From: Xanthomonas hyacinthi
GTDB taxonomy: Bacteria; Pseudomonadota; Gammaproteobacteria; Xanthomonadales; Xanthomonadaceae
Reading direction: 5' to 3'
NCBI RefSeq assembly: GCF_009769165.1
Contig: NZ_CP043476.1
Span: forward strand, 3,169,001 to 3,233,000
DNA: 64,000 nucleotides
The notes beneath the pieces are model-generated. The model worked only from the letters and a program-made list of their open reading frames with translations, did no database searches and was not told where the DNA came from. The position numbers were made by a program, and so were the translations under genes. This document shows positions 1-64,000 of the stretch, one piece after another. Each line of letters starts with the position of its first letter. Positions within the stretch are counted from its first letter, which is position 1.

Positions 1-1269
1 TTGGCGCTGTTCGCGTTGATGACGTTCGCCATCCCGCTTGCGCCGACGGTCGGCTGGATCGACGGGCTGCGTCTGGCGCAGGGACTGGGCGGTGCGGCCG
101 CCTTCGCCGGTGCCATGTCCTCGCTGGCGCAGACCTTCCAAGGCCCGATCCGCACGCGCGTGTTCAGCCTGCTCGGCACCACGTTCGGCATCGGCCTGGC
201 CTTCGGGCCGCTGGCGGCGGGCTGGCTGGTGGAAGTGGCCGGCTGGCGCTGGGTTTTCCTGGCTACGGCGTTGATCGGCGTGGCCGGTTTCGGGCTGGTG
301 TCGGTCAGCGCCACGGAGTCCCGAGACCCGGACTCTACTGGGCTGGACTGGCCCGGTGCCCTCAGCTTCACCGCCGCGCTGACCTTGTTCACCTACGGCA
401 TCCTGCTGGCGCCGGAAGAAGGCTGGCGCAGCGCTTCGGTACTCGGCGCACTGCTGGCTTCGGTCGTGCTGTTTATCGCATTCGTGCGCATCGAGCGCCG
501 CGTCGCACGCCCAATGCTCGACCTGTCGCTGTTCAGTCGTGGGCGTTTCGTCGGCGTGCAGGTGCTGGCGGCGTCGCCGGCCCTCTTCTTCGTCACTCTG
601 ATCGTGATGCTGCCGGGCCGCTTCATCGGCATCGACGGACTGGGTGCTCTTGAAGCGGGACAAATGATGATTGCCTTGGCCGCACCGCTGCTGGTCGTGC
701 CGTTCCTTGCCGCGCTGCTGTCGCGCTGGTTCACTTCCGGTGTGCTTTCCGGCGTCGGGCTGCTGCTGGTGGCAGTCGGGCTGGTCTGGCTGGGCCAGGT
801 GCTGGCCGGCGGCGCCGGCCCTGCGCTGGTGGCGCCGCTGGCGCTGATCGGCATCGGCATCGGCCTACCGTGGGGATTGATGGATGGCATGGCCGTGAGC
901 GTCGTAGAGAAAGAACGCGCGGGAATGGCGACCGGGATCTTCAACTGCGTGCGCGTCTCGGCCGACGGCATAGCCATTGCGGTAGCGGGCGCGCTGCTGG
1001 CGTTCCTGATCCAAGGCGGGTTGCTTGACGCCTTGGGCACGGCTGATCCAGCCGTTGTGATTGAGGCGGCCAATCGTGCCGCGCTCGGCGATCTGGCGCA
1101 GGCCAGCGCCCTCGTTACCGGAGAGCGCGCCTTGCTGCTGGCGACTTACGATCACGCATTCCGCTGGGTCTTGTACGTCCTGGCCGCTTCGTCGGCGCTG
1201 ACCGCATTGCTGGTGTTCGTCTTGCTCGGCCGCTCACGCGCGCATGAAGAAGCGGGAGCGGCGGCGTGA
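1..1269 (+). CDS. MFS drug efflux transporter, DHA2 type (5' end outside window)
   Basis: A C-terminal stretch of about 420 residues of a 14-helix major facilitator pump. It is rich in hydrophobic helices and carries an RTRVFSLLGTTFGIGLAFGP stretch that resembles the motif C region of DHA2 antiporters. Members of this family export drugs or toxic metabolites by proton antiport in the inner membrane. The frame is already open at base 1 and the first codon is TTG, which I read as an internal leucine, so roughly the first two or three helices are missing to the left. Its stop overlaps the GTG start of the next gene, so the two are probably translationally coupled in one cargo operon with the oxidoreductase, serine hydrolase, second MFS gene and LysR regulator. 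The substrate cannot be inferred. Confidence 0.85.
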   Translation: MALFALMTFAIPLAPTVGWIDGLRLAQGLGGAAAFAGAMSSLAQTFQGPIRTRVFSLLGTTFGIGLAFGPLAAGWLVEVAGWRWVFLATALIGVAGFGLVSVSATESRDPDSTGLDWPGALSFTAALTLFTYGILLAPEEGWRSASVLGALLASVVLFIAFVRIERRVARPMLDLSLFSRGRFVGVQVLAASPALFFVTLIVMLPGRFIGIDGLGALEAGQMMIALAAPLLVVPFLAALLSRWFTSGVLSGVGLLLVAVGLVWLGQVLAGGAGPALVAPLALIGIGIGLPWGLMDGMAVSVVEKERAGMATGIFNCVRVSADGIAIAVAGALLAFLIQGGLLDALGTADPAVVIEAANRAALGDLAQASALVTGERALLLATYDHAFRWVLYVLAASSALTALLVFVLLGRSRAHEEAGAAA

Positions 1270-2288
1270 ACCCAATCGGGACAGACTCCTTGCCCGCCGA
1301 CCTTGCACGGCATCGGGCCTATGCGCGGGTCTTTCAGCCGGGACGGCTCACCTTCGGATTCATCGCCCCACTGGAAGGCTACCCGGATGCACCCGCGCCC
1401 ACGCTGGAGGGGCACGCGGCCCTGGCTGCCCAAGCTGATGCACTCGGTTTCGCGGCGATCTGGCTGCGCGACGTGCCGTTTCTCGACCCCAGTTTCGGGG
1501 ACGTGGGGCAAATCCACGATCCGATGGTCTATGCCGGCTGGCTGGCGGCAATCACCCGGCACATCGCCATCGGCACGGCCGGCATGGTGATGACCTTGCG
1601 CGATCCCGTGTTGATCGCCAAGCAGGCAGCCAGTGTCGATCAGCTCTCCGGCGGCCGGCTGTTGCTGGGGTTGTCCACGGGCGACCGGGCAACGGAGTAC
1701 CCAGCCTTGGCCCAGCGCTATGACAACAGAGCGGACCGCTATCGGGAAGCGCATGCGCTGCTGCGCGTCGTGACCGAGCAGCGTTTCCCCATGCATCAGA
1801 CGGCGCACTACGGGCAGCTCGATGGAAACCTCGACCTGGTGCCCAAGCCCGTGGGCAACCGCCTGCCGACGTTGGCGATCGGTCGCTGCGGCCAGGACGT
1901 TGACTGGCTTGCTCGGCACATGGACGGCTGGATCTGGCATCAAAGCGACTTCGACCGCCTGCCGGACGTACTCGCGCAATGGCGCGCCAGTAGCGATGGG
2001 CAGGTGTTCAAGCCCTACGGCTATGGCGTCTTTTTCGACCTCGACGAGAACCCGGACGCGCCCTTGCAGGTAGGCCGCGGCATCCGCACTGGCAGGAATG
2101 CACTGATCGCCTTGTGGAAGCGACAAGAGGCGCAAGGCGTGTCGCACGTCGCACTGAATTTGAAGCCGCTGCGACGACCCGCCGCCGAGGTGCTGGAGGA
2201 ATTGGCGAAGTACGTGCTCCCGCAGTTCCCCATCGGGGCGGTCGGCGTCGCTGGACAAGCCGTCAACACGTCGGACAACGAGACTTAG
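1266..2288 (+). CDS. LLM-class (luciferase-like) flavin-dependent oxidoreductase
   Basis: A 340-residue protein of the bacterial luciferase-like monooxygenase fold: FMN- or F420-linked TIM barrels that oxidise small organic substrates in the cytosol. Supporting stretches are LTFGFIAPLEGY at the first barrel strand, ALGFAAIWLRDVPF, IAIGTAGMVMTLRDPVLIAKQ and the typical QLSGGRLLLGLSTGDR, all in family order. The GTG start at 1266 overlaps the TGA of the upstream pump gene; no better start follows. The C-terminus after about residue 300 is family-typical. Its place between an efflux pump and a beta-lactamase-like hydrolase suggests modification or detoxification of a small compound. The real substrate is unknown, and assignment to FMN rather than F420 use is inference. 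Confidence 0.85.
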   Translation: MNPIGTDSLPADLARHRAYARVFQPGRLTFGFIAPLEGYPDAPAPTLEGHAALAAQADALGFAAIWLRDVPFLDPSFGDVGQIHDPMVYAGWLAAITRHIAIGTAGMVMTLRDPVLIAKQAASVDQLSGGRLLLGLSTGDRATEYPALAQRYDNRADRYREAHALLRVVTEQRFPMHQTAHYGQLDGNLDLVPKPVGNRLPTLAIGRCGQDVDWLARHMDGWIWHQSDFDRLPDVLAQWRASSDGQVFKPYGYGVFFDLDENPDAPLQVGRGIRTGRNALIALWKRQEAQGVSHVALNLKPLRRPAAEVLEELAKYVLPQFPIGAVGVAGQAVNTSDNET

Positions 2289-2301
2289 TGAGGACAAAAA
2301 C

Positions 2302-3480
2302 ATGAATGCACCTACATCCACCTCCACAGCGATCAAGATGGATGGTCTCCCGGATCGCATCGATGCCGCCATCGACACGGCGATGGCCGAACAACGGCTT
2401 GTCGGGGCCGTCGTCCTCCTCTCCCTCGAAGGGAAGATCGCCTATCAACGGGCCATTGGCTTCGCCGACCGCGAAGCAAACCGGAAGATGCGCGAGGACA
2501 CGCTGTTCCGGCTGGCCTCCGTTTCCAAGCTCTACGTATCGATCGCGGCGATGGTGCTGGTCGCACGGGGCCGACTGGCCCTCGACGAACCCGTCGATAC
2601 ATGGCTCGCGGACTTCCGGCCGAAACTGGCGGACGGCTCGCAGGCGCAGATCACCCTGCGCCATCTGTTGAGCCACACGGCGGGGCTTGGCTACGGCTTT
2701 CTCGAACCGGTGGACGGGCCCTATCACCGCGCCGGCGTATCCGACGGCATGGATCTGTCGAACCTCTCGCTTGAGGAGAACATCCGCCGCATCGCTTCGG
2801 TGCCGCTTCTGTTCGCATCGGGAACGGCGTGGAGCTATTCCCTCGCAACAGATGTCGTGGGCGCCCTGATCGCGCGGGTCATGGGCGTGTCGCTTCCCGA
2901 AGCGGTGCGAGAACTGGTCATGGCACCGCTCGGCATCACCGATACCGGCTTCTCGGTCGTTGATGCCGCACGTCTGGCCGAACCCTACATCAACGAAGCG
3001 TCCGGCCCGCGCCGGATGGCGGATTCCGAAACCATCCCTCTCTGGGAAGGAGTCGAGGGACTGCGCCTATCGCCCTCTCGTGCTTTCGATGCGAACGCCT
3101 TCCCCTCCGGTGGCGCGGGCATGATCGGTACGGCGGGCGATGTGTTGCGCCTCCTCGAAACTTTGCGGCGGGGCGGCGAGCCGCTTCTGCCTGCCGAACT
3201 GGTCGATGTAATGGCCACCGACCATGCGCTCGGCATGGATCTCGCGCCTTGGCCGGGACGCGGCTTTGGCCTGGGCTTCTCCCTCCTCCGCGATCCGGCG
3301 ACGGCAGGCTTTGCGGAAACGCCCGGCACCTGGCGCATGGGCGGGGCCTACGGGCATTCGTGGTCTGTCGATCCTGCGTGCAAGCTCAGTCTGGTGGCTT
3401 TCACCAACTCCGGTTTGGACGGCCAATCCCCAGGCGGACGGATACCGCAGGAGTTGTGCGCCGCGATCTATAGAGGTTGA
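2302..3480 (+). CDS. Serine hydrolase of the beta-lactamase class C / penicillin-binding-protein-like family
   Basis: 392 residues. The SxxK catalytic motif is visible as SVSK near residues 73-76, and YSLAT near residue 185 occupies the YxN position, so the usual Asn is a Leu. The third motif appears as YGHSWSV in place of KTG. Those changes are common in the esterase and peptidase branch of this family (EstB-like enzymes) rather than in true AmpC resistance enzymes. No signal peptide is visible at the N-terminus (MNAPTSTSTAIKMDG), so a cytosolic esterase is more likely than a periplasmic beta-lactamase. It starts 13 bases after the oxidoreductase with GAGG upstream (GTGAGGACAAAAAC). It is cargo of the conjugative element and should not be taken as antibiotic resistance without assay. 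Confidence 0.8.
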   Translation: MNAPTSTSTAIKMDGLPDRIDAAIDTAMAEQRLVGAVVLLSLEGKIAYQRAIGFADREANRKMREDTLFRLASVSKLYVSIAAMVLVARGRLALDEPVDTWLADFRPKLADGSQAQITLRHLLSHTAGLGYGFLEPVDGPYHRAGVSDGMDLSNLSLEENIRRIASVPLLFASGTAWSYSLATDVVGALIARVMGVSLPEAVRELVMAPLGITDTGFSVVDAARLAEPYINEASGPRRMADSETIPLWEGVEGLRLSPSRAFDANAFPSGGAGMIGTAGDVLRLLETLRRGGEPLLPAELVDVMATDHALGMDLAPWPGRGFGLGFSLLRDPATAGFAETPGTWRMGGAYGHSWSVDPACKLSLVAFTNSGLDGQSPGGRIPQELCAAIYRG

Positions 3481-3484
3481 AGTC

Positions 3485-4783
3485 ATGGCCGAGCCGGTAT
3501 TGAGTGCGCGTGAAGGTATGAGTGAGCGGATGGTCGCCGATGAGACGCAGCACACGCGCTTCGCGACCGGCCAACCCGTTTGGCGAATGTGGACGGCCGC
3601 GTGGTTGGTGACTGCTGTGTTCATGCTGTCCAACTCGCCAACGCCGCTGTACGTCCACTGGCAGCAGGAACTCGGTTTCTCCACCGGCACGCTGACGGTG
3701 ATCTTCGCCCTCTACATCGCCGGCCTGTTGGGCACCTTGCTGGTGGCCGGGCAGTTGTCCGACCACTATGGCCGCAAGCCGGTGTTACTGCCGGGGCTGT
3801 TGGCCGCGCTGACGGCCTGCCTTTTGTTCGCCGGTGCGCAGTCGGTGCTGGCGCTGGGCATTGCCCGCCTGCTGACGGGCATTGCCGTTGGCATAACGGT
3901 ATCGGCCGGCATGGCGGCGGTCGGCGACCTGGCCGGCAGCGAACGCAGGCGCCAGGCGGCCTTGCTGGCCTCGGTGTCGATGGTCTTCGGGGCTGGGTTG
4001 GGGCCGCTGCTCGCGGGCGGCCTGGCGCAGACGATGACCCATCCGATCCTGCCGGTGTTCGTCACCGAGCTGGTTGTCCTCGGCAGTGTGCTGATCGTTG
4101 TCTGCCTGTTGCCCTTGCAGCGTCCGCTGCGATCCAGCAGCCAACCGTTGCGGCTTCGGCTGCCCACGGTGCCCGTCGGCAATCGACGGCATCTGGCTTA
4201 CGGCATCGCCACCTTCGGGCCGGGCATCACGGCAACCTCGTTCGTGCTGGCGCTGGGGCCATCGTTACTGTCCCGGCTGCTCGACGTGCGCAGCCCCATG
4301 ATCGCCGGCGGCATGGCGTGCGCCATGTTCCTGACCGCCACTGGCGTGCAGTTCGCAGTTCGCCATTGGCCGATACGCTCGATCTTCCTGGGCAGCACCA
4401 CGGCCACGACACTGGCGATGGCGAGCCTGGGCATCGCCGTGCATGCCTCGCTCGCGCCGATACTGGTGGCGGCCGCGCTACTGGCGGGTGCCGGACAGGG
4501 CCTGGGCCAGTTGGGCGGCCTGACCCTGATTGGCCTGCATGTGCCCGACGAACGACGCGCCGAGGCGAATGCAGTGCTCAACATCGGCGGCTACATCCCG
4601 GCGGGACTGCTGCCGGTCGCGGCGGGCTTCTTGATCGACCGGCTCGGATTGGCGGGCGGCGCCACGCTGTTCGCCATCGTGCTGGGCTTGGCCGCAGGCT
4701 TGGGCGGGCTGTTCGTGTTCAAGGCGCTGACGCCAGCGGTACTTGGCGAACCGCGCGTAACGCAAGACCCTGAGAGGGAATGA
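3485..4783 (+). CDS. MFS transporter (12-helix)
   Basis: 432 residues with 12 predicted membrane helices. The loop between helices 2 and 3 carries GQLSDHYGRKPVL, the diagnostic MFS motif A. The start at 3485 directly follows the hydrolase stop, and the earlier in-frame ATG at 3224 would lie inside that gene and is rejected. The C-terminal half keeps GIATFGPGITATSF and GAGQGLGQLGGLTLIG. The product is a secondary transporter of the inner membrane, probably an exporter given its LysR and efflux neighbours. Its TGA overlaps the ATG of the LysR gene (ATGA), so they are co-translated. The substrate is not recognisable. Confidence 0.85.
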   Translation: MAEPVLSAREGMSERMVADETQHTRFATGQPVWRMWTAAWLVTAVFMLSNSPTPLYVHWQQELGFSTGTLTVIFALYIAGLLGTLLVAGQLSDHYGRKPVLLPGLLAALTACLLFAGAQSVLALGIARLLTGIAVGITVSAGMAAVGDLAGSERRRQAALLASVSMVFGAGLGPLLAGGLAQTMTHPILPVFVTELVVLGSVLIVVCLLPLQRPLRSSSQPLRLRLPTVPVGNRRHLAYGIATFGPGITATSFVLALGPSLLSRLLDVRSPMIAGGMACAMFLTATGVQFAVRHWPIRSIFLGSTTATTLAMASLGIAVHASLAPILVAAALLAGAGQGLGQLGGLTLIGLHVPDERRAEANAVLNIGGYIPAGLLPVAAGFLIDRLGLAGGATLFAIVLGLAAGLGGLFVFKALTPAVLGEPRVTQDPERE

Positions 4784-5730
4784 CAGTGGAGCTACGGCAT
4801 CTGCGCTGTTTCCTAGCCGTAGCCGAAGAACTTCACTTCGCCCGCGCCGCCGAGCGGCTGCACATCGAGCAGTCACCACTGTCGCGTGCCATCAAGGAAT
4901 TGGAAGAAGACTTGGGCTTATCGCTGTTCGCGCGCACCACACGCAGCACGCGGCTGACCCGTGCCGGCAAGCTGTTCCTTGAACATGTGCCGCGTGTGTT
5001 CGCGGCGCTGGATCAGGCGCGCGGTAGCGTCAAGGCAGCAGCCAACGGTTATCACGGTCAGTTGCGCATTGCGCTTTCCGATGGAATCACGCCTTCGCGT
5101 CTGCCAGCCTTGCTGGCGCTGTGCCGGCAGGAAGAACCTGAAGTGGAAATCAGGTTCTTCGAAGTGCCGCTGTCGCAGCAGGTCAAAGGGCTGCAGGATG
5201 ATCTGTACGACGTGGGGTTTGCCCAATCCAATGAAGTCGGCGATGGCATCGCAGCCGTGCCCGTTTGGAGCGATCCACTGATGGTGGCCGTTCCCGCCCG
5301 CCATCCCTTGCTGACCCACAAGCGCATCCCGCTGGAAGAACTGCTTCGCTATCCGCTGGTGCTGTGCGATCCGCAGGCATGCGAGGGCCACGCACGACAA
5401 GTCGAGCGCGTGCTACGCAAGGCGGACACGGAGCCGCTGGTTGCTGAGCGGGTCGCATCCTGCGACCTGATGATGGCGCTGGTATCGGCCGGGTTTGCGC
5501 TGGGACTGACCGGTGCCGCACACATCACCACGAGCCGGGAAGCAGGCGTTGTGGCGCGGCCACTGGCGGGCCGCTCGCCGGTGCTCACCACCTACCTGTT
5601 GCACCCAACGGGCGAACCTTTGGAGACGCTGGCGCGCTTCATCGACCGGGTGCAGGCCATCGAATCACCCGAAGCCGACAGGCCCGCGTCAGGCCGTCAT
5701 TTCGACACTCAGGAGGAATTAGAGCCATGA
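4780..5730 (+). CDS. LysR-family transcriptional regulator
   Basis: 316 residues. The N-terminal winged helix-turn-helix is MTVELRHLRCFLAVAEELHF followed by ARAAERLHIEQSPLSRAIKE, a textbook LysR DNA-binding domain. Residues from about 90 onward form the periplasmic-binding-protein-like effector domain (GQLRIALSDGITPSRLPALL). Such proteins bind upstream of cargo or catabolic genes and respond to a small ligand. It is the last gene of the left cargo block and overlaps both neighbours by four bases, so it appears to sit inside the operon it may control; most LysR genes are divergent. The ligand is unknown. Confidence 0.9.
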   Translation: MTVELRHLRCFLAVAEELHFARAAERLHIEQSPLSRAIKELEEDLGLSLFARTTRSTRLTRAGKLFLEHVPRVFAALDQARGSVKAAANGYHGQLRIALSDGITPSRLPALLALCRQEEPEVEIRFFEVPLSQQVKGLQDDLYDVGFAQSNEVGDGIAAVPVWSDPLMVAVPARHPLLTHKRIPLEELLRYPLVLCDPQACEGHARQVERVLRKADTEPLVAERVASCDLMMALVSAGFALGLTGAAHITTSREAGVVARPLAGRSPVLTTYLLHPTGEPLETLARFIDRVQAIESPEADRPASGRHFDTQEELEP

Positions 5731-5990
5731 GGAAGACCCTCCCGTTCATGCTGGCCGTGGTGTTGTCTGCCTGCGGCCAATCCGAAACACCCCAAACGAA
5801 AAATCTGCCCACAGTGGAAGAGTTGGTCGCCGATCCCGTTCGACTGAAAGAGCTGCGCCAGCAGTGCAAGACAGATCGCGCGAAGCTGGGCGACGAACTG
5901 TGCAACCGGGTGGCCGAGGCGACGCGCAAGCGGTTCTATGGCGATGGCAAGGTGCCTTACACACAACCGAAGGAATCGCCGAAGTTCTGA
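5727..5990 (+). CDS. EexN/TrbK-like entry-exclusion lipoprotein (first copy)
   Basis: 87 residues. The N-terminus MRKTLPFMLAVVLSACGQ is a lipoprotein signal with lipobox LSAC. The mature part carries VADPVRLKELRQQCKTD and LCNRVAEATRKRFYGDG, with two conserved cysteines. The pattern matches small lipoproteins called EexN family, which in conjugative elements limit redundant entry of the same element. A strong AGGAGGAATT lies just before the ATG, which overlaps the LysR stop. A paralogue with the same motif order lies inside the trb operon at 13534. The family assignment is by motif pattern; exclusion activity is inferred. Confidence 0.7.
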   Translation: MRKTLPFMLAVVLSACGQSETPQTKNLPTVEELVADPVRLKELRQQCKTDRAKLGDELCNRVAEATRKRFYGDGKVPYTQPKESPKF

Positions 5991-6200
5991 TCGTTGGCGT
6001 TTGCTCCGAACCTTGCGATTTCTTTCTCGACACGCTGCAATGCGATACCGCTTGCGGCGTTTCCCGTGCTCTCGCCTCTGCACGAATTCTTGTTCTCTCC
6101 TCGACCTTTGTCCCGATAACGGTCTTTGACCGGCACTGACACGACACCGAACCTCACGCCTGCGGCACGTCCTTGTGCTTGCGATGTGCAGGAGCAATTC

Positions 6201-6205
6201 GGAGG
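6201..6205 (+). promoter_or_regulatory. Shine-Dalgarno that fixes the traG start
   Basis: GGAGG five bases before the ATG at 6211. The in-frame ATG 36 bases upstream has no comparable site, so 6211 is preferred for traG. Confidence 0.7.
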
Positions 6206-6210
6206 TCGGG

Positions 6211-8205
6211 ATGCAAGGAACCAGTGTGCTGTTCGGTCAGGTGATGACGGTGTTTGGCATCGTCATTGCCGGCGTGTGGGGTGCCACGCAATGGACGGCC
6301 GCGGCACTGGGTTATCAACTGCGCCTGGGCACGCCATGGTTCGACTTTTTCGGCACACCGATCTACCACCCGTGGCGGCTGTTCGAGTGGTGGTTCTTCT
6401 TCGATGCCTACGCGCCAAAGATCTTCGACATCGGTGGCGCCATCGCGGGCGGCAGTGGCCTCCTTGCGGTGGTCGTCGCCATCGGCATGTCAATCTGGCG
6501 CTCTCGGCAATCGAAACTGGTCACGACCTATGGCTCCGCGCGATGGGCTGATACCGCTGAGATTCGCAAGGCTGGACTGACCAGCCCAGCCGGTGTCTTT
6601 CTCGGCCTGCATAACGACCAGTACCTGCGCCACGAAGGGCCGGAACACGTCCTGACCTTCGCGCCGACGCGTTCCGGCAAAGGTGTCGGCCTGGTCGTTC
6701 CCACCCTGCTGTCCTGGCCAGCATCCGCCGTGATCCACGACATCAAGGGCGAGAACTGGAACATCACCGCCGGCTGGCGCTCGTGCTTCTCGCACTGCCT
6801 GCTGTTCAATCCGACCGATGCGAAGTCCGCCGCGTACAACCCACTGTTGGAAGTGAGGCGCGATGCGCATGAAGTGCGTGACGTGCAGAACATCGCGGAC
6901 ATCCTGGTCGATCCCGAAGGTGCGCTGGAGAAGCGCAACCACTGGGAGAAGACTTCGCATGCGCTGCTGGTTGGCGCGATCCTGCATGTGCTGTATGCGG
7001 GCGAAGACAAGACCCTGCGCGGCGTCGCCAACTTTCTCTCCGATCCTGCGTGCCCGTTCGAGGTGACGCTGCATCGGATGATGACGACGCGTCATCTCGG
7101 CGATGTCGCACATCCCGTCGTCGCCTCCGCTGCACGCGAAGTGCTCAACAAGAGCGACAACGAACGCTCTGGCGTGTTGTCCACAGCGATGAGTTTTCTT
7201 GGTCTGTACCGCGATCCCACGGTGGCCGAAGTCACCTCGCGCTGCGACTGGCGCATCGCCGACCTGATCTCGGCCAAGCACCCGGTGTCGCTGTACTTGG
7301 TCGTGCCGCCGTCCGACATCAGCCGCACCAAGCCGCTGATCCGGCTGATCCTCAACCAGATCGGCCGGCGCCTGACCGAATCGCTTGATGGCAGCGACGG
7401 CGTGGAGCGCCGCCACCAATTGCTGCTGATGCTCGATGAGTTTCCCGCACTCGGACGCTTGGACTTCTTCGAGTCGACCCTTGCCTTCATGGCCGGCTAC
7501 GGCCTGCGCGCTTTCCTCATTTCGCAGTCGCTCAACCAGATCGACAAGGCCTACGGCCAGAACCATTCGATCCTGGACAACTGCCATGTGCGTGTGACCT
7601 TCGCCACCAACGACGAACGCACGGCCAAACGCATTTCCGAAACACTGGGCACGGCCACCGAGCTGCGCGCGCAGCGCAACTATGCAGGGCATCGACTCGC
7701 GCCCTGGTTGGGCCACCTGATGGTGTCACGCCAAGAGACAGCGCGCCCACTGCTCACCCCCGGCGAGGTGATGCAGCTTCCGCCGGACGAGTCCGTGGTG
7801 ATGGTTTCGGGCCATGCACCGATCAAGGCCAGGAAGCTGCGCTACTACGCCGACGCCAACTTCAAGCGCCGCGTGCTGTCACCGCCGGTGCTCGCGTTAG
7901 GCGGATACGCCGACATGCCGCCTGCTCGTGCCGATGACTGGAGTGGCTTGGCCCTTCCCACGGTCCCATCCGCTGTCCCGGGGCTTTCCGGTTTCGGTGG
8001 GCACGCCGATGAAGGCGGCCCGCGCCAGCAGCCGGAGTTGTCCGAGGTCGCCGCCTACGCCCCCGAGCCGGAGAGCCCGGCTAGCGACGTGTCGCTGCTC
8101 GATGACGACGACTTTCCGCTTCCCCTCCCGAGCCAGCTTGATCCGGCCATGCAGCGCACGGCCCGGCTGGCGTCCCTCGACCCTAACGACGGAATCCAGC
8201 TATGA
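6211..8205 (+). CDS. traG: Conjugal coupling protein TraG/VirD4
   Basis: 664 residues. This is the type IV coupling ATPase that links the relaxosome to the mating channel at the inner membrane. Two N-terminal membrane segments (about residues 5-25 and 65-95) precede a large cytosolic ATPase. Walker A is APTRSGKGVG near residue 151 and Walker B is LLMLDEFPAL near residue 404. AFLISQSLNQIDKAYGQN is the usual post-Walker B stretch, and RISETLGTATELRAQRNY also fits VirD4 proteins of Tn4371-like elements. The C-terminal 100 residues are low-complexity and acidic (LLDDDDFPLP). Its stop overlaps the ATG of the CopG-like gene. The 220 bases between the lipoprotein gene and this one show no gene and may hold the operon promoter. 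Confidence 0.95.
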   Translation: MQGTSVLFGQVMTVFGIVIAGVWGATQWTAAALGYQLRLGTPWFDFFGTPIYHPWRLFEWWFFFDAYAPKIFDIGGAIAGGSGLLAVVVAIGMSIWRSRQSKLVTTYGSARWADTAEIRKAGLTSPAGVFLGLHNDQYLRHEGPEHVLTFAPTRSGKGVGLVVPTLLSWPASAVIHDIKGENWNITAGWRSCFSHCLLFNPTDAKSAAYNPLLEVRRDAHEVRDVQNIADILVDPEGALEKRNHWEKTSHALLVGAILHVLYAGEDKTLRGVANFLSDPACPFEVTLHRMMTTRHLGDVAHPVVASAAREVLNKSDNERSGVLSTAMSFLGLYRDPTVAEVTSRCDWRIADLISAKHPVSLYLVVPPSDISRTKPLIRLILNQIGRRLTESLDGSDGVERRHQLLLMLDEFPALGRLDFFESTLAFMAGYGLRAFLISQSLNQIDKAYGQNHSILDNCHVRVTFATNDERTAKRISETLGTATELRAQRNYAGHRLAPWLGHLMVSRQETARPLLTPGEVMQLPPDESVVMVSGHAPIKARKLRYYADANFKRRVLSPPVLALGGYADMPPARADDWSGLALPTVPSAVPGLSGFGGHADEGGPRQQPELSEVAAYAPEPESPASDVSLLDDDDFPLPLPSQLDPAMQRTARLASLDPNDGIQL

Positions 8206-8678
8206 GCCAGGCGCGCCTCAATCTCTTTGTCCAACCCGACCATGCCAAGCGCCTGGACGAACTGGCCGCCAAGAAGGGCGTGTCCAAGTCGTCAATCGTT
8301 GCGGCGGCATTGGCGTCCTGGCTGTCGCCCGACGCGGGCGACCAGCGTGAAGCGGCCATCGCCAAACGGCTGGATCGGCTGTCGCGGCAGTTCGAGCGGC
8401 TGGAGCGCGACCAGAACATCCAGATCGAGACGCTGGCGCTGTTCGTCCGCTACTTCCTGACCGTGAGCACGCCGGTGCCCGAAGCGCATCAGGACGCGGC
8501 GAAGGCCCAGGGCAAGGCCCGCTTCGAGCAGTTCGTTGAACAGCTCGGCCGTCACCTGCTGCGGGGGCGCAGCCTGGTGCGCGACGTGGTGGATGAACTG
8601 CAGCCGCAGGATCATCCATTGGGGACGCGGTTGGACGACGCGGCGGCCGTGGCCGAACCGCGGGAGCGTACCTCATGA
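8202..8678 (+). CDS. CopG/ribbon-helix-helix family protein of the conjugation operon
   Basis: 158 residues. The N-terminus RLNLFVQPDHAKRLDELAAKKGVS followed by KSSIVAAALASWL fits a ribbon-helix-helix DNA-binding domain. The middle is a helical, probably coiled-coil stretch (AIAKRLDRLSRQFERLERDQ). A homologous small gene sits between traG and trbB in Tn4371-like and RP4-like elements. It overlaps both neighbours by four bases. The likely role is autoregulation of the transfer operon or an accessory function in DNA processing; that is inference from fold and position. Confidence 0.8.
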   Translation: MSQARLNLFVQPDHAKRLDELAAKKGVSKSSIVAAALASWLSPDAGDQREAAIAKRLDRLSRQFERLERDQNIQIETLALFVRYFLTVSTPVPEAHQDAAKAQGKARFEQFVEQLGRHLLRGRSLVRDVVDELQPQDHPLGTRLDDAAAVAEPRERTS

Positions 8679-9703
8679 GCGCCGTTCCCAAGCCCGAACC
8701 GTCATCCGCTGCGACTTCCCAGGATCGCCGCATCCGCATGTTGCGCACGGCAATGGGACCGCTGATTGCCGCCGCGCTGGACGACCCGGACGTGGTGGAG
8801 ATCATGCTCAACCCCGACCGGACGTTGTGGATCGACCGGCTTTCGACCGGCCGTGCGCCGATGGGCGTCGAGATGCCCGAGGCCGACGGCGAACGCATCA
8901 TCCGCCTCGTCGCCGCGCACGTCGGCACGGAAGTCCATCGCGGCCAGCCGCTGCTGACCGCCGAGCTGCCCGAAACCGGCGAGCGCTTCGAGGGCATCTT
9001 GCCGCCAGCCGCGCCCGGCCCAGCCTTCGCCTTGCGCAAGCGTGCCATCAGCATCATCGGCCTGGACCGCTATGTGGCCGACGGCATCCTTTCCGCCGAG
9101 CAGGCCGGCTTTCTGCGCCGCGCCGTGCGCGAACGGCAGAACATCCTGATCGCCGGCGGCACCAGCACCGGCAAGACCACACTTGCCAATGCGCTGTTGG
9201 CCGAGATCGCCCTGACCGGCGACCGCGTGCTGGTGCTCGAAGACACCATCGAGCTGCAATGCGCGGCCCGCGACCACGTGCCGCTGCGCACCCGCGCGGG
9301 CGTGGTGTCCATGCAGGAGTTGGTGCGCGCCACGATGCGTCTTCGCCCCGACCGCGTGATCGTCGGCGAGGTGCGCGGTGGCGAGGCGCTGGACCTCATC
9401 AAGGTCTGGGGCACCGGCCATCCGGGCGGTATCGCCACGATCCACGCCAGCTCCGCGCTGGGTGCGCTGCTGCGCGTGGAGCAACTGATTCTCGAGGTGG
9501 CTGTGAACCCGCCGCGTGCGCTGATCGCCGAGGCGGTCAACGTCGTGATCTACATCGCTGGCCGGGGCCGCTCGCGCCACATCGAGCACATCGCCCGCGT
9601 GGTCGGCTTCGACGGCGCGGGCTATTGCCTGACGGATGCCCTGGAGCCGTCGCTTCCATCCCTTTCGCTTCCTTCCTCAACCACCCTTGGAGAACTGCCA
9701 TGA
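8675..9703 (+). CDS. trbB: Conjugal transfer ATPase TrbB (VirB11 type)
   Basis: 342 residues. This is a hexameric traffic ATPase on the cytosolic face of the mating-pair channel. The N-terminal domain (about 1-140) is followed by Walker A GGTSTGKTT near residue 162, the Asp box LVLEDTIELQC, Walker B-like RPDRVIVGEVRGGEALD and the His box GHPGGIATIHASSA. Length and motif order are those of VirB11/TrbB proteins. The start overlaps the upstream stop. No key residue is missing, so it should be functional. Confidence 0.95.
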   Translation: MSAVPKPEPSSAATSQDRRIRMLRTAMGPLIAAALDDPDVVEIMLNPDRTLWIDRLSTGRAPMGVEMPEADGERIIRLVAAHVGTEVHRGQPLLTAELPETGERFEGILPPAAPGPAFALRKRAISIIGLDRYVADGILSAEQAGFLRRAVRERQNILIAGGTSTGKTTLANALLAEIALTGDRVLVLEDTIELQCAARDHVPLRTRAGVVSMQELVRATMRLRPDRVIVGEVRGGEALDLIKVWGTGHPGGIATIHASSALGALLRVEQLILEVAVNPPRALIAEAVNVVIYIAGRGRSRHIEHIARVVGFDGAGYCLTDALEPSLPSLSLPSSTTLGELP

Positions 9704-10086
9704 CGCATGCCCATATCCCTGCCTTCCGTACTTCCGTAAATCCGCATCCGCGACTCCACTCGCGATTCCATTCGCTGCTGCGGCCCGCACAACAAGGGCT
9801 GCTGCTGGGCGTCCTGATGTTGTGCCTGGCGACGACCGCGCAAGCGGCGGGTTCCAGCATGCCCTGGGAAGGACCGTTGACCTCCATCTTGGAATCGATC
9901 CAGGGGCCGGTGGCCCGCATCGTGGCGGTGATCATCATCATTTCTACGGGCCTGGCGCTGGCGTTCGGCGATACCAGCGGTGGCTTTCGCAAGCTGATTC
10001 AGATCGTCTTCGGCCTGTCCATCGCATTCGCCGCATCGAGCTTCTTCCTGTCGTTCTTCAGCTTCTCGGGCGGAGCCGTCGTATGA
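9700..10086 (+). CDS. trbC: Conjugal transfer protein TrbC (pilin, VirB2 type)
   Basis: 128 residues. A long signal region ends at TTAQAAGSSMPWEGPL, then two hydrophobic segments follow (VARIVAVIIIISTGLALAFG and the stretch after SGGFRKLIQIVFG). That is the layout of TrbC/VirB2 propilins, processed and assembled into the conjugative pilus. The ATG at 9700 overlaps the trbB TGA; the much longer in-frame extension upstream runs antiphase through trbB and is rejected. TrbD follows with a four-base overlap. Confidence 0.9.
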   Translation: MTHAHIPAFRTSVNPHPRLHSRFHSLLRPAQQGLLLGVLMLCLATTAQAAGSSMPWEGPLTSILESIQGPVARIVAVIIIISTGLALAFGDTSGGFRKLIQIVFGLSIAFAASSFFLSFFSFSGGAVV

Positions 10087-10355
10087 GCGTGCAGGCCGAG
10101 TTCGCACCGGGCTTCGAGGTGCCGCTGCATCGCTCATTGACCGAGCCGATCCTGCTGGGCGGTGCGCCGCGCACGGTCGCCATTGCGAACGGCACGCTGG
10201 CCGCCGCCGTCGGGCTGGGCCTGCAACTGTGGATTCCCGGTCTGGTGCTCTGGATCGTCGGCCACTCGCTGGCGGTCTGGGGCGCGCGACTCGATCCGCA
10301 GTTCATGGCCGTGTTCGCGCGGCACATCAAGCACCGCCCACTGCTGGACGTGTGA
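10083..10355 (+). CDS. trbD: Conjugal transfer protein TrbD (VirB3 type)
   Basis: 90 residues. A short N-terminal cytosolic part (FEVPLHRSLTEPILLGGAPR) leads to a hydrophobic helical hairpin (AAAVGLGLQLWIPGLVLWIV) and a basic tail. This is the size and topology of VirB3/TrbD inner-membrane subunits, which act with the TrbE ATPase. It overlaps trbC and is followed ten bases later by trbE. The PLHRSLTEP start is typical of the family. Confidence 0.9.
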   Translation: MSVQAEFAPGFEVPLHRSLTEPILLGGAPRTVAIANGTLAAAVGLGLQLWIPGLVLWIVGHSLAVWGARLDPQFMAVFARHIKHRPLLDV

Positions 10356-10365
10356 GGACACCCCC

Positions 10366-12798
10366 ATGATGAATCTTGCCGAATACCGTCAACGGCCCGC
10401 GCTGCTGGCCGACTGGTTGCCCTGGGCCGGTTTGATTGCGCCAGGGATCGTGCTCAACAAGGATGGCTCGTTCCAGCGCACAGCGCGCTTTCGCGGGCCG
10501 GACCTCGACAGCGCGACGCAGGGCGAGTTGATCGCCACGTCCGCGCGGTTGAACAACGCACTGCGCCGACTCGGCTCCGGCTGGGCCTTGTTCGTGGAAG
10601 CCGAGCGACGCATGGCTGAGCATTACCCGCAGTCCGACTTTCCCGAACCGCTGTCCTGGCTGGTGGACGAAGAACGCCGGGCATCGTTCGAGGAAGACCA
10701 CAGCCACTTCGAGAGCAGCTACCACCTGACGCTGGTGTATTTGCCGGCCGAGGATTCGCGCGCCCGCGCAGCCAAGCTGCTGTACGAGAACACGCCGCAG
10801 GGTGGCGCGGACTGGCGGGAACGGTTGACCGCTTTCATCGCGGAGACGGATCGCTTCTTCGACTTGCTCGATGGCGTGATGCCGGAGATCGACTGGTTCG
10901 ATGACAGCGAGACGTTGACCTATCTGCATGCCACTGTTTCCACCCGCCGCTATCGGGTCGCGGTGCCGGAACATCCGTTTCATCTGGATGCCTTGCTGGC
11001 CGACTCTGCCCTGGTCGGGGGGCTGGCGCCCATGCTGGGTGACCAGCATCTTCGCGTGGCGTCCGTGCGCGGATTCCCGACCTCGACCTGGCCGGGACTT
11101 CTCGACGATTTGAACCGACTCGGCTTCGCCTATCGCTGGTCCACGCGCTACTTGTGCATGGACAAATCCGAAGCCGAGAAGGAGTTGGGCCGGCTGCGTC
11201 GCCAATGGTTCGCCAAGCGCAAGAACGTCGTCGCGCTGTTGCGCGAGACCATCTTCCAGCAGGAAAGCCCTCTCGTCGACACCGACGCCTCGAACAAGGC
11301 GACGGACGCCGATGCAGCCCTGCAGGAGTTGGGCAGCGACCAAGTGGCTTTCGGCTACGTCACCGCAACCGTGACGGTGCTCGACGTCGATGCTGGTGCG
11401 GCCGACGAGAAGCTGCGGCGGGTGGAGCGCGCGATCCAGGGTCGTGGCTTCGTCACCATCCCGGAAACCCTCAATGCCGTGGATGCGTGGCTGTCGTCGA
11501 TCCCTGGCAACGCCTACGCCAACGTTCGCCAGCCCATCATTTCGACGCTGAACCTAGCGCACCTGATGCCGGTGTCTGCGGTTTGGGCCGGGCCGGAAAA
11601 GAACGCGCATCTCGATGGCCCGCCGCTGATCGTCACACGCACCGATGGTGCGACCCCGTTCCGGCTTGTGACGCACATCGGTGACGTGGGACACACCCTG
11701 GTGGTCGGGCCCACCGGCATGGGCAAGTCGGTGCTGCTGGCGACGCTGGCCCTGCAGTTCCGACGGTATGCAGGTTCGCGCATCTTCGTCTTCGACATGG
11801 GGCGCTCGATGCGCGCCACCATCCTGGGACTCGGCGGTGAGCAATACGATCTGGGCACCGATGGCGACATCGCGTTCCAGCCGCTGGCGCGCATCAATCA
11901 GGAACGCTACCGCACCTGGGCGGCCGAATGGCTGGAAGGCCGATTGCTGCATGAGGGTGTCGTCGTTGGCCCGGATGAGAAGGCGGCGATCTGGTCAGCG
12001 CTTGGCAGCCTGTCTGGCGCACCGGTGGAGCAACGCACGCTGACAGGTTTGTCGGTGCTCTTGCAAAGCAATGCGCTGCGCCAGGCCTTGCAGCCCTATG
12101 TGCTGGGTGGCGCCCACGGCAAGCTGCTGGATGCGGATTCGGATCGTCTGGGCTCTGGCTCAGTCCAGTGCTTCGAGATGGAAGAGCTGATGCATAGCAA
12201 GGCCGCGGTACTGGCCGTGTTGGGCTATCTGTTCGCGCGCTTCGATGAACGCTTCGACGGCGCGCCCACGCTCCTGATCCTCGACGAGGCATGGCTGTTC
12301 CTGGATGACCCGGTGTTCGCCGCACGCATCCGCCAGTGGCTCAAGACGCTGCGCAAGAAGAACGTCAGCGTCATCTTCGCCACGCAGTCGCTGGCCGACA
12401 TACAGAACTCGTCCATCGCGCCGGCCATCGTGGAGAGCTGCGCGAGCCGCATCTTCCTGCCAAACCCGCAGGCGACCGAACCACAGATCAAGGTGATCTA
12501 CGAAGGCTTCGGCCTGAATCGTCGGCAGATCGACATCGTGGCCGAAGCGATTCCGAAGCGTGACTACTACTACCAATCGCGGCTGGGCAACCGACTGTTC
12601 GACCTGGATCTGGGGCCGGTAGCGCTGGCCTTTGCCGGCGCTTCGTCGCCGCAGGACCAGCGCGACATCGACAGCGTATCGACATCCATTCCGTCCTCGG
12701 ACTTCGCGGCCGCCTGGCTGCGCCACCGCGGCCTCCACTGGGCCGCTGACCTTGTTCCGTCATTTCCCTCGAACCCACCACAGGAGCACACGCCATGA
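10366..12798 (+). CDS. trbE: Conjugal transfer ATPase TrbE (VirB4 type)
   Basis: 810 residues, the usual length for VirB4/TrbE, the largest energising ATPase of the secretion channel. The N-terminal CagE/TrbE domain spans about 1-400. Walker A GPTGMGKSVL is near residue 449, FVFDMGRSMR follows, Walker B LLILDEAWLFLDD is near residue 636, and VSVIFATQSLADIQNSSI is the conserved post-Walker B segment. The start at 10366 (CCCCC then ATGATG) is ten bases after trbD; an in-frame extension back to 10162 overlaps trbD and is rejected. The TGA overlaps trbJ. Confidence 0.95.
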   Translation: MMNLAEYRQRPALLADWLPWAGLIAPGIVLNKDGSFQRTARFRGPDLDSATQGELIATSARLNNALRRLGSGWALFVEAERRMAEHYPQSDFPEPLSWLVDEERRASFEEDHSHFESSYHLTLVYLPAEDSRARAAKLLYENTPQGGADWRERLTAFIAETDRFFDLLDGVMPEIDWFDDSETLTYLHATVSTRRYRVAVPEHPFHLDALLADSALVGGLAPMLGDQHLRVASVRGFPTSTWPGLLDDLNRLGFAYRWSTRYLCMDKSEAEKELGRLRRQWFAKRKNVVALLRETIFQQESPLVDTDASNKATDADAALQELGSDQVAFGYVTATVTVLDVDAGAADEKLRRVERAIQGRGFVTIPETLNAVDAWLSSIPGNAYANVRQPIISTLNLAHLMPVSAVWAGPEKNAHLDGPPLIVTRTDGATPFRLVTHIGDVGHTLVVGPTGMGKSVLLATLALQFRRYAGSRIFVFDMGRSMRATILGLGGEQYDLGTDGDIAFQPLARINQERYRTWAAEWLEGRLLHEGVVVGPDEKAAIWSALGSLSGAPVEQRTLTGLSVLLQSNALRQALQPYVLGGAHGKLLDADSDRLGSGSVQCFEMEELMHSKAAVLAVLGYLFARFDERFDGAPTLLILDEAWLFLDDPVFAARIRQWLKTLRKKNVSVIFATQSLADIQNSSIAPAIVESCASRIFLPNPQATEPQIKVIYEGFGLNRRQIDIVAEAIPKRDYYYQSRLGNRLFDLDLGPVALAFAGASSPQDQRDIDSVSTSIPSSDFAAAWLRHRGLHWAADLVPSFPSNPPQEHTP

Positions 12799-13523
12799 AG
12801 AAGACCTTGCTTGCCCTTGCCGCCGCCGCATTGATCGGTGGCATGCCTGTAGCGCACGCGCAGTGGGTCGTGATCGACCCGACCAACCTAACGCAGAACA
12901 TCATGACTGCCGCGCGCACGCTGGAGCAGATCAACAACCAGATCCGGCAGCTGCAGAACGAAGCGCAGATGCTGATGAACCAAGCGAAGAACCTCACCAG
13001 TCTGGACTTCAGCGCGTTGAACGAACTGCGCGCGGCGCTGGCCAACACCAACCGCTTGATTCAGGAGGCGCAAGGCCTGGCCTTTGAGGTGTCGCGGATG
13101 GACACGGAGTTTCGACGTCTGTATCCGGAGTCGTACACGGCGGCCATCTCGGGCACGCAGATGGCGTTGGATGCGCGCGAGCGCTGGAAGAACTCGCTGG
13201 AGGCGCTGCGCACCGCCACCAAGATGCAGGCGCAAGCGGTGCAGAACTTCGCCTCCGACGAGCAGACGCTGACCGACCTGGTGAATCGGAGCCAATCGGC
13301 CGTCGGTGCATTGCAGGCCACGCAGGCCACCAACCAGCTGCTGGCCCTGCAAGCGCGGCAGTCCATCCAGGCGCAGCAACTGCAGATTACCCAGGACCGC
13401 ACCGCGGCAGTGGAACAGGCGCGTCAGGCGGCTGCCAACGAACGTGCCCGCGAAGTGCGGCGGCGCTTCATCGGTGAGGGCACACCGTACACGCCCCAAC
13501 CCGTGCATTTCTACAACGACTGA
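12795..13523 (+). CDS. trbJ: Conjugal transfer protein TrbJ (VirB5 type)
   Basis: 242 residues. A Sec signal peptide MKKTLLALAAAALIGGMPVA ends at AHA, then the mature protein starts QWVVIDPTNLTQNI. The rest is long alpha-helix with coiled-coil character (LEQINNQIRQLQNEAQMLMN), which is typical of VirB5/TrbJ, the minor pilus-tip adhesin in the periplasm. It ends in a basic stretch (RAREVRRRFIGEGTPY). Overlaps trbE and is followed by the second lipoprotein gene after ten bases. Confidence 0.9.
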   Translation: MKKTLLALAAAALIGGMPVAHAQWVVIDPTNLTQNIMTAARTLEQINNQIRQLQNEAQMLMNQAKNLTSLDFSALNELRAALANTNRLIQEAQGLAFEVSRMDTEFRRLYPESYTAAISGTQMALDARERWKNSLEALRTATKMQAQAVQNFASDEQTLTDLVNRSQSAVGALQATQATNQLLALQARQSIQAQQLQITQDRTAAVEQARQAAANERAREVRRRFIGEGTPYTPQPVHFYND

Positions 13524-13533
13524 GGGCGATGCC

Positions 13534-13827
13534 ATGAACACCGCCTTTGCGATCGTCGTGGCGCTGCTGCTCGCCGCCTGCGGCGAATCGGCGCCGAACG
13601 CGTCTGTGGATGCGCTGGCGAACGACCCGGTGCGCCTCAAGGCCGTGCGCCAGCACTGCAAGTCCGATCACGCGAAGGCGGGGGAAGCGCTGTGTCGTAC
13701 CGCCGCCGAGGCATTCCGCAGGCGCTTCTTCGCGGGGACGGGCGGGCCAGACGAGTACCGCACGTTGGCCGACCTGCCGCCGATTCCGCCGAGCTTCGAC
13801 GAACCCGCCGCGAGGGATGTGCCATGA
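13534..13827 (+). CDS. TrbK/EexN-like lipoprotein (second copy)
   Basis: 97 residues in the trbK position between trbJ and trbL. The signal MNTAFAIVVALLLAACGE has lipobox LAAC. The mature domain shows ANDPVRLKAVRQHCKSD and LCRTAAEAFRRRFFAGT, the same cysteine-spaced pattern as the lipoprotein at 5727, plus a proline-rich tail (DLPPIPPSF). TrbK of RP4 confers entry exclusion, so by position and lipobox this is the best candidate exclusion factor of the element. The four-base overlap with trbL indicates coupling. The role is inferred. Confidence 0.75.
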   Translation: MNTAFAIVVALLLAACGESAPNASVDALANDPVRLKAVRQHCKSDHAKAGEALCRTAAEAFRRRFFAGTGGPDEYRTLADLPPIPPSFDEPAARDVP

Positions 13828-15200
13828 ACGACGTCGCGATCATCGACCGTTTCCTGCTCGTCTTTTCCACCTACATCGATTCGGGCTTCGGCCTGTTGCG
13901 CGGTGAAGTCGCGTTCTTGACCGCGACGTTGGTGGTCATCGACATGACGCTGGCAGGTCTCTTCTGGGCGATGAGCCATGCCAGCGGCAATGGCGACGAT
14001 GTGATGGCCAAGCTGATCAAGAAGGTGCTGTACGTCGGTGCCTTCGCCTACATCATCGGCAACTTCAACCTGCTGGCGGACATCGTGTTCCGCTCCTTCG
14101 CCGGCCTGGGCCTGACAGCCACCGGTTCGATGCTGAGCATGGAGAACTTCCTGCAACCTGGGCGCCTGGCCAAGGTGGGTCTGGATGCCGGCGGGCCGAT
14201 CTTTCTGCAGATCGACGAGCTGATGGGTTTCCCCGAAGTGTTCGTGAACCTCAACGTCATCGTCGTGCTGTTCCTTGCATGGCTGGTGGTGATCCTGACG
14301 TTCTTCGTGCTGGCGATCCAGCTTTTCATCACGCTGATCGAGTTCAAGCTGACCACGCTCGCCGGCTTCGTCCTGGTGCCATTCGCGCTGTGGAACAAGA
14401 CTTCGTTCCTGGCCGAGAAGGTGCTGGGCAATGTGGTGTCCTCCGGCATCAAGGTGCTGGTGCTGGCGGTCATCGTCGGCATCGGCACAGGGCTGTTCTC
14501 CGAGTTTCAGACCGTCCCGGACGAACCTTCTATCGACCACGCGCTGGTGGTGATGCTGGCCTCGTTGTCGCTGCTGGGACTTGGAATCTTTGGGCCGGGT
14601 ATTGCCACCGGACTGGTGTCTGGAGCGCCGCAGTTGGGCGCGGGTGCCGTAGCCGGTACGGCCTTGGGCGTCGCGGGGACAGCGGCGGCCGTGGGTGCCG
14701 CCGCCACCGGTGTGGGCGGCGCTGTCGCGGCGGGCGCACGCATGGCGCCGACCGCAGCAAAGATGGCCGCGAGCGGTGCCCGCTCGATGGCCTCGACCGC
14801 CGGGAGCGCGAAGTCAGCCTTTCAAGCCGGTGCCGCAGGTGCCGGCGGCGGACTCAAGGGCGCGGCGGCAGGTTTGGGCAATGTCGCCAAGACCGGCGCG
14901 CAGTCGGTCGGGCAGAAGGTCGCCGCTGGCGCCCAGTCGATGAAGGCGCGGGCAGCTGCGGCCCTCAAGCCTGACGCCCCCGCTTCCGTTGCTGGTGCAG
15001 CAGGCGCCAGCAACGGCCCGGCCGCTCAAGGCGGTGCCGATGCCGCATCCGCCAATACGCAACAACCCGCGTGGGCCAAGCGCCTGCAACGCAAGCAGCA
15101 ACTGAGTCACGCCGCCACGACCGTCGCCCACACGCTGCGCGGTGGCGACGGCGGTGGCTCGGGCAGCGGTCCCAGCTTGCGCGACGACTCGACTTCCTAA
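13824..15200 (+). CDS. trbL: Conjugal transfer protein TrbL (VirB6 type)
   Basis: 458 residues. A polytopic N-terminal half of five or six hydrophobic helices (FLTATLVVIDMTLAGLFWAM, VIVVLFLAWLVVILTFFVLA and others) is followed by an Ala/Gly-rich low-complexity half from about residue 270 (GAVAGTALGVAGTAAAVGAA). It ends in a charged tail. This is the classic TrbL/VirB6 design, a polytopic component of the DNA channel. The start follows GATGTGCC and overlaps the lipoprotein stop. The extremely biased second half is normal for the family. Confidence 0.9.
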   Translation: MNDVAIIDRFLLVFSTYIDSGFGLLRGEVAFLTATLVVIDMTLAGLFWAMSHASGNGDDVMAKLIKKVLYVGAFAYIIGNFNLLADIVFRSFAGLGLTATGSMLSMENFLQPGRLAKVGLDAGGPIFLQIDELMGFPEVFVNLNVIVVLFLAWLVVILTFFVLAIQLFITLIEFKLTTLAGFVLVPFALWNKTSFLAEKVLGNVVSSGIKVLVLAVIVGIGTGLFSEFQTVPDEPSIDHALVVMLASLSLLGLGIFGPGIATGLVSGAPQLGAGAVAGTALGVAGTAAAVGAAATGVGGAVAAGARMAPTAAKMAASGARSMASTAGSAKSAFQAGAAGAGGGLKGAAAGLGNVAKTGAQSVGQKVAAGAQSMKARAAAALKPDAPASVAGAAGASNGPAAQGGADAASANTQQPAWAKRLQRKQQLSHAATTVAHTLRGGDGGGSGSGPSLRDDSTS

Positions 15201-15212
15201 GGAGAACAGCTC

Positions 15213-15917
15213 ATGCGATTCAAACGACCGCAGGTGCGCTACGCCGACACGCCGCAACCTGCCACCCCGTATCAATCCGCCGAACAGGTCTGGGACGACC
15301 GCATCGGCTCTTCTCGTGTGCAGGCAAAGAACTGGCGGCTGATGGCCTTCGGTTGCCTGGCGCTTGCATTGCTGATGGCGGGTGGACTGGTCTGGCGCTC
15401 GGCGCAGTCCATCGTGACGCCGTTCGTGGTGGAGGTGGACAACGGCGGGCAGGTGCGCGCCGTCGGTGAAGCCATCACGCCGTACAAGCCCAACGATGCG
15501 CAGACCGCCCATCACCTGGCGCGCTTCGTCACGCTGGTGCGCTCGCTGTCCATCGATCCCATCGTCGTGCGCCAGAACTGGCTGGATGCCTACGACTACA
15601 CCACCGACCGCGGCGCGGCCGTGCTCAACGACTACGCGCGCACCAACGATCCCTTCGTGCGGGTGGGCAAGGAGTCAGTGACGGTGCAGGTCACCAGCGT
15701 TGTGCGCGCCAGCGACGCATCGTTCAACGTGCGCTGGACCGAGCGCCGCTACGTCAACGGCGCAGCCGCGGGGCTGGAGCGATGGACGGCGGTGGTCTCC
15801 ATCGTTCTGCAGACGCCACGCACCGAAGAACGCCTGCGCCGCAACCCGCTGGGCATCTACGTCAACGGCTTGTCGTGGAGCCGTGAACTCGACTCAATCG
15901 AAGGAGCCAAGCCATGA
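15213..15917 (+). CDS. trbF: Conjugal transfer protein TrbF (VirB8 type)
   Basis: 234 residues. A short cytosolic N-terminus precedes one transmembrane helix (LMAFGCLALALLMAGGLVW, about residues 45-63). The periplasmic VirB8-like domain carries PFVVEVDNGGQVRAVGEAI and FNVRWTERRYVNGAAAGLER. TrbF is a bitopic assembly factor of the inner-membrane complex. AAGGAGAACAGCTC before the ATG provides a good ribosome site. It overlaps trbG by four bases. Confidence 0.95.
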   Translation: MRFKRPQVRYADTPQPATPYQSAEQVWDDRIGSSRVQAKNWRLMAFGCLALALLMAGGLVWRSAQSIVTPFVVEVDNGGQVRAVGEAITPYKPNDAQTAHHLARFVTLVRSLSIDPIVVRQNWLDAYDYTTDRGAAVLNDYARTNDPFVRVGKESVTVQVTSVVRASDASFNVRWTERRYVNGAAAGLERWTAVVSIVLQTPRTEERLRRNPLGIYVNGLSWSRELDSIEGAKP

Positions 15918-16897
15918 AAGCGTCTTTACGCATTTACGTTTCTCTGTCTCTGTTGGCCCTTGCGGGCTGCGCCACGCAGGGCAAGCCGCCACCTGTCATC
16001 ACGCTGGACGAGCCCGTTGCGGCACAGGCGCTGCCGGAATCACCCAAGCCAATCGAAGTGGTGGCCGTCCCGCAACCGCTGGCGTTGCCGGCACAGCTCA
16101 AGCCCCTGCCGCTGGAGTCGGAAGCCATCGCCTCCCCGGAACCGACGGACGAAAAGGTGCGCGTGTCCCGCGCCAACGCGGAGGCACGCATGGCACCGAC
16201 CCGCGAGGGTTACGTCAATGCGATCCAGGTGTGGCCGTTCACCGATGGCGCGCTGTATCAGGTCTATGCGAGTCCAGGTCGGGTGACAGTCGTGTCGCTG
16301 CAACCGGGCGAGGAACTGGTGACGGTCGCTGCCGGTGACACCGTGCGATGGATCGTGGGCGACACGTCCAGTGGCGCGGGCGCCGATCTGCGTGTGAGCG
16401 TGTTGGTGAAGCCCACGCGCAGCGGCCTGAAGACCAACCTGGTCATCACAACCAGTCGGCGGACCTACCTGATCGAACTGACCTCGACCGAGAAGGCATG
16501 GATGGCGTCGGTGTCCTGGGACTATCCGAAGGACCGCATGCTGGCCTTGCAACGCCAGGCGCAGGCGGCACAGGTTGCCGCGCCGGTCGATGCCGGTTTG
16601 TCGCTGGAGAAGATCCGCTTCCGCTATGCGATCAGCGGCAGCAATCCACCATGGAAGCCGCTGCGCGCCTTCGACGATGGCGAGAAGGTCTACATCCAGT
16701 TTCCCGGCGGCATCGCGCAGGGCGAGCTACCGCCGCTGTTTGTGATCGGCGCGCAGGGCGACGGGCAGTTGGTCAACTACCGTTTCCGTTCACCGTACTA
16801 CATCGTGGATCGGCTGTTCGGCGCGGCCGAACTGCGCCTGGGCGCGGACAAGGGCGACGTGGTGCGCATCGAGCGCACCGATGGACAGAGGAACTGA
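15914..16897 (+). CDS. trbG: Conjugal transfer protein TrbG (VirB9 type)
   Basis: 327 residues. The N-terminus MKASLRIYVSLSLLALAGC is a lipoprotein signal with lipobox LAGC. A proline-rich linker to about residue 90 precedes the beta-rich VirB9/CagX domain (IQVWPFTDGALYQVYASPGR, FRYAISGSNPPWKPLRAFDD, FRSPYYIVDRLFGAAELRLG). TrbG forms part of the outer-membrane core ring together with TrbI. It overlaps trbF and sits two bases before trbI. Motifs and length are complete. Confidence 0.95.
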   Translation: MKASLRIYVSLSLLALAGCATQGKPPPVITLDEPVAAQALPESPKPIEVVAVPQPLALPAQLKPLPLESEAIASPEPTDEKVRVSRANAEARMAPTREGYVNAIQVWPFTDGALYQVYASPGRVTVVSLQPGEELVTVAAGDTVRWIVGDTSSGAGADLRVSVLVKPTRSGLKTNLVITTSRRTYLIELTSTEKAWMASVSWDYPKDRMLALQRQAQAAQVAAPVDAGLSLEKIRFRYAISGSNPPWKPLRAFDDGEKVYIQFPGGIAQGELPPLFVIGAQGDGQLVNYRFRSPYYIVDRLFGAAELRLGADKGDVVRIERTDGQRN

Positions 16898-16899
16898 CC

Positions 16900-18189
16900 A
16901 TGAGCGACGACGATACTGCCGATATTCCGGTGCCGGATGTGCCGCCGAAGGTGGCTCCCGAGAACGTGACGCTGCGCGCCCAGCCGCGCCCGGTGACGCG
17001 TTTGAACCGCCGCATGCTGGCCGTGCTGGCTGGCGGCCTGTCGGTCGCGGTGCTGGGCGCGCTGATGTGGTCGTTGCAACCGCAACGTCGTGGTGGCTCG
17101 GAAACGACCGAGCTGTACAACGTTGATCGTGTGTCGCGTTCCGAAGGACTCGACCGATTGCCCGCGGACTATTCCAAGCTGCCGCCGGCGGTGCCGCAAT
17201 TGGGGGCGCCGCTGCCGGGCGACCTCGGAGGCCCGATCCACAAGGCCGAGCAACAGGCGCAGGGCTACGGCTACCAGCAGCCGGGTCATGACCCCGCCGA
17301 AGCCGAACGCCTGGCGCGCCTGAAGGAGGCCGAGGAAGCTGCAGCTTCATCGGTGTTCTTCCGCGCAGGTGGAGCGAAGGTGGCCGCCGCGGCATCGGCG
17401 CAGGGTGTGTCTGCTGCCGGCCCGGCCGCGAATGCCGCGTTCGACCCGATGGCTGCTGGCCCGGCCTCCACAGCCGCGCAACCCGCCGACCCTACGGCCG
17501 TGCAGAACCGGCAGGATCAGAAGGAAGCGTTCTTGAGCAAGGGCGGTTCCACACAAACACGTAGTTCCGGAAATCTTCAAATGCCTGCATCTCCTTACCA
17601 GGTGATGGCCGGTACAGTGATCGCGGCTGCGCTGGTGACAGGCATCAAGTCCGATCTGCCAGGCGATGTGATCGCCACGGTGACCGAGCCGGTCTACGAC
17701 ACGGCCACCGGCAAGTTCCTGCTGATCCCGCAGGGCGCCCGGCTCATGGGCAAGTACAACAGCCAGGTCAGCTACGGGCAAAGCCGGGTGCAGGTCGTGT
17801 GGAACCGGGCCATCCTGCCGGACACATCCTCGTTCCAACTCGACAACTTGGTGGGCTCCGACCCCGCCGGCTATGCCGGGCTGGAAGATGGGGTCGATTG
17901 GCATTGGGATCGCATCCTCGCGGGTGCGGCGATGACCACGCTGCTGGGCATCGGCGCCGAACTGGCCGCGCCGGAGAATCGCCAAGACGGCGATCGCGTC
18001 ATCATTGCTGGGCGCGATGGTCTGCAGGACACCGTAAATCAGGTCGGCCAGGAGATGACTCGACGCAACATGAACATCCAGCCGACCTTGACCAGCAGAC
18101 CAGGCTTGCCGGTGCGCATCATCGTCAATCGGGATCTGGTGCTGCGGCCCTATCAGCCGCTTTTCTTCGTCAAGGGAACATCGCGATGA
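16900..18189 (+). CDS. trbI: Conjugal transfer protein TrbI (VirB10 type)
   Basis: 429 residues. A cytosolic N-terminus precedes one membrane helix (MLAVLAGGLSVAVLGALMW, about residues 39-57) and a long Ala/Pro/Gln linker. The conserved C-terminal VirB10 barrel includes AGTVIAAALVTGIKSDLPGD, IPQGARLMGKYNSQVSYGQ, VQVVWNRAILPDTSS and DWHWDRILAGAAMTTLLGIG. TrbI spans both membranes as the channel core. The start at 16900 is two bases after the trbG stop. A broken partial copy of this gene lies at 26503. Confidence 0.95.
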   Translation: MSDDDTADIPVPDVPPKVAPENVTLRAQPRPVTRLNRRMLAVLAGGLSVAVLGALMWSLQPQRRGGSETTELYNVDRVSRSEGLDRLPADYSKLPPAVPQLGAPLPGDLGGPIHKAEQQAQGYGYQQPGHDPAEAERLARLKEAEEAAASSVFFRAGGAKVAAAASAQGVSAAGPAANAAFDPMAAGPASTAAQPADPTAVQNRQDQKEAFLSKGGSTQTRSSGNLQMPASPYQVMAGTVIAAALVTGIKSDLPGDVIATVTEPVYDTATGKFLLIPQGARLMGKYNSQVSYGQSRVQVVWNRAILPDTSSFQLDNLVGSDPAGYAGLEDGVDWHWDRILAGAAMTTLLGIGAELAAPENRQDGDRVIIAGRDGLQDTVNQVGQEMTRRNMNIQPTLTSRPGLPVRIIVNRDLVLRPYQPLFFVKGTSR

Positions 18190-18410
18190 GCGCGAACAAG
18201 CTGCGCCTGGGGCCGCTGCCCAGGACAGAGACCGTCAAGCTCACCTTCGCGTGTTCGGCGAGCCTGAAGGCTGATCTGGATCGCTATGCAACGCTGCATG
18301 CGCAGACCTATGGCGAAGCGGTCGACGCGGCGACGCTCATCCCGCACATGCTGGAAGCGTTCATAGCGCGGGATCGGGGGTTCAGAAAACATCCTGTCTC
18401 AAGCACCTAG
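18186..18410 (+). CDS. DUF2274 family protein, last gene of the trb operon
   Basis: 74 residues. The sequence KLRLGPLPRTETVKLTFACS, LDRYATLHAQTYGEAVDAA and LIPHMLEAFIARDRGF matches the small DUF2274 proteins routinely found just after trbI in Tn4371-like elements. The repeated basic-hydrophobic pattern suggests a ribbon-helix-helix-like DNA-binding fold, which is my inference. It overlaps trbI by four bases. A diverged second copy lies at 26641. No function is established. Confidence 0.8.
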   Translation: MSANKLRLGPLPRTETVKLTFACSASLKADLDRYATLHAQTYGEAVDAATLIPHMLEAFIARDRGFRKHPVSST

Positions 18411-18478
18411 TTCAAGGCAGAACGCGACCCTGTTGGCATTGGCTTCAATTGTTTTGTCGGATTGTCATGTGCGACTCG

Positions 18479-19285
18479 TCAAAAGCTGCGCGATACACCG
18501 ACGAAAATATTAGTAACGCCTTCCTTGTCCTTCTGGATGAGTGGGCTAGCCGTCGCCTTGTCTGGAAGGATTTGATGCGAAACAACGCCGGTCAGCTTCC
18601 AATCCGCATTGATCGCATACGTTGCGCCAAGTGAGAGATGTGGGATGACCAGACTTCCCGGCTTGTAGGAGGCCACACCGCGCGCCACCTCCTTGTCGAG
18701 CGTCCCGTAGTAGTAGTTGGCGCGCTTCTCTGACATCCAAGTCAAGCCAACGTTCGGCACGATCGTCCAGCGGTTCCCCACCTGCCAGAAGTACTGATAG
18801 TTCAGCTTGGCTTCTGCCGCCTTGCTGGCGCCAGTCGCATCAGTCAAGGCTTGAGCAGCCAAAACGCCGTAGCGTCCTTTCCAAGCCGCCTCGATACCAA
18901 CGTCAGCGCCCATCTTGCGGTCTTCCAACTGACTGCGAGACAAGCCGTATTTCGCGAGCGTCGACTCCTTCATGTCTTTGACATCGAGGCCGTCGAACTT
19001 GCCGCTCACGATGGCGCTAACGCTGAACGAGTCGTTGTTCAGGAGGTGCAAACCGCCATAGCCGCCACGCAAGAACAGTCGTTCGCCTTCATACGACAAT
19101 ACCGGGAAAGGCATGACCTTGTCTTTCTGCCCGAGGTAGGTGCCAGTGCGTGCCGAGACCCCGAGACCGAGGTTCCATTTGCCCTGACTGGCATCTTCGA
19201 CTTTGCCATCCTGGGCCATTGCCACTAGAGGCACGGTGAGAATCGCGACACTAAGAATACGTTTGCGCATAGAAAATTCGCTCAT
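18479..19285 (-). CDS. MipA/OmpV family outer-membrane protein
   Basis: 268 residues with a Sec signal ending at VPLVAMAQ. The mature protein alternates short beta strands and turns, with WNLGLGVSARTGTYLGQKDK, FPVLSYEGERLFLRGGYGG and VPNVGLTWMSEKRANYYYG, and ends in an aromatic residue (FVGVSRSF), as expected for an outer-membrane barrel. MipA/OmpV proteins are linked to murein hydrolase scaffolding or small-molecule response. It is on the opposite strand from the trb operon, beside the tetR-RND block, and is probably cargo. An alternative start is the ATG at 19270, and I see no clear ribosome site at either. Confidence 0.85.
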   Translation of the reverse strand: MSEFSMRKRILSVAILTVPLVAMAQDGKVEDASQGKWNLGLGVSARTGTYLGQKDKVMPFPVLSYEGERLFLRGGYGGLHLLNNDSFSVSAIVSGKFDGLDVKDMKESTLAKYGLSRSQLEDRKMGADVGIEAAWKGRYGVLAAQALTDATGASKAAEAKLNYQYFWQVGNRWTIVPNVGLTWMSEKRANYYYGTLDKEVARGVASYKPGSLVIPHLSLGATYAINADWKLTGVVSHQILPDKATASPLIQKDKEGVTNIFVGVSRSF

Positions 19286-19370
19286 AAGAATATTGGGAGA
19301 TGGGAGGGACTACCGTAAGAACGGCATACGTGATGATTGAAAAGAAGAGGTTCAGTGGCGCAGCCGTCTC

Positions 19371-19988
19371 CTAGGATTTAAGGACGCACTTCACAACTCT
19401 GGTCAAAGCGCGAAGCAAGAGATCTCTATCAAGATCAGGCGAATGAACTTGGCGCATCTTCAGACCTTCATAGAGCAATTCGATAACCAGACCGCGTTCC
19501 GCTACCAGCTCTTCCGGAATTCCGTGTCCACCCTCTGCCTTGCTTCGGCTCATACCGCGATGAAAACTTCCGCGCAGCGCCTCTTCGTACTCCTTGAACG
19601 CTTCGGCGATCACCGGATCACGGGTCGCTTCCGCTGTAATTTCCAGCAGGAAAACGGGATGGAGTTCATCGAGTAATGGATCGTGCGGACGCGCGAAGGC
19701 TTCAGTTAAATCTTTTGCGATGTCAGGTGTTTCGCGCTCGGTCTTGTGGCGTTCCAGCGTCGTCGTCAATTGACGCCGTATCACTGCCCTAGTGATCTCG
19801 GCCTTGCTTTCAAAGTACCGGTAGATCAGGCCCGGGCTCATCTCTGCTGCCTCGGCGATGTTGGCTACGCTGGTCGAGTTCAGTCCTATTTCAATGAAGC
19901 ACCGCTGGGCGGCCACCAGGATTCGTTCACGTTGTGCCTCCGCCCGCGCTTCGCCTTGGGGAGTCCGTTGTCGTGTGTTCGTCGCCAT
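19371..19988 (-). CDS. TetR-family repressor of the adjacent RND efflux operon
   Basis: 205 residues from the ATG at 19988. An in-frame ATG at 20102 would place the start at or upstream of the predicted transcription start, so it is less likely. The N-terminal helix-turn-helix is RILVAAQRCFIEIGLNSTSV followed by ANIAEAAEMSPGLIYRYFES, a clear TetR DNA-binding domain. The rest is the helical ligand domain. The promoter at 20107-20135 carries the same 20-bp palindrome as the pump promoter at 26166, so it likely represses both itself and the pump, with a pump substrate acting as inducer. Confidence 0.9.
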   Translation of the reverse strand: MATNTRQRTPQGEARAEAQRERILVAAQRCFIEIGLNSTSVANIAEAAEMSPGLIYRYFESKAEITRAVIRRQLTTTLERHKTERETPDIAKDLTEAFARPHDPLLDELHPVFLLEITAEATRDPVIAEAFKEYEEALRGSFHRGMSRSKAEGGHGIPEELVAERGLVIELLYEGLKMRQVHSPDLDRDLLLRALTRVVKCVLKS

Positions 19989-20105
19989 GGTTTTTCCTTG
20001 TTCAATTGCCCCAAACTCTGCTGGTTGCTTCCGGGTGCATTGCGTCTCTGGTTGACGGTTGCTCAACCTGGAATACAGAGAGCCTCGCAGTGCGTTGATC
20101 ATATT

Positions 20106-20135
20106 GAGAATAAACGTTCACTCTCTTTTTGTCAA
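20106..20135 (-). promoter_or_regulatory. tetR promoter with overlapping palindromic operator
   Basis: Reading the minus strand, TTGACA (20130-20135), a 17-base spacer and TATTCT (20107-20112) form a promoter. The spacer and -10 box contain the imperfect palindrome GAGAGTGAACGTTTATTCTC (20106-20125; 8 of 10 positions paired), nearly the same as the one at 26166-26185. Confidence 0.7.
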
Positions 20136-20166
20136 TGGCTGACCTTACTTGTCGTCAAGCTTGTAT

Positions 20167-20376
20167 TCAGCCCTGGCCCTCGCTCTGAGCGGGTTCCAGC
20201 GTGGTCCAAGTCAGCAACACTTCAAGACCGCTGAAAATGCCGTAGACCCCCGCGACGGCGAAGTAACCCAGGCTCATGGTCGAGCCCCCTTGCGAACCAT
20301 CGGGCAGCGACATGTGGTAATCCACGCGATGACATCGGCCCGGCGCCAAGACCCGTCGTGCAATGGCTTCGCTCAC
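20167..20376 (-). CDS. Small hypothetical ORF after the outer-membrane factor gene
   Basis: 69 codons on the minus strand, starting ten bases past the stop of the outer-membrane factor. The translation has a hydrophobic stretch (MSLGYFAVAGVYGIFSGLEV) that could be one membrane helix. I do not recognise it and there is no strong ribosome site. It may be a chance ORF in the roughly 280-base gap between the efflux operon and the tetR promoter. Confidence 0.25.
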   Translation of the reverse strand: MSEAIARRVLAPGRCHRVDYHMSLPDGSQGGSTMSLGYFAVAGVYGIFSGLEVLLTWTTLEPAQSEGQG

Positions 20377-20385
20377 ACCACGGAA

Positions 20386-21786
20386 TCATTGCGAACCTCC
20401 ACCGACGACCTTGTACAAAGTGACCCGGTTGGCCAGTTCGGCCTGCCGCACGCCGATCAACCCTTGCTGAGCCGCGTATAAGGTGCGCTGCGCGTCGAGC
20501 TGAGTCAGGTAGCTGTCCCGTCCTGCGGAATAGCGGGCCTGCGAGAGGTCGTAGGTGCGCGTCGCGGCTTCCACTAGAGCCTGCTGCGCCTGCCGCTGCC
20601 GCCCCAGGACGGCCAAGGATGCGAGCGCATCGGCCGTCTCTCGGAAGCCAGACTGGATCGCTTTTTCGTACGCCGCCAGTGCGATATCGCGGTCTGCCGT
20701 GGCGCCAGCCAGATTCGCGTCCAGCCGTCCCGCCTGAAAGATTGGCAGGCTGACCTTTGGCGCGAAACTCCAGGCGCGGCTTCCGCTCTCGAACAGGTCC
20801 GACAAGCTTGTACTGGCGGTGCCCACTGACCCCGTCAGGCTGATCGATGGGAAATAGGCGGCACGTGCGGCACCGATGTTGGCATTGGCGGCGCGCATCT
20901 GGTGTTCGGCAGCGACGATGTCCGGCCGACGCAACAGGATGTCCGACGGCGCCCCCTCTGGGAGTTTCAAGCTGTTCACGGTCACCGCATTCAACTCGAC
21001 CGCAAGTCCATCCAGATTCACCGGGTGACCGACCAGCAGGGTCAGCGCATTGAGGTCGCGCTCCACCTGTCCGGTGTACTGCGCCTCCTCGGCCCGAGCC
21101 GCCTCAAGCTGCGTGCGCGCCTGATTGAGCTCCAGCGCAGAAGCGTTGCCCAACGCATGGCGTCTCACGGCCAAGTCGTAGGATTTCTCCTGGGTCGCAA
21201 GCGTCGACTTGGCGATGCCCAGCCGCTCACGGTCAGCAACCAGCGTCAGATAGGCATTGGCTACTTCAGCCACGAGGCTCAACTGCACGCTGCTCTGTGT
21301 CTCCTCCTGGGCCAGATAGCGCAGCAGCGCCGCCGCACTCAGTTCACGCACGCGGCCGAAGAGATCCAGTTCGAAGCTGGCGACGCCCAGTCCGACGCTG
21401 TAGGCCTGCGACACTGGAGCATCGCCACCCGTGCGCTCCCCGACGCCTGTGACCTGCAGCAACGGAAGGCGATCGGCGCGTTGGACCCGGTACAAGGCAC
21501 GCGCTTTCTCGACGTTGAGGACCGAGACCCGCAGGTCACGGTTGTTTTCGAGCGCTTGCGAAATGAGTCCAGACAATTTGATGTCTGTGAAGAACTCGCG
21601 CCATCCAGCGTCGGACCGGATTGGTCCCGCATCAGGAACATCAGCAGCCAGTTCAGCCCACGTGCCCGTCGGCCATTGTGCGGCGACGTTAGGTTGAGCC
21701 TCAGGCACGGATGGCGACAAACTCATACACCCGGCAAGCAGAGAGACCACGGCGCCTACGATGAGCGTTTGCACGTTCTTGTTCAT
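20386..21786 (-). CDS. RND efflux outer-membrane factor (OprM/NodT-type lipoprotein)
   Basis: 466 residues from the ATG at 21786, which overlaps the pump gene stop. A longer open frame upstream lies antiphase within the pump gene and is rejected. The N-terminus [20 protein letters not shown] has lipobox LAGC. Two OEP repeats follow, with [40 protein letters not shown] and [20 protein letters not shown] being typical of trimeric TolC-like channels. It forms the exit duct of the tripartite pump encoded with 21783-26125. Confidence 0.93.
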
Positions 21787-24700
21787 GGGACTTCTCCCGC
21801 GGGGGCGACGATCAGCGGGTCTTGGCCGGATGCCTTGCGCTGGACAAACAGTCGCTCCACCACCACGAAGAACAACGGGATGAAGAACAACCCAAGCAAC
21901 GTGCCGACCACCATGCCGCCGAGCACACCAGTCCCGATGGCACGTTGCGCGCCGGAGCCAGCACCCGATGCCAGCGCGAGGGGGAGCACCCCCAAACCAA
22001 AGGCCAGTGAAGTCATCAGAATGGGCCGCAAGCGATCGCGTACCGCGGCCATCGTGGCCGCAATAAGTTCCGCGCCGCTTTCGAGGTTGGCCTTGGCGAA
22101 CTCGACGATCAGGATGGCGTTCTTGCTCGTCAGGCCCACGGTGGTCAACATCGCAACCTGGAAGTAGATGTCGCGCTCCATGCCGGTGAGCGAAGCTGCC
22201 AGCGCCGTCCCCAGTACACCCAGCGGTGCAACCAGGAGAACGGCCGTCGGAATGGTCCAGCTTTCGTACAGCGCGGCCAGACACAGGAAGACGATCAAGA
22301 GTGACAGCGTGTACAGCAAAGGCGTCTGTGCACCAGCCTGGCGCTCCTGAAAGGAAAGCCCCGACCACTCAATGCCAAAGCCTGGCGGCAGTTCTGCCGC
22401 GTGGCGCTCAATCGCTGCCATGGCTTGGCCCGAGCTGGTTCCCGGTGCGGGCTCGCCCTGAATTTCGAGGGCGGAGATGCCGTTGTAGCGCTCCAGGCGC
22501 GGCGAGCCGTAGGACCATTGCGACGATGCAAAGGCGCTGAACGGCACCATCTGGCCCTCGGCGTTGCGCACCGACCATTGGTTGAAGTCCTCCGGCACCA
22601 TGCGGTACGGACCGTCGGACTGCAGCATCACGCGCTTGACGCGCCCACGGTCGAGGAAGTCATCGACATAGCTGCCGCCCCAGGCCGTCGAAAGCGTCGC
22701 GTTGATCTGCGCCGTGGACAGGCCCAACGCAGACGCCTTGGCATGGTCGATCTTCAGCCGCAACTGCGGCGTGTCTTCCATGCCGTTGGGACGCACGTTA
22801 ACCAAGCTCTTGTCCTTGGCGACTGCTGCCAGCAGTTGGTTACGCGCTGCCAGCAAGGCCTCGCGCCCCTGGCCTCCGTTGTCCTGAAGGAAGAAGGTGA
22901 AGCCTGCGGCCGTACCTAGCTCCGGCATGGCTGGCGGCGAGAAGGCGAACGCGAATGCGTCCTTGATGCTCGCAAACGCGCCCATCGCACGTCCTGCTAC
23001 GGCGTCGACCGATTGCTCTTCAGTCTTGCGTTCTCCCCAGTCCTTCAACTTGACGAAGGCCAGCGCTACGTTCTGGCCCGTGCCGCCGAAGCTGAAGCCT
23101 TGAATGGTGAAGACAGACTCTGCCGCCTCTTTTTCTTTGGTCAAGAAATACTGCTCGACCTTCTCCACCGAATGGAGCGTGCGGCCCTGCGTGGCGCCGA
23201 CAGGCGCTTGCACCATCGAGAACAGAATGCCTTGGTCTTCCTGCGGCAGGAATGAACTGGGCAGGCGCATGAACAACAGCACCATGAGGGCCACCAAGGC
23301 GAAGAAGATCGCCATGAACCGCTTGGAACGGCTCAGGATGCCGCCGATCGAGCGTTGGTAGCGCGCACTGCCGCTGTCAAAAGTGCGGTTGAACCATCCG
23401 AAGAACCCACGTTGACCATGGTGCTGCCCTTTGGGCAGCTGCTTAAGTAGGGTCGCGCACAAGGCCGGAGTGAGCACGATGGCAACCAGCACGGAGAGCG
23501 CCATCGCAGAAACGATGGTGATCGAGAACTGTCTGTAGATGACACCCGTGGAGCCAGACATGAAGGCCATGGGCACGAACACCGCCGACAACACGAGACC
23601 GATGCCGACCAGGGCGCCGGTGATCTGGCTCATGGACTTGCGCGTGGCTTCCAGCGGCGACAGTCCCTCCTCGGACATGATTCGCTCTACGTTCTCCACC
23701 ACCACGATGGCATCGTCGACCAAAAGGCCGATGGCCAGCACCATCGCGAACATGGTGAGCATGTTGATGGAGAACCCCAGCGCGGCAAGAACACCGAAGG
23801 TGCCTAGCAGCACTACTGGCACCGCGATGGTCGGAATGAGCGTCGCGCGGAAGTTCTGCAGGAACAGATACATCACCACAAAGACCAACGCGATGGCTTC
23901 CACCAAGGTCTTCACCACGCCCTCGATGGACACACGCACGAACGGCGTGCTGTCAAAGGGCGTATAGGCCTTCAATCCCTTTGGGAAAAAAGGCTGCAGT
24001 TGTTCCAGGCGCTGCTTGATGCCCGTAGCGACTTGAAGCGCATTCGCGCCGGTCGCCAGCGTGACGGCAATGCCGCCGGCCGGCTTGCCGTTGAAGCGTG
24101 AGACAACGTCGTAGCTCTCAGCCCCCATCGCGATGCGGGCCACATCGCCCAGCCGCAGGATGGAGCCGTCAGTGTTGCTGCGCAGGACGATGCTTCTGAA
24201 CTCTTCAGGTGCATGTAGACGGTCCTGCGCCGTGATGGTCGCGTTGATCTGCTGGTTGTCGGTGGCCGGTGTACCACCGAGCGAGCCGACCGCGACCTGT
24301 GCGTTCTGGGCGCGGATCGCGGCCGCGATGTCATCCGGCGTGAGCTTGTAGGTATTGAGCTTGTTAGGGTCCAGCCAGATGCGCATGGCGTACTTGCTGC
24401 CGAATACCTGGATGTTGCCGACGCCGGGCACGCGGCTGAGTGGATCAACGAGGTTGGCTCCGACGTAGTCCGAAATGTCGTCCTTGTCCATGCTGCCGTC
24501 TTCGGAGACGAAGGCGAGAACCTGCAAGAACCCGGTGCTGGACTTGGACACATTGATTCCCTGGCGTTGCACCTCCTGCGGTAGCAGCGGTGTCGCCGCC
24601 TGCAGCTTGTTCTGCACCTGGACCTGGGCGGTGTCGGGGTTGGTGCCGCTCTGAAAGGTCAGCACCACAGAGGCGCTGCCGTCTGCCGAACTGGTCGAGG

Positions 24701-24935
24701 AGAAGTACAGCAGGCCGTCCAAGCCTTTCATGTTCTGCTCGATGATCTGCGTCACCGAGTCTTCAACCACTTTGGCCGATGCGCCTGGGTAGTTCGCAGA
24801 GATCGAGATCGTGGGTGGCGCGATCGTCGGGTACTGCGAGATGGGCAGCGTGAAGATTGCAAGACCACCTGCGAGCATCACGATGATGGCAATGACCCAG
24901 GCGAAGATGGGACGGTCAATGAAGAAGCGAGCCAT
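21783..24935 (-). CDS. RND multidrug efflux pump, HAE1 (AcrB/MexB) family
   Basis: 1050 residues, the standard length. It opens [20 protein letters not shown]. The proton-relay residues are present: the Asp pair in [15 protein letters not shown] (fourth helix) and the Lys in [15 protein letters not shown]. The two large periplasmic loops are complete ([40 protein letters not shown]). It exports hydrophobic drugs or solvents from the inner membrane and periplasm. The operon order is fusion protein, pump, outer-membrane factor, with 11-base and minus-4-base spacing. It is cargo between two right-end copies of the conjugative element. Substrate range cannot be read from sequence. Confidence 0.95.
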
Positions 24936-24946
24936 GGTCTGTCCTC

Positions 24947-26125
24947 TCAGCGCACGCCGGCGGCGCTGGCTGCCGGGGAGCCCGCTGGAGCGGGAGCGGC
25001 CTTGGCTTCGGTCGTCTTCACCGCGATGCCGGGCTGGATCTTTTGCAGACCTTCCACGATGACCTTGTCACCTGCGGCCAGCCCGCCATCCACAAGCCAC
25101 TTGTCGCCCACGGTGCGGTTTGCCTGGATGGCGCGCTGCTCAACCTTGCCGCCCTTGTCGACCACCATAACGGTGGCATCACCCTTCGGACCGCGAGCAA
25201 CGCCTTGCTGAGGGACCAACAGGGCCTCCTGGCGTGTTCCGTTGCCGACGATGGCACGTACGTACATGCCGGGCATGAGAAGTTGGTCCGGGTTCTTGAC
25301 GACAACACGCAAGGAAAAACTTCCCGTCGTTGGGTCGACCGTCATCTCCGAGAAGGCCAGTTTGCCGCTGTGCGCATAGGGCGTGCCGTCTTCGAGCAGG
25401 ATCGAGACAGGCAACGCGCCGCCGTCCTTCAGTGAGCCAGAAGACAATTCCTTGCGCAGGGCTAGCAGTTCTGCGCTGGACTGGCTGAGGTCCACATAGA
25501 TCGGGTCCAGTTGCTGCACCGTCGCGAGTGCCGCACTTTGGTTGGCTGTGACCAGCGCACCTTGCGTTACGGACGATCGGCCGATTTGGCCGCTGATGGG
25601 CGAGGTGATCCGTGCAAAGCCTAAGGTGACGGCGCTGCCATCGGTGTTGGCCTGCGCGGCCTTCAAATCTGCTTCGGCTTGACGCAGTGACGCCAGGGCA
25701 TCGTCGTTGTCCTGCTGGCTAACCGCTTCGATACGCGCGAGGTCAGCCGTACGCTTCTGCGTCAGCCTGGCATTGGCCACGGTGGCCTGCGCCCGCGCCA
25801 AGTTGGCTTCGGCGTTGTTGAAGGTGGCCCGGTAACTCGCATCGTCCAGTTGGTAGAGGGCCTGGCCGGCCTGCACGCGTCCGCCTTCGGTGAACAGGCG
25901 CCGCGCGACGATGCCATTGACCTGCGGCCGAACCTCGGCGATCAAGGACGGAGCCACACGACCAGGCAGCTCCCGCGTCAAGGTCACGGGCTGTGGCTGC
26001 AAAGTGACGACGACGACCTCCGGCTGGCCTGCGCGAGCTACGGGCGCGCCCTCCTTGCTGCAACTGGCGAGAACAACGGGTAATAGGCCCGCGATAAGCA
26101 GACGAGAGGGAGAAAACAAGGACAT
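24947..26125 (-). CDS. RND efflux periplasmic adaptor (membrane fusion protein, AcrA/MexA type)
   Basis: 392 residues from the ATG at 26125. The lipoprotein signal [20 protein letters not shown] ends at SC. The domains are the barrel-sandwich and lipoyl halves ([40 protein letters not shown]) around a helical hairpin, then beta-barrel and membrane-proximal regions ([20 protein letters not shown]). In-frame ATGs at 26152 and 26245 exist. The first lies only a few bases after the predicted transcription start and the second upstream of the promoter, so 26125 is preferred although it lacks a clear ribosome site. Confidence 0.92.
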
Positions 26126-26165
26126 CGAGCGAGTTCTAAAGGAGGCGGCCATGCCACCGACAAAC

Positions 26166-26197
26166 GAGAGTAAACGTTCATTCTCTTTTCTTGTCAA
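26166..26197 (-). promoter_or_regulatory. RND operon promoter with TetR-type operator
   Basis: On the minus strand, TTGACA (26192-26197), a 17-base spacer and TTTACT (26169-26174). The palindrome GAGAATGAACGTTTACTCTC (26166-26185; 8 of 10 positions paired) covers the -10 box, so repressor binding would block polymerase. It is the sister site of 20106-20125. The 317 bases from here to 26502 contain no gene that I can support. Confidence 0.75.
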
Positions 26198-26502
26198 GTT
26201 ATTTTTGCGCGCGATGCTTACCAAGCTCGGTTTCGGACGGTTCACGAGGCGAAAGGCCGTGAGTACGGCTCCGTGTACGTCGTGATTCCACCCAATCGTG
26301 CCCCTGAAAACCGGGGGTGAATCCCTTTTTTGAATCGTGGGAAGTCAATCGGCGCTGCTCTTACGTCTGTCAGCGCAAGTGTTTCGTACGCATTGACCGT
26401 GGTCGACATGCCGCCCCGGATCAGCGCTTCTCTTTGCCGTCGTCGAGCTGTTCAATCCGCAATCGAGCACGCGCGGTCGCTTGCTGGAGCCGCTCCGCCA
26501 TT

Positions 26503-26640
26503 AAGTCCGATCTGCCGGCGATGTGATTGCCACTGTGACTGAGCCGGTCTACGACACGGCCACCGGCGAATTCCTGTTGATGCGCCTCATGGGCAAGTGC
26601 GGCCGTATCAGCCGCTGTTCTTCGTCAAGGGGACATCGCG
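26503..26640 (+). pseudogene. Decayed trbI remnant from a second element copy
   Basis: About 137 bases align with trbI. The part AAGTCCGATCTGCC through the codons for VTEPVYDTATG matches trbI from 17648 on, with a one-base deletion after CTGCC that breaks the frame. The match then jumps from LMGK straight to the last codons (RPYQPLFFVKGTSR), so roughly 370 bases of the gene are deleted. The junction to the following DUF2274 gene (ACATCGCGATGAGCGC) is the same as at 18180. It is non-coding debris that marks a former trb operon end. Confidence 0.85.
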
Positions 26641-26886
26641 ATGAGCGCGAACAAGCTGCGACTGGGACCGCTACCCAGGACAGAGACCGTCAAGCTCACC
26701 TTCGCGTGTTCTGCCCGCCTAAACCTTGACCGCTATGCCGCGCTGCATGCGCAGACCTATGGCGAAGCGGTCGATGCGATGACGCTGATCCCGTACATGC
26801 TGGAAGCGTTCATAGCGCGGGATCGCGGCTTCAGAAGAGCCGACGCCATCAAACCGGTCGGACGCAAGACTTCTGGTGTCAGCTAA
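26641..26886 (+). CDS. Second, diverged DUF2274 gene
   Basis: 81 residues. It starts MSANKLRLGPLPRTETVKLT as at 18186 and keeps AALHAQTYGEAVDAMTLIPY and MLEAFIARDRGFRRA. A six-base deletion removes two residues near position 28 (ARLNLDRY against ASLKADLDRY), and the tail differs. The numerous synonymous and nonsynonymous changes show that it came from a related but distinct element rather than a fresh duplication. Without an intact upstream trbI or operon promoter it may be silent. Confidence 0.6.
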   Translation: MSANKLRLGPLPRTETVKLTFACSARLNLDRYAALHAQTYGEAVDAMTLIPYMLEAFIARDRGFRRADAIKPVGRKTSGVS

Positions 26887-26917
26887 AAAGAATCGACTGC
26901 GAATCACTCATCCAACC

Positions 26918-26949
26918 AAAAAAGCCGTTCCCGCAGATGCGGGAACGGC
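26918..26949 (-). terminator. Rho-independent terminator of the tRNA-Leu gene
   Basis: On the minus strand an 11-bp perfect stem GCCGTTCCCGC / GCGGGAACGGC with an ATCT loop is followed by six T. It starts eight bases after the tRNA CCA end, so it ends tRNA transcription and sits between the tRNA and the element remnant. Confidence 0.9.
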
Positions 26950-26957
26950 TTGTGCGT

Positions 26958-27275
26958 TGGTGCCCGAGGCCGGAATCGAACCGGCATGACCGTGAGGTCG
27001 AGGGATTTTCTTACCACTTCGACTTTCGCCGCCAGCGCATGCGCTGTTCGTGGTCTGGAGCACGCCTTCACCATAGCCTTGCGGCCGTAGGTGCCCGCCG
27101 TCTGCTCTCTACACCTTCCCACGAACCTTTCGATTCAGGGCTTGGCTCGGCGTTGGCTCGGACGCTTGCGCGTCCAGGGCGTTCACCGACTTTGACGGAC
27201 TTCACCTTCGGAGTTTCCTCCGGAGGGCTCAAATTGCTTCAAGTCCCTTGTGTCTACCAGTTTCACCACTCGGGC
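26958..27275 (-). tRNA. tRNA-Leu(UAA), split by a group I intron
   Basis: Exons 27241-27275 (35 nt) and 26958-27009 (52 nt) join to an 87-nt leucine tRNA. The acceptor stem GCCCGAG pairs with CTCGGGC, with discriminator A and an encoded CCA. The anticodon arm AGGGA-CUUAAAA-UCCCU gives anticodon UAA, the long variable arm pairs GACC with GGTC, and the T arm is GCCGG-TTCGATT-CCGGC. The intron lies between U34 and A35. Conventional tRNA finders may miss or misplace this gene because the intron is large. A TATAGT box at 27331-27336 could be the -10, without a clear -35. Confidence 0.93.
27010..27240 (-). ncRNA. Group I self-splicing intron (IC3-like) in the tRNA-Leu anticodon loop
   Basis: 231 nt, no ORF. 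The 5' exon ends in U and the intron ends in G, as group I chemistry needs. The internal guide GAG (27228-27230) pairs with exon CUU to give the U-G splice-site pair of P1. P2 is capped by a GAAA tetraloop (GGAG-GAAA-CUCC). The core AACGCCGAGCCAAGCC (27139-27154), GAAGGTGTAGAGA and AGACGGC (within 27089-27119) and GTGCTCCAG (27055-27063) match the Azoarcus and cyanobacterial tRNA introns as I recall them. P7 forms from AGCA and TGCT. A GCGAAAGT hairpin near the 3' end fits P9 with a GNRA loop. Confidence 0.9.
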
Positions 27276-27475
27276 TGGCTTGACTCGTTAACGAATCCAT
27301 TTTCGCCCGGCCACCACCGGGCTTGCTCCAACTATACCGCTCGCTTGGCTCCTGGCTGGCTCCCAGCCTTCCAAGAGACCAACCTAGGCTGCGTGCCCGA
27401 AGGCCTGGAAGCCCGCGCCATCACTAGCTTTGCGGGCTACTTCCTTGCAAGGAAAAAGACTTGACAAAGGAGGTT

Positions 27476-27712
27476 TTAAGTCCAATGTGTATCGTATGCG
27501 CCTTGCTTGGCTGAGGCTTTTTGGACATAGTCCGGCTCGCCATAAATGGCGCGAATCTCTTCCTTCGTCGTCTTGCCGAGGATCAGGTTCTTCTTCAGCG
27601 CTTCGGTGGTGTAGAGACTCGGGTCGTCCACCTTTTCGGCGAACGCCGGCGCAGCGAAGGAGGCGGCCAGCATGGCCGAGATGCAGAGCGTGCGAAAAGG
27701 CTTCATGGTCAT
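27476..27712 (-). CDS. Short BamE/SmpA-like periplasmic protein
   Basis: 78 residues. The signal peptide runs MKPFRTLCISAMLAASFAAP to AFA, then EKVDDPSLYTTEALKKNLIL and GKTTKEEIRAIYGEPDYVQK, which is the start of a SmpA/OmlA-type fold (helix, then G-x-T-x-x-E). There is no lipobox Cys. The stop comes right after YDTHWT, where this fold usually continues for several strands, so the gene may be truncated at its 3' end near the tRNA-element border. The start may be the ATG at 27712 or the one at 27706. It is the first chromosomal gene beyond the tRNA. Function is inferred only from the fold resemblance. Confidence 0.6.
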   Translation of the reverse strand: MTMKPFRTLCISAMLAASFAAPAFAEKVDDPSLYTTEALKKNLILGKTTKEEIRAIYGEPDYVQKASAKQGAYDTHWT

Positions 27713-27965
27713 ATCCGTTTACCCTGTGATTGCGCCTGAATTTCCAAATTCCATCCATACCATGCTGACACATCCGCATTCGGCCCGCATCAGCGATGCG
27801 TGCCGAGCTTAGGCGCGCCGAAACGGCACCGTCAAGGCGCGTTTTGGCGGCCGCCGCTGGCGCGGTCGCGGCGAGGCCGAACTCGTCTACCATCTGCGCC
27901 AGGACCGGCGCCGCCGGACCATGGGCACGCGCACCGCGCCGTGCCGCCTTGGGGATGGCGTCCGG

Positions 27966-30641
27966 ATGGAAGCGTGGATCGTGCTGGCGGTATTGGCGGT
28001 GCCGGTGCTGCTGATCGTGATGCTGGTGGCGCTGGCAGGCGTGCGCCGGCGCGTGGTGGCACTGGAACTGCAACTGGCGCAACTGCACGGCGCCGCGCCG
28101 CAGGCGGCGCCGGCCGCTGCCCGATTCGACGCCGCCGCTGTCGATGCCGATGCCGGGAGCGATGCGCCGTTCGCAGAAAGCGATACCGCAGCGGCTCGCC
28201 CGTTCGCCGTGGCCGCGCCTGTCGCGGTCGCACCGCGCGCGCCTACGCCGCCGCCGCCGTTCGCCGCGCGCCCGGCCGCGGCGGGCGCGGCCGCGGACAT
28301 CAGCGTCGCGCCGCTGCCGCCCGCCCTGCGCGGCCCGGATCCGATCGAGCGGCTGCTGGCCGGGACCAAGCGCTGGTTCACCGAAGGCAACGTGCCGGTC
28401 AAGATCGGCATGCTGGTGCTGCTGGCCGGCGTCGCCGCGCTGCTGAAGTACGCTGGCGACCAGGGCTGGCTGCGCATGCCGATCGAACTGCGCTATGCCG
28501 GCATCGCCGCCGCGGCGCTGGCCGGCCTGGGCTTCGGCTGGCGCCAGCGCGAACGCCAGCGCAGCTTCGCACTGGCGCTGCAGGGCGGTGCGATCGGCGT
28601 GCTGCTGCTGACCGTGTTCGCCGCGTTCAAACTGTCCGCGCTGATGCCGGCCGGCGCCGCGTTCGCGCTGAGCATCGTGCTGGTGGCCGGCATGTGCGTG
28701 CTGGCGGTGCTGCAGGAATCGCGCACGCTGGCGGTGCTGGCCACGCTGGCCGGGTTCCTGGCGCCGATCTGGCTGTCCACCGGCAGCGGCAACCATGTCG
28801 GCCTGTTTTCCTACTACGCGGTCTTGAACGCGGCGGTGTTCGCGATCGCCTGGCATCGGCCGTGGCGGGTGCTCAACCTGCTCGGGTTCGGCTTCACCTT
28901 CGGCATCGGCACGCTATGGGGCGTGCTGCAGTACCAGCCGGCGAAGTTCGCCAGTACCGCGCCGTTCCTGCTGCTGTTCTTCGCCTTCTACCTGCTGATC
29001 CCGATCCTGTACGCGCGGCGCCAGCCGGCCGCGCGCGGCAAGCTGATCGACGGCAGCCTGGTGTTCGGCACGCCGCTGGTCGCGTTCTCGCTGCAGGCCG
29101 GGCTGCTGCGCGGCGAGGGCCTGCCGCTGGCGCTGTGCGCGCTGGCCTTGGCGGCGCTGTATGCGCTGCTGGCCGCAGCGCTGATCCGGCGCGAACGCTT
29201 CGCGGTGCTGGGCCAGGCCTATGCGCTGCTGGCGGTGGGCTTCGCCACGCTGGCGGTGCCGCTGGCGCTGTCCGCGCGCGCCACCGCCAGCATCTTCGCG
29301 CTGGAAGGCGCGGCGCTGGTGTGGCTGGGACTGCGCCAGCAGCGCGGGCTGCCGCAGTTCAGTGGCGCCGGCCTGCAACTGGCCGCGGCGCTCGGCTTCG
29401 TGCTGGGGCTGGATCTGGCCGGGCACGACGCCCAGGCGCTGGCCAATGCGACCTTCATGAGCGGTGCGCTGCTGGCCGTGGCCGGTTTCGCCAGCGCCTG
29501 GAGCTATCGCCGTGCCGGCGCCGACACGCCGGCGCCGGCCTGTTACCTGTGGGGCCTGGCCTGGTGGTGCGGGATCGGCGTGGCCGAGATCGAACGCTTC
29601 GTCGCGGCCGCGGCGCAGGCCGACCTGTTGCTGGCCTTCGTCGCGCTCAGCGGCTGGCTGGCCGCCGAGGCGCAGCGCCGCTGGCCGGCGCGCGCGCTGG
29701 CCGCGACCACGCTCGGCGGGCTGCTGCTGGCGTTGCCGCTGGCGGTGCTGCAGGCACACGCGCACGGCCAGCCGTTCGCCGGGCATGGCGCCTGGGCGTG
29801 GACGCTGTTCGCGGTGCTCGGCGTGCGCAGCCTGCTCTGCCTGCGCGGCAGCGGCGGCTGGGTGGCGCGGGCGGCGCAATTCACCTGGTGGCTGGTGTGG
29901 CCATCGGCGCTGTGCCTGCTCGGCAGTTGGCTGGCGCGGCGCTTCGCCCTGGCCGAAGGCTGGCAGTGGGCGTTGCTGCTGGCGCCCTGGCTGCTGGCGG
30001 CGGCGCTGTCGCTGCTGCGCTGGCCGTGGCTGGCCGCGCCACTGGGGGCGGACTTCGACCGTTGCCGCAGCGCGCTGCAAAGCAGTCATTTCGGCCTGCT
30101 CGGAGCGGCATGGCTGTGGACCTTGTGCGTGCCCGGCGCGAGTGCGCCGTTGCCGTGGGTGCCGGTCATCAATCCGCTGGAACTGACCCAACTGCTGGTG
30201 GTGGCGCTGGCCGCGCGCTGGCTGTGGTCGCCGAGCGCGCCGGCGCCGTTGCGCGGCCAGCGCCTGCAATTGCTGGCCTGCGCGGGTTTCCTGTGGGTCA
30301 CCAGCGTGACCCTGCATGCGGTGCATTTCTGGAGCGCGGTGCCCTGGCACGCGCTGCTGTCCGATGGCGTGGCGCAGACCAGCCTGACCGTGGTGTGGAG
30401 CGTGCTCGGCGTGCTCGGCTGGGTGCTCGGCTCGCGCCGCCGCCAGCGCGGCCTGTGGCTGGCCGGCGCGCTGCTGATGGCGGTGGTGCTGGGCAAGCTG
30501 CTGCTGGTGGATCGTGGCAACCTCGGCAATGTCGCCGGCATCGCCTCGTTCATCGCCTACGGCCTGTTGTGTACCGTGGTCGGCTATTTCGCGCCGGCGC
30601 CGCCGCGCGCCATCGAACCGGCCGAGGAGGCCCATCCATGA
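27966..30641 (+). CDS. DUF2339 multi-spanning membrane protein
   Basis: About 890 residues from the ATG at 27966 ([20 protein letters not shown]). An upstream in-frame ATG at 27921 adds 15 unlikely residues. After one helix and an Ala/Pro-rich linker, the conserved block [40 protein letters not shown] and a long series of about 20-25 hydrophobic helices follow. DUF2339 proteins are large inner-membrane proteins of unknown function. The stop overlaps the DUF3999 start (ATGA), a pairing that recurs in proteobacteria and suggests one complex. No catalytic motif is visible. Confidence 0.88.
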
Positions 30642-32005
30642 AACGCCTGATTCTTGCGGCAGTGCTGCTGGCGTTGCTGCCGCTCGCGGGCTTCGCGGCC
30701 AGCCAGCGCGACGCCTATGCGCAGCAGTGGCCGCTGACCCTGCAGGATCCGGGCGCCGGTGCCTACCGCGTGCAACTCGACGATGCGGTGTACCGCAGCA
30801 CGCACCTGGCCTCGCTGGGCGACGTGGAGGTGTTCAACGCCGCCGGCGACGCGCTGCCGGCAGCGCTGTTCGCCGCCGAGCAGGCCGAAACCACGCCGCG
30901 CCGGCAGCCGCTGCCGTGGTTCCCGCTGCCGGCCGTGGCCGGTGGCGGTGCGGACGACCTGGAGCTGATCGCCGAGCGCGACAGCGACGGCAGCGTGCGT
31001 CGCATCCGCACCCGTCTCGCCAGCGGCACCACCGCCAGCGCCGCCGAGGCCGGCTGGCTGATCGACGCCAGCGCGCTGCGCGAGCCGTTGCGCGCGCTGT
31101 CGCTGCAGTGGGCCGCCGATACGCAGCCGCGGCAGGCGCGCTACCGGGTCGAGGCCAGCGACGATCTGCGCGATTGGGAGTTGCTGGTGCCGGAGGCGAC
31201 CCTGGTCGACCTGGCCAACCAGGGCAATCGCCTGCAGCAACTGCGCATCGGCATCGATCGCCAGGTGCGCTACCTGCGCCTGCTGCCGTTGTCGTCGCCG
31301 CCGCTGCCGCGCCTGACCGGGGTGGAGGCCGAACTGGCGCCGGCGCCCGCCGCCGCCGCCTGGCACTGGCAGCAACTGGATGCGCTGCACGCCGATCCGG
31401 CGCAGCACAGCTTCGACTTCGCATCGCCCGGCCGCTATCCGGTGGCGCAGCTGGACATCGCGCTGCCCGGCAACAGCGCGATCGAATGGCGCGTGCAGAG
31501 CCGCGACAGCGCCGAGGCGCCGTGGCAGGACCGGGCCGGGCCGTGGGTGGCCTACCAGGTCGGCGCCGGCGCCAGCCGCTCGCCGCCGCGGGCGCTGGCG
31601 CAGCCGGTGCGCGATCGCTACTGGCGGCTGCTGGCCGCGCAGGATCCGGGCCGGCAGCGGCCGGCGCTGCGCCTGGGCTACCAGCCGGAAACGCTGATCT
31701 TCCTGGCGCAGGGCACGCCGCCCTATGCGCTGGCCGCCGGCAGCGCGCGCACCCAACGTGCTGCCGCGCCGTTGGCGGCCACGCTGCAGGCCTTGCGTGC
31801 GCAGCGCGGGCCGCAATGGACGCCGGCCACGGCCACGCTCGGCGCGGCGGTGCCGCTGGCCGGCGCCGCCGCATTGCAGCCGCCGCCAGCGCCGCGCGAC
31901 TGGAAGACCTGGCTGCTGTGGGCGCTGCTGGTCGGCGGCGCGCTGAGCGTGCTCGGCTTCGCCTTCAGCCTGTTGCGCAAACCGGCTGCGCCCGGCGCGG
32001 GTTGA
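30638..32005 (+). CDS. DUF3999 envelope protein
   Basis: 455 residues. A signal peptide [20 protein letters not shown] leads to the mature part [20 protein letters not shown]. The periplasmic region has [19 protein letters not shown] and [20 protein letters not shown], and one C-terminal membrane helix ([20 protein letters not shown]) precedes a short tail. This is the DUF3999 layout and the gene is coupled to DUF2339 by a four-base overlap. It probably presents a beta-sandwich (carbohydrate-binding-like) domain in the periplasm; that is an inference from strand pattern. The same open frame extends upstream through the DUF2339 gene but is a high-GC artefact. Confidence 0.85.
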
Positions 32006-32193
32006 TCGGCCGCCGGCGATCCGCGCGGCCGCACGCTGCGCGATGTCTCGATTTGCCGCTGTACGGTGGACGCCGGACAATGCGCTCCTTGCGCGGCCAG
32101 CGCGCGCCGGCCCGAGCGTGCCTGCATCGGGCGCCGATGCTGCGCGCGGCCGCTTCACTTCCTCAGCAACCCCACGATAGCGAGCAACCGACA

Positions 32194-33372
32194 ATGCCCA
32201 TCCTGCGAATGACCGATCTCGACCTGTCCGGCAAGCGCGTGCTGATCCGGCAAGACCTCAACGTGCCGATCGACGACAACGGCCAGATCACCTCCGAACA
32301 GCGCATCCTGGCCTCGGTGCCGACGCTGCGCCACGCGCTGCAGCAGGGCGCGGCGGTGATGGTGACCTCGCATCTGGGCCGGCCCAAGGAAGGGGTGTGG
32401 ACGCAGCAGGATTCGCTGGCGCCGGTCGCCGCGCGGCTGGCCGCGCTGCTCGGCACCGAGGTGCCGCTGCTGCGCGATTGGGTCGACGGCGTGGAGGTGC
32501 AGCCGGGCCGGATCGTGCTGCTGGAGAACTGCCGCATGAACGTCGGCGAGGGCAAGGACGACGAGGCATTGTCGAAGAAATATGCGGCGCTGTGCGACGT
32601 GTTCGTGATGGATGCGTTCGGCACCGCGCACCGCGCGCAGGCGTCCACCCACGGCGTGATCAGGTTCGCCCCGGTGGCGGCCGGCGGCCCGCTGCTGATG
32701 GCCGAGCTGGACGCGCTGGCCAAGGCGCTGGAGCACCCGGCCAAGCCGCTGCTGGCGATCGTCGCCGGCAGCAAGGTCTCGACCAAGCTGGAGCTGCTGT
32801 CGAACCTGGTCAACAAGGTCGAGCAGCTGATCGTCGGCGGCGGCATCGCCAACACCTTCATCGCCGCGGCCGGCTACCCGGTCGGCAAGTCGCTGTGCGA
32901 GCCGGACCTGCTCGACACCGCACGCAAGATCGTCGCCGACGCCAATGCGCGCGGCGCGGCGATCCCGCTGCCCACCGACGTGGTGGTGGCCAAGCAGTTC
33001 CTGCCCGATGCCGAAGCCACGGTGAAGGCGCTGGCCGACGTCGCCGACGACGACCTGATCCTGGACATCGGCCCGCAGACCGCCGCGCACTACGCCGAAC
33101 TGATCGCCAAGGCCGGCACCGTGGTCTGGAACGGCCCGGTCGGGGTGTTCGAGTTCGACGCGTTCGGCCATGGCACCGAGACCCTGGCGCGCGCCATCGC
33201 CGCCTCGCCGGCGTTCTCCATCGCCGGCGGCGGCGACACCCTGGCCGCGGTCGACAAGTACGGCATCGCCGAGCAGGTCAGCTACATCTCCACCGGCGGC
33301 GGCGCGTTCCTGGAATTCCTGGAAGGCAAGACCTTGCCGGCGGTGGCGGCGCTGCAGGCGCGCGGCGCGTGA
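32194..33372 (+). CDS. pgk: Phosphoglycerate kinase
   Basis: 392 residues. It converts 1,3-bisphosphoglycerate and ADP to 3-phosphoglycerate and ATP in the cytosol. Substrate-binding signatures are visible: [14 protein letters not shown] at the N-terminus, [11 protein letters not shown], and the nucleotide-site stretch [18 protein letters not shown] with [13 protein letters not shown] near the C-terminus. The start at 32194 follows a non-coding stretch after DUF3999; the open frame upstream is in the wrong context. It is followed by overlapping HAD phosphatase and then pyk, the usual Xanthomonas glycolytic order. Confidence 0.97.
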
Positions 33373-34010
33373 GTGCGAACAGCCTGTTCTTCGACCTGGA
33401 CGGCACCCTGATCGATTCGGAGGCCGGCATCGTCGGCGGCATCGTGCACACCTTCGAACAGCTGCGGCAGCCGGTGCCGGCGCCGGGCGCGCTGCGTGCC
33501 TGGATCGGCCCGCCGCTGCGCGACAGCTTCCACGACCACTTCGACGCGCCGGCGCTGGTCGAGCAGGCGCTGGCGCTGTATCGGCAGCGCTACGACGCGC
33601 AGGGCTGGCGCGAGCATACCGTGTACCCGGAGATCGGCGCCGCGGTCGAGGCGCTGGCCGCGGCCGGCCATCGGCTGGCGGTGGTGACCTCGAAGAACAA
33701 ACGCTTCGCCCGGCGCATCGTGCAGACGCTGCCGTTCGCCGCGCACTTCGAGGAGATCGTCGGCGCCAGCGACGACGGCCAGCGCCGCTTCAAGTCGGAC
33801 CTGATCGCCGAGGCGCTGCGGCGGCTGTCGCTGCAGCCGGCGCAGTGCGTGATGATCGGCGACCGGCGCATGGACATCGAAGGCGCCAACCACCACGGCA
33901 TGCGCAGCATCGGCGTGCTGTGGGGCTTCGGCGAGGAGGCGGAACTGCGCCAGGCCGGCGCCAGTGCGCTGGCCGATGTGCCGGCGCAGTTGCCGGCGTT
34001 GGTTGCTTGA
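33369..34010 (+). CDS. HAD-superfamily phosphatase, phosphoglycolate phosphatase-like
   Basis: 213 residues from GTG at 33369, which overlaps the pgk stop (GTGA). HAD motif I is [14 protein letters not shown], motif II is [11 protein letters not shown], and motifs III and IV appear as [10 protein letters not shown] and [17 protein letters not shown]. The cap domain lies between. The sequence resembles Gph- or YrfG-type enzymes that remove phosphate from phosphoglycolate or similar small molecules. Its coupling with pgk fits repair of glycolytic side-products, which is inference. Confidence 0.88.
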
Positions 34011-34016
34011 CGGCTG

Positions 34017-34095
34017 GGAATGGGGAATGGGGAATAGGGATTGGTAAAAGCGGTGCCGCTGCGGCACTCGCGCATTTCCTCCATTCCCGGTTCCA
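34017..34095 (+). repeat. Short intergenic repeat (GGGAAT-type, with inverted end)
   Basis: GGGAATGGGGAATGGGGAAT begins at 34017 and an inverted partner CCATTCCCGG is at 34081-34090. Elements of this look are frequent between genes in Xanthomonas. The remaining 34096-34419 before pyk shows no gene; the CCAGGGA before 34420 acts as its ribosome site. Confidence 0.5.
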
Positions 34096-34419
34096 GATGC
34101 GATGACCGGCCTGCGTCGCGTGCGCCGGTCGTAGCGCCAGACCGCCATGTGGCGCGTCTGTTCGGCTCTTGGCGGGTTCGCCTGACAGGGCAGGGAACAG
34201 TGCAAGATAGGCGAGTCCATGCTTGTCTGGGCTTGCCTGAGATGGCGCCTGCGCCGCTGGTAGGGCGCGGGCGAGGTGGCGCCGGCGCGGCGCCGAGTCC
34301 GCATACTGTCCCGCACTGTCTGCAAGACATGCATGAATCCGCTGTCGCCTATGCCGATTCACCATCCTGCCGGCGCAGTGCCTGTGCTAGTTTTGACGGC
34401 TTTTCCAGGGAACCACGTC

Positions 34420-35886
34420 ATGATCGAACGCCAGCGCCGCACCAAGATTCTCGCCACCCTCGGACCGGCCACGGATCCGCCCGGCGTGCTCGAGGACCTG
34501 TTCCGCGCCGGGGTCAACGTCGTGCGCCTGAATTTCTCCCACGGCGATCCCTCCGGCCAGGCCAGGCGCGCCGCCGAAGTGCGCGCCGCCGCGCAGCGCG
34601 TGGGCAGCGAAGTGGGCATCCTCGCCGACCTGCCGGGCCCGAAGATCCGCATCGAGCGCTTCGCCGCCGGCAAGGTGTCGCTGAAGGCCGGCGCGCGCTT
34701 CGACCTGGTCGCCGACGCCAATGCGCCGGCCGGCGACGCGCACCAGGTCGGGGTCAGCTACCTGGGCCTGCCCGACGACGTCAAGCCGGGCGACGTGTTG
34801 CTGCTCGACGACGGCCTGCTGCAGCTGCAGGTGGTCGAGGTCGATGGTTCGCGCATCGTCAACACCGTGCTCAACGACGGCGTGCTGTCCGACCGCAAGG
34901 GCCTGAACAAGCAGGGCGGCGGCCTGTCGCTGGGCGCGCTGACCGAGCGCGACAAGGAACTGATCGGCATCGTCGCCAAGATCGGCGTGGATTTCATCGC
35001 GGTGTCGTTCTGCCGCAACGCGCAGGACATGCACGACGCGCGCCGCATCGCCCGCGAGCACGGCTGCGAGGCCGCGCTGGTGTCCAAGATCGAGCGCACC
35101 GAGGCGATCGAGAACCTGAGCGAGATCGTCGAGGCCAGCGACGTGGTGATGGTCGCGCGCGGCGACCTGGGCGTGGAGATCGGCGATGCCGAACTGCCCG
35201 GCCTGCAGAAGAAGATCATTCGCGAGTCGCTGGCGCAGAACAAGGTGGTGATCACCGCCACGCAGATGCTGCAGTCGATGGTCGAAAATCCGATCCCGAC
35301 CCGCGCCGAGGTGCTGGACGTGGCCAACGCGGTGATCGACGGCACCGATGCGGTGATGCTGTCGGCCGAGACCGCCGCCGGCGCCTATCCGGTCAAGGCG
35401 GTGCAGGCGATGGCGCGGATCTGCCTGGGCGCCGAGCGCCAGTTCGAGATGGACACCGACTTCGAGGCCGCGCAGCGCAACCTCGAGCGTGCCGACCAGG
35501 CGATCGCGATGGCGACGATGTTCCTGTCCGAGCACATCGGCCTGAGCGGCGTGGTCACCCTGACCGAATCCGGCGGCACCCCGCGCTTCCTGTCGCGGTT
35601 CCGCTCGAAGATGCCGATCTACGCGTTCACCCGCCACGACGGCGCACGCCGCGGCATGGCGATGATGCGCGGCGTGTTCCCGATCAACTTCGACAGCCGC
35701 GGGCTGACCCCGCGCGAAGCGGCGCGTGCGGCGATCCGCCTGCTGGTCGAGGCCGAGCGCATGGGCCCCGGCGACCGCGTGGTGTTCACCAGCGGCGAGC
35801 ACATGGAAACCCATGGCGCGACCAACACGCTGCGCCTGCTCGAGGTCGGCCTCGACGGCCGCGCCAGCGGCCTGGGCGAGCTGTAG
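34420..35886 (+). CDS. pyk: Pyruvate kinase
   Basis: 488 residues. It makes pyruvate and ATP from phosphoenolpyruvate. It starts MIERQRRTKILATLGPATDP, keeps NVVRLNFSHGDPS, the active-site lysine region ALVSKIERTEAIENL, the metal-binding MVARGDLGVEIG and the conserved KVVITATQMLQSM. An in-frame extension to 34276 lacks similarity and is rejected. CCAGGGAACCACGTC precedes the ATG. A strong terminator follows at 35917, so pyk is monocistronic or the end of its transcript. Confidence 0.97.
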   Translation: MIERQRRTKILATLGPATDPPGVLEDLFRAGVNVVRLNFSHGDPSGQARRAAEVRAAAQRVGSEVGILADLPGPKIRIERFAAGKVSLKAGARFDLVADANAPAGDAHQVGVSYLGLPDDVKPGDVLLLDDGLLQLQVVEVDGSRIVNTVLNDGVLSDRKGLNKQGGGLSLGALTERDKELIGIVAKIGVDFIAVSFCRNAQDMHDARRIAREHGCEAALVSKIERTEAIENLSEIVEASDVVMVARGDLGVEIGDAELPGLQKKIIRESLAQNKVVITATQMLQSMVENPIPTRAEVLDVANAVIDGTDAVMLSAETAAGAYPVKAVQAMARICLGAERQFEMDTDFEAAQRNLERADQAIAMATMFLSEHIGLSGVVTLTESGGTPRFLSRFRSKMPIYAFTRHDGARRGMAMMRGVFPINFDSRGLTPREAARAAIRLLVEAERMGPGDRVVFTSGEHMETHGATNTLRLLEVGLDGRASGLGEL

Positions 35887-35916
35887 TCGCAGCGGCGCCG
35901 CCAGGTCGGCGCAGGA

Positions 35917-35949
35917 CCGCGCGCTGCGTCCGCAGCGCGCGGTTTTTTT
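35917..35949 (+). terminator. Rho-independent terminator after pyk
   Basis: An 11-bp stem CCGCGCGCTGC / GCAGCGCGCGG followed by seven T. Confidence 0.92.
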
Positions 35950-36122
35950 GCCTGTCGCGGCGGCGCTGCCGGCGACCTGCCAGCGCAGGCTATTGCGTCC
36001 GCGGTCGCGCATTGCGTCCACCGGATGGAAACGGTTGCAAGCATTTCGTGAAGGAATCGGTCGCGTTTGCCGCGATATACTTCAGGTTTACCCCCTCCCT
36101 CCCCCCGTGCCATAGGAATTCC

Positions 36123-37127
36123 ATGAGCATCGAACAGCTTGCCGAAACCGCACAGGCGATGGTCGCCCCGGGCAAGGGCATCATCGCGATCGACGAATCC
36201 ACCAGCACGATCGCCAAGCGCTTCGCCAGCGTCGGCATCGAGAATGTCGAAGAGAACCGGCGGGCCTATCGCGAGCTGCTGCTGACCACGCCGAAGCTGG
36301 GCGAGCACATCTCCGGTGCGATCCTGTTCGATGAGACCATCCGCCAGAAGACCAAGGACGGCGTGCCGTTCGCGAAGTACATGGCCGAGCACGGCATCAT
36401 TCCCGGGATCAAGGTCGACAAGGGCGCGCATCCGCTGGCCGGCATGCCCGGCGAGCTGGTCACCGAAGGCCTGGACGGCCTGCGCGCGCGCCTGGAGGAG
36501 TACTACAAACTCGGCGCGCGCTTCGCCAAGTGGCGCGCGGTGATCGCCATCGGCGAGGACACCCCGTCGGGCGTGTGCATCGAGACCAACGCGCACGCGC
36601 TGGCGCGCTACGCGGCGCTGTGCCAGGAGCAGGGCCTGGTGCCGATGGTGGAGCCGGAAGTGCTGATGGACGGCAACCACGACATCGAGACCTGCTACGA
36701 AGTCACCGAAGCCACGCTGCGTTCGCTGTTCGGCGCGCTGTACGAGCAGAACGTGGTGCTGGAAGGCACCATCCTGAAGGCCTCGATGGTCATCGCCGGC
36801 AAGGACTGCGACGAGCAGGCCAGCGTCGAGGAGGTGGCCGAGTCCACCGTGATGTGCCTGAAGAGCACCGTGCCGGCGATCCTGCCGGGCATCGTGTTCC
36901 TGTCCGGCGGGCAGACCGACGAGCAGTCCACCGCGCATCTGAACGCGATGAACCAGCTCGGCACCCTGCCGTGGCCGCTGAGCTTCTCCTACGGCCGCGC
37001 GATGCAGCAGGCCGCGCTGAAGCTGTGGGCGCAGGACATGAAGGGCAACTTCGCCAAGGCGCAGCAGGTGGTCTACGAGCGCGCCAAGGAGAACGGCCTG
37101 GCCGCACTGGGCAAGTGGCAGGACTGA
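36123..37127 (+). CDS. fda: Class I fructose-bisphosphate aldolase
   Basis: 334 residues. It cleaves fructose 1,6-bisphosphate by Schiff-base chemistry and needs no metal. The eukaryotic-type class I signature is plain: KGIIAIDESTSTIAKRF, FDETIRQKTKDGVPFAK, PMVEPEVLMDGNHD, and the catalytic lysine in GTILKASMV at residue 219. The ATG at 36123 is preceded by AGGAATTCC. The region between the pyk terminator and this gene holds a TATACT box (about 36074). A terminator lies just downstream. Class I aldolase beside pgk and pyk fits Xanthomonas. Confidence 0.96.
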   Translation: MSIEQLAETAQAMVAPGKGIIAIDESTSTIAKRFASVGIENVEENRRAYRELLLTTPKLGEHISGAILFDETIRQKTKDGVPFAKYMAEHGIIPGIKVDKGAHPLAGMPGELVTEGLDGLRARLEEYYKLGARFAKWRAVIAIGEDTPSGVCIETNAHALARYAALCQEQGLVPMVEPEVLMDGNHDIETCYEVTEATLRSLFGALYEQNVVLEGTILKASMVIAGKDCDEQASVEEVAESTVMCLKSTVPAILPGIVFLSGGQTDEQSTAHLNAMNQLGTLPWPLSFSYGRAMQQAALKLWAQDMKGNFAKAQQVVYERAKENGLAALGKWQD

Positions 37128-37151
37128 CCCTGCCTGCCATCGCGCATGAGC

Positions 37152-37178
37152 AACGCCGGCATCGCCGGCGTTCTTTTA
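37152..37178 (+). terminator. Rho-independent terminator after fda
   Basis: A nine-bp stem AACGCCGGC / GCCGGCGTT with an ATC loop, then CTTTTA. The 37179-37439 stretch holds no gene that I can support. Confidence 0.8.
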
Positions 37179-37439
37179 TTGGGTGAAGGCGAATGCGGGT
37201 TGCGGCGCTGCCGCATGCGGCGGCACCTGATCGGGGCGCATGCGTGGCGAGGCCGTCCCTGGCGTGCCCGGCAGCGCCCCCGGCAAGGTGCTGCCGACCC
37301 GCGGCGTGGGGGTGCGGCCACGCAACGCCTGCGGAAGCGGCGTCTGCAGCAGGCAGTGGGAGGCAGGTGCGCCTCGCGCAGGCGTGCGCCATGCGATGGA
37401 CGCTTGCGGCCGCCCATCGCGTGCGGGGACAAGGGCGGC

Positions 37440-37997
37440 TCAAGCCACCTGCGGCGGTGCCGGCTGCAGCAGCGAGGCCTGCATCAGCGCCTGCTGGCAG
37501 GCCTTGTATGCGGCATCGCCGTAGGCAACCAGGATCACCCGCTTCGGCACCGCATGCGCGCGCTGCCAGGCAGCGGTCTCGGCGACCGCGATGCGCGCGG
37601 CCTGGTGCAGCGGATAGCCATACACGCCGCAGCTGATCGCCGGGAACGCCACCGCGTGCAGGCCCATCTGCTCGGCCAGGCGCAGTGAGCGCCAATAGCA
37701 GTTGGCGAGCAGCGCCGGTTCGTCGTGGGTGCCGCCGCGCCACACCGGACCCACGGTATGCAAGACATGCCGCGCCTTGAGCCGATAGCCCGCGGTGGCG
37801 CGGACCTCGCCCACCGGGCAGCGCACGCCCGGCTTGAGCTCGGGCAGGCGTCGGCACTCCTCCAGCAGGCCCGGACCCGCCGCGCGGTGGATCGCGCCAT
37901 CCACCCCGCCGCCGCCGAGCAGCGACTCGTTGGCGGCGTTGACGATGGCGTCCACGTCCAGTTCGGTGATGTCGCCTTGCCAGATGTCGATCTTCAT
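37440..37997 (-). CDS. Macrodomain protein (O-acetyl-ADP-ribose deacetylase type)
   Basis: 185 residues from the ATG at 37997; the open frame upstream is unrelated. It starts [20 protein letters not shown] and carries [18 protein letters not shown], the ADP-ribose-binding signature of MacroD/YmdB enzymes. [18 protein letters not shown] and [20 protein letters not shown] complete the fold. Such enzymes cleave O-acetyl-ADP-ribose or mono-ADP-ribosyl groups in the cytosol. It stands alone on the minus strand between glycolysis and the purine locus. Confidence 0.92.
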
Positions 37998-38267
37998 GGC
38001 GCGATCTTTATGGGATTCCAATGATGGAAATGTGATGGACACGGCGTTCGGGCCGAGTGCGTGCAACGGCGGCTCAACCGGCGAATGTGCCTGGTCCTGA
38101 TCTCGGCGCCTGCGGCAGGTGGAGGCGCGGCCGCCGTGACCTCGCCCGCACGTGCGCCGGCCTGTGCCTGCGGCGTTTGTGGCCGCATTGCGTTTTTTGC
38201 AATGAGCGGGTGAAAAAATGCTGATTGAATACATTCGCTGAACTTCATTACAGTCGGTGCGTAGTGC

Positions 38268-38404
38268 GACGCCTGTCACGGCGTCGAGGGGATCTCGGCG
38301 TGGAAACCGCATCCTCGCAGGCACTTTCTTCCGATGTTCGGGCGCTTGCGCAAGGACGACATTGGGTCCTGATGCCGGCCGTCGTACACCGCGGCCGGCG
38401 TTTT
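38268..38404 (+). promoter_or_regulatory. Structured leader upstream of the purine permease
   Basis: Several hairpins occur in order: CGACGCC-TGTCA-GGCGTCG (38268-38286), GCGC-TT-GCGC (38342-38351), AGGAC / GTCCT (38353-38370) and GCCGGCCG / CGGCCGGC (38374-38399) followed by GTTTT. The last resembles a weak intrinsic terminator 150 bases before the permease ATG. The arrangement suggests attenuation or a ligand-sensing RNA, but I cannot assign a riboswitch class. The rest of 37998-38554 shows no gene. Confidence 0.4.
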
Positions 38405-38554
38405 CGAGCACCGCCCTTCATTCGGATTGCCCATGCAGCCTGTGTTTTCCCCGGTTTCGATGGCGCTTGCCGCCATGCTCCGCGCATCCGCCGCCGGGTC
38501 CGGCAGCGCGCCCGCGCGCCGCGGCGGGCGGGTTTGCGCAGGCGACGCGGGGCG

Positions 38555-39859
38555 ATGAAGCGGCTGCTGGATTTCCGTCTCGCCGAGCACGGCACCACGG
38601 TCCGCACTGAATTGCTGGCCGGTACCACCACCTTCCTGACGATGGCCTACATCGTCTTCGTCAATCCCGACGTGCTCGCCGCCGCCGGCATGGATCGCGG
38701 TGCGGTCTTCGTGGCGACCTGCCTGGCCGCCGCGCTGGGTTCGCTGCTGATGGGGCTGATCGCCAACTATCCCATTGGATTGGCGCCGGGCATGGGGCTC
38801 AACGCGTTCTTCGCGTTCTCGGTGGTCGGCGCCATGGGCTATGCGTGGCCGCAGGCGCTGGGCCTGGTGTTCGTGTCCGGCTGTCTGTTCGTGCTGTTGA
38901 CCCTGACCGGTGCGCGGCGCTGGCTGGTCGACGGCATTCCGCAGGCGCTGCGCTGCGGTATCGCCGCCGGCATCGGCTTGTTCCTGGCCTTCATCGGCCT
39001 GCAGAAATCCGGGCTGGTGGCGGCCAGTCCGTCGACCCTGCTCGCGCTCGGCGATCTGCATCGTGCCGAGCCGCTGCTGGCGCTGGCCGGGTTGGCATTG
39101 ATCGGCATCCTCGATGCGCGCAAGGTGCGCGGGGCGATCGTGCTCGGCATCCTGGCGGTCACCGTGGCCGGCCTGCTGCTCGGCAAGGTCCGCTATGCCG
39201 GGGTGATGGCGTGGCCGCCAAGTCTGGCGCCGACCTTCCTGAAGCTGGATGTGGCCGGCGCGCTGCAGCAGCACGCCGGCGCGACGGCGCTGCTGCACGT
39301 GCTGCTGGTGTTCCTGCTGGTGGAGCTGTTCGATGCCACCGGCACGCTGACCGGCGTGGCGCAGCGCGCCGGACTGTTGGCGCGGCCCGAGCAGCGGCGC
39401 CAGTTCGATCGCGCGCTGCTGGCCGACAGTTCGGCGATCCTGGCCGGTTCGCTGCTCGGCACCTCCAGCACGACCGCCTATGTAGAAAGCGCCGCCGGGG
39501 TGCAGGCCGGCGGACGCACCGGGCTGACCGCGGTCGTGGTCGCGGCGCTGTTCCTGCTCGCGCTGCTGTTCTCGCCGCTGGCCGGCATGGTGCCGGCCTA
39601 TGCGACCGCGCCGGCGCTGATCTACGTGGCCGCGCTGATGCTGCGCGAGCTCGTCGAGGTGGACTGGCAGGACCTGACCGAAGCGCTGCCGGCGGCACTC
39701 GCCGCGCTGGCGATGCCGTTCACCTATTCGATCGCCGATGGCCTGGCGCTTGGGTTCGTCGCCTATGCCGCATTGAAACTGGGCAGCGGGCGCTGGCGCC
39801 AGGTGCATGTCGCGAGCTGGGTGATCGCGGCGCTGTTCGGGCTGCGGTACGCGCTGTAG
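38555..39859 (+). CDS. NCS2 purine permease (AzgA-like, hypoxanthine/guanine/adenine)
   Basis: 434 residues from the ATG at 38555 (MKRLLDFRLAEHGTTVRTEL). About 12-14 helices are present with AzgA-type signatures: TTTFLTMAYIVFVNPDVLA, NYPIGLAPGMGLNAFFAFSV, LLVELFDATGTLTGVAQRAG, LLGTSSTTAYVESAAGVQAG and PFTYSIADGLALGFVAYA. This subgroup takes up hypoxanthine, guanine or adenine by proton symport across the inner membrane. The earlier in-frame region up to 38225 is leader. It is followed 88 bases later by an exported adenosine deaminase, so hypoxanthine made outside the cytosol is a natural substrate. Confidence 0.93.
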   Translation: MKRLLDFRLAEHGTTVRTELLAGTTTFLTMAYIVFVNPDVLAAAGMDRGAVFVATCLAAALGSLLMGLIANYPIGLAPGMGLNAFFAFSVVGAMGYAWPQALGLVFVSGCLFVLLTLTGARRWLVDGIPQALRCGIAAGIGLFLAFIGLQKSGLVAASPSTLLALGDLHRAEPLLALAGLALIGILDARKVRGAIVLGILAVTVAGLLLGKVRYAGVMAWPPSLAPTFLKLDVAGALQQHAGATALLHVLLVFLLVELFDATGTLTGVAQRAGLLARPEQRRQFDRALLADSSAILAGSLLGTSSTTAYVESAAGVQAGGRTGLTAVVVAALFLLALLFSPLAGMVPAYATAPALIYVAALMLRELVEVDWQDLTEALPAALAALAMPFTYSIADGLALGFVAYAALKLGSGRWRQVHVASWVIAALFGLRYAL

Positions 39860-39947
39860 CCGGCGTGCAAGGCCGCCGCACCTGCATCGGCGGTGGTCGG
39901 CGGGCGCGGGCGGCGGATCCAGTCACTCATTCCAGCAAAGGGCAACG

Positions 39948-41513
39948 ATGGATGTATCGAGCAAAACGGTGAGCCTGGGGGGGCTGCTCTTTGCGGTGGT
40001 GCTGGCCGCTGCGGCGCTTGCCGCCGCGGCGAAGCCGGTCGCCGGCGGACCTGCCGCTGTCGCACGCCAGGCCAGCGTGGCGGCGCAACTGCGCGAACTG
40101 CGCCTGCAGCCGCCGCGGCTGCGCAGCTTCCTGCAGGCCATGCCCAAGGGCGGCGACCTGCACAATCATCTGTCCGGCAGTGTCTATGCCGAGGATTTCC
40201 TGCGCTGGGCCGACAAGGACGGCGACTGCGTGACGCTGGCCGACTATACGTTGCGGGCGCCGCCGTGCAGCGAGGGCCAGGCGCCGGCGCGCGGGCTGGC
40301 TGCGCGCGATCCGGGGCTGTACGCACGGACCGTGGATGCGCTGTCGATGCGCAATTTCGTTCCCGGGCAGCCGCAAGCGTCCGGGCACGAGCGTTTCTTC
40401 TCGACCTTCGGCAAGTTCCAGGCGCTGAGCCAGCGCCGGGCCGAGGCGCTGGCGCTGGTGCTGGAGCAGGCGGCGCGCGACCGCGTCGGCTACGTCGAAT
40501 TGATCGTCAATCCGACCGCGGCCACGGCGCTGGCCGCGCTGGCGCTGCAGCGGCCGTGGCAGCCCGGCGACTATGCCGCCGCACTGCGCCAGCTCGACGC
40601 TGCGCTGCCGGCGGCGGTAAGCGCCTCGATGCAGGAATTCGACCAGGTCCAGGCGCGCCTGCGCGCACTGTTGCAATGCGACACCGCGCAGGCGCGTCCG
40701 GGGTGCGCGGTGGCCTACCGCTATCTGCCGTATGCCGACCGCGCCATGCCGCAGGCGTACGCGTTCGCACAGATCGCGCTGGGCTACGCGCTGGTCAAGG
40801 CCGATCCGCGCTTCGTCGGCGTCAACATCGTCGATCCGGAAGACAACCCGGTGGCGTTGGCCGACTACCGTGCGCACATGGCGATGTTCCGCTTCTTCTC
40901 CGCACGCGATCCGCAGGTGCGCCTGAGCCTGCATGCCGGCGAGCTGACCCTGGGACTGGTGCCGCCGGCCGAGCTGCGCTTCCACATCCGCGAGGCGGTG
41001 GCGGCGGGCGCGCGGCGCATCGGCCATGGCGTGGACATCGCCTACGAGGACGCTGCGCCGTCGCTGCTGGCGCAGATGCGGCGCCAGCGCGTCGCGGTGG
41101 AGATCAACCTGACCAGCAACGACCTCATCCTCGCGGTGAAGGGTGCACAGCATCCGCTGTCGATGTATCTGCACGCCGGCGTGCCGGTGCTGTTGTCGAC
41201 CGACGATGCCGGGGTCTCGCGCAGCGACATGACCCACGAATATCAGCGCGCGGTGCAGGAGCAGGGCCTGGACTATCCGGCGCTGAAGCAGATCGCGCGC
41301 AATGGGGTGAGCTATGCGTTCCTGCCTGGCGACAGCCTGTGGGGCGAGGACGGCAGCACGCCGTTGCCGGCCTGCGCGGCCGCGCTGGCGGCCGCGCAGG
41401 CCGACGCGGGATGCGCGGCGCTGCTGCAGGCGAGCGAGAAGGCGCGTCTGCAATGGCAGTTGGAAGCCGACTTCGCCGCGTTCGAAGCGCGCGCATTGCG
41501 CAGTCCCTACTGA
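39948..41513 (+). CDS. Exported adenosine deaminase-family protein
   Basis: 521 residues, longer than the usual 330-residue bacterial enzyme. A hydrophobic signal (TVSLGGLLFAVVLAAAALAA) marks it for the periplasm. Active-site motifs of the ADA/AMP deaminase barrel are intact: MPKGGDLHNHLSGSVYAEDF (two zinc His), LSLHAGELTL (His and catalytic Glu), ARRIGHGVDI and VLLSTDDAGVSRSDMTHEY (zinc Asp). The extra length resembles ADGF/ADA2-type secreted deaminases. It should convert (deoxy)adenosine to inosine. The stop overlaps an ATG of the next frame (TGATG), suggesting co-expression with the nucleoside hydrolase. Confidence 0.9.
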   Translation: MDVSSKTVSLGGLLFAVVLAAAALAAAAKPVAGGPAAVARQASVAAQLRELRLQPPRLRSFLQAMPKGGDLHNHLSGSVYAEDFLRWADKDGDCVTLADYTLRAPPCSEGQAPARGLAARDPGLYARTVDALSMRNFVPGQPQASGHERFFSTFGKFQALSQRRAEALALVLEQAARDRVGYVELIVNPTAATALAALALQRPWQPGDYAAALRQLDAALPAAVSASMQEFDQVQARLRALLQCDTAQARPGCAVAYRYLPYADRAMPQAYAFAQIALGYALVKADPRFVGVNIVDPEDNPVALADYRAHMAMFRFFSARDPQVRLSLHAGELTLGLVPPAELRFHIREAVAAGARRIGHGVDIAYEDAAPSLLAQMRRQRVAVEINLTSNDLILAVKGAQHPLSMYLHAGVPVLLSTDDAGVSRSDMTHEYQRAVQEQGLDYPALKQIARNGVSYAFLPGDSLWGEDGSTPLPACAAALAAAQADAGCAALLQASEKARLQWQLEADFAAFEARALRSPY

Positions 41514-41698
41514 TGCGTGCGTGGCCGCCCGTCCGCCCGCGCGCTGTCGCAGCGAACCCGGTCGCCGTGGCGTCGCCGCCGCGCTTGGCCGGCGCGCTGC
41601 GTGCGCTTTGCGCCTGTGCGGTTTTTCGCCGCCGCGCGGTGGCGGCCGCTGCCGTACCCGCTGCCGCCGCCGCGCGTGCCGCGGCCGCCAGCCGCCGC

Positions 41699-42826
41699 AT
41701 GCCGGCGCGCCTGCGCTTGCTGCTGCTGTGCCTGGGTGTGGTCGGCACAGGCTCGGCGGCGGCGCAAAAGCGTCTGCTGATCCTCGACGACGATATCGAC
41801 GGCTTCAGCCCCGCGCAGCTGATGGCGCTGCAGGCCGAGGACGTGCAAGTGCTCGGCATCACCGTGCTCAGCGGCAACGTCTGGCGCGACGAGGCATTGG
41901 CGCATGCGCGACGTCTGCTGGAGATCGCCGGACAGCCGCGGATTCCGGTGCTGCCTGGCGCGGTCTACCCGCTGCTCAATACCGAGGCGGCGACCGAACG
42001 CTGGGAGGCGCTGTACGGCAGGCTGGTGTGGAAAGGCGCATGGATGAAGCAGTGGGTGGAAAGCAATCTGCAGGCGGCGCCGCGCCATCATGGCCCGGAA
42101 CTGGTGCCGGACCTGGCGCTGGGCAATCCCAGCGTCGTCCCGGCGTCCGCCGAACTGGCCGCCATGTTCCTGATCCGCAAGGTCCACGAGTTTCCCGGCC
42201 AGGTCAGCATCGTCGCCACCGGCCCGCTGACCAACCTGGCACTGGCGCAGCGGCTGGATCCGCAGTTCGCCACGCTGGCCAGGGAGCTGGTCTACATGGG
42301 CGGCAGCCTGAACCCGCAGCAGCGGCGCGACAGCGTCGCCGCCGGCCAGTTCGCCCGCGAGTTCGCCAATACGCCGCGCCGCGAATTCAACATCCGCTGG
42401 GATCCGGAAGCCGCCAGCATCGTCATGCGCGCGCCGTGGCGCCGCATCGTGATGGTGCCGGTGGATCCGTCCACCGCCACCGAACTCACGCCTGCGTTGT
42501 TGCGGCGGATGAGCCGCGGCGATACGCCGATCGCGCGCGCGCTGCAGCGGCGCCAGCCCGGCTTCCCGCTGTGGGACGAGCTGGCGGTGGCGGTGTGGCT
42601 GGAGCCGACGCTGGTCGTGCGTGCCGATGCGTTGTGCGTCGACGCCAATACCCAGTTCGGCGCGGGCTACGGCGACGTGCTTTCGTGGGCGCCCGGCTAT
42701 GCGCCGGGCCTGGGCGAGCAGCGCCAGGCGGTGGTGCGCGAGGTCGACGTGCCGCGGTTCGAACGCATGTTGGTGCGGTTGTCGACCCGTCCGGCGGCGC
42801 CGGCGGTCGGCGTGGCGGTGCCGTGA
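41699..42826 (+). CDS. Exported nucleoside hydrolase (IUNH superfamily, divergent clade)
   Basis: 375 residues. A signal peptide MPARLRLLLLCLGVVGTGSA ends at AAQ. A start at 41513 overlapping the upstream stop would add 62 low-complexity Arg/Ala residues and is less likely. Family stretches are IVATGPLTNLALAQ, LVYMGGSLNP, EFNIRWDPEAASIV and PLWDELAVAV. The N-terminal metal motif reads LILDDDIDGFSP, not the canonical DTDPGxDD, and the catalytic-loop His of PxHDPLA is a Trp. As I recall, a fungal and bacterial clade shares these features. It is predicted to split inosine to hypoxanthine and ribose in the periplasm. It is a paralogue of the gene at 46069. Confidence 0.85.
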   Translation: MPARLRLLLLCLGVVGTGSAAAQKRLLILDDDIDGFSPAQLMALQAEDVQVLGITVLSGNVWRDEALAHARRLLEIAGQPRIPVLPGAVYPLLNTEAATERWEALYGRLVWKGAWMKQWVESNLQAAPRHHGPELVPDLALGNPSVVPASAELAAMFLIRKVHEFPGQVSIVATGPLTNLALAQRLDPQFATLARELVYMGGSLNPQQRRDSVAAGQFAREFANTPRREFNIRWDPEAASIVMRAPWRRIVMVPVDPSTATELTPALLRRMSRGDTPIARALQRRQPGFPLWDELAVAVWLEPTLVVRADALCVDANTQFGAGYGDVLSWAPGYAPGLGEQRQAVVREVDVPRFERMLVRLSTRPAAPAVGVAVP

Positions 42827-42905
42827 CCGTAGCGTGCCGTGCGGCGCCGAAGCGCGGCACGGACGAGACGTTTTGCTGGTTCGCAAGGATAGGGGTGAGT
42901 GCGCA

Positions 42906-43415
42906 ATGGGGTCGATGAAACCTGGTCGGATCGCAGTCCCGGGGCTGTGCGTGACGCTGTGCGCGGGCCATGCGGACGCTGCCGGTCCGGCGCATTGTGG
43001 CGCGGATGGCAGTCCTGGCCAATTCCGAAAACGGCGAGGACGCCGGCGACAAGCCGGACGAGTACCCGTGCCGGGTCGAACGCGAACGGCTGCGCCGGAC
43101 CATGGCCGTGCGCGGTGCCGTGCGCGGCGCCCGCCGCAACGCGATGCGCAACCTGCAGGGCCGGAACGCCGCCCAGTGCATCGAGCGCTCTGCCGGCGCG
43201 GGCTTGGTCGATCCGCAGCGCGTGCTGGCGCTGCGCACCGCGCGCAATCCTGCCAGCCGCCGCCCGGCGTCGGCCCACTGGCCACGATCGGCGACGAGAC
43301 GCCCGGCCAGATCGCCGCCTGCCAGGCCAACGACCGCGTCGGCGTGCCGGTCGTGCATGAAATCCGCGCCCACCGGGCGCGCCACCGGGCGCAGATTCCA
43401 GGGAGCGCAGCATGA
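42906..43415 (+). other. Possible decayed secreted-protein ORF in an 800-base gap
   Basis: Between the nucleoside hydrolase and the TonB receptor (42827-43629) no convincing gene is visible. The plus-strand frame from 42906 begins with a signal-like stretch (MKPGRIAVPGLCVTLCAGHA). Its middle part becomes Arg-rich nonsense while another frame reads sensibly (ENGEDAGDKPDEYPCRVERE, NAMRNLQGRNAAQCIERSAG). The first frame then looks coherent again (LATIGDETPGQIAACQANDR). That pattern could reflect two compensating frameshifts in a former small exported protein. I do not recognise the family. Confidence 0.25.
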
Positions 43416-43629
43416 CCCGGCGCCGCTGTTTCGGGGCGCGGGCCGGAGCTGCCCACGCACTGGGCCGCTCAGGCGAGAAGGTGCGCAAGCCGGAGCGACG
43501 CAACGTCAGGAGATCACCCAGTCCGGGGCGGGAATGCCCTCCAGCGCGGGCTGGTCCGGCATCGCCGGCGAGACCGCACGTACGTTTCAGCCGATTCATC
43601 CGCTACTCCTCTCCCACGCAGGCACCCAC

Positions 43630-45963
43630 ATGAAAACCCTCCCCCTCAGCAGCAGCGCACTGGCCGTCGCCGTGTGCGCCGTTCTCTGTATTCCGGCCTC
43701 CGCCGCCTTCGCGCAATCGCAATCCGACGCCACGGCGGCGGCGCTGCGGTCCAGCGTCAGCAGCACCTCCAACACCACCAACTCCAACGCCACCAAGCGC
43801 GTGCAACAGCTGGACGCGGTCTCGGTCAGCGCGCAGTCGCTGTCGCTGGGCGGCGGCAACATGCAGGTGCAGGTCGCGCCGAAGGCGGTCTCCACGATCG
43901 GCCGCGAGGCGATCCTCAAGACCGCTCCGGGCGCCAACTTCACCCAGATGCTGGCCTCGATCCCCGGTGCGATCTCTGCCACCAACGACGTCACCGGCCT
44001 CAACGACGGCAACTTCAGCGTGCGCGGCTTCCCCGCCGACGAAATCGGCGTGACCGTCAACGGTGTGCCGATCAACGATTCGGGCAACTACAAGATATAC
44101 GCCACCGAGTACGGCGACACCGAGAACATGGGCGACATCACCGTCGAGCAGGGCTTCCCGAGCGTGACCTCACCGGTGATCGGCGCGGCCGGTGGCAACA
44201 TCGCCTGGGTCAGCGTCGATCCCACCCACGACGCCGGCGTGGACATCAGCCAGAGCCTGGGCAGCAACAACTACAAGCGCAGCTTCGTGCGCTACAACAC
44301 GGGCGACCTCGGTCCGGTGCGTTCGTGGATCTCCTATTCCCACAACGAGACCGACCTGTGGCGCGGCGCCGGCGAATCGAAGGTGACCAAGGTCGACGGC
44401 AAGTCGGTATGGACCATCGATGCGGACAACTCGGTCACCGCCTCGCTGCAGTACAACCGCGAGGTCAAGAACAACTACCGCAACCTGACCAAGGCGCAGA
44501 TCGCGCGGTACGGCTACCATTACGGCTACCTCCAGCCCTACCAGTCCAGCAACGCCGGCGACTGGGTCGGCACCGAGGTCAATCCGTTCACCAGCGCGAT
44601 CGTCAGCCTGGACGGCGAGTTCGCCCTGAGCGACAGCCTGCATCTGTCGGTGGTGCCGTATTTCGTCTATGGCTACGGCGGCGGCAGCTACGGCTACGCC
44701 AACACCTACGTGTTCTACACCTCCGACACCTTCCGCCCGGGCCTCCACGTCAAGTTCAAGCAGGACTTCGGCCTGAACGACAGCCTGGAGTACGGCTTCC
44801 TGGCCGAACGTCCGCGCCAGCAGGGTTCCAACCCCTACCTGCCGGCCGACGGCCAGGGCAATCCGTCCGACATCTGGGGCCACGAGAGCGCCCACTACTA
44901 CAAGAACGCCAACGGCACGCCGAGGATCGGCTACACCTACTACTCGACCACGCCGACCTACCGCGTCTTCGCCACCAACACCTGGACCCCCAACGACCAG
45001 TGGACCGTCAGCATCGGCGGCGCCTACACCTGGGTGCAGCGCAAGGGCTGGTACTCGACCTGGCCGGACTCGGGCAACGGCATCGACCTGGCCAGCGCGT
45101 CCTCCAGCGAGCTGTACGCCTCCGGCGCGCGCACCTACAAGCGGTTCACCCCGACCGCCGGCCTGAAGTTCCAGCTCGACGAGCGCAACCAGTTCTACCT
45201 GGGCTTCGGCGAGACCTACCGCGCGGCGATCAACACCTCGGCCCTGTACGACATCTGGGGCGCGGCCTACGCGCAGGCGGCGGGCAAGTCGGCGTCGGTC
45301 GGCGACGCCGCGCCGGAGAAGGCGACCACGTTCGACCTGGGCTGGCGCTTCTACGGCGACAAGTTGAGCGCCTCCATCGATGCCTACGCGACCGACTTCA
45401 AGAACAAGCAGTTCAGCGGTTCCGACCCGGCGACCTCGGCGCCGGTCTACTTTTCGCTGGGCGAGGTCAAGATGCGCGGCGTCAATGCCGAGTTGAACTA
45501 CAAGCTCGATGACCACTGGTCGGCCTATGCCTCCTATGCGCATGCCACCAGCGAGATGCAGGACAACGTCGCGCTGGGCAATACCACCTACCGGACCCAG
45601 GGCAAGACGCTGGTCAACGCACCGAAGAATTCCGGCTACGTGTCGGTGAACTACGACCAGGGCCCGTTCTGGGCCAGCCTCAGCACCACTGTGCAGAGCG
45701 GCATCTGGGGCACCTTCAGCAACGCGGCCGGCTCGTACTCGGGCGGCTTCTCGGTGGTCAACCTCAATGGCGGCTGGAACTTCAAGGACTTCGGCGGTCT
45801 GAAGAAGCCCTACCTGAAGGTCAACCTGTTCAACCTCGGCAATCGCCAGGCGCTGAACTACTCGGCCACCACCTCGCTGGCCACCACCGCCGCGGGCGCC
45901 TCGTGGCAGTTGCTGCAGGACCGCACCGTGATGGTGACCTTCGGCGGCTCGATCGCGCTATAA
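43630..45963 (+). CDS. TonB-dependent receptor of the nucleoside locus
   Basis: 777 residues. The signal MKTLPLSSSALAVAVCAVLC runs to ASAAFAQ. The TonB box/plug start is QLDAVSVSAQSLSLGGG. The plug holds LASIPGAISATNDVTGLNDG, NFSVRGFPADEIGVTVNGVP and GAAGGNIAWVSVDP. About 600 residues of 22-strand barrel follow (ISYSHNETDLWRGAGESKV, TNTWTPNDQWTVSIGGAYTW), ending in SIAL and lacking the usual terminal Phe. It imports a ligand across the outer membrane using TonB energy. It lies between two nucleoside hydrolase paralogues, so a nucleoside or nucleotide-derived ligand is likely, by context only. Confidence 0.9.
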   Translation: MKTLPLSSSALAVAVCAVLCIPASAAFAQSQSDATAAALRSSVSSTSNTTNSNATKRVQQLDAVSVSAQSLSLGGGNMQVQVAPKAVSTIGREAILKTAPGANFTQMLASIPGAISATNDVTGLNDGNFSVRGFPADEIGVTVNGVPINDSGNYKIYATEYGDTENMGDITVEQGFPSVTSPVIGAAGGNIAWVSVDPTHDAGVDISQSLGSNNYKRSFVRYNTGDLGPVRSWISYSHNETDLWRGAGESKVTKVDGKSVWTIDADNSVTASLQYNREVKNNYRNLTKAQIARYGYHYGYLQPYQSSNAGDWVGTEVNPFTSAIVSLDGEFALSDSLHLSVVPYFVYGYGGGSYGYANTYVFYTSDTFRPGLHVKFKQDFGLNDSLEYGFLAERPRQQGSNPYLPADGQGNPSDIWGHESAHYYKNANGTPRIGYTYYSTTPTYRVFATNTWTPNDQWTVSIGGAYTWVQRKGWYSTWPDSGNGIDLASASSSELYASGARTYKRFTPTAGLKFQLDERNQFYLGFGETYRAAINTSALYDIWGAAYAQAAGKSASVGDAAPEKATTFDLGWRFYGDKLSASIDAYATDFKNKQFSGSDPATSAPVYFSLGEVKMRGVNAELNYKLDDHWSAYASYAHATSEMQDNVALGNTTYRTQGKTLVNAPKNSGYVSVNYDQGPFWASLSTTVQSGIWGTFSNAAGSYSGGFSVVNLNGGWNFKDFGGLKKPYLKVNLFNLGNRQALNYSATTSLATTAAGASWQLLQDRTVMVTFGGSIAL

Positions 45964-45978
45964 GCAGCACGGCGGCTC

Positions 45979-46009
45979 CCGGCCGTCCGCGGGTTGCGCG
46001 GGCGGCCGG
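45979..46009 (+). terminator. Terminator-like hairpin after the TonB receptor
   Basis: A 13-position stem CCGGCCGTCCGCG / CGCGGGCGGCCGG with one T-G wobble and a GGTTG loop, then ATTGTTT. Partial termination before the next nucleoside hydrolase is plausible. Confidence 0.6.
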
Positions 46010-46068
46010 ATTGTTTCCGATCCGGTGTGCCGCACCGGCCCCGCCCGCCCCCTTTATTTGTCCACCCA

Positions 46069-47166
46069 ATGACCGAATCGCATCGCTCCGCTTCCGGCAA
46101 ACGCCTGGTGATCCTCGAAGACGACATCGACGGCTTCACTCCCGCACACCTGCTGTTGCTGCAATCGCCCGAGGTCGAAGTGCTCGGCATCTGCGCCGTG
46201 AGCGGCAACATCTGGCGCGACGAGGTCCTCGCCCACAGCTGCCGCCTGCTCGAACTGGCCGGCCGTCCCGACATCCCGGTCCTGCCCGGCCCGGTGTTCC
46301 CGCTGCTCAACTCCGAAGCCGCCACCGAGCGCTGGGAGGCGCTGTACGGCAAACTGGTGTGGAAGGGCGCCTGGACCAGGCAATGGATCGACGCCGACAC
46401 CGTGCAGAGCTCGCCGCGCTACCACGCCCACGACGTCGTGCCCGACTTGGCGCTGGGCAATCCCAGCGTGGTGCGTCCGTCCGACGAGCACGCGGCGCTG
46501 TTCATGCTGCGCATGGTCCGCCAGTATCCCGGCCAGGTCAGCATCGTCGCCACCGGCCCGCTGACCAACCTCGCCCTGGCGCAGTCGCTGGATCCGCAGT
46601 TCGCCACGCTGGCGAAGGAACTGGTCTACATGGGCGGCAGCCTCAATCCGCGGCGCCGGCGGGACAGCGTCTCGGCGGACCAGTTCGCGCGCGAGTTCGT
46701 CAATTCGCCGCGGCGCGAGTTCAACATCCGCTGGGACCCGGAAGCGGCCCGCATCGTGCAGCGCGCGCCGTGGAAGAAGATCGTGATGGTGCCGGTCGAT
46801 CCGTCCACCGCCACCGAACTGACCGCCGATCTGGTCGCGCGCATCGGCGCCGCCGACACCCCGATGGGCCAGGCCCTGCGCCGCCGCGAGCCGGGCTTCC
46901 CGCTGTGGGACGAGCTGGCCACCGCGGTCTGGCTGCGTCCGCAGCTGGCCAGCGTCGCCGAAACGCTTTACGTCGACACCAATACCGAGTTCGGCCCCGG
47001 CTACGGCGACACGCTGTCGTGGGCACCGGGCTATCAGCCGGGCCTGGGCGAACAGGCGCAGAGCGTGGTGCTGGAGATGGACGTGGCGGCGGTGGAAGCG
47101 CTCTTGGTCGAGCGCCTCAGCGCACCGCACCCGCCATCGGTGGGGGCGCCGCTGCCGATGGCCTGA
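46069..47166 (+). CDS. Cytosolic nucleoside hydrolase paralogue
   Basis: 365 residues from the ATG at 46069 (MTESHRSASGKRLVILEDDI); no signal peptide. It is a close paralogue of the protein at 41699, with GNIWRDEVLAHSCRLLELAG, EAATERWEALYGKLVWKGAW, VATGPLTNLALAQSLDP and EFNIRWDPEAARIV in the same order. It shares the unusual DDDIDGF metal motif and the Trp in LWDELA. It would cleave purine nucleosides in the cytosol, while its sister works outside. An ATG at 45994 would place the signal-less N-terminus over the terminator-like hairpin and is rejected. The TonB receptor lies directly upstream. Confidence 0.88.
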   Translation: MTESHRSASGKRLVILEDDIDGFTPAHLLLLQSPEVEVLGICAVSGNIWRDEVLAHSCRLLELAGRPDIPVLPGPVFPLLNSEAATERWEALYGKLVWKGAWTRQWIDADTVQSSPRYHAHDVVPDLALGNPSVVRPSDEHAALFMLRMVRQYPGQVSIVATGPLTNLALAQSLDPQFATLAKELVYMGGSLNPRRRRDSVSADQFAREFVNSPRREFNIRWDPEAARIVQRAPWKKIVMVPVDPSTATELTADLVARIGAADTPMGQALRRREPGFPLWDELATAVWLRPQLASVAETLYVDTNTEFGPGYGDTLSWAPGYQPGLGEQAQSVVLEMDVAAVEALLVERLSAPHPPSVGAPLPMA

Positions 47167-47288
47167 GCGCCGCGCTGCCTGGCCGTTGCCGTCGGTCGCG
47201 GGTGATCTCGACATTGCCGTTCGCTGCGCAGGGGCCTGTCCGCAGCGGCGCAGCCGGCGGGAAACGCCTCGCAGCGATGATGCGATGT

Positions 47289-47302
47289 ACGTGCATGCAC
47301 GT
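47289..47302. promoter_or_regulatory. Perfect 14-bp palindrome upstream of the amidase
   Basis: ACGTGCATGCACGT, 193 bases before the amidase ATG, within the 328-base gap 47167-47494 that has no gene. Possibly an operator for a dimeric regulator, such as the LysR protein at 50732; no binding evidence. Confidence 0.35.
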
Positions 47303-47494
47303 GGCTTTCTTTCGCGTGGTTTTTTTGCGCAAGCCATAAGGAAAAAGGAATTCGCCCGAATGGCGCAAGCCTTTGCCTTCGCGGTTGCTTCAACCCGTAG
47401 ACTCGGATAGCGCAGGCGCAGGGGACGCCCCATCGCGGTTGCCGACCCGAAGCCCACCCAGAGCCGCCGCCACGACGCCAGGACCACGAGACCG

Positions 47495-48949
47495 ATGTAC
47501 ATTCCCGCCGAATACCAGCCAGGCATCCAGCGCAACGCCGGACTGCTCGACGGCTACGCCCGATTGCTGCACGACTTCACCGCGCCGGCCGAACCCCGGC
47601 CCGCAGCAGGCCCCGGCCAGATCGCCGCGATCGTCGAAGCCACCCGCACCACGCCCGGCCACGCGCACGCCCATACCGCACGCACGCTCGCGCGCATCGC
47701 CGACGCCAATCCCGGCCTGAACGCCTTCACCCGCCTTCTCCCCGAACGCGCCCACGCCGATGCCACCCGCGTACAGGCCAGCCTGGCCGGCGGCCGCGAT
47801 GGCGGCACGCTCGCCGGCGTCCCGTTCGCGGTGAAGGACCTGTTCGACGTCGCCGGTCTGCCGACCACCGCCGGCGCCGCGATCCGCGCCGACGCCGCCC
47901 CGGCAACGCACGACGCCGGCCTCGTCCGGCGCCTGGCCGAGGCCGGCGCGATCCTGGTCGGCACCGCCAACATGGACGAGTTCGCCTACGGCTTCGCCAC
48001 CGTCAATGCGCATTACGGCACCACCCGCAACCCGCACGACACCGCGCGCCTCGCGGGCGGCTCGTCCGGCGGCTCGGCGGCGGCGGTCGCGGCCGGGCTG
48101 GTGCCGTTCGCGCTCGGCTCGGACACCAACGGCTCGATCCGCGTGCCGGCCGCGTTGTGCGGCATCTATGGCCTGCGCTCCAGCCACGGCAGCCTGCCGC
48201 TGGACGGGGTGTTCCCGTTCGTCGATGCGTTCGACGTCGCCGGCCCGTTCGCCACCTCGGTCGCCGACCTGCGCCTCGCGCACGAGGCCATGAGCGGCGC
48301 ATCGCTGCCGCCCTGCGACGCCTCCGCGCTGCGCATCGCCCGCCTCGGCGGCTGGTTCGCACGCAATCTCGATCCCGCCCTCGCCGCCGGCCTCGATGCA
48401 CTCGCCAGCCACCTCGGCGTCGCCGCCACCCGCGAGCTGCCCGATGCCCCGCGCGCGCGCGCGGCGGCCTTCGTGATGACCGCCGCCGAAGGCGGGTTCC
48501 GGCACCGCGCCGCGCTCGCCAAGGATGCCGCCGGCTTCGACCCGGCAACGCGCGACCGCCTGCTGGCCGGGCTGCAACTGCCGGCCGCGGCGATCGCCGA
48601 CGCGCAGCGTTTCGCCGCGTGGTTCGACGCTGCGATGCGCAAGCTATGGGACGAGGTCGACGTGCTGGTCGCGCCCGCAGCGCCCTGCGTGGCCCCGCGC
48701 ATCGACCAGGAGAGCATCGTGATCGACGGCCAGCCGGTGTCCGCACGCGCCAACCTCGGCCTGTTCACCCAGCCGCTTGGTCTGGCCCGCTGCCCGGTGC
48801 TGGCGGCCCCGCTCAGGCGTCCCGGCCAGTTGCCGCTGGGCGTGCAGTTGATCGCCGCGCCCGGCCGCGAGGACCGCCTGTTCGCGCTCGCCGCCAGGCT
48901 CGAACAGGATGGACCGATCGGCTACAGCGCAGCGGAGGCGCTGCGCTGA
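47495..48949 (+). CDS. Amidase-signature hydrolase, AtzE/HpxY type
   Basis: 484 residues. The Ser-cisSer-Lys triad is visible: Lys in GVPFAVKDLFDVAG (about residue 112), the Ser in LAGGSSGGSAAAVAAG (about 190) and the nucleophile in ALGSDTNGSIRVPA (about 214). NMDEFAYGFATVNAHYGTTR and LPLGVQLIAAPGREDRLF are typical of AtzE-type amidases, which with an HpxW-like enzyme act at the oxalurate/oxamate end of purine breakdown or on similar ureides. The first 45 residues (QRNAGLLDGYARLLHDFTAP) are extra and could be a vestige of the small AtzG/HpxX partner. The stop overlaps the next gene. Confidence 0.85.
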   Translation: MYIPAEYQPGIQRNAGLLDGYARLLHDFTAPAEPRPAAGPGQIAAIVEATRTTPGHAHAHTARTLARIADANPGLNAFTRLLPERAHADATRVQASLAGGRDGGTLAGVPFAVKDLFDVAGLPTTAGAAIRADAAPATHDAGLVRRLAEAGAILVGTANMDEFAYGFATVNAHYGTTRNPHDTARLAGGSSGGSAAAVAAGLVPFALGSDTNGSIRVPAALCGIYGLRSSHGSLPLDGVFPFVDAFDVAGPFATSVADLRLAHEAMSGASLPPCDASALRIARLGGWFARNLDPALAAGLDALASHLGVAATRELPDAPRARAAAFVMTAAEGGFRHRAALAKDAAGFDPATRDRLLAGLQLPAAAIADAQRFAAWFDAAMRKLWDEVDVLVAPAAPCVAPRIDQESIVIDGQPVSARANLGLFTQPLGLARCPVLAAPLRRPGQLPLGVQLIAAPGREDRLFALAARLEQDGPIGYSAAEALR

Positions 48950-50529
48950 TGCTGCACACCCTGCGCTCCCGGCGCGGCATGGTCGTCGCCCCGCACCACC
49001 TCGCCGCGCAGGCCGGGCGCGACGTGCTGCGCGACGGCGGCACGGCCATCGACGCCGCGGTCGCCACCGCCGCCTGCCTGGCCGTGGTCTACCCGCATAT
49101 GACCGGCATCGGCGGCGACGGCTTCTGGCTGATCGCCGAACCCGATGGGCGGGTGCATGCGATCGATGCCTGCGGCCGCGCCGCGCAGGCGGCCACGCCG
49201 GAGCATTACGCCGGACTGGCGGCGATCCCCTGGCGCGGCCCGGGCGCGGCCAACACCGTTGCCGGCACCGTGTCCGGCTGGGCGCTGGCGCTGCGGGGGA
49301 GCGACGCGCAGCTGCCACTGTCGCGGCTGCTCGACGACGCCATCCATCACGCTGTGGCCGGCGTGCCGGTCACCCTCGGCGGCGCCGCCATCGCCGCGGC
49401 CAAGAGCGCCGAGCTGCGCGACCAGCCCGGCGCCTATGCGGCGATCTTCGAAGCCGCCGGCCGGCCATTGCGCGAAGGCGAACTGCTGCGCCAGCCGCAG
49501 CTGGCCGCCACGCTGCAGCGCCTGGCCGCGGCCGGCCTGGACGATTTCTACCGCGGCGCGCTGGCGGCCGACATCGCCGCCGATCTGCAGGCCCTGGGCA
49601 GTCCGCTGCGCGCCGCCGATCTGGCCGCGCACCAGGCCGAGGCCAGCGTGCCGCTGTCGGTGGCGATCGCCGGCGCGCGCCTGTACAACCACGCGCCGCC
49701 GACCCAGGGCCTGGCCTCGCTGCTGATCCTGGCGCTGTTCGATCGCCTGGCCGTCGACCAGGCCGATGGCTACGCGCATCTGCATGGGCTGATCGAAGCG
49801 ACCAAGCAGGCGTTCCTGGTGCGCGACGCGCACGTCGGCGACCCGGCCTGGATGACCCTGGACGCGCAGGCGCTGCTCGACGACGCCGCGGCGCTCGACG
49901 CCATGGCCGCACGCATCGACCCGGCCCGCGCGCTGCCGTGGCCGCAACCCTCGCAGGCCGGCGACACCGTGTGGTTCGGCGCGATCGACGGCGCCGGCCG
50001 CGCGGTCAGCTGCATCCAGTCGACCTATTTCGAATTCGGTTCGGGGCTGGTGCTGCCGCGCAGCGGCATCGTCTGGCAGAACCGCGGCTGCAGCTTCCGT
50101 CTCGCCGCCGGCGGCTGCAATGCGCTGGCGCCCGGGCGCAAGCCGTTCCACACGCTCAATCCGGCGCTGGCGCGCTTCGACGACGGCCGGCTCATGGCCT
50201 ACGGCACCATGGGCGGCGAAGGCCAGCCGCAGACCCAGGCGGCGCTGTTCAGCCGCTACGCGCGCTTCGGCATGCCGCTGCAGCAGGCGCTCAGCGCGCC
50301 GCGCTGGCTGCTCGGCCGCACCTGGGGCGAGGACAGCACCACGTTGAAGCTCGAAGACCGTTTCGACCCCGCCGTGGTGCAGGCATTGCGCGCGAGCGGC
50401 CACAGCGTCGAACTGTTGCCGCCGTTCACGTCGCTGATGGGCCACGCCGGTGCAGTGCTGCGCGAGGCCGACGGCACCCTGTGCGGCGCCAGCGACCCGC
50501 GCAGCGATGGCGCGGTGGCCGGCTGGTAG
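48949..50529 (+). CDS. Gamma-glutamyltransferase-family oxamate amidohydrolase (HpxW-like)
   Basis: 526 residues, a self-cleaving Ntn hydrolase. The catalytic Thr is T340 in QAGDTVWFGAIDGAGRAVSC, and IQSTYFEFGSGLVLPRSGIV matches the HpxW branch rather than true GGT. The N-terminal part has RRGMVVAPHHLAAQAGRDVL, and GGTAIDAAVATAACLAVVYP is the usual fold opening. No signal peptide is seen, unlike periplasmic GGT, so it is cytosolic. In Klebsiella hpxW and an AtzE-type gene belong to the purine catabolism cluster. It is coupled to the amidase by overlap (TGATG). The hpxX and hpxZ partners are not seen. Confidence 0.85.
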   Translation: MLHTLRSRRGMVVAPHHLAAQAGRDVLRDGGTAIDAAVATAACLAVVYPHMTGIGGDGFWLIAEPDGRVHAIDACGRAAQAATPEHYAGLAAIPWRGPGAANTVAGTVSGWALALRGSDAQLPLSRLLDDAIHHAVAGVPVTLGGAAIAAAKSAELRDQPGAYAAIFEAAGRPLREGELLRQPQLAATLQRLAAAGLDDFYRGALAADIAADLQALGSPLRAADLAAHQAEASVPLSVAIAGARLYNHAPPTQGLASLLILALFDRLAVDQADGYAHLHGLIEATKQAFLVRDAHVGDPAWMTLDAQALLDDAAALDAMAARIDPARALPWPQPSQAGDTVWFGAIDGAGRAVSCIQSTYFEFGSGLVLPRSGIVWQNRGCSFRLAAGGCNALAPGRKPFHTLNPALARFDDGRLMAYGTMGGEGQPQTQAALFSRYARFGMPLQQALSAPRWLLGRTWGEDSTTLKLEDRFDPAVVQALRASGHSVELLPPFTSLMGHAGAVLREADGTLCGASDPRSDGAVAGW

Positions 50530-50731
50530 TCTGTTGCTTGCGTAGCGGCCGCAGACGATGGCGAGCGACCGCAACGTCGCAGTTCGCGCCCGCGCCGGAG
50601 CGCTGGCGGAGGCGGCGCCGACGGATCCGCAGCATGCGCCCGCCTCGCCGACGCTTCCGTACTATGGCGCCTGCGCACCGAAGACGGCGCGACGCGCCGA
50701 GCGCCAGGCCCAGACAGGAACCGATGCCGCT

Positions 50732-51643
50732 ATGCCGACCTTCTCCCGCTTCACCCGCTATTTCATGGAAGTGGCGCATTGGCGCAGCATCCGCCGCGCC
50801 TCCGAAGCGCTGCACGTGTCGGCCTCGGCGATCGACCGGCAGATCCTCAAGGCCGAGGAAAAGCTCGGCGTGCAGTTGTTCGAGCGCCTGCCCGGCGGAC
50901 TGCGCCTGACCAGCGCCGGCGAATTGCTGCTGGTCGACGCGCGCCGTTGGGAAAAGAGCTACCGGCGCGTCCTGGAGCAGTTCGACGAGCTGAAGGGCCT
51001 GCGCCGCGGCCACGTCGAGATCGCGATGATCGATGCATTGAGCGAAGGCATCGTGGTGGAGGTCATCGCGCAACTGATCGAGGACTATCCGGGGATCACC
51101 TTCGGCCTGCAGACCGAGGACAACCAGAAGGTCGCCGACAAGGTCATCGCTGCTGAGGTGGATTTCGGGCTGCTGCTGGACCCGGTCAGCGGCGTCGACC
51201 TGGAGGTGCTGGCCTTCGCCGAGATCCCGCTGGGCATCTGCATGCCGGTCGGCCATCCGCTCGGCGGCAGGACCAGCCTGCAGTTGAACGAGGTGCTCGA
51301 CTACCGCCTGCTGCTGCCGGCCGCGCCGTTGATCGTCAACGAACACGCCAAGGTGGTGTACCAGCGCCAGCACATCGACACGCGTCGCTGCATCCGCTGC
51401 AACGACGTGCGGACGCTGCGCTCGCTGGTCCGCCAGGGCGTCGGCGTGGGGCTGCTGTCGCAACTGGACGTGGTCGCCGACCTGGCCGAGGGCCGGCTGG
51501 CGTTCGTGCCGCTGCGCGAAGGCCTGGCCAAGCCGATGACGTTGTCGCTGTGCGTGGCGCCGCAGCGGCAGCTGTCCAAGGCCGCGCAGACGATGCTCAA
51601 GGCGCTGGCGCCGCGGGTCGAAGGCATCCTGGGCGATCGCTAG
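50732..51643 (+). CDS. LysR-family regulator at the end of the purine locus
   Basis: 303 residues. The helix-turn-helix MPTFSRFTRYFMEVAHWRSI followed by RRASEALHVSASAIDRQILK is LysR-like with an unusual DRQ in place of SRQI. The effector domain starts at about residue 90 (GHVEIAMIDALSEGIVVEVI). CAGGAA upstream is a weak ribosome site; an earlier in-frame ATG at 50558 adds low-complexity sequence and is rejected. It is co-directional with and 202 bases after HpxW, and is the natural regulator candidate for the amidase-HpxW pair. Confidence 0.9.
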   Translation: MPTFSRFTRYFMEVAHWRSIRRASEALHVSASAIDRQILKAEEKLGVQLFERLPGGLRLTSAGELLLVDARRWEKSYRRVLEQFDELKGLRRGHVEIAMIDALSEGIVVEVIAQLIEDYPGITFGLQTEDNQKVADKVIAAEVDFGLLLDPVSGVDLEVLAFAEIPLGICMPVGHPLGGRTSLQLNEVLDYRLLLPAAPLIVNEHAKVVYQRQHIDTRRCIRCNDVRTLRSLVRQGVGVGLLSQLDVVADLAEGRLAFVPLREGLAKPMTLSLCVAPQRQLSKAAQTMLKALAPRVEGILGDR

Positions 51644-51861
51644 GGCGTGTCATCCATTCTCGAGTCGGCCGCGTTGGATCTGGCGGCCTGCCAGACCCGC
51701 CCCGCAGGGCCGCGCTTGCGCGCGCACGCCACCGCGTCATCGCTCGGGCGTGGACCGATGTCCACTTCCTGCCTCTTCCTTGCCGCATGCACGCGCATGC
51801 GCGGCGCGGCCTGCTCGGGGAGTGACGACATGCCCTACATGATTGGGCCGGAATAGCGCAG

Positions 51862-52659
51862 CTATATCGCAAAAAGTCGGCGCAGTCCTAGTAATACCTG
51901 TTGCAAGGGGCCGAGCGCGTGCTCGATGGCAATGACATCATCCGGCGGCAGCGTGCGCAGTTGCCGGATCAACTGCCAGCTTCGGCTGGACCTCACCTTG
52001 CTGAGTGCCTGGAGACCTGCATCGCAGATGGTCAGGGCGGCGCGGCGCTTGTCCATCGGAGCACGCGGACCGGACGATAGACGACCCTGCTGGACCAGTC
52101 GGCGAACCGCGAGGCCGATTGTTGCCGGATGCTGCTCGATCTGGGTCCCGAGCGTGCTGATACCGATGCCGGGGCGGGCCTCGACACGCATGAGAATGGC
52201 GACTTCCAACTGGGAAATGCCGACGTCGCTGCGCTCCATCATCAGACACCTGGTCAGATTGAAAATCATCGGTCTCATTTCGTCCGCCAGGGAAAGCAGA
52301 TGTTGATCGGGGACTTCCGCCGTGGCCATGCGGGGGACCACCCGGGGACGGGAGGGCGACGAGCTGCGCATTGTCGTGTCCGACGCCTCTTGGTGCAGTG
52401 GCATCGACTGCAGGGCATCCAGGACCTTTCTCAGTACGCCACTGTGCGACCAGCGGCGCGCACGGGTGTAAACGGTGTGCCACGGGCCGTATTCGGGCGG
52501 GAGTTCCTTCCAGGGACATCCGGTTTCCATGACGTGCAGCACTGCCTCGAGTACGAGGCGGCCGGAAAGTTTGACATTGCCTCGTTCCTGCGGCAGGAAG
52601 TGCGCAACCAGGAGGAATTCCTCATCGCCAAGCCGACAGGTCGGGAGTTTAGTGTTCAC
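51862..52659 (-). CDS. Chimeric regulator: IS5-type DUF4096 domain fused to a MarR domain
   Basis: 265 residues in one uninterrupted frame from GTG at 52659. Residues about 8-85 (VKLSGRLVLEAVLHVMETG, CPWKELPPEYGPWHTVYTRA, RRWSHSGVLRKVLDALQSM) match the N-terminal domain of IS5-family transposases. After a linker, residues about 120-255 are a MarR winged helix (DVGISQLEVAILMRVEARPG, HPATIGLAVRRLVQQGRLSS, DKRRAALTICDAGLQALSKV). It lacks the transposase catalytic domain. It faces a catabolic operon and probably represses it. An internal ATG at 52329 could give a plain MarR protein. Confidence 0.8.
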   Translation of the reverse strand: MNTKLPTCRLGDEEFLLVAHFLPQERGNVKLSGRLVLEAVLHVMETGCPWKELPPEYGPWHTVYTRARRWSHSGVLRKVLDALQSMPLHQEASDTTMRSSSPSRPRVVPRMATAEVPDQHLLSLADEMRPMIFNLTRCLMMERSDVGISQLEVAILMRVEARPGIGISTLGTQIEQHPATIGLAVRRLVQQGRLSSGPRAPMDKRRAALTICDAGLQALSKVRSSRSWQLIRQLRTLPPDDVIAIEHALGPLQQVLLGLRRLFAI

Positions 52660-52670
52660 TTGTAGTGTTC
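52652..52670. promoter_or_regulatory. Candidate operator: direct GTGTTC repeats at the marR-fusion start
   Basis: GTGTTC at 52652-52657 and again at 52665-52670, 13 bases apart, overlapping the GTG start codon. The same hexamer recurs as an inverted pair at 52833-52850. Confidence 0.5.
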
Positions 52671-52832
52671 ATTCAAGTGCGGCGGGGCAGCGTTTCTGGG
52701 GGCTGACGAACCAGGGGCGTAGTTTGGGAAAAGAGAGGAAATGGCTGAAAAGGAGGGGTTATTCATGGCGCTGATGCTGATGGGGAGCATACCCGGTGAG
52801 GCTGGCCAGTGGAACATGACAAATCCCTATAT

Positions 52833-52850
52833 GAACACAAACACGTGTTC
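52833..52850. promoter_or_regulatory. Candidate operator: GAACAC-N6-GTGTTC palindrome
   Basis: Perfect six-base arms around a six-base spacer, 99 bases upstream of the TonB receptor ATG in the 289-base divergent intergenic region. Fits a dimeric MarR-type regulator. Confidence 0.55.
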
Positions 52851-52948
52851 TTTGATTTTGGACCTGCTGGGGATGAGTAATGGCGCACCGGCCTGTTTGC
52901 GCGATGTCTGGCCGGTGGAGTTCCCGACTCTCCCCACGACAGGCCATC

Positions 52949-55216
52949 ATGATTCGTACAACTTGCGCAACACGCTTGTCGCGGCTGGCGCTGGCGACCC
53001 TTCACGTTTCGGCACTGACTGCCGTGGCCGCCGTGGAGGCATATGCTGAGGAGACGGACGGCCATGCCGGTACCTCGACGGTGACGCTCGACAACGTCAC
53101 CGTGACCGCGCAGAAGCGCAAGGAGAGCATCCAGAGGGTGCCCTCCGCGGTGACCGCGGTGCTCGGCGAGCAGATCCAGGGCGACGAGCTGCGCACTACC
53201 AAGGACATCGCCAAGGAGGTTCCAGGGGCGACCTCGTGGAATGCCGAGTACCGTGCGCGTCCGCGCTTCTTTATCCGCGGCATCGGCTCCAACGAGGCCA
53301 CCAACAACGCCGTCCAGCCCATCGGCATTTACTTCGACGAGGTCTATTACCTCAACAGCTTGTTCCTCGGCGGGCCGCTGTTCGATCTGCAACGGGTCGA
53401 GGTGCTGCGCGGTCCGCAAGGTACCCTCTGGGGCAAGAACACCACTGGCGGCGCCTACAACTTCATTTCCAAGGCCCCCAGCGTGACGCCGGGCGGTTAT
53501 GCCAAGGTCGGCGTAGGCGACTATGGCCAGCGACTGCTCGAGGGAGCTTTGGGTGGCCCGCTGCTCGATGGCGTACTGGCACAGCGCTTCTCGGTCCACG
53601 ACGACGAGCGCGACGGTTGGGCGAGCAACCGCCGCAATGGACAGAACATCGGCGGGCTGCGGGACCTGGCGTTGCGCTACCAGTTGTTGGCCAACCTCAA
53701 TGCCGACACGACGGCCAGTTTGAACGTGCATGTCCGGCGTTTCAGCGGCAGTTCCACGCCCAGCTACCCGGTCACCCGCCCGGGCGTGGCGACGATCGAC
53801 GGGTATACCTCGCCCTATGTGCTCACCGGGGATCGCACGAAGGTGGACTACAGCGGCGACGATGTGGACACCGATGTCGATACCGAGGGCGCCAACCTCA
53901 AGGTCGACTGGAACATCGGCGACCTGCTGCTGACCTCCATTAGCGCCTATGACGACGGCAAGCGGGAGACGCCGGTGGGCGATTCCGGCTACACGCCACA
54001 GGCGTACTCGTACTCCTACAGCAAGAACAGCGCCCGCCAGTACAGCCAGGAACTGCGCCTGGCTTCGCCGCGCGAAGAGCGTTTCAACTGGATCGTCGGC
54101 GCCTACTATTTCGACGATCTCAATCACAACGATTCGGCCAGCGCGACGGTATACCCGGTCAGCACGACCAATCGCGCGCTGACTTACAGCCGATACCGGC
54201 AGACCACCAGGAGCAGCGCGGTGTTCGGCAGCGCCACCTACGACATCACGGACAGGTTCGCCCTGACCGCCGGTCTGCGCTATACCTCCGAGAAGGTTGG
54301 CATCGACCTGGAAACGCTCTCCTCGCGCAAGACGGTCGATGGGACGGTGCCGTTCAGCGCCGGCACCTGGTGGCGGGTGGAACAGTCGCCGCTTGCGCTG
54401 CAGTCGGTTCAGCAGCTGCATGAGAACCGCAGCTGGAACAACCTCGGCTTCGACGTCACGCCGCGCTATCAAATTAGCGACAGCCAATTGGCCTATGCCC
54501 GCATCGCCAGCGGCTATCGCTCTGGCAACTACGCTGGCGGCGCGAGCGTCAGCTCGCCACCAGTAGTCGTGAATCCGGAAAAGCTCACTGCCTACGAGAT
54601 CGGCTACAAGAGCGAATGGCTGGACGGCCGGCTCTCGGTCAACAGCGCGGTCTACTACTACGACTATCGGGACATCCAGCTGACCGTCAACCGCATCATC
54701 GACGGAACCTTTCGCTCGATCCTGGCCAACGCGGGGCAGGGCCATGTCAAGGGAGCGGAAGTGGAAGTTCGCGCGCTGCTCACCGATCACCTGGTCCTGC
54801 ACGGCAACATCAGCTCGCTGCGCACCAAATACACCGAGCTGGTCACGGGCACGACCAGCTACAAGGGCTACAACTTCGCCCGCGTGCCCAACGAGACGGG
54901 GCTGATCGGCCTGGACTACAGCCTGCCGCTGGGCAGCGGCGCGCTGAAGCTGGGCACCGACTGGTCCTATACCGGCAGGCACAACTTCAACGTCACCGAC
55001 AGGACCGATCCGTACGTCGTGCAGGAAGGGTACTGGCTGGGCACGGTGCGGGCCGGCTACGACTTCAACGGTGGTCGGACCAATGTCGGCGTATACGCGA
55101 ACAACGTGACCGACAAGGTCTACAAGATTCAAGCCCAGCTGTACTCCAATGGTTTCTACGTCACCCGTCTGGGCGATCCGCGCACCTACGGCGTCACCCT
55201 CACCACGCGCTTCTAG
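52949..55216 (+). CDS. TonB-dependent receptor of the catabolic operon
   Basis: 755 residues from the ATG at 52949, at the head of the divergent operon. Signal peptide to EAYAEE; the TonB box and plug start VTLDNVTVTAQKRKESIQRV, then SWNAEYRARPRFFIRGIGSN, VEVLRGPQGTLWGKNTTGGA and the barrel to the terminal TRF. The VTAQKR/GTLWGKN type is common among receptors for aromatic compounds, glycans or siderophores. It is followed 79 bases later by an MFS transporter. The ligand is probably the substrate of the downstream dehydrogenases and dioxygenase-like protein, inferred from context. Confidence 0.92.
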   Translation: MIRTTCATRLSRLALATLHVSALTAVAAVEAYAEETDGHAGTSTVTLDNVTVTAQKRKESIQRVPSAVTAVLGEQIQGDELRTTKDIAKEVPGATSWNAEYRARPRFFIRGIGSNEATNNAVQPIGIYFDEVYYLNSLFLGGPLFDLQRVEVLRGPQGTLWGKNTTGGAYNFISKAPSVTPGGYAKVGVGDYGQRLLEGALGGPLLDGVLAQRFSVHDDERDGWASNRRNGQNIGGLRDLALRYQLLANLNADTTASLNVHVRRFSGSSTPSYPVTRPGVATIDGYTSPYVLTGDRTKVDYSGDDVDTDVDTEGANLKVDWNIGDLLLTSISAYDDGKRETPVGDSGYTPQAYSYSYSKNSARQYSQELRLASPREERFNWIVGAYYFDDLNHNDSASATVYPVSTTNRALTYSRYRQTTRSSAVFGSATYDITDRFALTAGLRYTSEKVGIDLETLSSRKTVDGTVPFSAGTWWRVEQSPLALQSVQQLHENRSWNNLGFDVTPRYQISDSQLAYARIASGYRSGNYAGGASVSSPPVVVNPEKLTAYEIGYKSEWLDGRLSVNSAVYYYDYRDIQLTVNRIIDGTFRSILANAGQGHVKGAEVEVRALLTDHLVLHGNISSLRTKYTELVTGTTSYKGYNFARVPNETGLIGLDYSLPLGSGALKLGTDWSYTGRHNFNVTDRTDPYVVQEGYWLGTVRAGYDFNGGRTNVGVYANNVTDKVYKIQAQLYSNGFYVTRLGDPRTYGVTLTTRF

Positions 55217-55294
55217 GCAAGTCCTGTCTTCCGGCCAGCGACGGCGTCGCCGTCCCTGGCCGGCGGATATTCCCCAAAGCGAGGCATACCATCC

Positions 55295-56599
55295 ATGTCG
55301 ATTCCCGTCAGCAGCGTCGCCGAATCCGACGCCCGAACCGCTGCAGCACCCTCCGCACCCGCGGACGGGAGCGCCTGGGAAACCCATTGGTCGCTGACGG
55401 TGATGCTTCTGCTGGGCTTGATCGGCATCATCGACGCAGCGATCATCGGCGCGCTGATCACCCCGCTCAAGCAGGAGTTCTTGCTCAGCGACGAGCAACT
55501 GGCGCGGCTGTCTTCGGTGTTTAGCTTTGCCGGCATGGTAGGTGCGCCGCTGTTCGGATGGTTCGCCTCGCGGCATGGCCGCAGGACCACCATCGTGATC
55601 GGTGCGATCATCTGGAGCATCGGCTCGATCGCCTCCGGCGGCGCCGGTGGCCTGGCGAGCCTGCTGCTATGGCGGGCGTTGACCGGCTTCGGCGAGGCCG
55701 CCTACAACGGCCTGGCGCCGAGCTGGCTGGCCGACCTGTATCGGCCGCAGGCGCGGCCGCTGGTGATGGCCGCCTACATGGTGAAGAACAAGATTGGAAC
55801 CGCCGTGGCATTGGCGTTGGGAGGCTGGGCCGCTACTCGCTGGGGTTGGGAGGCTGCGTTCCTGATTGCCGGCGTCCCGGGCCTGCTGGTGGCGCTGTTG
55901 CTGCTGCAGGCCAAGGAGCCGTCGGCGGGCGTCACGGATGGGCTGCGGCTTGGCGGCGTCGGGCCGCGGCGAGTCGGTTTCAGGGAGGGCCTGTCGGTCC
56001 TGCGCTATCCCGGTTTCGTGATCCACACGGTAGCCACGTTGTTCTTCTTCGCGGGCATGATCGGGCAGGGCTGGATCCCGGCCTACCTGCATCGCACCTA
56101 TGGCACCGCCAACCAGGAGGCGTCGCTGTTCCTGGCCCAGGTGTTGCTCTACACACTGCCGGCGGGCCTGCTAGGCGGTTTTCTGGCCGGGCGCTACCTG
56201 CGCTCCCGGGCATGGGTCTTTCCGGCCTTCATGATCGCCACGATGGCATTGGCCAGCGCGCAGCTGTTCATGGCCTATACGCTAGGCGACGAACGACTCG
56301 CCCACTGGCTGATCGGCACGGGGACCGCGACGTTCGGGCTGGGCATGGGGCCGATGACCACCCTGACCATGGAAACCGTACCGCCGTCGCTGCGTCCCTA
56401 CGCGACCTTCCTGTTCGTGCCGGTGCAGGGGATCTTCGGAATCGTGGTCGCCCAGGGCTTCGGGGTCGCCTCGGATGCCTACGGACTGGACAACGCGATC
56501 CTGATTTCGCCAGCGGGCTACCTGGCTGCCGGACTGGTCTGGTTGGTGTTCCTGGTCTGGTGGAAAGCCAGCCGTTCGCGCCAATCGGCCTACTACTGA
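55295..56599 (+). CDS. MFS transporter, spinster-like
   Basis: 434 residues with 12 helices. Motif A-like sequence is FGWFASRHGRRTTIVIGAI, and LLWRALTGFGEAAYNGLAPS is the helix 4 signature of organic-acid and spinster-like transporters. A 35-residue soluble N-terminus precedes helix 1 (WSLTVMLLLGLIGIIDAAII). It probably takes the compound delivered by the TonB receptor across the inner membrane. The next gene begins 38 bases later. Confidence 0.88.
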   Translation: MSIPVSSVAESDARTAAAPSAPADGSAWETHWSLTVMLLLGLIGIIDAAIIGALITPLKQEFLLSDEQLARLSSVFSFAGMVGAPLFGWFASRHGRRTTIVIGAIIWSIGSIASGGAGGLASLLLWRALTGFGEAAYNGLAPSWLADLYRPQARPLVMAAYMVKNKIGTAVALALGGWAATRWGWEAAFLIAGVPGLLVALLLLQAKEPSAGVTDGLRLGGVGPRRVGFREGLSVLRYPGFVIHTVATLFFFAGMIGQGWIPAYLHRTYGTANQEASLFLAQVLLYTLPAGLLGGFLAGRYLRSRAWVFPAFMIATMALASAQLFMAYTLGDERLAHWLIGTGTATFGLGMGPMTTLTMETVPPSLRPYATFLFVPVQGIFGIVVAQGFGVASDAYGLDNAILISPAGYLAAGLVWLVFLVWWKASRSRQSAYY

Positions 56600-56637
56600 A
56601 CCCCTGGCGCCGCACTCCCTCCATTGCCCGATAGCGC

Positions 56638-57648
56638 ATGCCTTCCATGAGCCAGCTCGTCATCGCCAGTCAATTGCCGCAGCACGCCAATGCAGCGCTG
56701 GCGCGCCATCTGCCTGGCGCCCGGATCGTGCCGATCCCGCCAGGAGCACCAGTGGATCTCCCTGCCGAGGCCAGCGTGCTGTTCGCCGGCCCCATGCGTA
56801 TCCATGGCCGTGATGTGCCCGATCACGCCCCCGCCGGCTGGCCCTACGGCCTGCGCTGGATTCAGGTGTTTTCCAGCGGCATCGATTCTTACCCCGACTG
56901 GCTGTTCGACCTGCCGGTTGCCACCGGCCGCGGCAGCAACGCAGTGGCCATCGCCGAGTTCGCGCTGGCGGCGATCTTTGCGGCTGCCAAGCAGCTGCCG
57001 GCAGTCTGGCGGATGGGTACACCCGATGCGCCCCGATTGCCGCGTCCGCAATTGGCCTCGGTGCAGGGCAGCCGCATCGGCGTCGTCGGTTATGGTGCCA
57101 TCGGCAGGGCATTGGCGGAAAAGGCCATCGCGCTTGGCGCGCATGTGCAGGTGGTGCGGCGTTCCGCGTTGCCGCTGGACCTGCCGCAGGCCGTCCGTGC
57201 GGATGACCTCCGGCAGCTGTTCGCCGAGTCGGATCACATCGTATTGGCCGTACCGCTGACGCCGACCACGCGCGGCATGGTCGATGCCCGGCTGCTCGAA
57301 GCCGCCAAGCCCGGCTTGCACCTGGTCAACGTCGCGCGCGGCGGGCTGCTCGACCATGCCGCGCTGCTGGCTGCGCTGGACGACGGCCGCATCGGCGTGG
57401 CGACGCTGGACGTCACCGAGCCGGAGCCGCTGCCGCCAGAGCATCCGCTACGCAGCCATCCGGGCGTCCGCCTGTCCAGCCACATCGCCGGGGCCAGCCC
57501 GGACCTGTTCGACAACGTGCTGGCGATTTTCCTGCACAACCTGCGGGCCTGGCAGGCCGGCGAGCCACTGAGCAACCGGGTGCGGGCCGAAGACCACGCG
57601 GCCGCGACCTGGAGTCACACCCCATCACCGCAGGAGGAAAGCGCATGA
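56638..57648 (+). CDS. D-2-hydroxyacid dehydrogenase (NAD-dependent)
   Basis: 336 residues. It interconverts a 2-keto acid and a D-2-hydroxy acid. The Rossmann motif is RIGVVGYGAIGRALAEKA, and the catalytic Arg, Glu and His appear in VNVARGGLLDHAALLAAL, TLDVTEPEPLPPEHPL and LSSHIAGASPDLFDN. The N-terminal half is shorter and looser than in SerA, as in glyoxylate/hydroxypyruvate reductase-type members. An alternative start is the ATG at 56647. The stop overlaps the hydrolase ATG (ATGA), so the two are coupled. Confidence 0.9.
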   Translation: MPSMSQLVIASQLPQHANAALARHLPGARIVPIPPGAPVDLPAEASVLFAGPMRIHGRDVPDHAPAGWPYGLRWIQVFSSGIDSYPDWLFDLPVATGRGSNAVAIAEFALAAIFAAAKQLPAVWRMGTPDAPRLPRPQLASVQGSRIGVVGYGAIGRALAEKAIALGAHVQVVRRSALPLDLPQAVRADDLRQLFAESDHIVLAVPLTPTTRGMVDARLLEAAKPGLHLVNVARGGLLDHAALLAALDDGRIGVATLDVTEPEPLPPEHPLRSHPGVRLSSHIAGASPDLFDNVLAIFLHNLRAWQAGEPLSNRVRAEDHAAATWSHTPSPQEESA

Positions 57649-58304
57649 GTTGGCATCCCGTTGAAAATGGCTGGCGGCGCAGCGTGGACGGCCCCGAGGC
57701 GCTGGTCATCGTGTTGCACGGCTACGGCAGATCGGGCGAGAACATCAAGGCCCGGCTGGCCGAACCGCTATCGCGGGCGTTTCCGCAGGCCGCCTTCTTC
57801 GCCCCCGACGGCTTCGAACCCTACGAGGGCGATGACCATCCGGGCCGGCAATGGTTCAGCCGCAGCGGCATCACCCCCGAACTGCGCCTGCAGCGGTTGC
57901 AGGCGGTGTATCCGCGTCTGCTGCGCTTGATCGGACAGGAACTGGAACTCGCCGGAGTAGCGCCGGAGCGGTTGGTGCTGGCCGGCTTCTCGCAAGGAGC
58001 GATCCTGGCATTGCACCATGCGGCGGTGTCCACGCAAGCCCATGCGAGGGTACTGGTCTATTCCGGTCGTCTGGCCACCGTGCCGACCGCGGCCGCGCCC
58101 ACGCCACTGACCATTCTCTATGGCACCGCCGATGCCGGCAGCGAGGGACTGAGCGCCGACGCGGCGCCCCTGCGCGCCGCCGGGCATCCGGTCGACGTGC
58201 ACCTGCTCGAGGGCGTCGGCCATGACATCACCGCCGAAGGCATCGGCATCGGCATCGACGCGATACGGCGCAGCCTGGCTGTGGCCGAGCCGCTGGCCGG
58301 TTGA
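57645..58304 (+). CDS. Alpha/beta hydrolase (carboxylesterase/phospholipase, YpfH/MhqD-like)
   Basis: 219 residues. The oxyanion segment is VIVLHGYGRSGENIKAR, the nucleophile elbow is VLAGFSQGAILALHHA, and the acid and His are in LYGTADAGSEGLS and EGVGHDITAEG. The fold and size match small carboxylesterases/phospholipases such as YpfH and the Bacillus quinone-detoxification enzyme MhqD. AGGAGGAAAGCGC precedes the ATG. In this operon it could open a lactone or ester intermediate made by the neighbours; that is inference. Confidence 0.9.
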   Translation: MSWHPVENGWRRSVDGPEALVIVLHGYGRSGENIKARLAEPLSRAFPQAAFFAPDGFEPYEGDDHPGRQWFSRSGITPELRLQRLQAVYPRLLRLIGQELELAGVAPERLVLAGFSQGAILALHHAAVSTQAHARVLVYSGRLATVPTAAAPTPLTILYGTADAGSEGLSADAAPLRAAGHPVDVHLLEGVGHDITAEGIGIGIDAIRRSLAVAEPLAG

Positions 58305-58354
58305 AGATCCGCACATCCACCCTTCATTACTGCAACCGAATCAGGAGAACCTCC

Positions 58355-58954
58355 ATGGGCATTCGCAGAATCAGTCACATCGTCCTGTATGTTCCGGATC
58401 CTGCGCGCAGCATACGCTGGTATCAGGAGCTGCTTGGGGGTGGCCTCGTGCCGACCACGCCGGTCGATCCGGACAAGCCGACGCCGGTGTTCACCCAGTT
58501 CGACGCCTCGGACAACGATGACAATCACGATCTGGCGTTCTTCCCCACCGGCGGCGGCGGCCAGCGTTCCGGGCCATGGAAGTCCCGCTTCGAGCAGCAG
58601 GATCCCACGGCGCCCAAGGCTGGGCTCTACCACGTGTCCTACCAGGTCGAGACGCGCGAGGAGATCTACCGCATCAAGGACGAACTCGAACGTCAGGGCC
58701 GTCTCGGCAACGTGCACGAAGGCGAGGACGGAGAGGGCTTCGTGCGCGTCTACGGCACCGACTACGACGGCCTGCTGTTCGAGGTCAGCTGGGTGCCGCC
58801 GCTGAAGCGACAGCTCAAGTCCGCGCACGACAAACTGCCTGGGCCGCAGCTGTCCGCCGAGGAACGCGAGCGTCGCCATCGCGAGAACGAGGTCAGGATG
58901 CGCCACGCACAGGAAGCGCGTCTGGCACGGGGCATCCCCGAGTCCGTGGCCTGA
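58355..58954 (+). CDS. VOC-family protein with HHE metal site (extradiol dioxygenase-like)
   Basis: 199 residues. Two VOC half-repeats are visible: RRISHIVLYVPDPARSIRWY and GLYHVSYQVETREEIYRIK. Putative metal ligands His8, His near residue 93 and Glu near residue 143 (LLFEVSWVPPLKRQL) give the His-His-Glu set of extradiol ring-cleavage dioxygenases and some glyoxalases. A helical charged tail follows (SAEERERRHRENEVRMRHAQ). TCAGGAGAACCTCC precedes the ATG. Beside a carboxylesterase and a MarR regulator it resembles the Mhq dioxygenase-hydrolase pairs. Substrate unknown. Confidence 0.85.
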   Translation: MGIRRISHIVLYVPDPARSIRWYQELLGGGLVPTTPVDPDKPTPVFTQFDASDNDDNHDLAFFPTGGGGQRSGPWKSRFEQQDPTAPKAGLYHVSYQVETREEIYRIKDELERQGRLGNVHEGEDGEGFVRVYGTDYDGLLFEVSWVPPLKRQLKSAHDKLPGPQLSAEERERRHRENEVRMRHAQEARLARGIPESVA

Positions 58955-58957
58955 ATC

Positions 58958-60400
58958 ATGGCTGCATATCCCGCCAGACAGCCGCAACAGCACGAACACG
59001 CCGCCACGGCGGAACTGCTTGCGCTGCGCCAGGCGCTGCTGACGATCGTCGGGCCGGACGGCCTGCTCGATGCGGTCGACATCGCGCAACGCAGCGCGGG
59101 TGCGTTTCGCGACGATGCCTTGCAGGCCGGACTGCTGGTACGCCCGCGCAGTACCGATGAAGTCGCGCAAGTGCTGCGGCTTTGCCATGCGCACGGGCAG
59201 AGCGTGGTGCCGCAAGGCGGCCGGACCGGGCTGGTGCACGGCAGCGACGCGCGCCCGGATCAACTGATCCTGTCGCTGGAGCGTATGAACCGGATCGAAC
59301 AGATCGATCCTTTGCAGCGCATCGCGGTGGTCCAGGCCGGCGTTGTATTGCAGGCATTGCAGGACGCCGTGGCGGAACAGGATCTGTTCTTCCCGCTGGA
59401 TCTGGGCGCGCGCGGCAGCGCCACCCTTGGCGGTAACGTCGCCACCAACGCCGGTGGCAACCGGGTCATCCGCTACGGCATGACGCGCGACCTGGTGCTG
59501 GGCGTGGAGGCAGTACTGGCCAACGGCAGCGTGCTGTCCTCGCTCAATCGCATGATCAAGAACAACGCCGGCTACGACCTCAAGCAGCTGTTCATCGGCA
59601 CCGAGGGCGGCCTGGGCGTGGTCACGCGGGTGGTGCTGCGGCTGCTGGAACGCCCGCGCAGCCAGAATCTGGCGCTGCTGGCGGTGGACCGTTTCGAGCA
59701 GGTCATCGCGCTGCTCAAGTATTTCGACCGCGCTCTTGGCGGTGCATTGTCGGCCTTCGAGGTCATGTGGAGCGATTTCTACGAACTGGTGACCCGGCCT
59801 CCGGCAAAAGGCAGTGCGCCGTTGCCGCATGGGCACGGCTGGTACGTGCTGGTCGAGTCCCAGGGCGGCGACATTGCGCGCGACGGGCAGGTGTTCCAGG
59901 ACGTGCTGGCCGCTGCGCTGGAGGATGGCCTGCTGGCCGATGCGGTCATCGCCGCTTCCGAACGCGAGCGCACCGCGCTGTGGTCGCTGCGCGACGACGT
60001 GCTGCAGACCAACCGTCACGGCACGGCGTACATGTTCGACGTTTCCCTGCCGGTCGCGGAGATGGAGCGCTACGTGCACGATGCGCACGCGGCCCTGCGC
60101 GCGCGCTGGCCGGACGTGCATCTATGGACCTTCGGTCACCTGGGCGATGGCAACCTTCATTTCGCGGTGCGTCCGCCGGGTACCGACCAGGAGGCGCGTC
60201 CCGAAGTGGAGGAGATTCTCTATCGTCCGTTGGCCGCGTTCGGCGGCTCGGTCTCGGCCGAACACGGCATCGGCGAGGAGAAGCGCCGCTATCTGGACAT
60301 CTCGCGCAGTGCCGCGGAGATCGCCGCCATGCGCGTACTCAAGCAGGCGCTGGATCCGAAGGGAATCCTCAATCCAGGCAAGGTATTGGCCGATGATTGA
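58958..60400 (+). CDS. FAD-linked D-2-hydroxyacid dehydrogenase (D-lactate/D-2-hydroxyglutarate type)
   Basis: 480 residues. The FAD-binding PCMH domain shows VVPQGGRTGLVHGSDARPDQ, GGNVATNAGGNRVIRYGMTR and DLVLGVEAVLANGSVLSSL. The C-terminal FAD-oxidase domain keeps HLWTFGHLGDGNLHFAVRPP and GSVSAEHGIGEEKRRYLDIS. It oxidises a D-2-hydroxy acid to the keto acid and passes electrons on. Together with the NAD-dependent enzyme at 56638 the operon can act on both sides of a hydroxy/keto acid pair. Starts three bases after the VOC gene, so the operon is tight here. Confidence 0.92.
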   Translation: MAAYPARQPQQHEHAATAELLALRQALLTIVGPDGLLDAVDIAQRSAGAFRDDALQAGLLVRPRSTDEVAQVLRLCHAHGQSVVPQGGRTGLVHGSDARPDQLILSLERMNRIEQIDPLQRIAVVQAGVVLQALQDAVAEQDLFFPLDLGARGSATLGGNVATNAGGNRVIRYGMTRDLVLGVEAVLANGSVLSSLNRMIKNNAGYDLKQLFIGTEGGLGVVTRVVLRLLERPRSQNLALLAVDRFEQVIALLKYFDRALGGALSAFEVMWSDFYELVTRPPAKGSAPLPHGHGWYVLVESQGGDIARDGQVFQDVLAAALEDGLLADAVIAASERERTALWSLRDDVLQTNRHGTAYMFDVSLPVAEMERYVHDAHAALRARWPDVHLWTFGHLGDGNLHFAVRPPGTDQEARPEVEEILYRPLAAFGGSVSAEHGIGEEKRRYLDISRSAAEIAAMRVLKQALDPKGILNPGKVLADD

Positions 60401-60490
60401 TGGTTCGCCGCCGCAGCGCCTGCATACCTGTGGGTGGCTGCATGCCGTTTCCGACCCGGTTACGGGCGCAGACCGTCGCTGTCGCGCGCA

Positions 60491-62329
60491 ATGAGCCTAT
60501 CTGCCCTTGACGCGTCCGCGGTTGCCGGCAACGAGACGCGCGCTCCCGCTCCCGCGGCGGTGTTCCGGCTACCGGATCGTCCCCTGGCGTTCGCACTGCA
60601 CTTCCTGCGTCGCTATCGCCGCTGGTATCTGCTGATCGTGTTCCTGGAGATCGGTGCAGCCACCAGCAGCATGTGCGCGCCCTATGCGATTGGCGGCATC
60701 GTCAAGCAGGTGTCCGGTCCGGCCGGACCGCTGACCGTTGGCCTGCTGCAGTGGCTGGGCCTGTTCGCCACGCTGAACCTGCTTGAGGCGGTGTTGGCCC
60801 GGGCCAGCGGTGCCTGCCGCGTCCACGTGGCGCCGCTGCAGCGTACCCAGGCGACTGCCGAGTTGTACGCGTTCCTGCACCACCATTCGCTGCGGTTCAT
60901 CAGCAGCAATTTCGCCGGGGCGTTGGCCAATCGCATCTCCGAGACCGCCGTGGGCGTCAACATGGCGACCTGGACGATCCTGTTCGAGTTCCTGCCGATC
61001 GCCATCGCGCTGTGCGTGTCGGTGCTGTTGCTGGCGCATGCCAACACCACGCTGGCCGGGTTCGCGCTGGCATGGTCGCTGACCTTCGTGGCGGTGTCCT
61101 ACATGCTGGCCCGGCGCTGCCGGACGTATGCGCGCAGCCACGCCGAGGCGCGCGCCGAGACGGTCGGCAAGGTCGTGGACACGGTGTCCAACCTGTCCAG
61201 CGTGCGGCTGTTCGCGCGGCTGGATTTCGAACGACGCAACCTGGACCAGTCGCTTGCCCGCGAGGTGAAGACCTTCCGCGCCTCAATGGGCTACAACGAG
61301 AAGATCCTGCGTTTCCAGTTCGGCGCGGCGGTGCTGCTGAAAGTGGGCGTGGTCGCCATCGCTGTGCTGCTGTGGAGTCGTGGGGCGATCGGGGTTGGCG
61401 AGTTCGTCATGAGCGTGAGCGTCGCGCTATTGGTCATCGCCGAGACACGCAATCTCAGTCGTCGTTTTCTGGAGTTCTTCGAGTACATCGGCAACATCGA
61501 GAACGGTGTGCGCACGATCGTGCAGCCGCACGAAATCACCGACGCCCCCGATGCCGCCACGCTGGTGGTGCATCGGGCCAGGATCGAGTTCAAGGACGTG
61601 GATTTTGCCTACGAGGACGGCAGCTGGGTCTTCCGCGGGCTGAACCTGCGCATCGAACCCGGCCAGCGGGTGGGGCTGGTGGGCTACTCCGGTTCGGGCA
61701 AGTCCACCCTGCTCAACCTGTTGCTGCGCCTGTACGACCCGCAGGCCGGGCAGGTGCTGTTGGACGGCGTAGACATCGCCACGGTGAAGCAGGAATCGTT
61801 GCATTCCCAGATCGGCCTGATCCCACAGGACCCGGGCCTGTTCCACCGTAGCCTGCTGGAAAACATCCGCTACGGTCGCCTGGACGCCAGTTTGCAAGAA
61901 GTCGAGCATGCCGCCCGCGTGGCCCATGCGCATGAATTCATCACCGACATGGACCAGCACTACGACGCGCTGGTGGGCGAGCGCGGTGTCAAGCTGTCCG
62001 GTGGCCAACGCCAGCGCATCGCGATCGCGCGGGTGGTCCTCAAGGACGCGCCGATTCTGGTCATGGACGAGGCGACGTCGAGCTTGGATTCGGTTACCGA
62101 GCAGGCCATCCAGAACAGCCTGGATACGCTGATGCCCGGCAAAACCGCGATCGTGGTGGCCCACCGCTTGTCCACCATCGCGCATCTGGATCGTATTCTG
62201 GTGTTCGACCGTGGGCGCATCGTGGAGGATGGCAGCCATGCCGAATTGCTGGCATGCGGCGGTCTCTACCAGCGGCTGTGGTCGCGTCAGGCCGGGGGGT
62301 TTCTGGCGACGACGGCAGCTGAGGCGTGA
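60491..62329 (+). CDS. ABC exporter, fused membrane and ATPase domains
   Basis: 612 residues from the ATG at 60491; an in-frame ATG at 60434 adds 19 residues. Residues about 45-340 are a six-helix ABC membrane domain (WYLLIVFLEIGAATSSMCAP, ANTTLAGFALAWSLTFVAVS). The ATPase has Walker A VGYSGSGKSTLLNLLLR (about residue 398), signature KLSGGQRQRIAIARV (about 502), Walker B APILVMDEATSSLDSV and switch His VVAHRLSTIAHLD. It works as a homodimer or with a partner half-exporter. It lies 90 bases after the dehydrogenase and may be part of the same transcript. Substrate unknown. Confidence 0.9.
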   Translation: MSLSALDASAVAGNETRAPAPAAVFRLPDRPLAFALHFLRRYRRWYLLIVFLEIGAATSSMCAPYAIGGIVKQVSGPAGPLTVGLLQWLGLFATLNLLEAVLARASGACRVHVAPLQRTQATAELYAFLHHHSLRFISSNFAGALANRISETAVGVNMATWTILFEFLPIAIALCVSVLLLAHANTTLAGFALAWSLTFVAVSYMLARRCRTYARSHAEARAETVGKVVDTVSNLSSVRLFARLDFERRNLDQSLAREVKTFRASMGYNEKILRFQFGAAVLLKVGVVAIAVLLWSRGAIGVGEFVMSVSVALLVIAETRNLSRRFLEFFEYIGNIENGVRTIVQPHEITDAPDAATLVVHRARIEFKDVDFAYEDGSWVFRGLNLRIEPGQRVGLVGYSGSGKSTLLNLLLRLYDPQAGQVLLDGVDIATVKQESLHSQIGLIPQDPGLFHRSLLENIRYGRLDASLQEVEHAARVAHAHEFITDMDQHYDALVGERGVKLSGGQRQRIAIARVVLKDAPILVMDEATSSLDSVTEQAIQNSLDTLMPGKTAIVVAHRLSTIAHLDRILVFDRGRIVEDGSHAELLACGGLYQRLWSRQAGGFLATTAAEA

Positions 62330-62532
62330 GTAGCTGCGCTGCCAGGTCGAGCATCCCGGTTTCCGGATGCCTGGAACGCCGGCGGTCGGAGTTCCGATGC
62401 CTGTCGCAGGGCTTCATGCAGACCTGAGCGGGTAGTGCAGTGTTGGATCCTGGCATGTCTGATCCGACCTAAGCAACCTCATGATTTTGCCGATGGCGTT
62501 CACAGGCCCCAACCGTCAGGAGACAAGCGACG

Positions 62533-63384
62533 ATGAGCAATTTCGGTCCGTTGGTGGAGGTAGGCTGGCTGCGCGCGCACCTGGGCGAGGACGACCTCAT
62601 TGTGCTTGATGCCAGCGCCTACCTGCCGGCCGAGGGCAGGGATGGCCGCGCGCTGTACCGGCAGGCGCACATCCCCGGCGCGCGCTTCTTCGACATCGAA
62701 CTGTTCTCCGACCCAGAGACCGGGCTGCCGCACATGGCGCCCTCGCAGGGGCGCTTCGCCCGGCTGGCCGGCGAACTGGGGTTGCGCAATGACGCGCGGG
62801 TGGTGGTGTACGACCAGAAGGGGCTGTTCTCGGCTGCGCGCGCCTGGTGGCTGCTGAAGCTGTTCGGCCACGCGCGGCTGGCGGTGCTGGACGGCGGGCT
62901 GCCGGCCTGGACCGGGGCCGGGCTGGCGACCGCGCTGGGCGAGCCGGCGCCGGCCGCGCCGACCCGCTTGCAGGTCGCGTTCCGCCCGGCGCTGCTGCGT
63001 GGACTCGGCGACGTGTGGGCGAACATCGACAGCGGCCGCGAGCTGGTGCTGGATGCGCGCGGGGCCGCGCGCTTCACCGGCGAGGCTCCCGAGTTGCGCG
63101 CCGGCATCGCCCCGGGCCACGTTCCGGGCAGTGCCAGCTTGCCGTTCACCGAGTTGCTGGAGGCGGATGGACGGCTCAAGCCGGCCGCGACGCTGCGCGC
63201 GCTGTTCGCCGCGCGCGGGGCCGACGGCGCGCGGCCGGTGGTGACCAGCTGCGGCAGTGGTTTGACCGCGGCGATCCTGCTGCTGGCGCTGGAGGCGGCG
63301 AGCCTGCCGGAAGGCGCGCTATACGACGGTTCCTGGACCGAGTGGGGCGGGCGCGAGGACACGCCCAAGGCACTGGGCGCATGA
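62533..63384 (+). CDS. sseA: 3-mercaptopyruvate sulfurtransferase
   Basis: 283 residues with two rhodanese domains. The first has LIVLDASAYLPAEGRDGRAL and the second carries the active-site loop PVVTSCGSGLTAAILLLALE, with Cys near residue 239; CGSGLTA is the mercaptopyruvate type, distinct from the thiosulfate rhodanese loop. It moves sulfur from 3-mercaptopyruvate to cyanide or thiols in the cytosol. TCAGGAGACAAGCGACG before the ATG is a good ribosome site. It is followed ten bases later by a cysteine synthase, consistent with a small sulfur operon. The 203-base gap upstream shows no gene. Confidence 0.92.
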   Translation: MSNFGPLVEVGWLRAHLGEDDLIVLDASAYLPAEGRDGRALYRQAHIPGARFFDIELFSDPETGLPHMAPSQGRFARLAGELGLRNDARVVVYDQKGLFSAARAWWLLKLFGHARLAVLDGGLPAWTGAGLATALGEPAPAAPTRLQVAFRPALLRGLGDVWANIDSGRELVLDARGAARFTGEAPELRAGIAPGHVPGSASLPFTELLEADGRLKPAATLRALFAARGADGARPVVTSCGSGLTAAILLLALEAASLPEGALYDGSWTEWGGREDTPKALGA

Positions 63385-63394
63385 GACGCGTCCG

Positions 63395-64000
63395 ATGAGC
63401 ACGTTCCCGGACATCACCGGCCTGGTCGGGCACACGCCCTTGCTGAAGCTGCGCCGCGCCTCCGAGCTGACCGGCTGCACGATCCTGGGCAAGGCCGAGT
63501 TCCTCAATCCCGGGGGCTCGATCAAGGACCGTACCGCGCTGGGGCTGATTCTCGATGCCGAGGTGCGTGGCGAGTTGCGCCCGGGCGCGACGATCGTGGA
63601 GGGCACCGCCGGCAACACCGGCATCGGCCTGGCGATGCTTGGCGCCAGTCGCGGCTATCGCAGCAGCATCACCATGCCCGACACCCAGAGCCGGGAGAAG
63701 ATCGACGCGCTGCGCGCCACCGGCGCCGAGGTGCGGCTGGTGCAGGCGGTGGCCTATGCCGACCCGGCGCACTACGCGCACGTGGCGCGTCGGCTGGCCG
63801 AGGCGATGAACGCGGTGCGACCGGGCAGCGCCTGGTTCGCCAACCAGTTCGACAACACCGCCAACCTCGACTTCCACGAGCGCACCACCGGCGTGGAGAT
63901 CTGGGAGCAGACCGGTGGCGCGGTGGACGGCTTCGTCTGCGCCACCGGCACCGCCGGCACCCTGGCCGGGGTGGGGCGGGCGTTGAAAGCGCGCAAGCCG
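63395..64000 (+). CDS. Cysteine synthase / PLP-dependent beta-synthase, 3' end outside window
   Basis: The first 202 residues of a fold-type II PLP enzyme. PLP Lys44 lies in LNPGGSIKDRTALGLILDAE. The substrate loop is VEGTAGNTGIGLAMLGASRG, and FVCATGTAGTLAGVGRALKA near the end is the family's Gly-rich PLP-phosphate region. It resembles CysK/CysM and cystathionine beta-synthase-like enzymes. The TAGNTG in place of TSGNTG and the FANQFDNTANLDFHERTTG stretch fit CysK-like enzymes of Xanthomonas. It follows sseA after ten bases, so joint sulfur metabolism is likely. The open frame runs to the window edge. Confidence 0.9.
   Translation, partial: MSTFPDITGLVGHTPLLKLRRASELTGCTILGKAEFLNPGGSIKDRTALGLILDAEVRGELRPGATIVEGTAGNTGIGLAMLGASRGYRSSITMPDTQSREKIDALRATGAEVRLVQAVAYADPAHYAHVARRLAEAMNAVRPGSAWFANQFDNTANLDFHERTTGVEIWEQTGGAVDGFVCATGTAGTLAGVGRALKARKP

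Follow-up and report, generated by a model that had tools for sequence, protein, structure and literature searches.

An intron-bearing tRNA-Leu(UAA) gene at the end of a predicted Tn4371-like ICE of Xanthomonas hyacinthi, likely a replacement for native genes that such elements cut in two

The intron-bearing tRNA gene and the element around it

The window, by which we mean the whole stretch of 64,000 nt of Xanthomonas hyacinthi DNA that was analysed, contains on its minus strand an intron-bearing tRNA-Leu(UAA) gene. The gene belongs to a predicted conjugative ICE of 59 kb with a Tn4371-like integrase and is separated from the end of this ICE by about 200 nt. The tRNA gene and its parts are as follows.

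26958..27275, minus strand: tRNA-Leu(UAA) gene with intron, the putative replacement tRNA of the ICE (ARAGORN, introns allowed)
27241..27275, minus strand: 5' exon of 35 nt, with the terminal letters GGGACTT (ARAGORN)
27010..27240, minus strand: group I intron of 231 nt between U34 and A35, which splits the integrase core CTTAAAA into CTT and AAAA (ARAGORN, Rfam and covariation)
26958..27009, minus strand: 3' exon of 52 nt, with AAAATCC at its start and CCA at its end (ARAGORN)
26922..26951, minus strand: terminator-like hairpin 3' of the tRNA gene, a weak call (1 found versus a mean of 0.9 in shuffles)

When introns were allowed, ARAGORN returned a tRNA-Leu(taa) at c[26958,27275] with an intron after position 35, which agrees with the gene structure read by eye in a preliminary description of this DNA, that is, a tRNA-Leu(UAA) with 231 nt inserted between U34 and A35. 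Without introns, ARAGORN missed the gene and found nothing in the whole window, and one other option set typed 26958-27275 as Ser. The identical reading of a tRNA-Leu(UAA) with intron was obtained with ARAGORN -i at eight other loci of the order that have the full intron. No sigma-70 consensus promoter was found upstream of the tRNA gene in 27276..27471.

At the gathering threshold, Rfam gave no match in the window. A permissive Rfam scan of 26900-27350 revealed a match to RF00028 at 27250-27055 (minus strand), which covers the full length of the model (1-253) and is sub-threshold (30.2 bits where 50 are required; E 6.1e-6 over 451 bases). The group I identity that had been proposed from hallmarks seen by eye was borne out by a comparison of 19 related introns, which have one group I fold in common and show covariation in the P7 pseudoknot. 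The P7 helix is 100% paired in these introns and three of its five pairs have changed on both sides. For the whole hand-named structure a covariation of 0.203 was obtained versus 0.101 in shuffles, none of the 500 shuffles reaching 0.203, and slid structures gave at most 0.092. In P3, changes on both sides were absent from the hand structure and present for 3 pairs in the RNAalifold register, and the single fold of the window intron had a z of -2.64 (1 of 200 shuffles was equally good). Also, the proposed U-G splice pair (exon CUU, guide GAG) and the terminal G of the intron were confirmed, the U-G pair being present in 16 of the 19 related introns; a C-G pair takes its place in the other three, which are the Leu(CAA) copies. 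Going by its letters and fold, the window intron is likely to splice itself out of the tRNA precursor.

The remaining features of the ICE that fall within the window are the following.

6175..18387, plus strand: conjugation genes (coupling protein, T2SSE/TrbB-like, TrbE-like, TrbL, VirB8, CagX, TrbI, first DUF2274-region repeat)
20386..26245, minus strand: cargo between the two repeats, an operon for RND efflux (OEP and an AcrB-type pump, with an ORF upstream of them that is the adaptor by eye)
26641..26886, plus strand: second DUF2274 copy at the ICE end, with the trbI tail repeat (26517-26581) just before it
27276..27471, minus strand: element sequence of 196 nt from the attachment core to the tRNA gene, with TGGCTCC-type repeats at 27342-27363
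27472..27480, minus strand: right attachment core, CTTAAAACC
27476..27712, minus strand: leading portion of a small host gene that the ICE has interrupted, the remainder of which runs from C1:3137472 downward, 59.0 kb away

The ICE, which harbours trb/VirB-type conjugation genes, ends with CTTACAATC at about C1:3137464 and with the right core at window 27472-27480, the two being 59.0 kb apart. Its tyrosine recombinase (domains PF00589 and Arm-DNA-bind_3) is encoded about 57 kb from the window tRNA, and its relatives, one of which comes from Shewanella ANA-3, are presumably Tn4371-family integrases. The TGGCTCC-type repeats occur also before the integrase gene int (L039 8602-8619) and are likely integrase arm sites, as judged from their positions. 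In PMC6563109, the att of ICEbphKF708 and of ICEKKS102-4677 is given as GATTTTAAG (reverse complement CTTAAAATC), which corresponds to the anticodon loop of Leu(UAA) together with two bases of the stem, and the att sequences of the window ICE, GGTTTTAAG at the right and GATTGTAAG at the left, each differ from it by one change.

The window's own ICE has cut no tRNA gene. When its flanks are joined they form one open frame, and a match in the same-genus genome G007 runs across the junction (query 1-161 of 180, 75%). Among 19 same-genus relatives only this one has the unbroken site (L358 1355-1816, 153 aa). Taken together, the single frame and the unbroken gene indicate that the ICE has inserted into a protein gene with a likeness to the anticodon arm (TTGGACTTACAATCC); the cut gene gave only a sub-threshold match to BamE. 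The end of trbI and the DUF2274 region are duplicated (17662-18387 and 26517-26836, 90-92%) around the RND efflux operon, and recombination between the ends of ICEs may be how this cargo was acquired.

Leu(UAA) genes of the genome and the genus

The genome, assembled to 4.96 Mb in two contigs, contains a pair of tRNA-Leu(UAA) genes, the second at C1:368175-367858, both of which are intron-bearing with introns that are 98% identical. An uninterrupted gene was not found in the genome, so that the concern raised in the preliminary description, a dead fragment beside an intact copy, does not apply. The tRNA model RF00005 had 51 matches in the genome, of which all 11 of class II length and part of the short ones were typed; those 11 were Ser, Tyr, other Leu isoacceptors and one Ile according to ARAGORN, and Leu(UAA) was not among them. 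A search of the genome with the joined exons detected them only as pieces at both intron-bearing genes, besides two weak matches elsewhere, one of which is the cut native 5' half described below. In the same genus, the uninterrupted Leu(UAA) pattern was present in 0 of 5 intron-bearing genomes (our own included) and once each in 15 of 15 others, and ARAGORN found an intact Leu(UAA) in all of these 15. The intron itself has a patchy spread, with a full-length match in 8 of 60 genomes, again including our own. Another tRNA of the same-genus genome G001 (L011 1458-1790), called Met(cat), has a 256-nt group I-like intron.

The second intron-bearing tRNA lies at C1:368 kb by a sequence that by eye is hemN-like. 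It is preceded by the 5' half of a different tRNA-Leu, which is cut at GGACTTA. Following this half comes the same module as in the window, 93% identical over 613 columns. The sequence that surrounds the intact Leu(UAA) of the 15 intronless relatives matches this locus. When the scars of other same-genus genomes were inspected by eye, that of G001 was the same as at C1:368 kb, those of G002 and G016 had decayed, and in G004 none was left; a cut or decayed native 5' half upstream of the replacement was likewise seen by eye at L010, L002, L003 and L004. The intron-bearing tRNAs thus look like stages of a replacement, with a cut half, a decayed half or no half. From this arrangement we infer that the native Leu(UAA) was probably destroyed by an older element, which is now the remnant at C1:368 kb, and that the window ICE would have entered its look-alike site in a protein gene because the tRNA-Leu(UAA) core was already gone.

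Both ends of related elements

Relatives of the integrase were obtained from GTDB, and the best 80 of 110 confirmed ones were studied. In 68 of these 80 loci a tRNA-Leu 3' half that starts in the anticodon loop (CT[TC]AAAAT) is located 175-223 nt from int (at 175-179 nt in 63 cases), 35 of the halves having CTT and 33 CTC. Three of the other loci have the core only and nine a different, TTTTCAT-like site. The attachment core is therefore the anticodon loop (CTTAAAA or CTCAAAA) in most of the integrase relatives fetched. Many of the surveyed elements are close relatives, so that none of these counts are independent.

At the far ends of such elements complete tRNA-Leu genes were encountered. When DUF2274 was used as an anchor (30 genomes picked from the 80, 23 with matches, 30 loci inspected), 14 tRNA-Leu genes were found, all 14 intron-bearing and behind a host-specific 5' half, and 16 of the 30 loci had no tRNA-Leu. 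When 50 of the 80 genomes were searched with the intron model, 34 had matches. Of 30 loci inspected, 28 lie by a 5' half, which was recognised by pattern in 25 and by eye in three (in L307 bases are masked, in L329 the half has decayed, and L335 has a change); the two without one are L333 and L336. Patterns for Leu(UAA) that are independent of the intron detected 22 5' halves (10 + 12) in ICE genomes, which partly overlap the DUF2274-anchored set, and 21 of the 22 have an intron-bearing tRNA in the same 3-kb locus (two of these 21 were mistyped as Phe by ARAGORN). A chance neighbourhood of ICE and intron-bearing tRNA was rejected on this survey of far ends.

In the genomes sampled with Leu(CAA) patterns (19, of which 18 had matches), a split Leu(CAA) was present in 16. 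The replacement has an intron in four of them, is intronless with U32 in ten and is intronless and unshielded in one (G081, loop unchanged); in one no replacement was found (G085, within 3 kb). The identity of the replacement tracks the target, since CAA-target elements have a Leu(CAA) and UAA-target elements a Leu(UAA), with no mixed case among those inspected. Most alpha-proteobacterial CAA elements have a replacement with U32 in the loop rather than a group I intron. U32 occurs in 10 of 11 intronless replacements versus 26 of 113 other alpha-proteobacterial genomes with a match (Fisher p 1.4e-5, kinship uncorrected). That U32 is unique to replacements was rejected, given those 26 of 113 genomes, which were taken irrespective of ICE content.

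The halves from the two element ends fit each other. When a 5' half and a 3' half of the same genome were combined (38 pairs), the acceptor and anticodon stems had a mean pairing of 11.75 of 12, compared to a maximum of 9.58 in permutations, or of 10.08 when permuted within an anticodon class (20,000 permutations each). In 37 of the 38 pairs a complete tRNA-Leu with the same anticodon is located 142-253 nt inward of the far-end core. When the halves were fused, ARAGORN called a tRNA-Leu for 38 of 38 true pairs and also for 809 of 1,406 mismatched ones, for which reason the fusion call alone is weak. Twelve pairs of int and replacement lie on one contig at 39-83 kb from each other (worked out by hand from the lengths of the contigs), and int and replacement are far apart on the complete chromosome of G064.

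Single genomes vary. Two genomes of the TTTTCAT type have kept an intact Leu(UAA), and the UAA-target genomes G083 and G084 keep an intact Leu(CAA); G109 has an intact Leu(CAA) (L356) besides its split one. The metagenome-assembled genome (MAG) G092 contains split gene, replacement and intact Leu(UAA) together, and in the MAGs G072, G075, G080 and G090, which have a UAA 3' half, patterns detected neither intron nor 5' half nor intact gene. In G103 a 5' half is found without a replacement in the locus (L403), and an intron-model match lies at the edge of another contig. In Dechloromonas agitata, L286 1484-1620 was considered as an intact gene and rejected, as inspection by eye shows a Leu(UAA) 5' half directly followed by an integrase-like ORF; this Leu(UAA) loop may thus serve a further element as its target.

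Replacement, shielding and alternative explanations

On these sequence comparisons, the intron-bearing tRNA-Leu(UAA) at the end of the Tn4371-like ICE is likely a substitute for the native gene, which elements of this kind split. Integration at the anticodon loop would split the native tRNA-Leu, leaving its 5' half and 3' half at opposite ends of the element. Integration would break the gene because the 5' half runs into sequence of the element in which there is no tRNA 3' half, and the classical restoration of the gene by an element end is absent. The replacement tRNA would be transcribed, its intron would splice itself out, and the host would live on the replacement with decoding of UUA kept. 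The intron (or U32) would keep the integrase off the replacement copy. As the intron divides CTTAAAA, the core of the integrase is absent from the replacement DNA, and the only GGACTTAAAA of the window is the one at the ICE end. U32 alters the same core in intronless CAA replacements.

Such shielding by the intron is an inferred role and may be an accident. Because there are intron-bearing tRNAs without an integrase and, at L333 and L336, without a 5' half, the intron may have come first and shielding would then be only accidental. In one such explanation, an element captured a resident beta-proteobacterial intron-bearing tRNA-Leu(UAA), by which the host was rescued. Two proviral contigs (L098, L101) have an intron-bearing Leu(UAA) that looks resident and is flanked 3' by a prophage integrase (neighbours by eye), and the 5' exon of the replacement is closer to these genes than to the native 5' half of the genus (by eye), which argues for capture. 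In contrast, the finding that Leu(CAA) replacements of four genomes bear an intron too, and the excess of U32 in intronless replacements, argue against shielding by accident, and we place capture with accidental shielding slightly on the doubtful side. A selfish group I intron that spread on its own into the tRNA-Leu(UAA) of the genus, its ICE neighbourhood being chance, would fit the patchy distribution and the uncultured phage tRNA-Leu of L047, the intron of which is 700 nt long and includes an HNH-like ORF (by eye). However, the 231 nt of our intron are nearly all folded core and could not accommodate an endonuclease, the intron moves together with its exons, which differ from the native 5' half, and nearly all intron-model loci lie by a 5' half, so that independent spread is very improbable. 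That the gene is a dead remnant of an element, with UUA decoded by another tRNA, can hardly be credited. UUA is indeed a rare codon (5 of the 6,210 in ten window ORFs), but the tRNA matches typed, the exon search and the uninterrupted-gene pattern disclosed no further Leu(UAA) gene, and the exons and P7 are intact.

Returning to replacement by the element, we lean towards a self-splicing intron that may act as an immunity device, whereby the replacement would be armoured by a core that is split in the DNA while the intron is gone from the RNA; U32 would be a second solution and the tRNA-Lys of a Gordonia phage, described below, an independent invention. If true, group I introns would gain a selectable job outside of self-propagation, it would be explained how an element affords cutting an essential single-copy tRNA gene, and the patchy tRNA-Leu introns of the genus would be scars of ICE integration.

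A gamma-proteobacterial intron-bearing tRNA-Leu(UAA) was reportedly described by Vepritskiy and co-workers in 2002. The preliminary description had known proteobacterial tRNA introns of group I at Ile and Arg only, a list that proves too short, as intron-bearing Leu(UAA) occurs in records of beta- and gamma-proteobacteria and in a few of alpha-proteobacteria. Its suggestion of a horizontal origin is supported, whereas its frame of an intron moving into a proteobacterial tRNA, or of ancient descent, leaves out the carrier, an ICE on which tRNA and intron came together and whose relatives split the native tRNA-Leu. The site between U34 and A35 is presumably the classic one of cyanobacterial and plastid tRNA-Leu(UAA) introns. 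In the accessible part of PMC4033280 the intron position is given as mostly 37/38. The cyanobacterial and plastid introns treated there share the tRNA and the group I fold with ours; in contrast, they lie in a resident gene, whereas here the gene is an ICE-borne replacement and the intron is found in tRNA-Leu(CAA) as well. The same part presents the idea of Randau and Soll (2008) that an interrupted tRNA gene, as in the split archaeal tRNA genes, is no target for integration, an idea which concerns archaeal hosts, whereas here the element itself carries the interrupted gene. If our interpretation is true, this old idea of tRNA introns blocking integration becomes directly testable.

Integration of Tn4371-family ICEs at tRNA-Leu has already been published (PMC9960961). 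As in our elements, tRNA-Leu is the main target and trb genes are present, but integration is described at the 3' end of tRNA-Leu, and the accessible parts of PMC6563109 and PMC9960961 name no intron, split halves or replacement tRNA. The word 'intron' is absent from PMC9960961, PMC6299553, PMC6563109 and PMC10282184, and searches of open-licence papers disclosed no Tn4371 ICE with an intron-bearing replacement tRNA. The classical integration in the anticodon loop (Williams 2002, as cited in the part of PMC8371274 available) likewise involves a tyrosine recombinase and a crossover in the anticodon loop, but there the element end completes the cut gene, whereas here both halves are broken and a whole second gene is brought along. 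Aeromonas phage LPM4 (L049) has a tRNA 3' half at its start, as in the classical kind.

In Gordonia phage Daredevil (L048 1100-1700), a complete tRNA-Lys(UUU), which is interrupted by an intron of 238 nt and is unannotated in the phage record, lies beside an integrase and an attP-like CGGACTTTTAATCCG. Gordonia phage DatBoi (L393 2200-2510) has a complete intronless tRNA-Met, an integrase and an excise gene, with a CTCATAA core about 180 nt upstream. The core pattern of the intron was detected in at least 120 viral contigs (IMG/VR, L050-L169), and 62 of 80 parsed loci from these were intron-bearing tRNAs according to ARAGORN, mostly Leu(UAA) or a likely mis-call thereof. Among 80 viral loci, of which 27 were unparsed and 2 misparsed (L115, L128) in this search, a near-perfect second anticodon arm (16 of 17) was found only in L048 and its IMG/VR twin L099. 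PF00589 is absent from 47 of 50 viral or phage records with an intron-bearing tRNA, many of which are fragments; that phage intron-bearing tRNAs are the same thing as the ICE replacements was rejected as a general rule, with PF00589 in 3 of 50. No DUF2339 neighbour was found in the viral contigs scanned.

Among plasmids, 1,285 of 72,556 records matched the query at some level and four were inspected. Plasmid pCTX-M3 58829-65076 (L043, about 2825-3251) and the loci L044 and L045 have an intron-bearing tRNA-Leu(UAA), which ARAGORN called 'Stop' and which is Leu by eye. At L043 an att-like GCGGACTTAAAAAGTC precedes the tRNA and aac(3)-IId is near, and owing to a similar att end in a Devosia ICE (L334, L394) this stretch of pCTX-M3 looks like an ICE end. 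Finally, the Azospirillum locus L336 contains a tRNA-Arg(CCU) interrupted by an intron of 231 nt, and a CAA-target ICE is present in the same genome.
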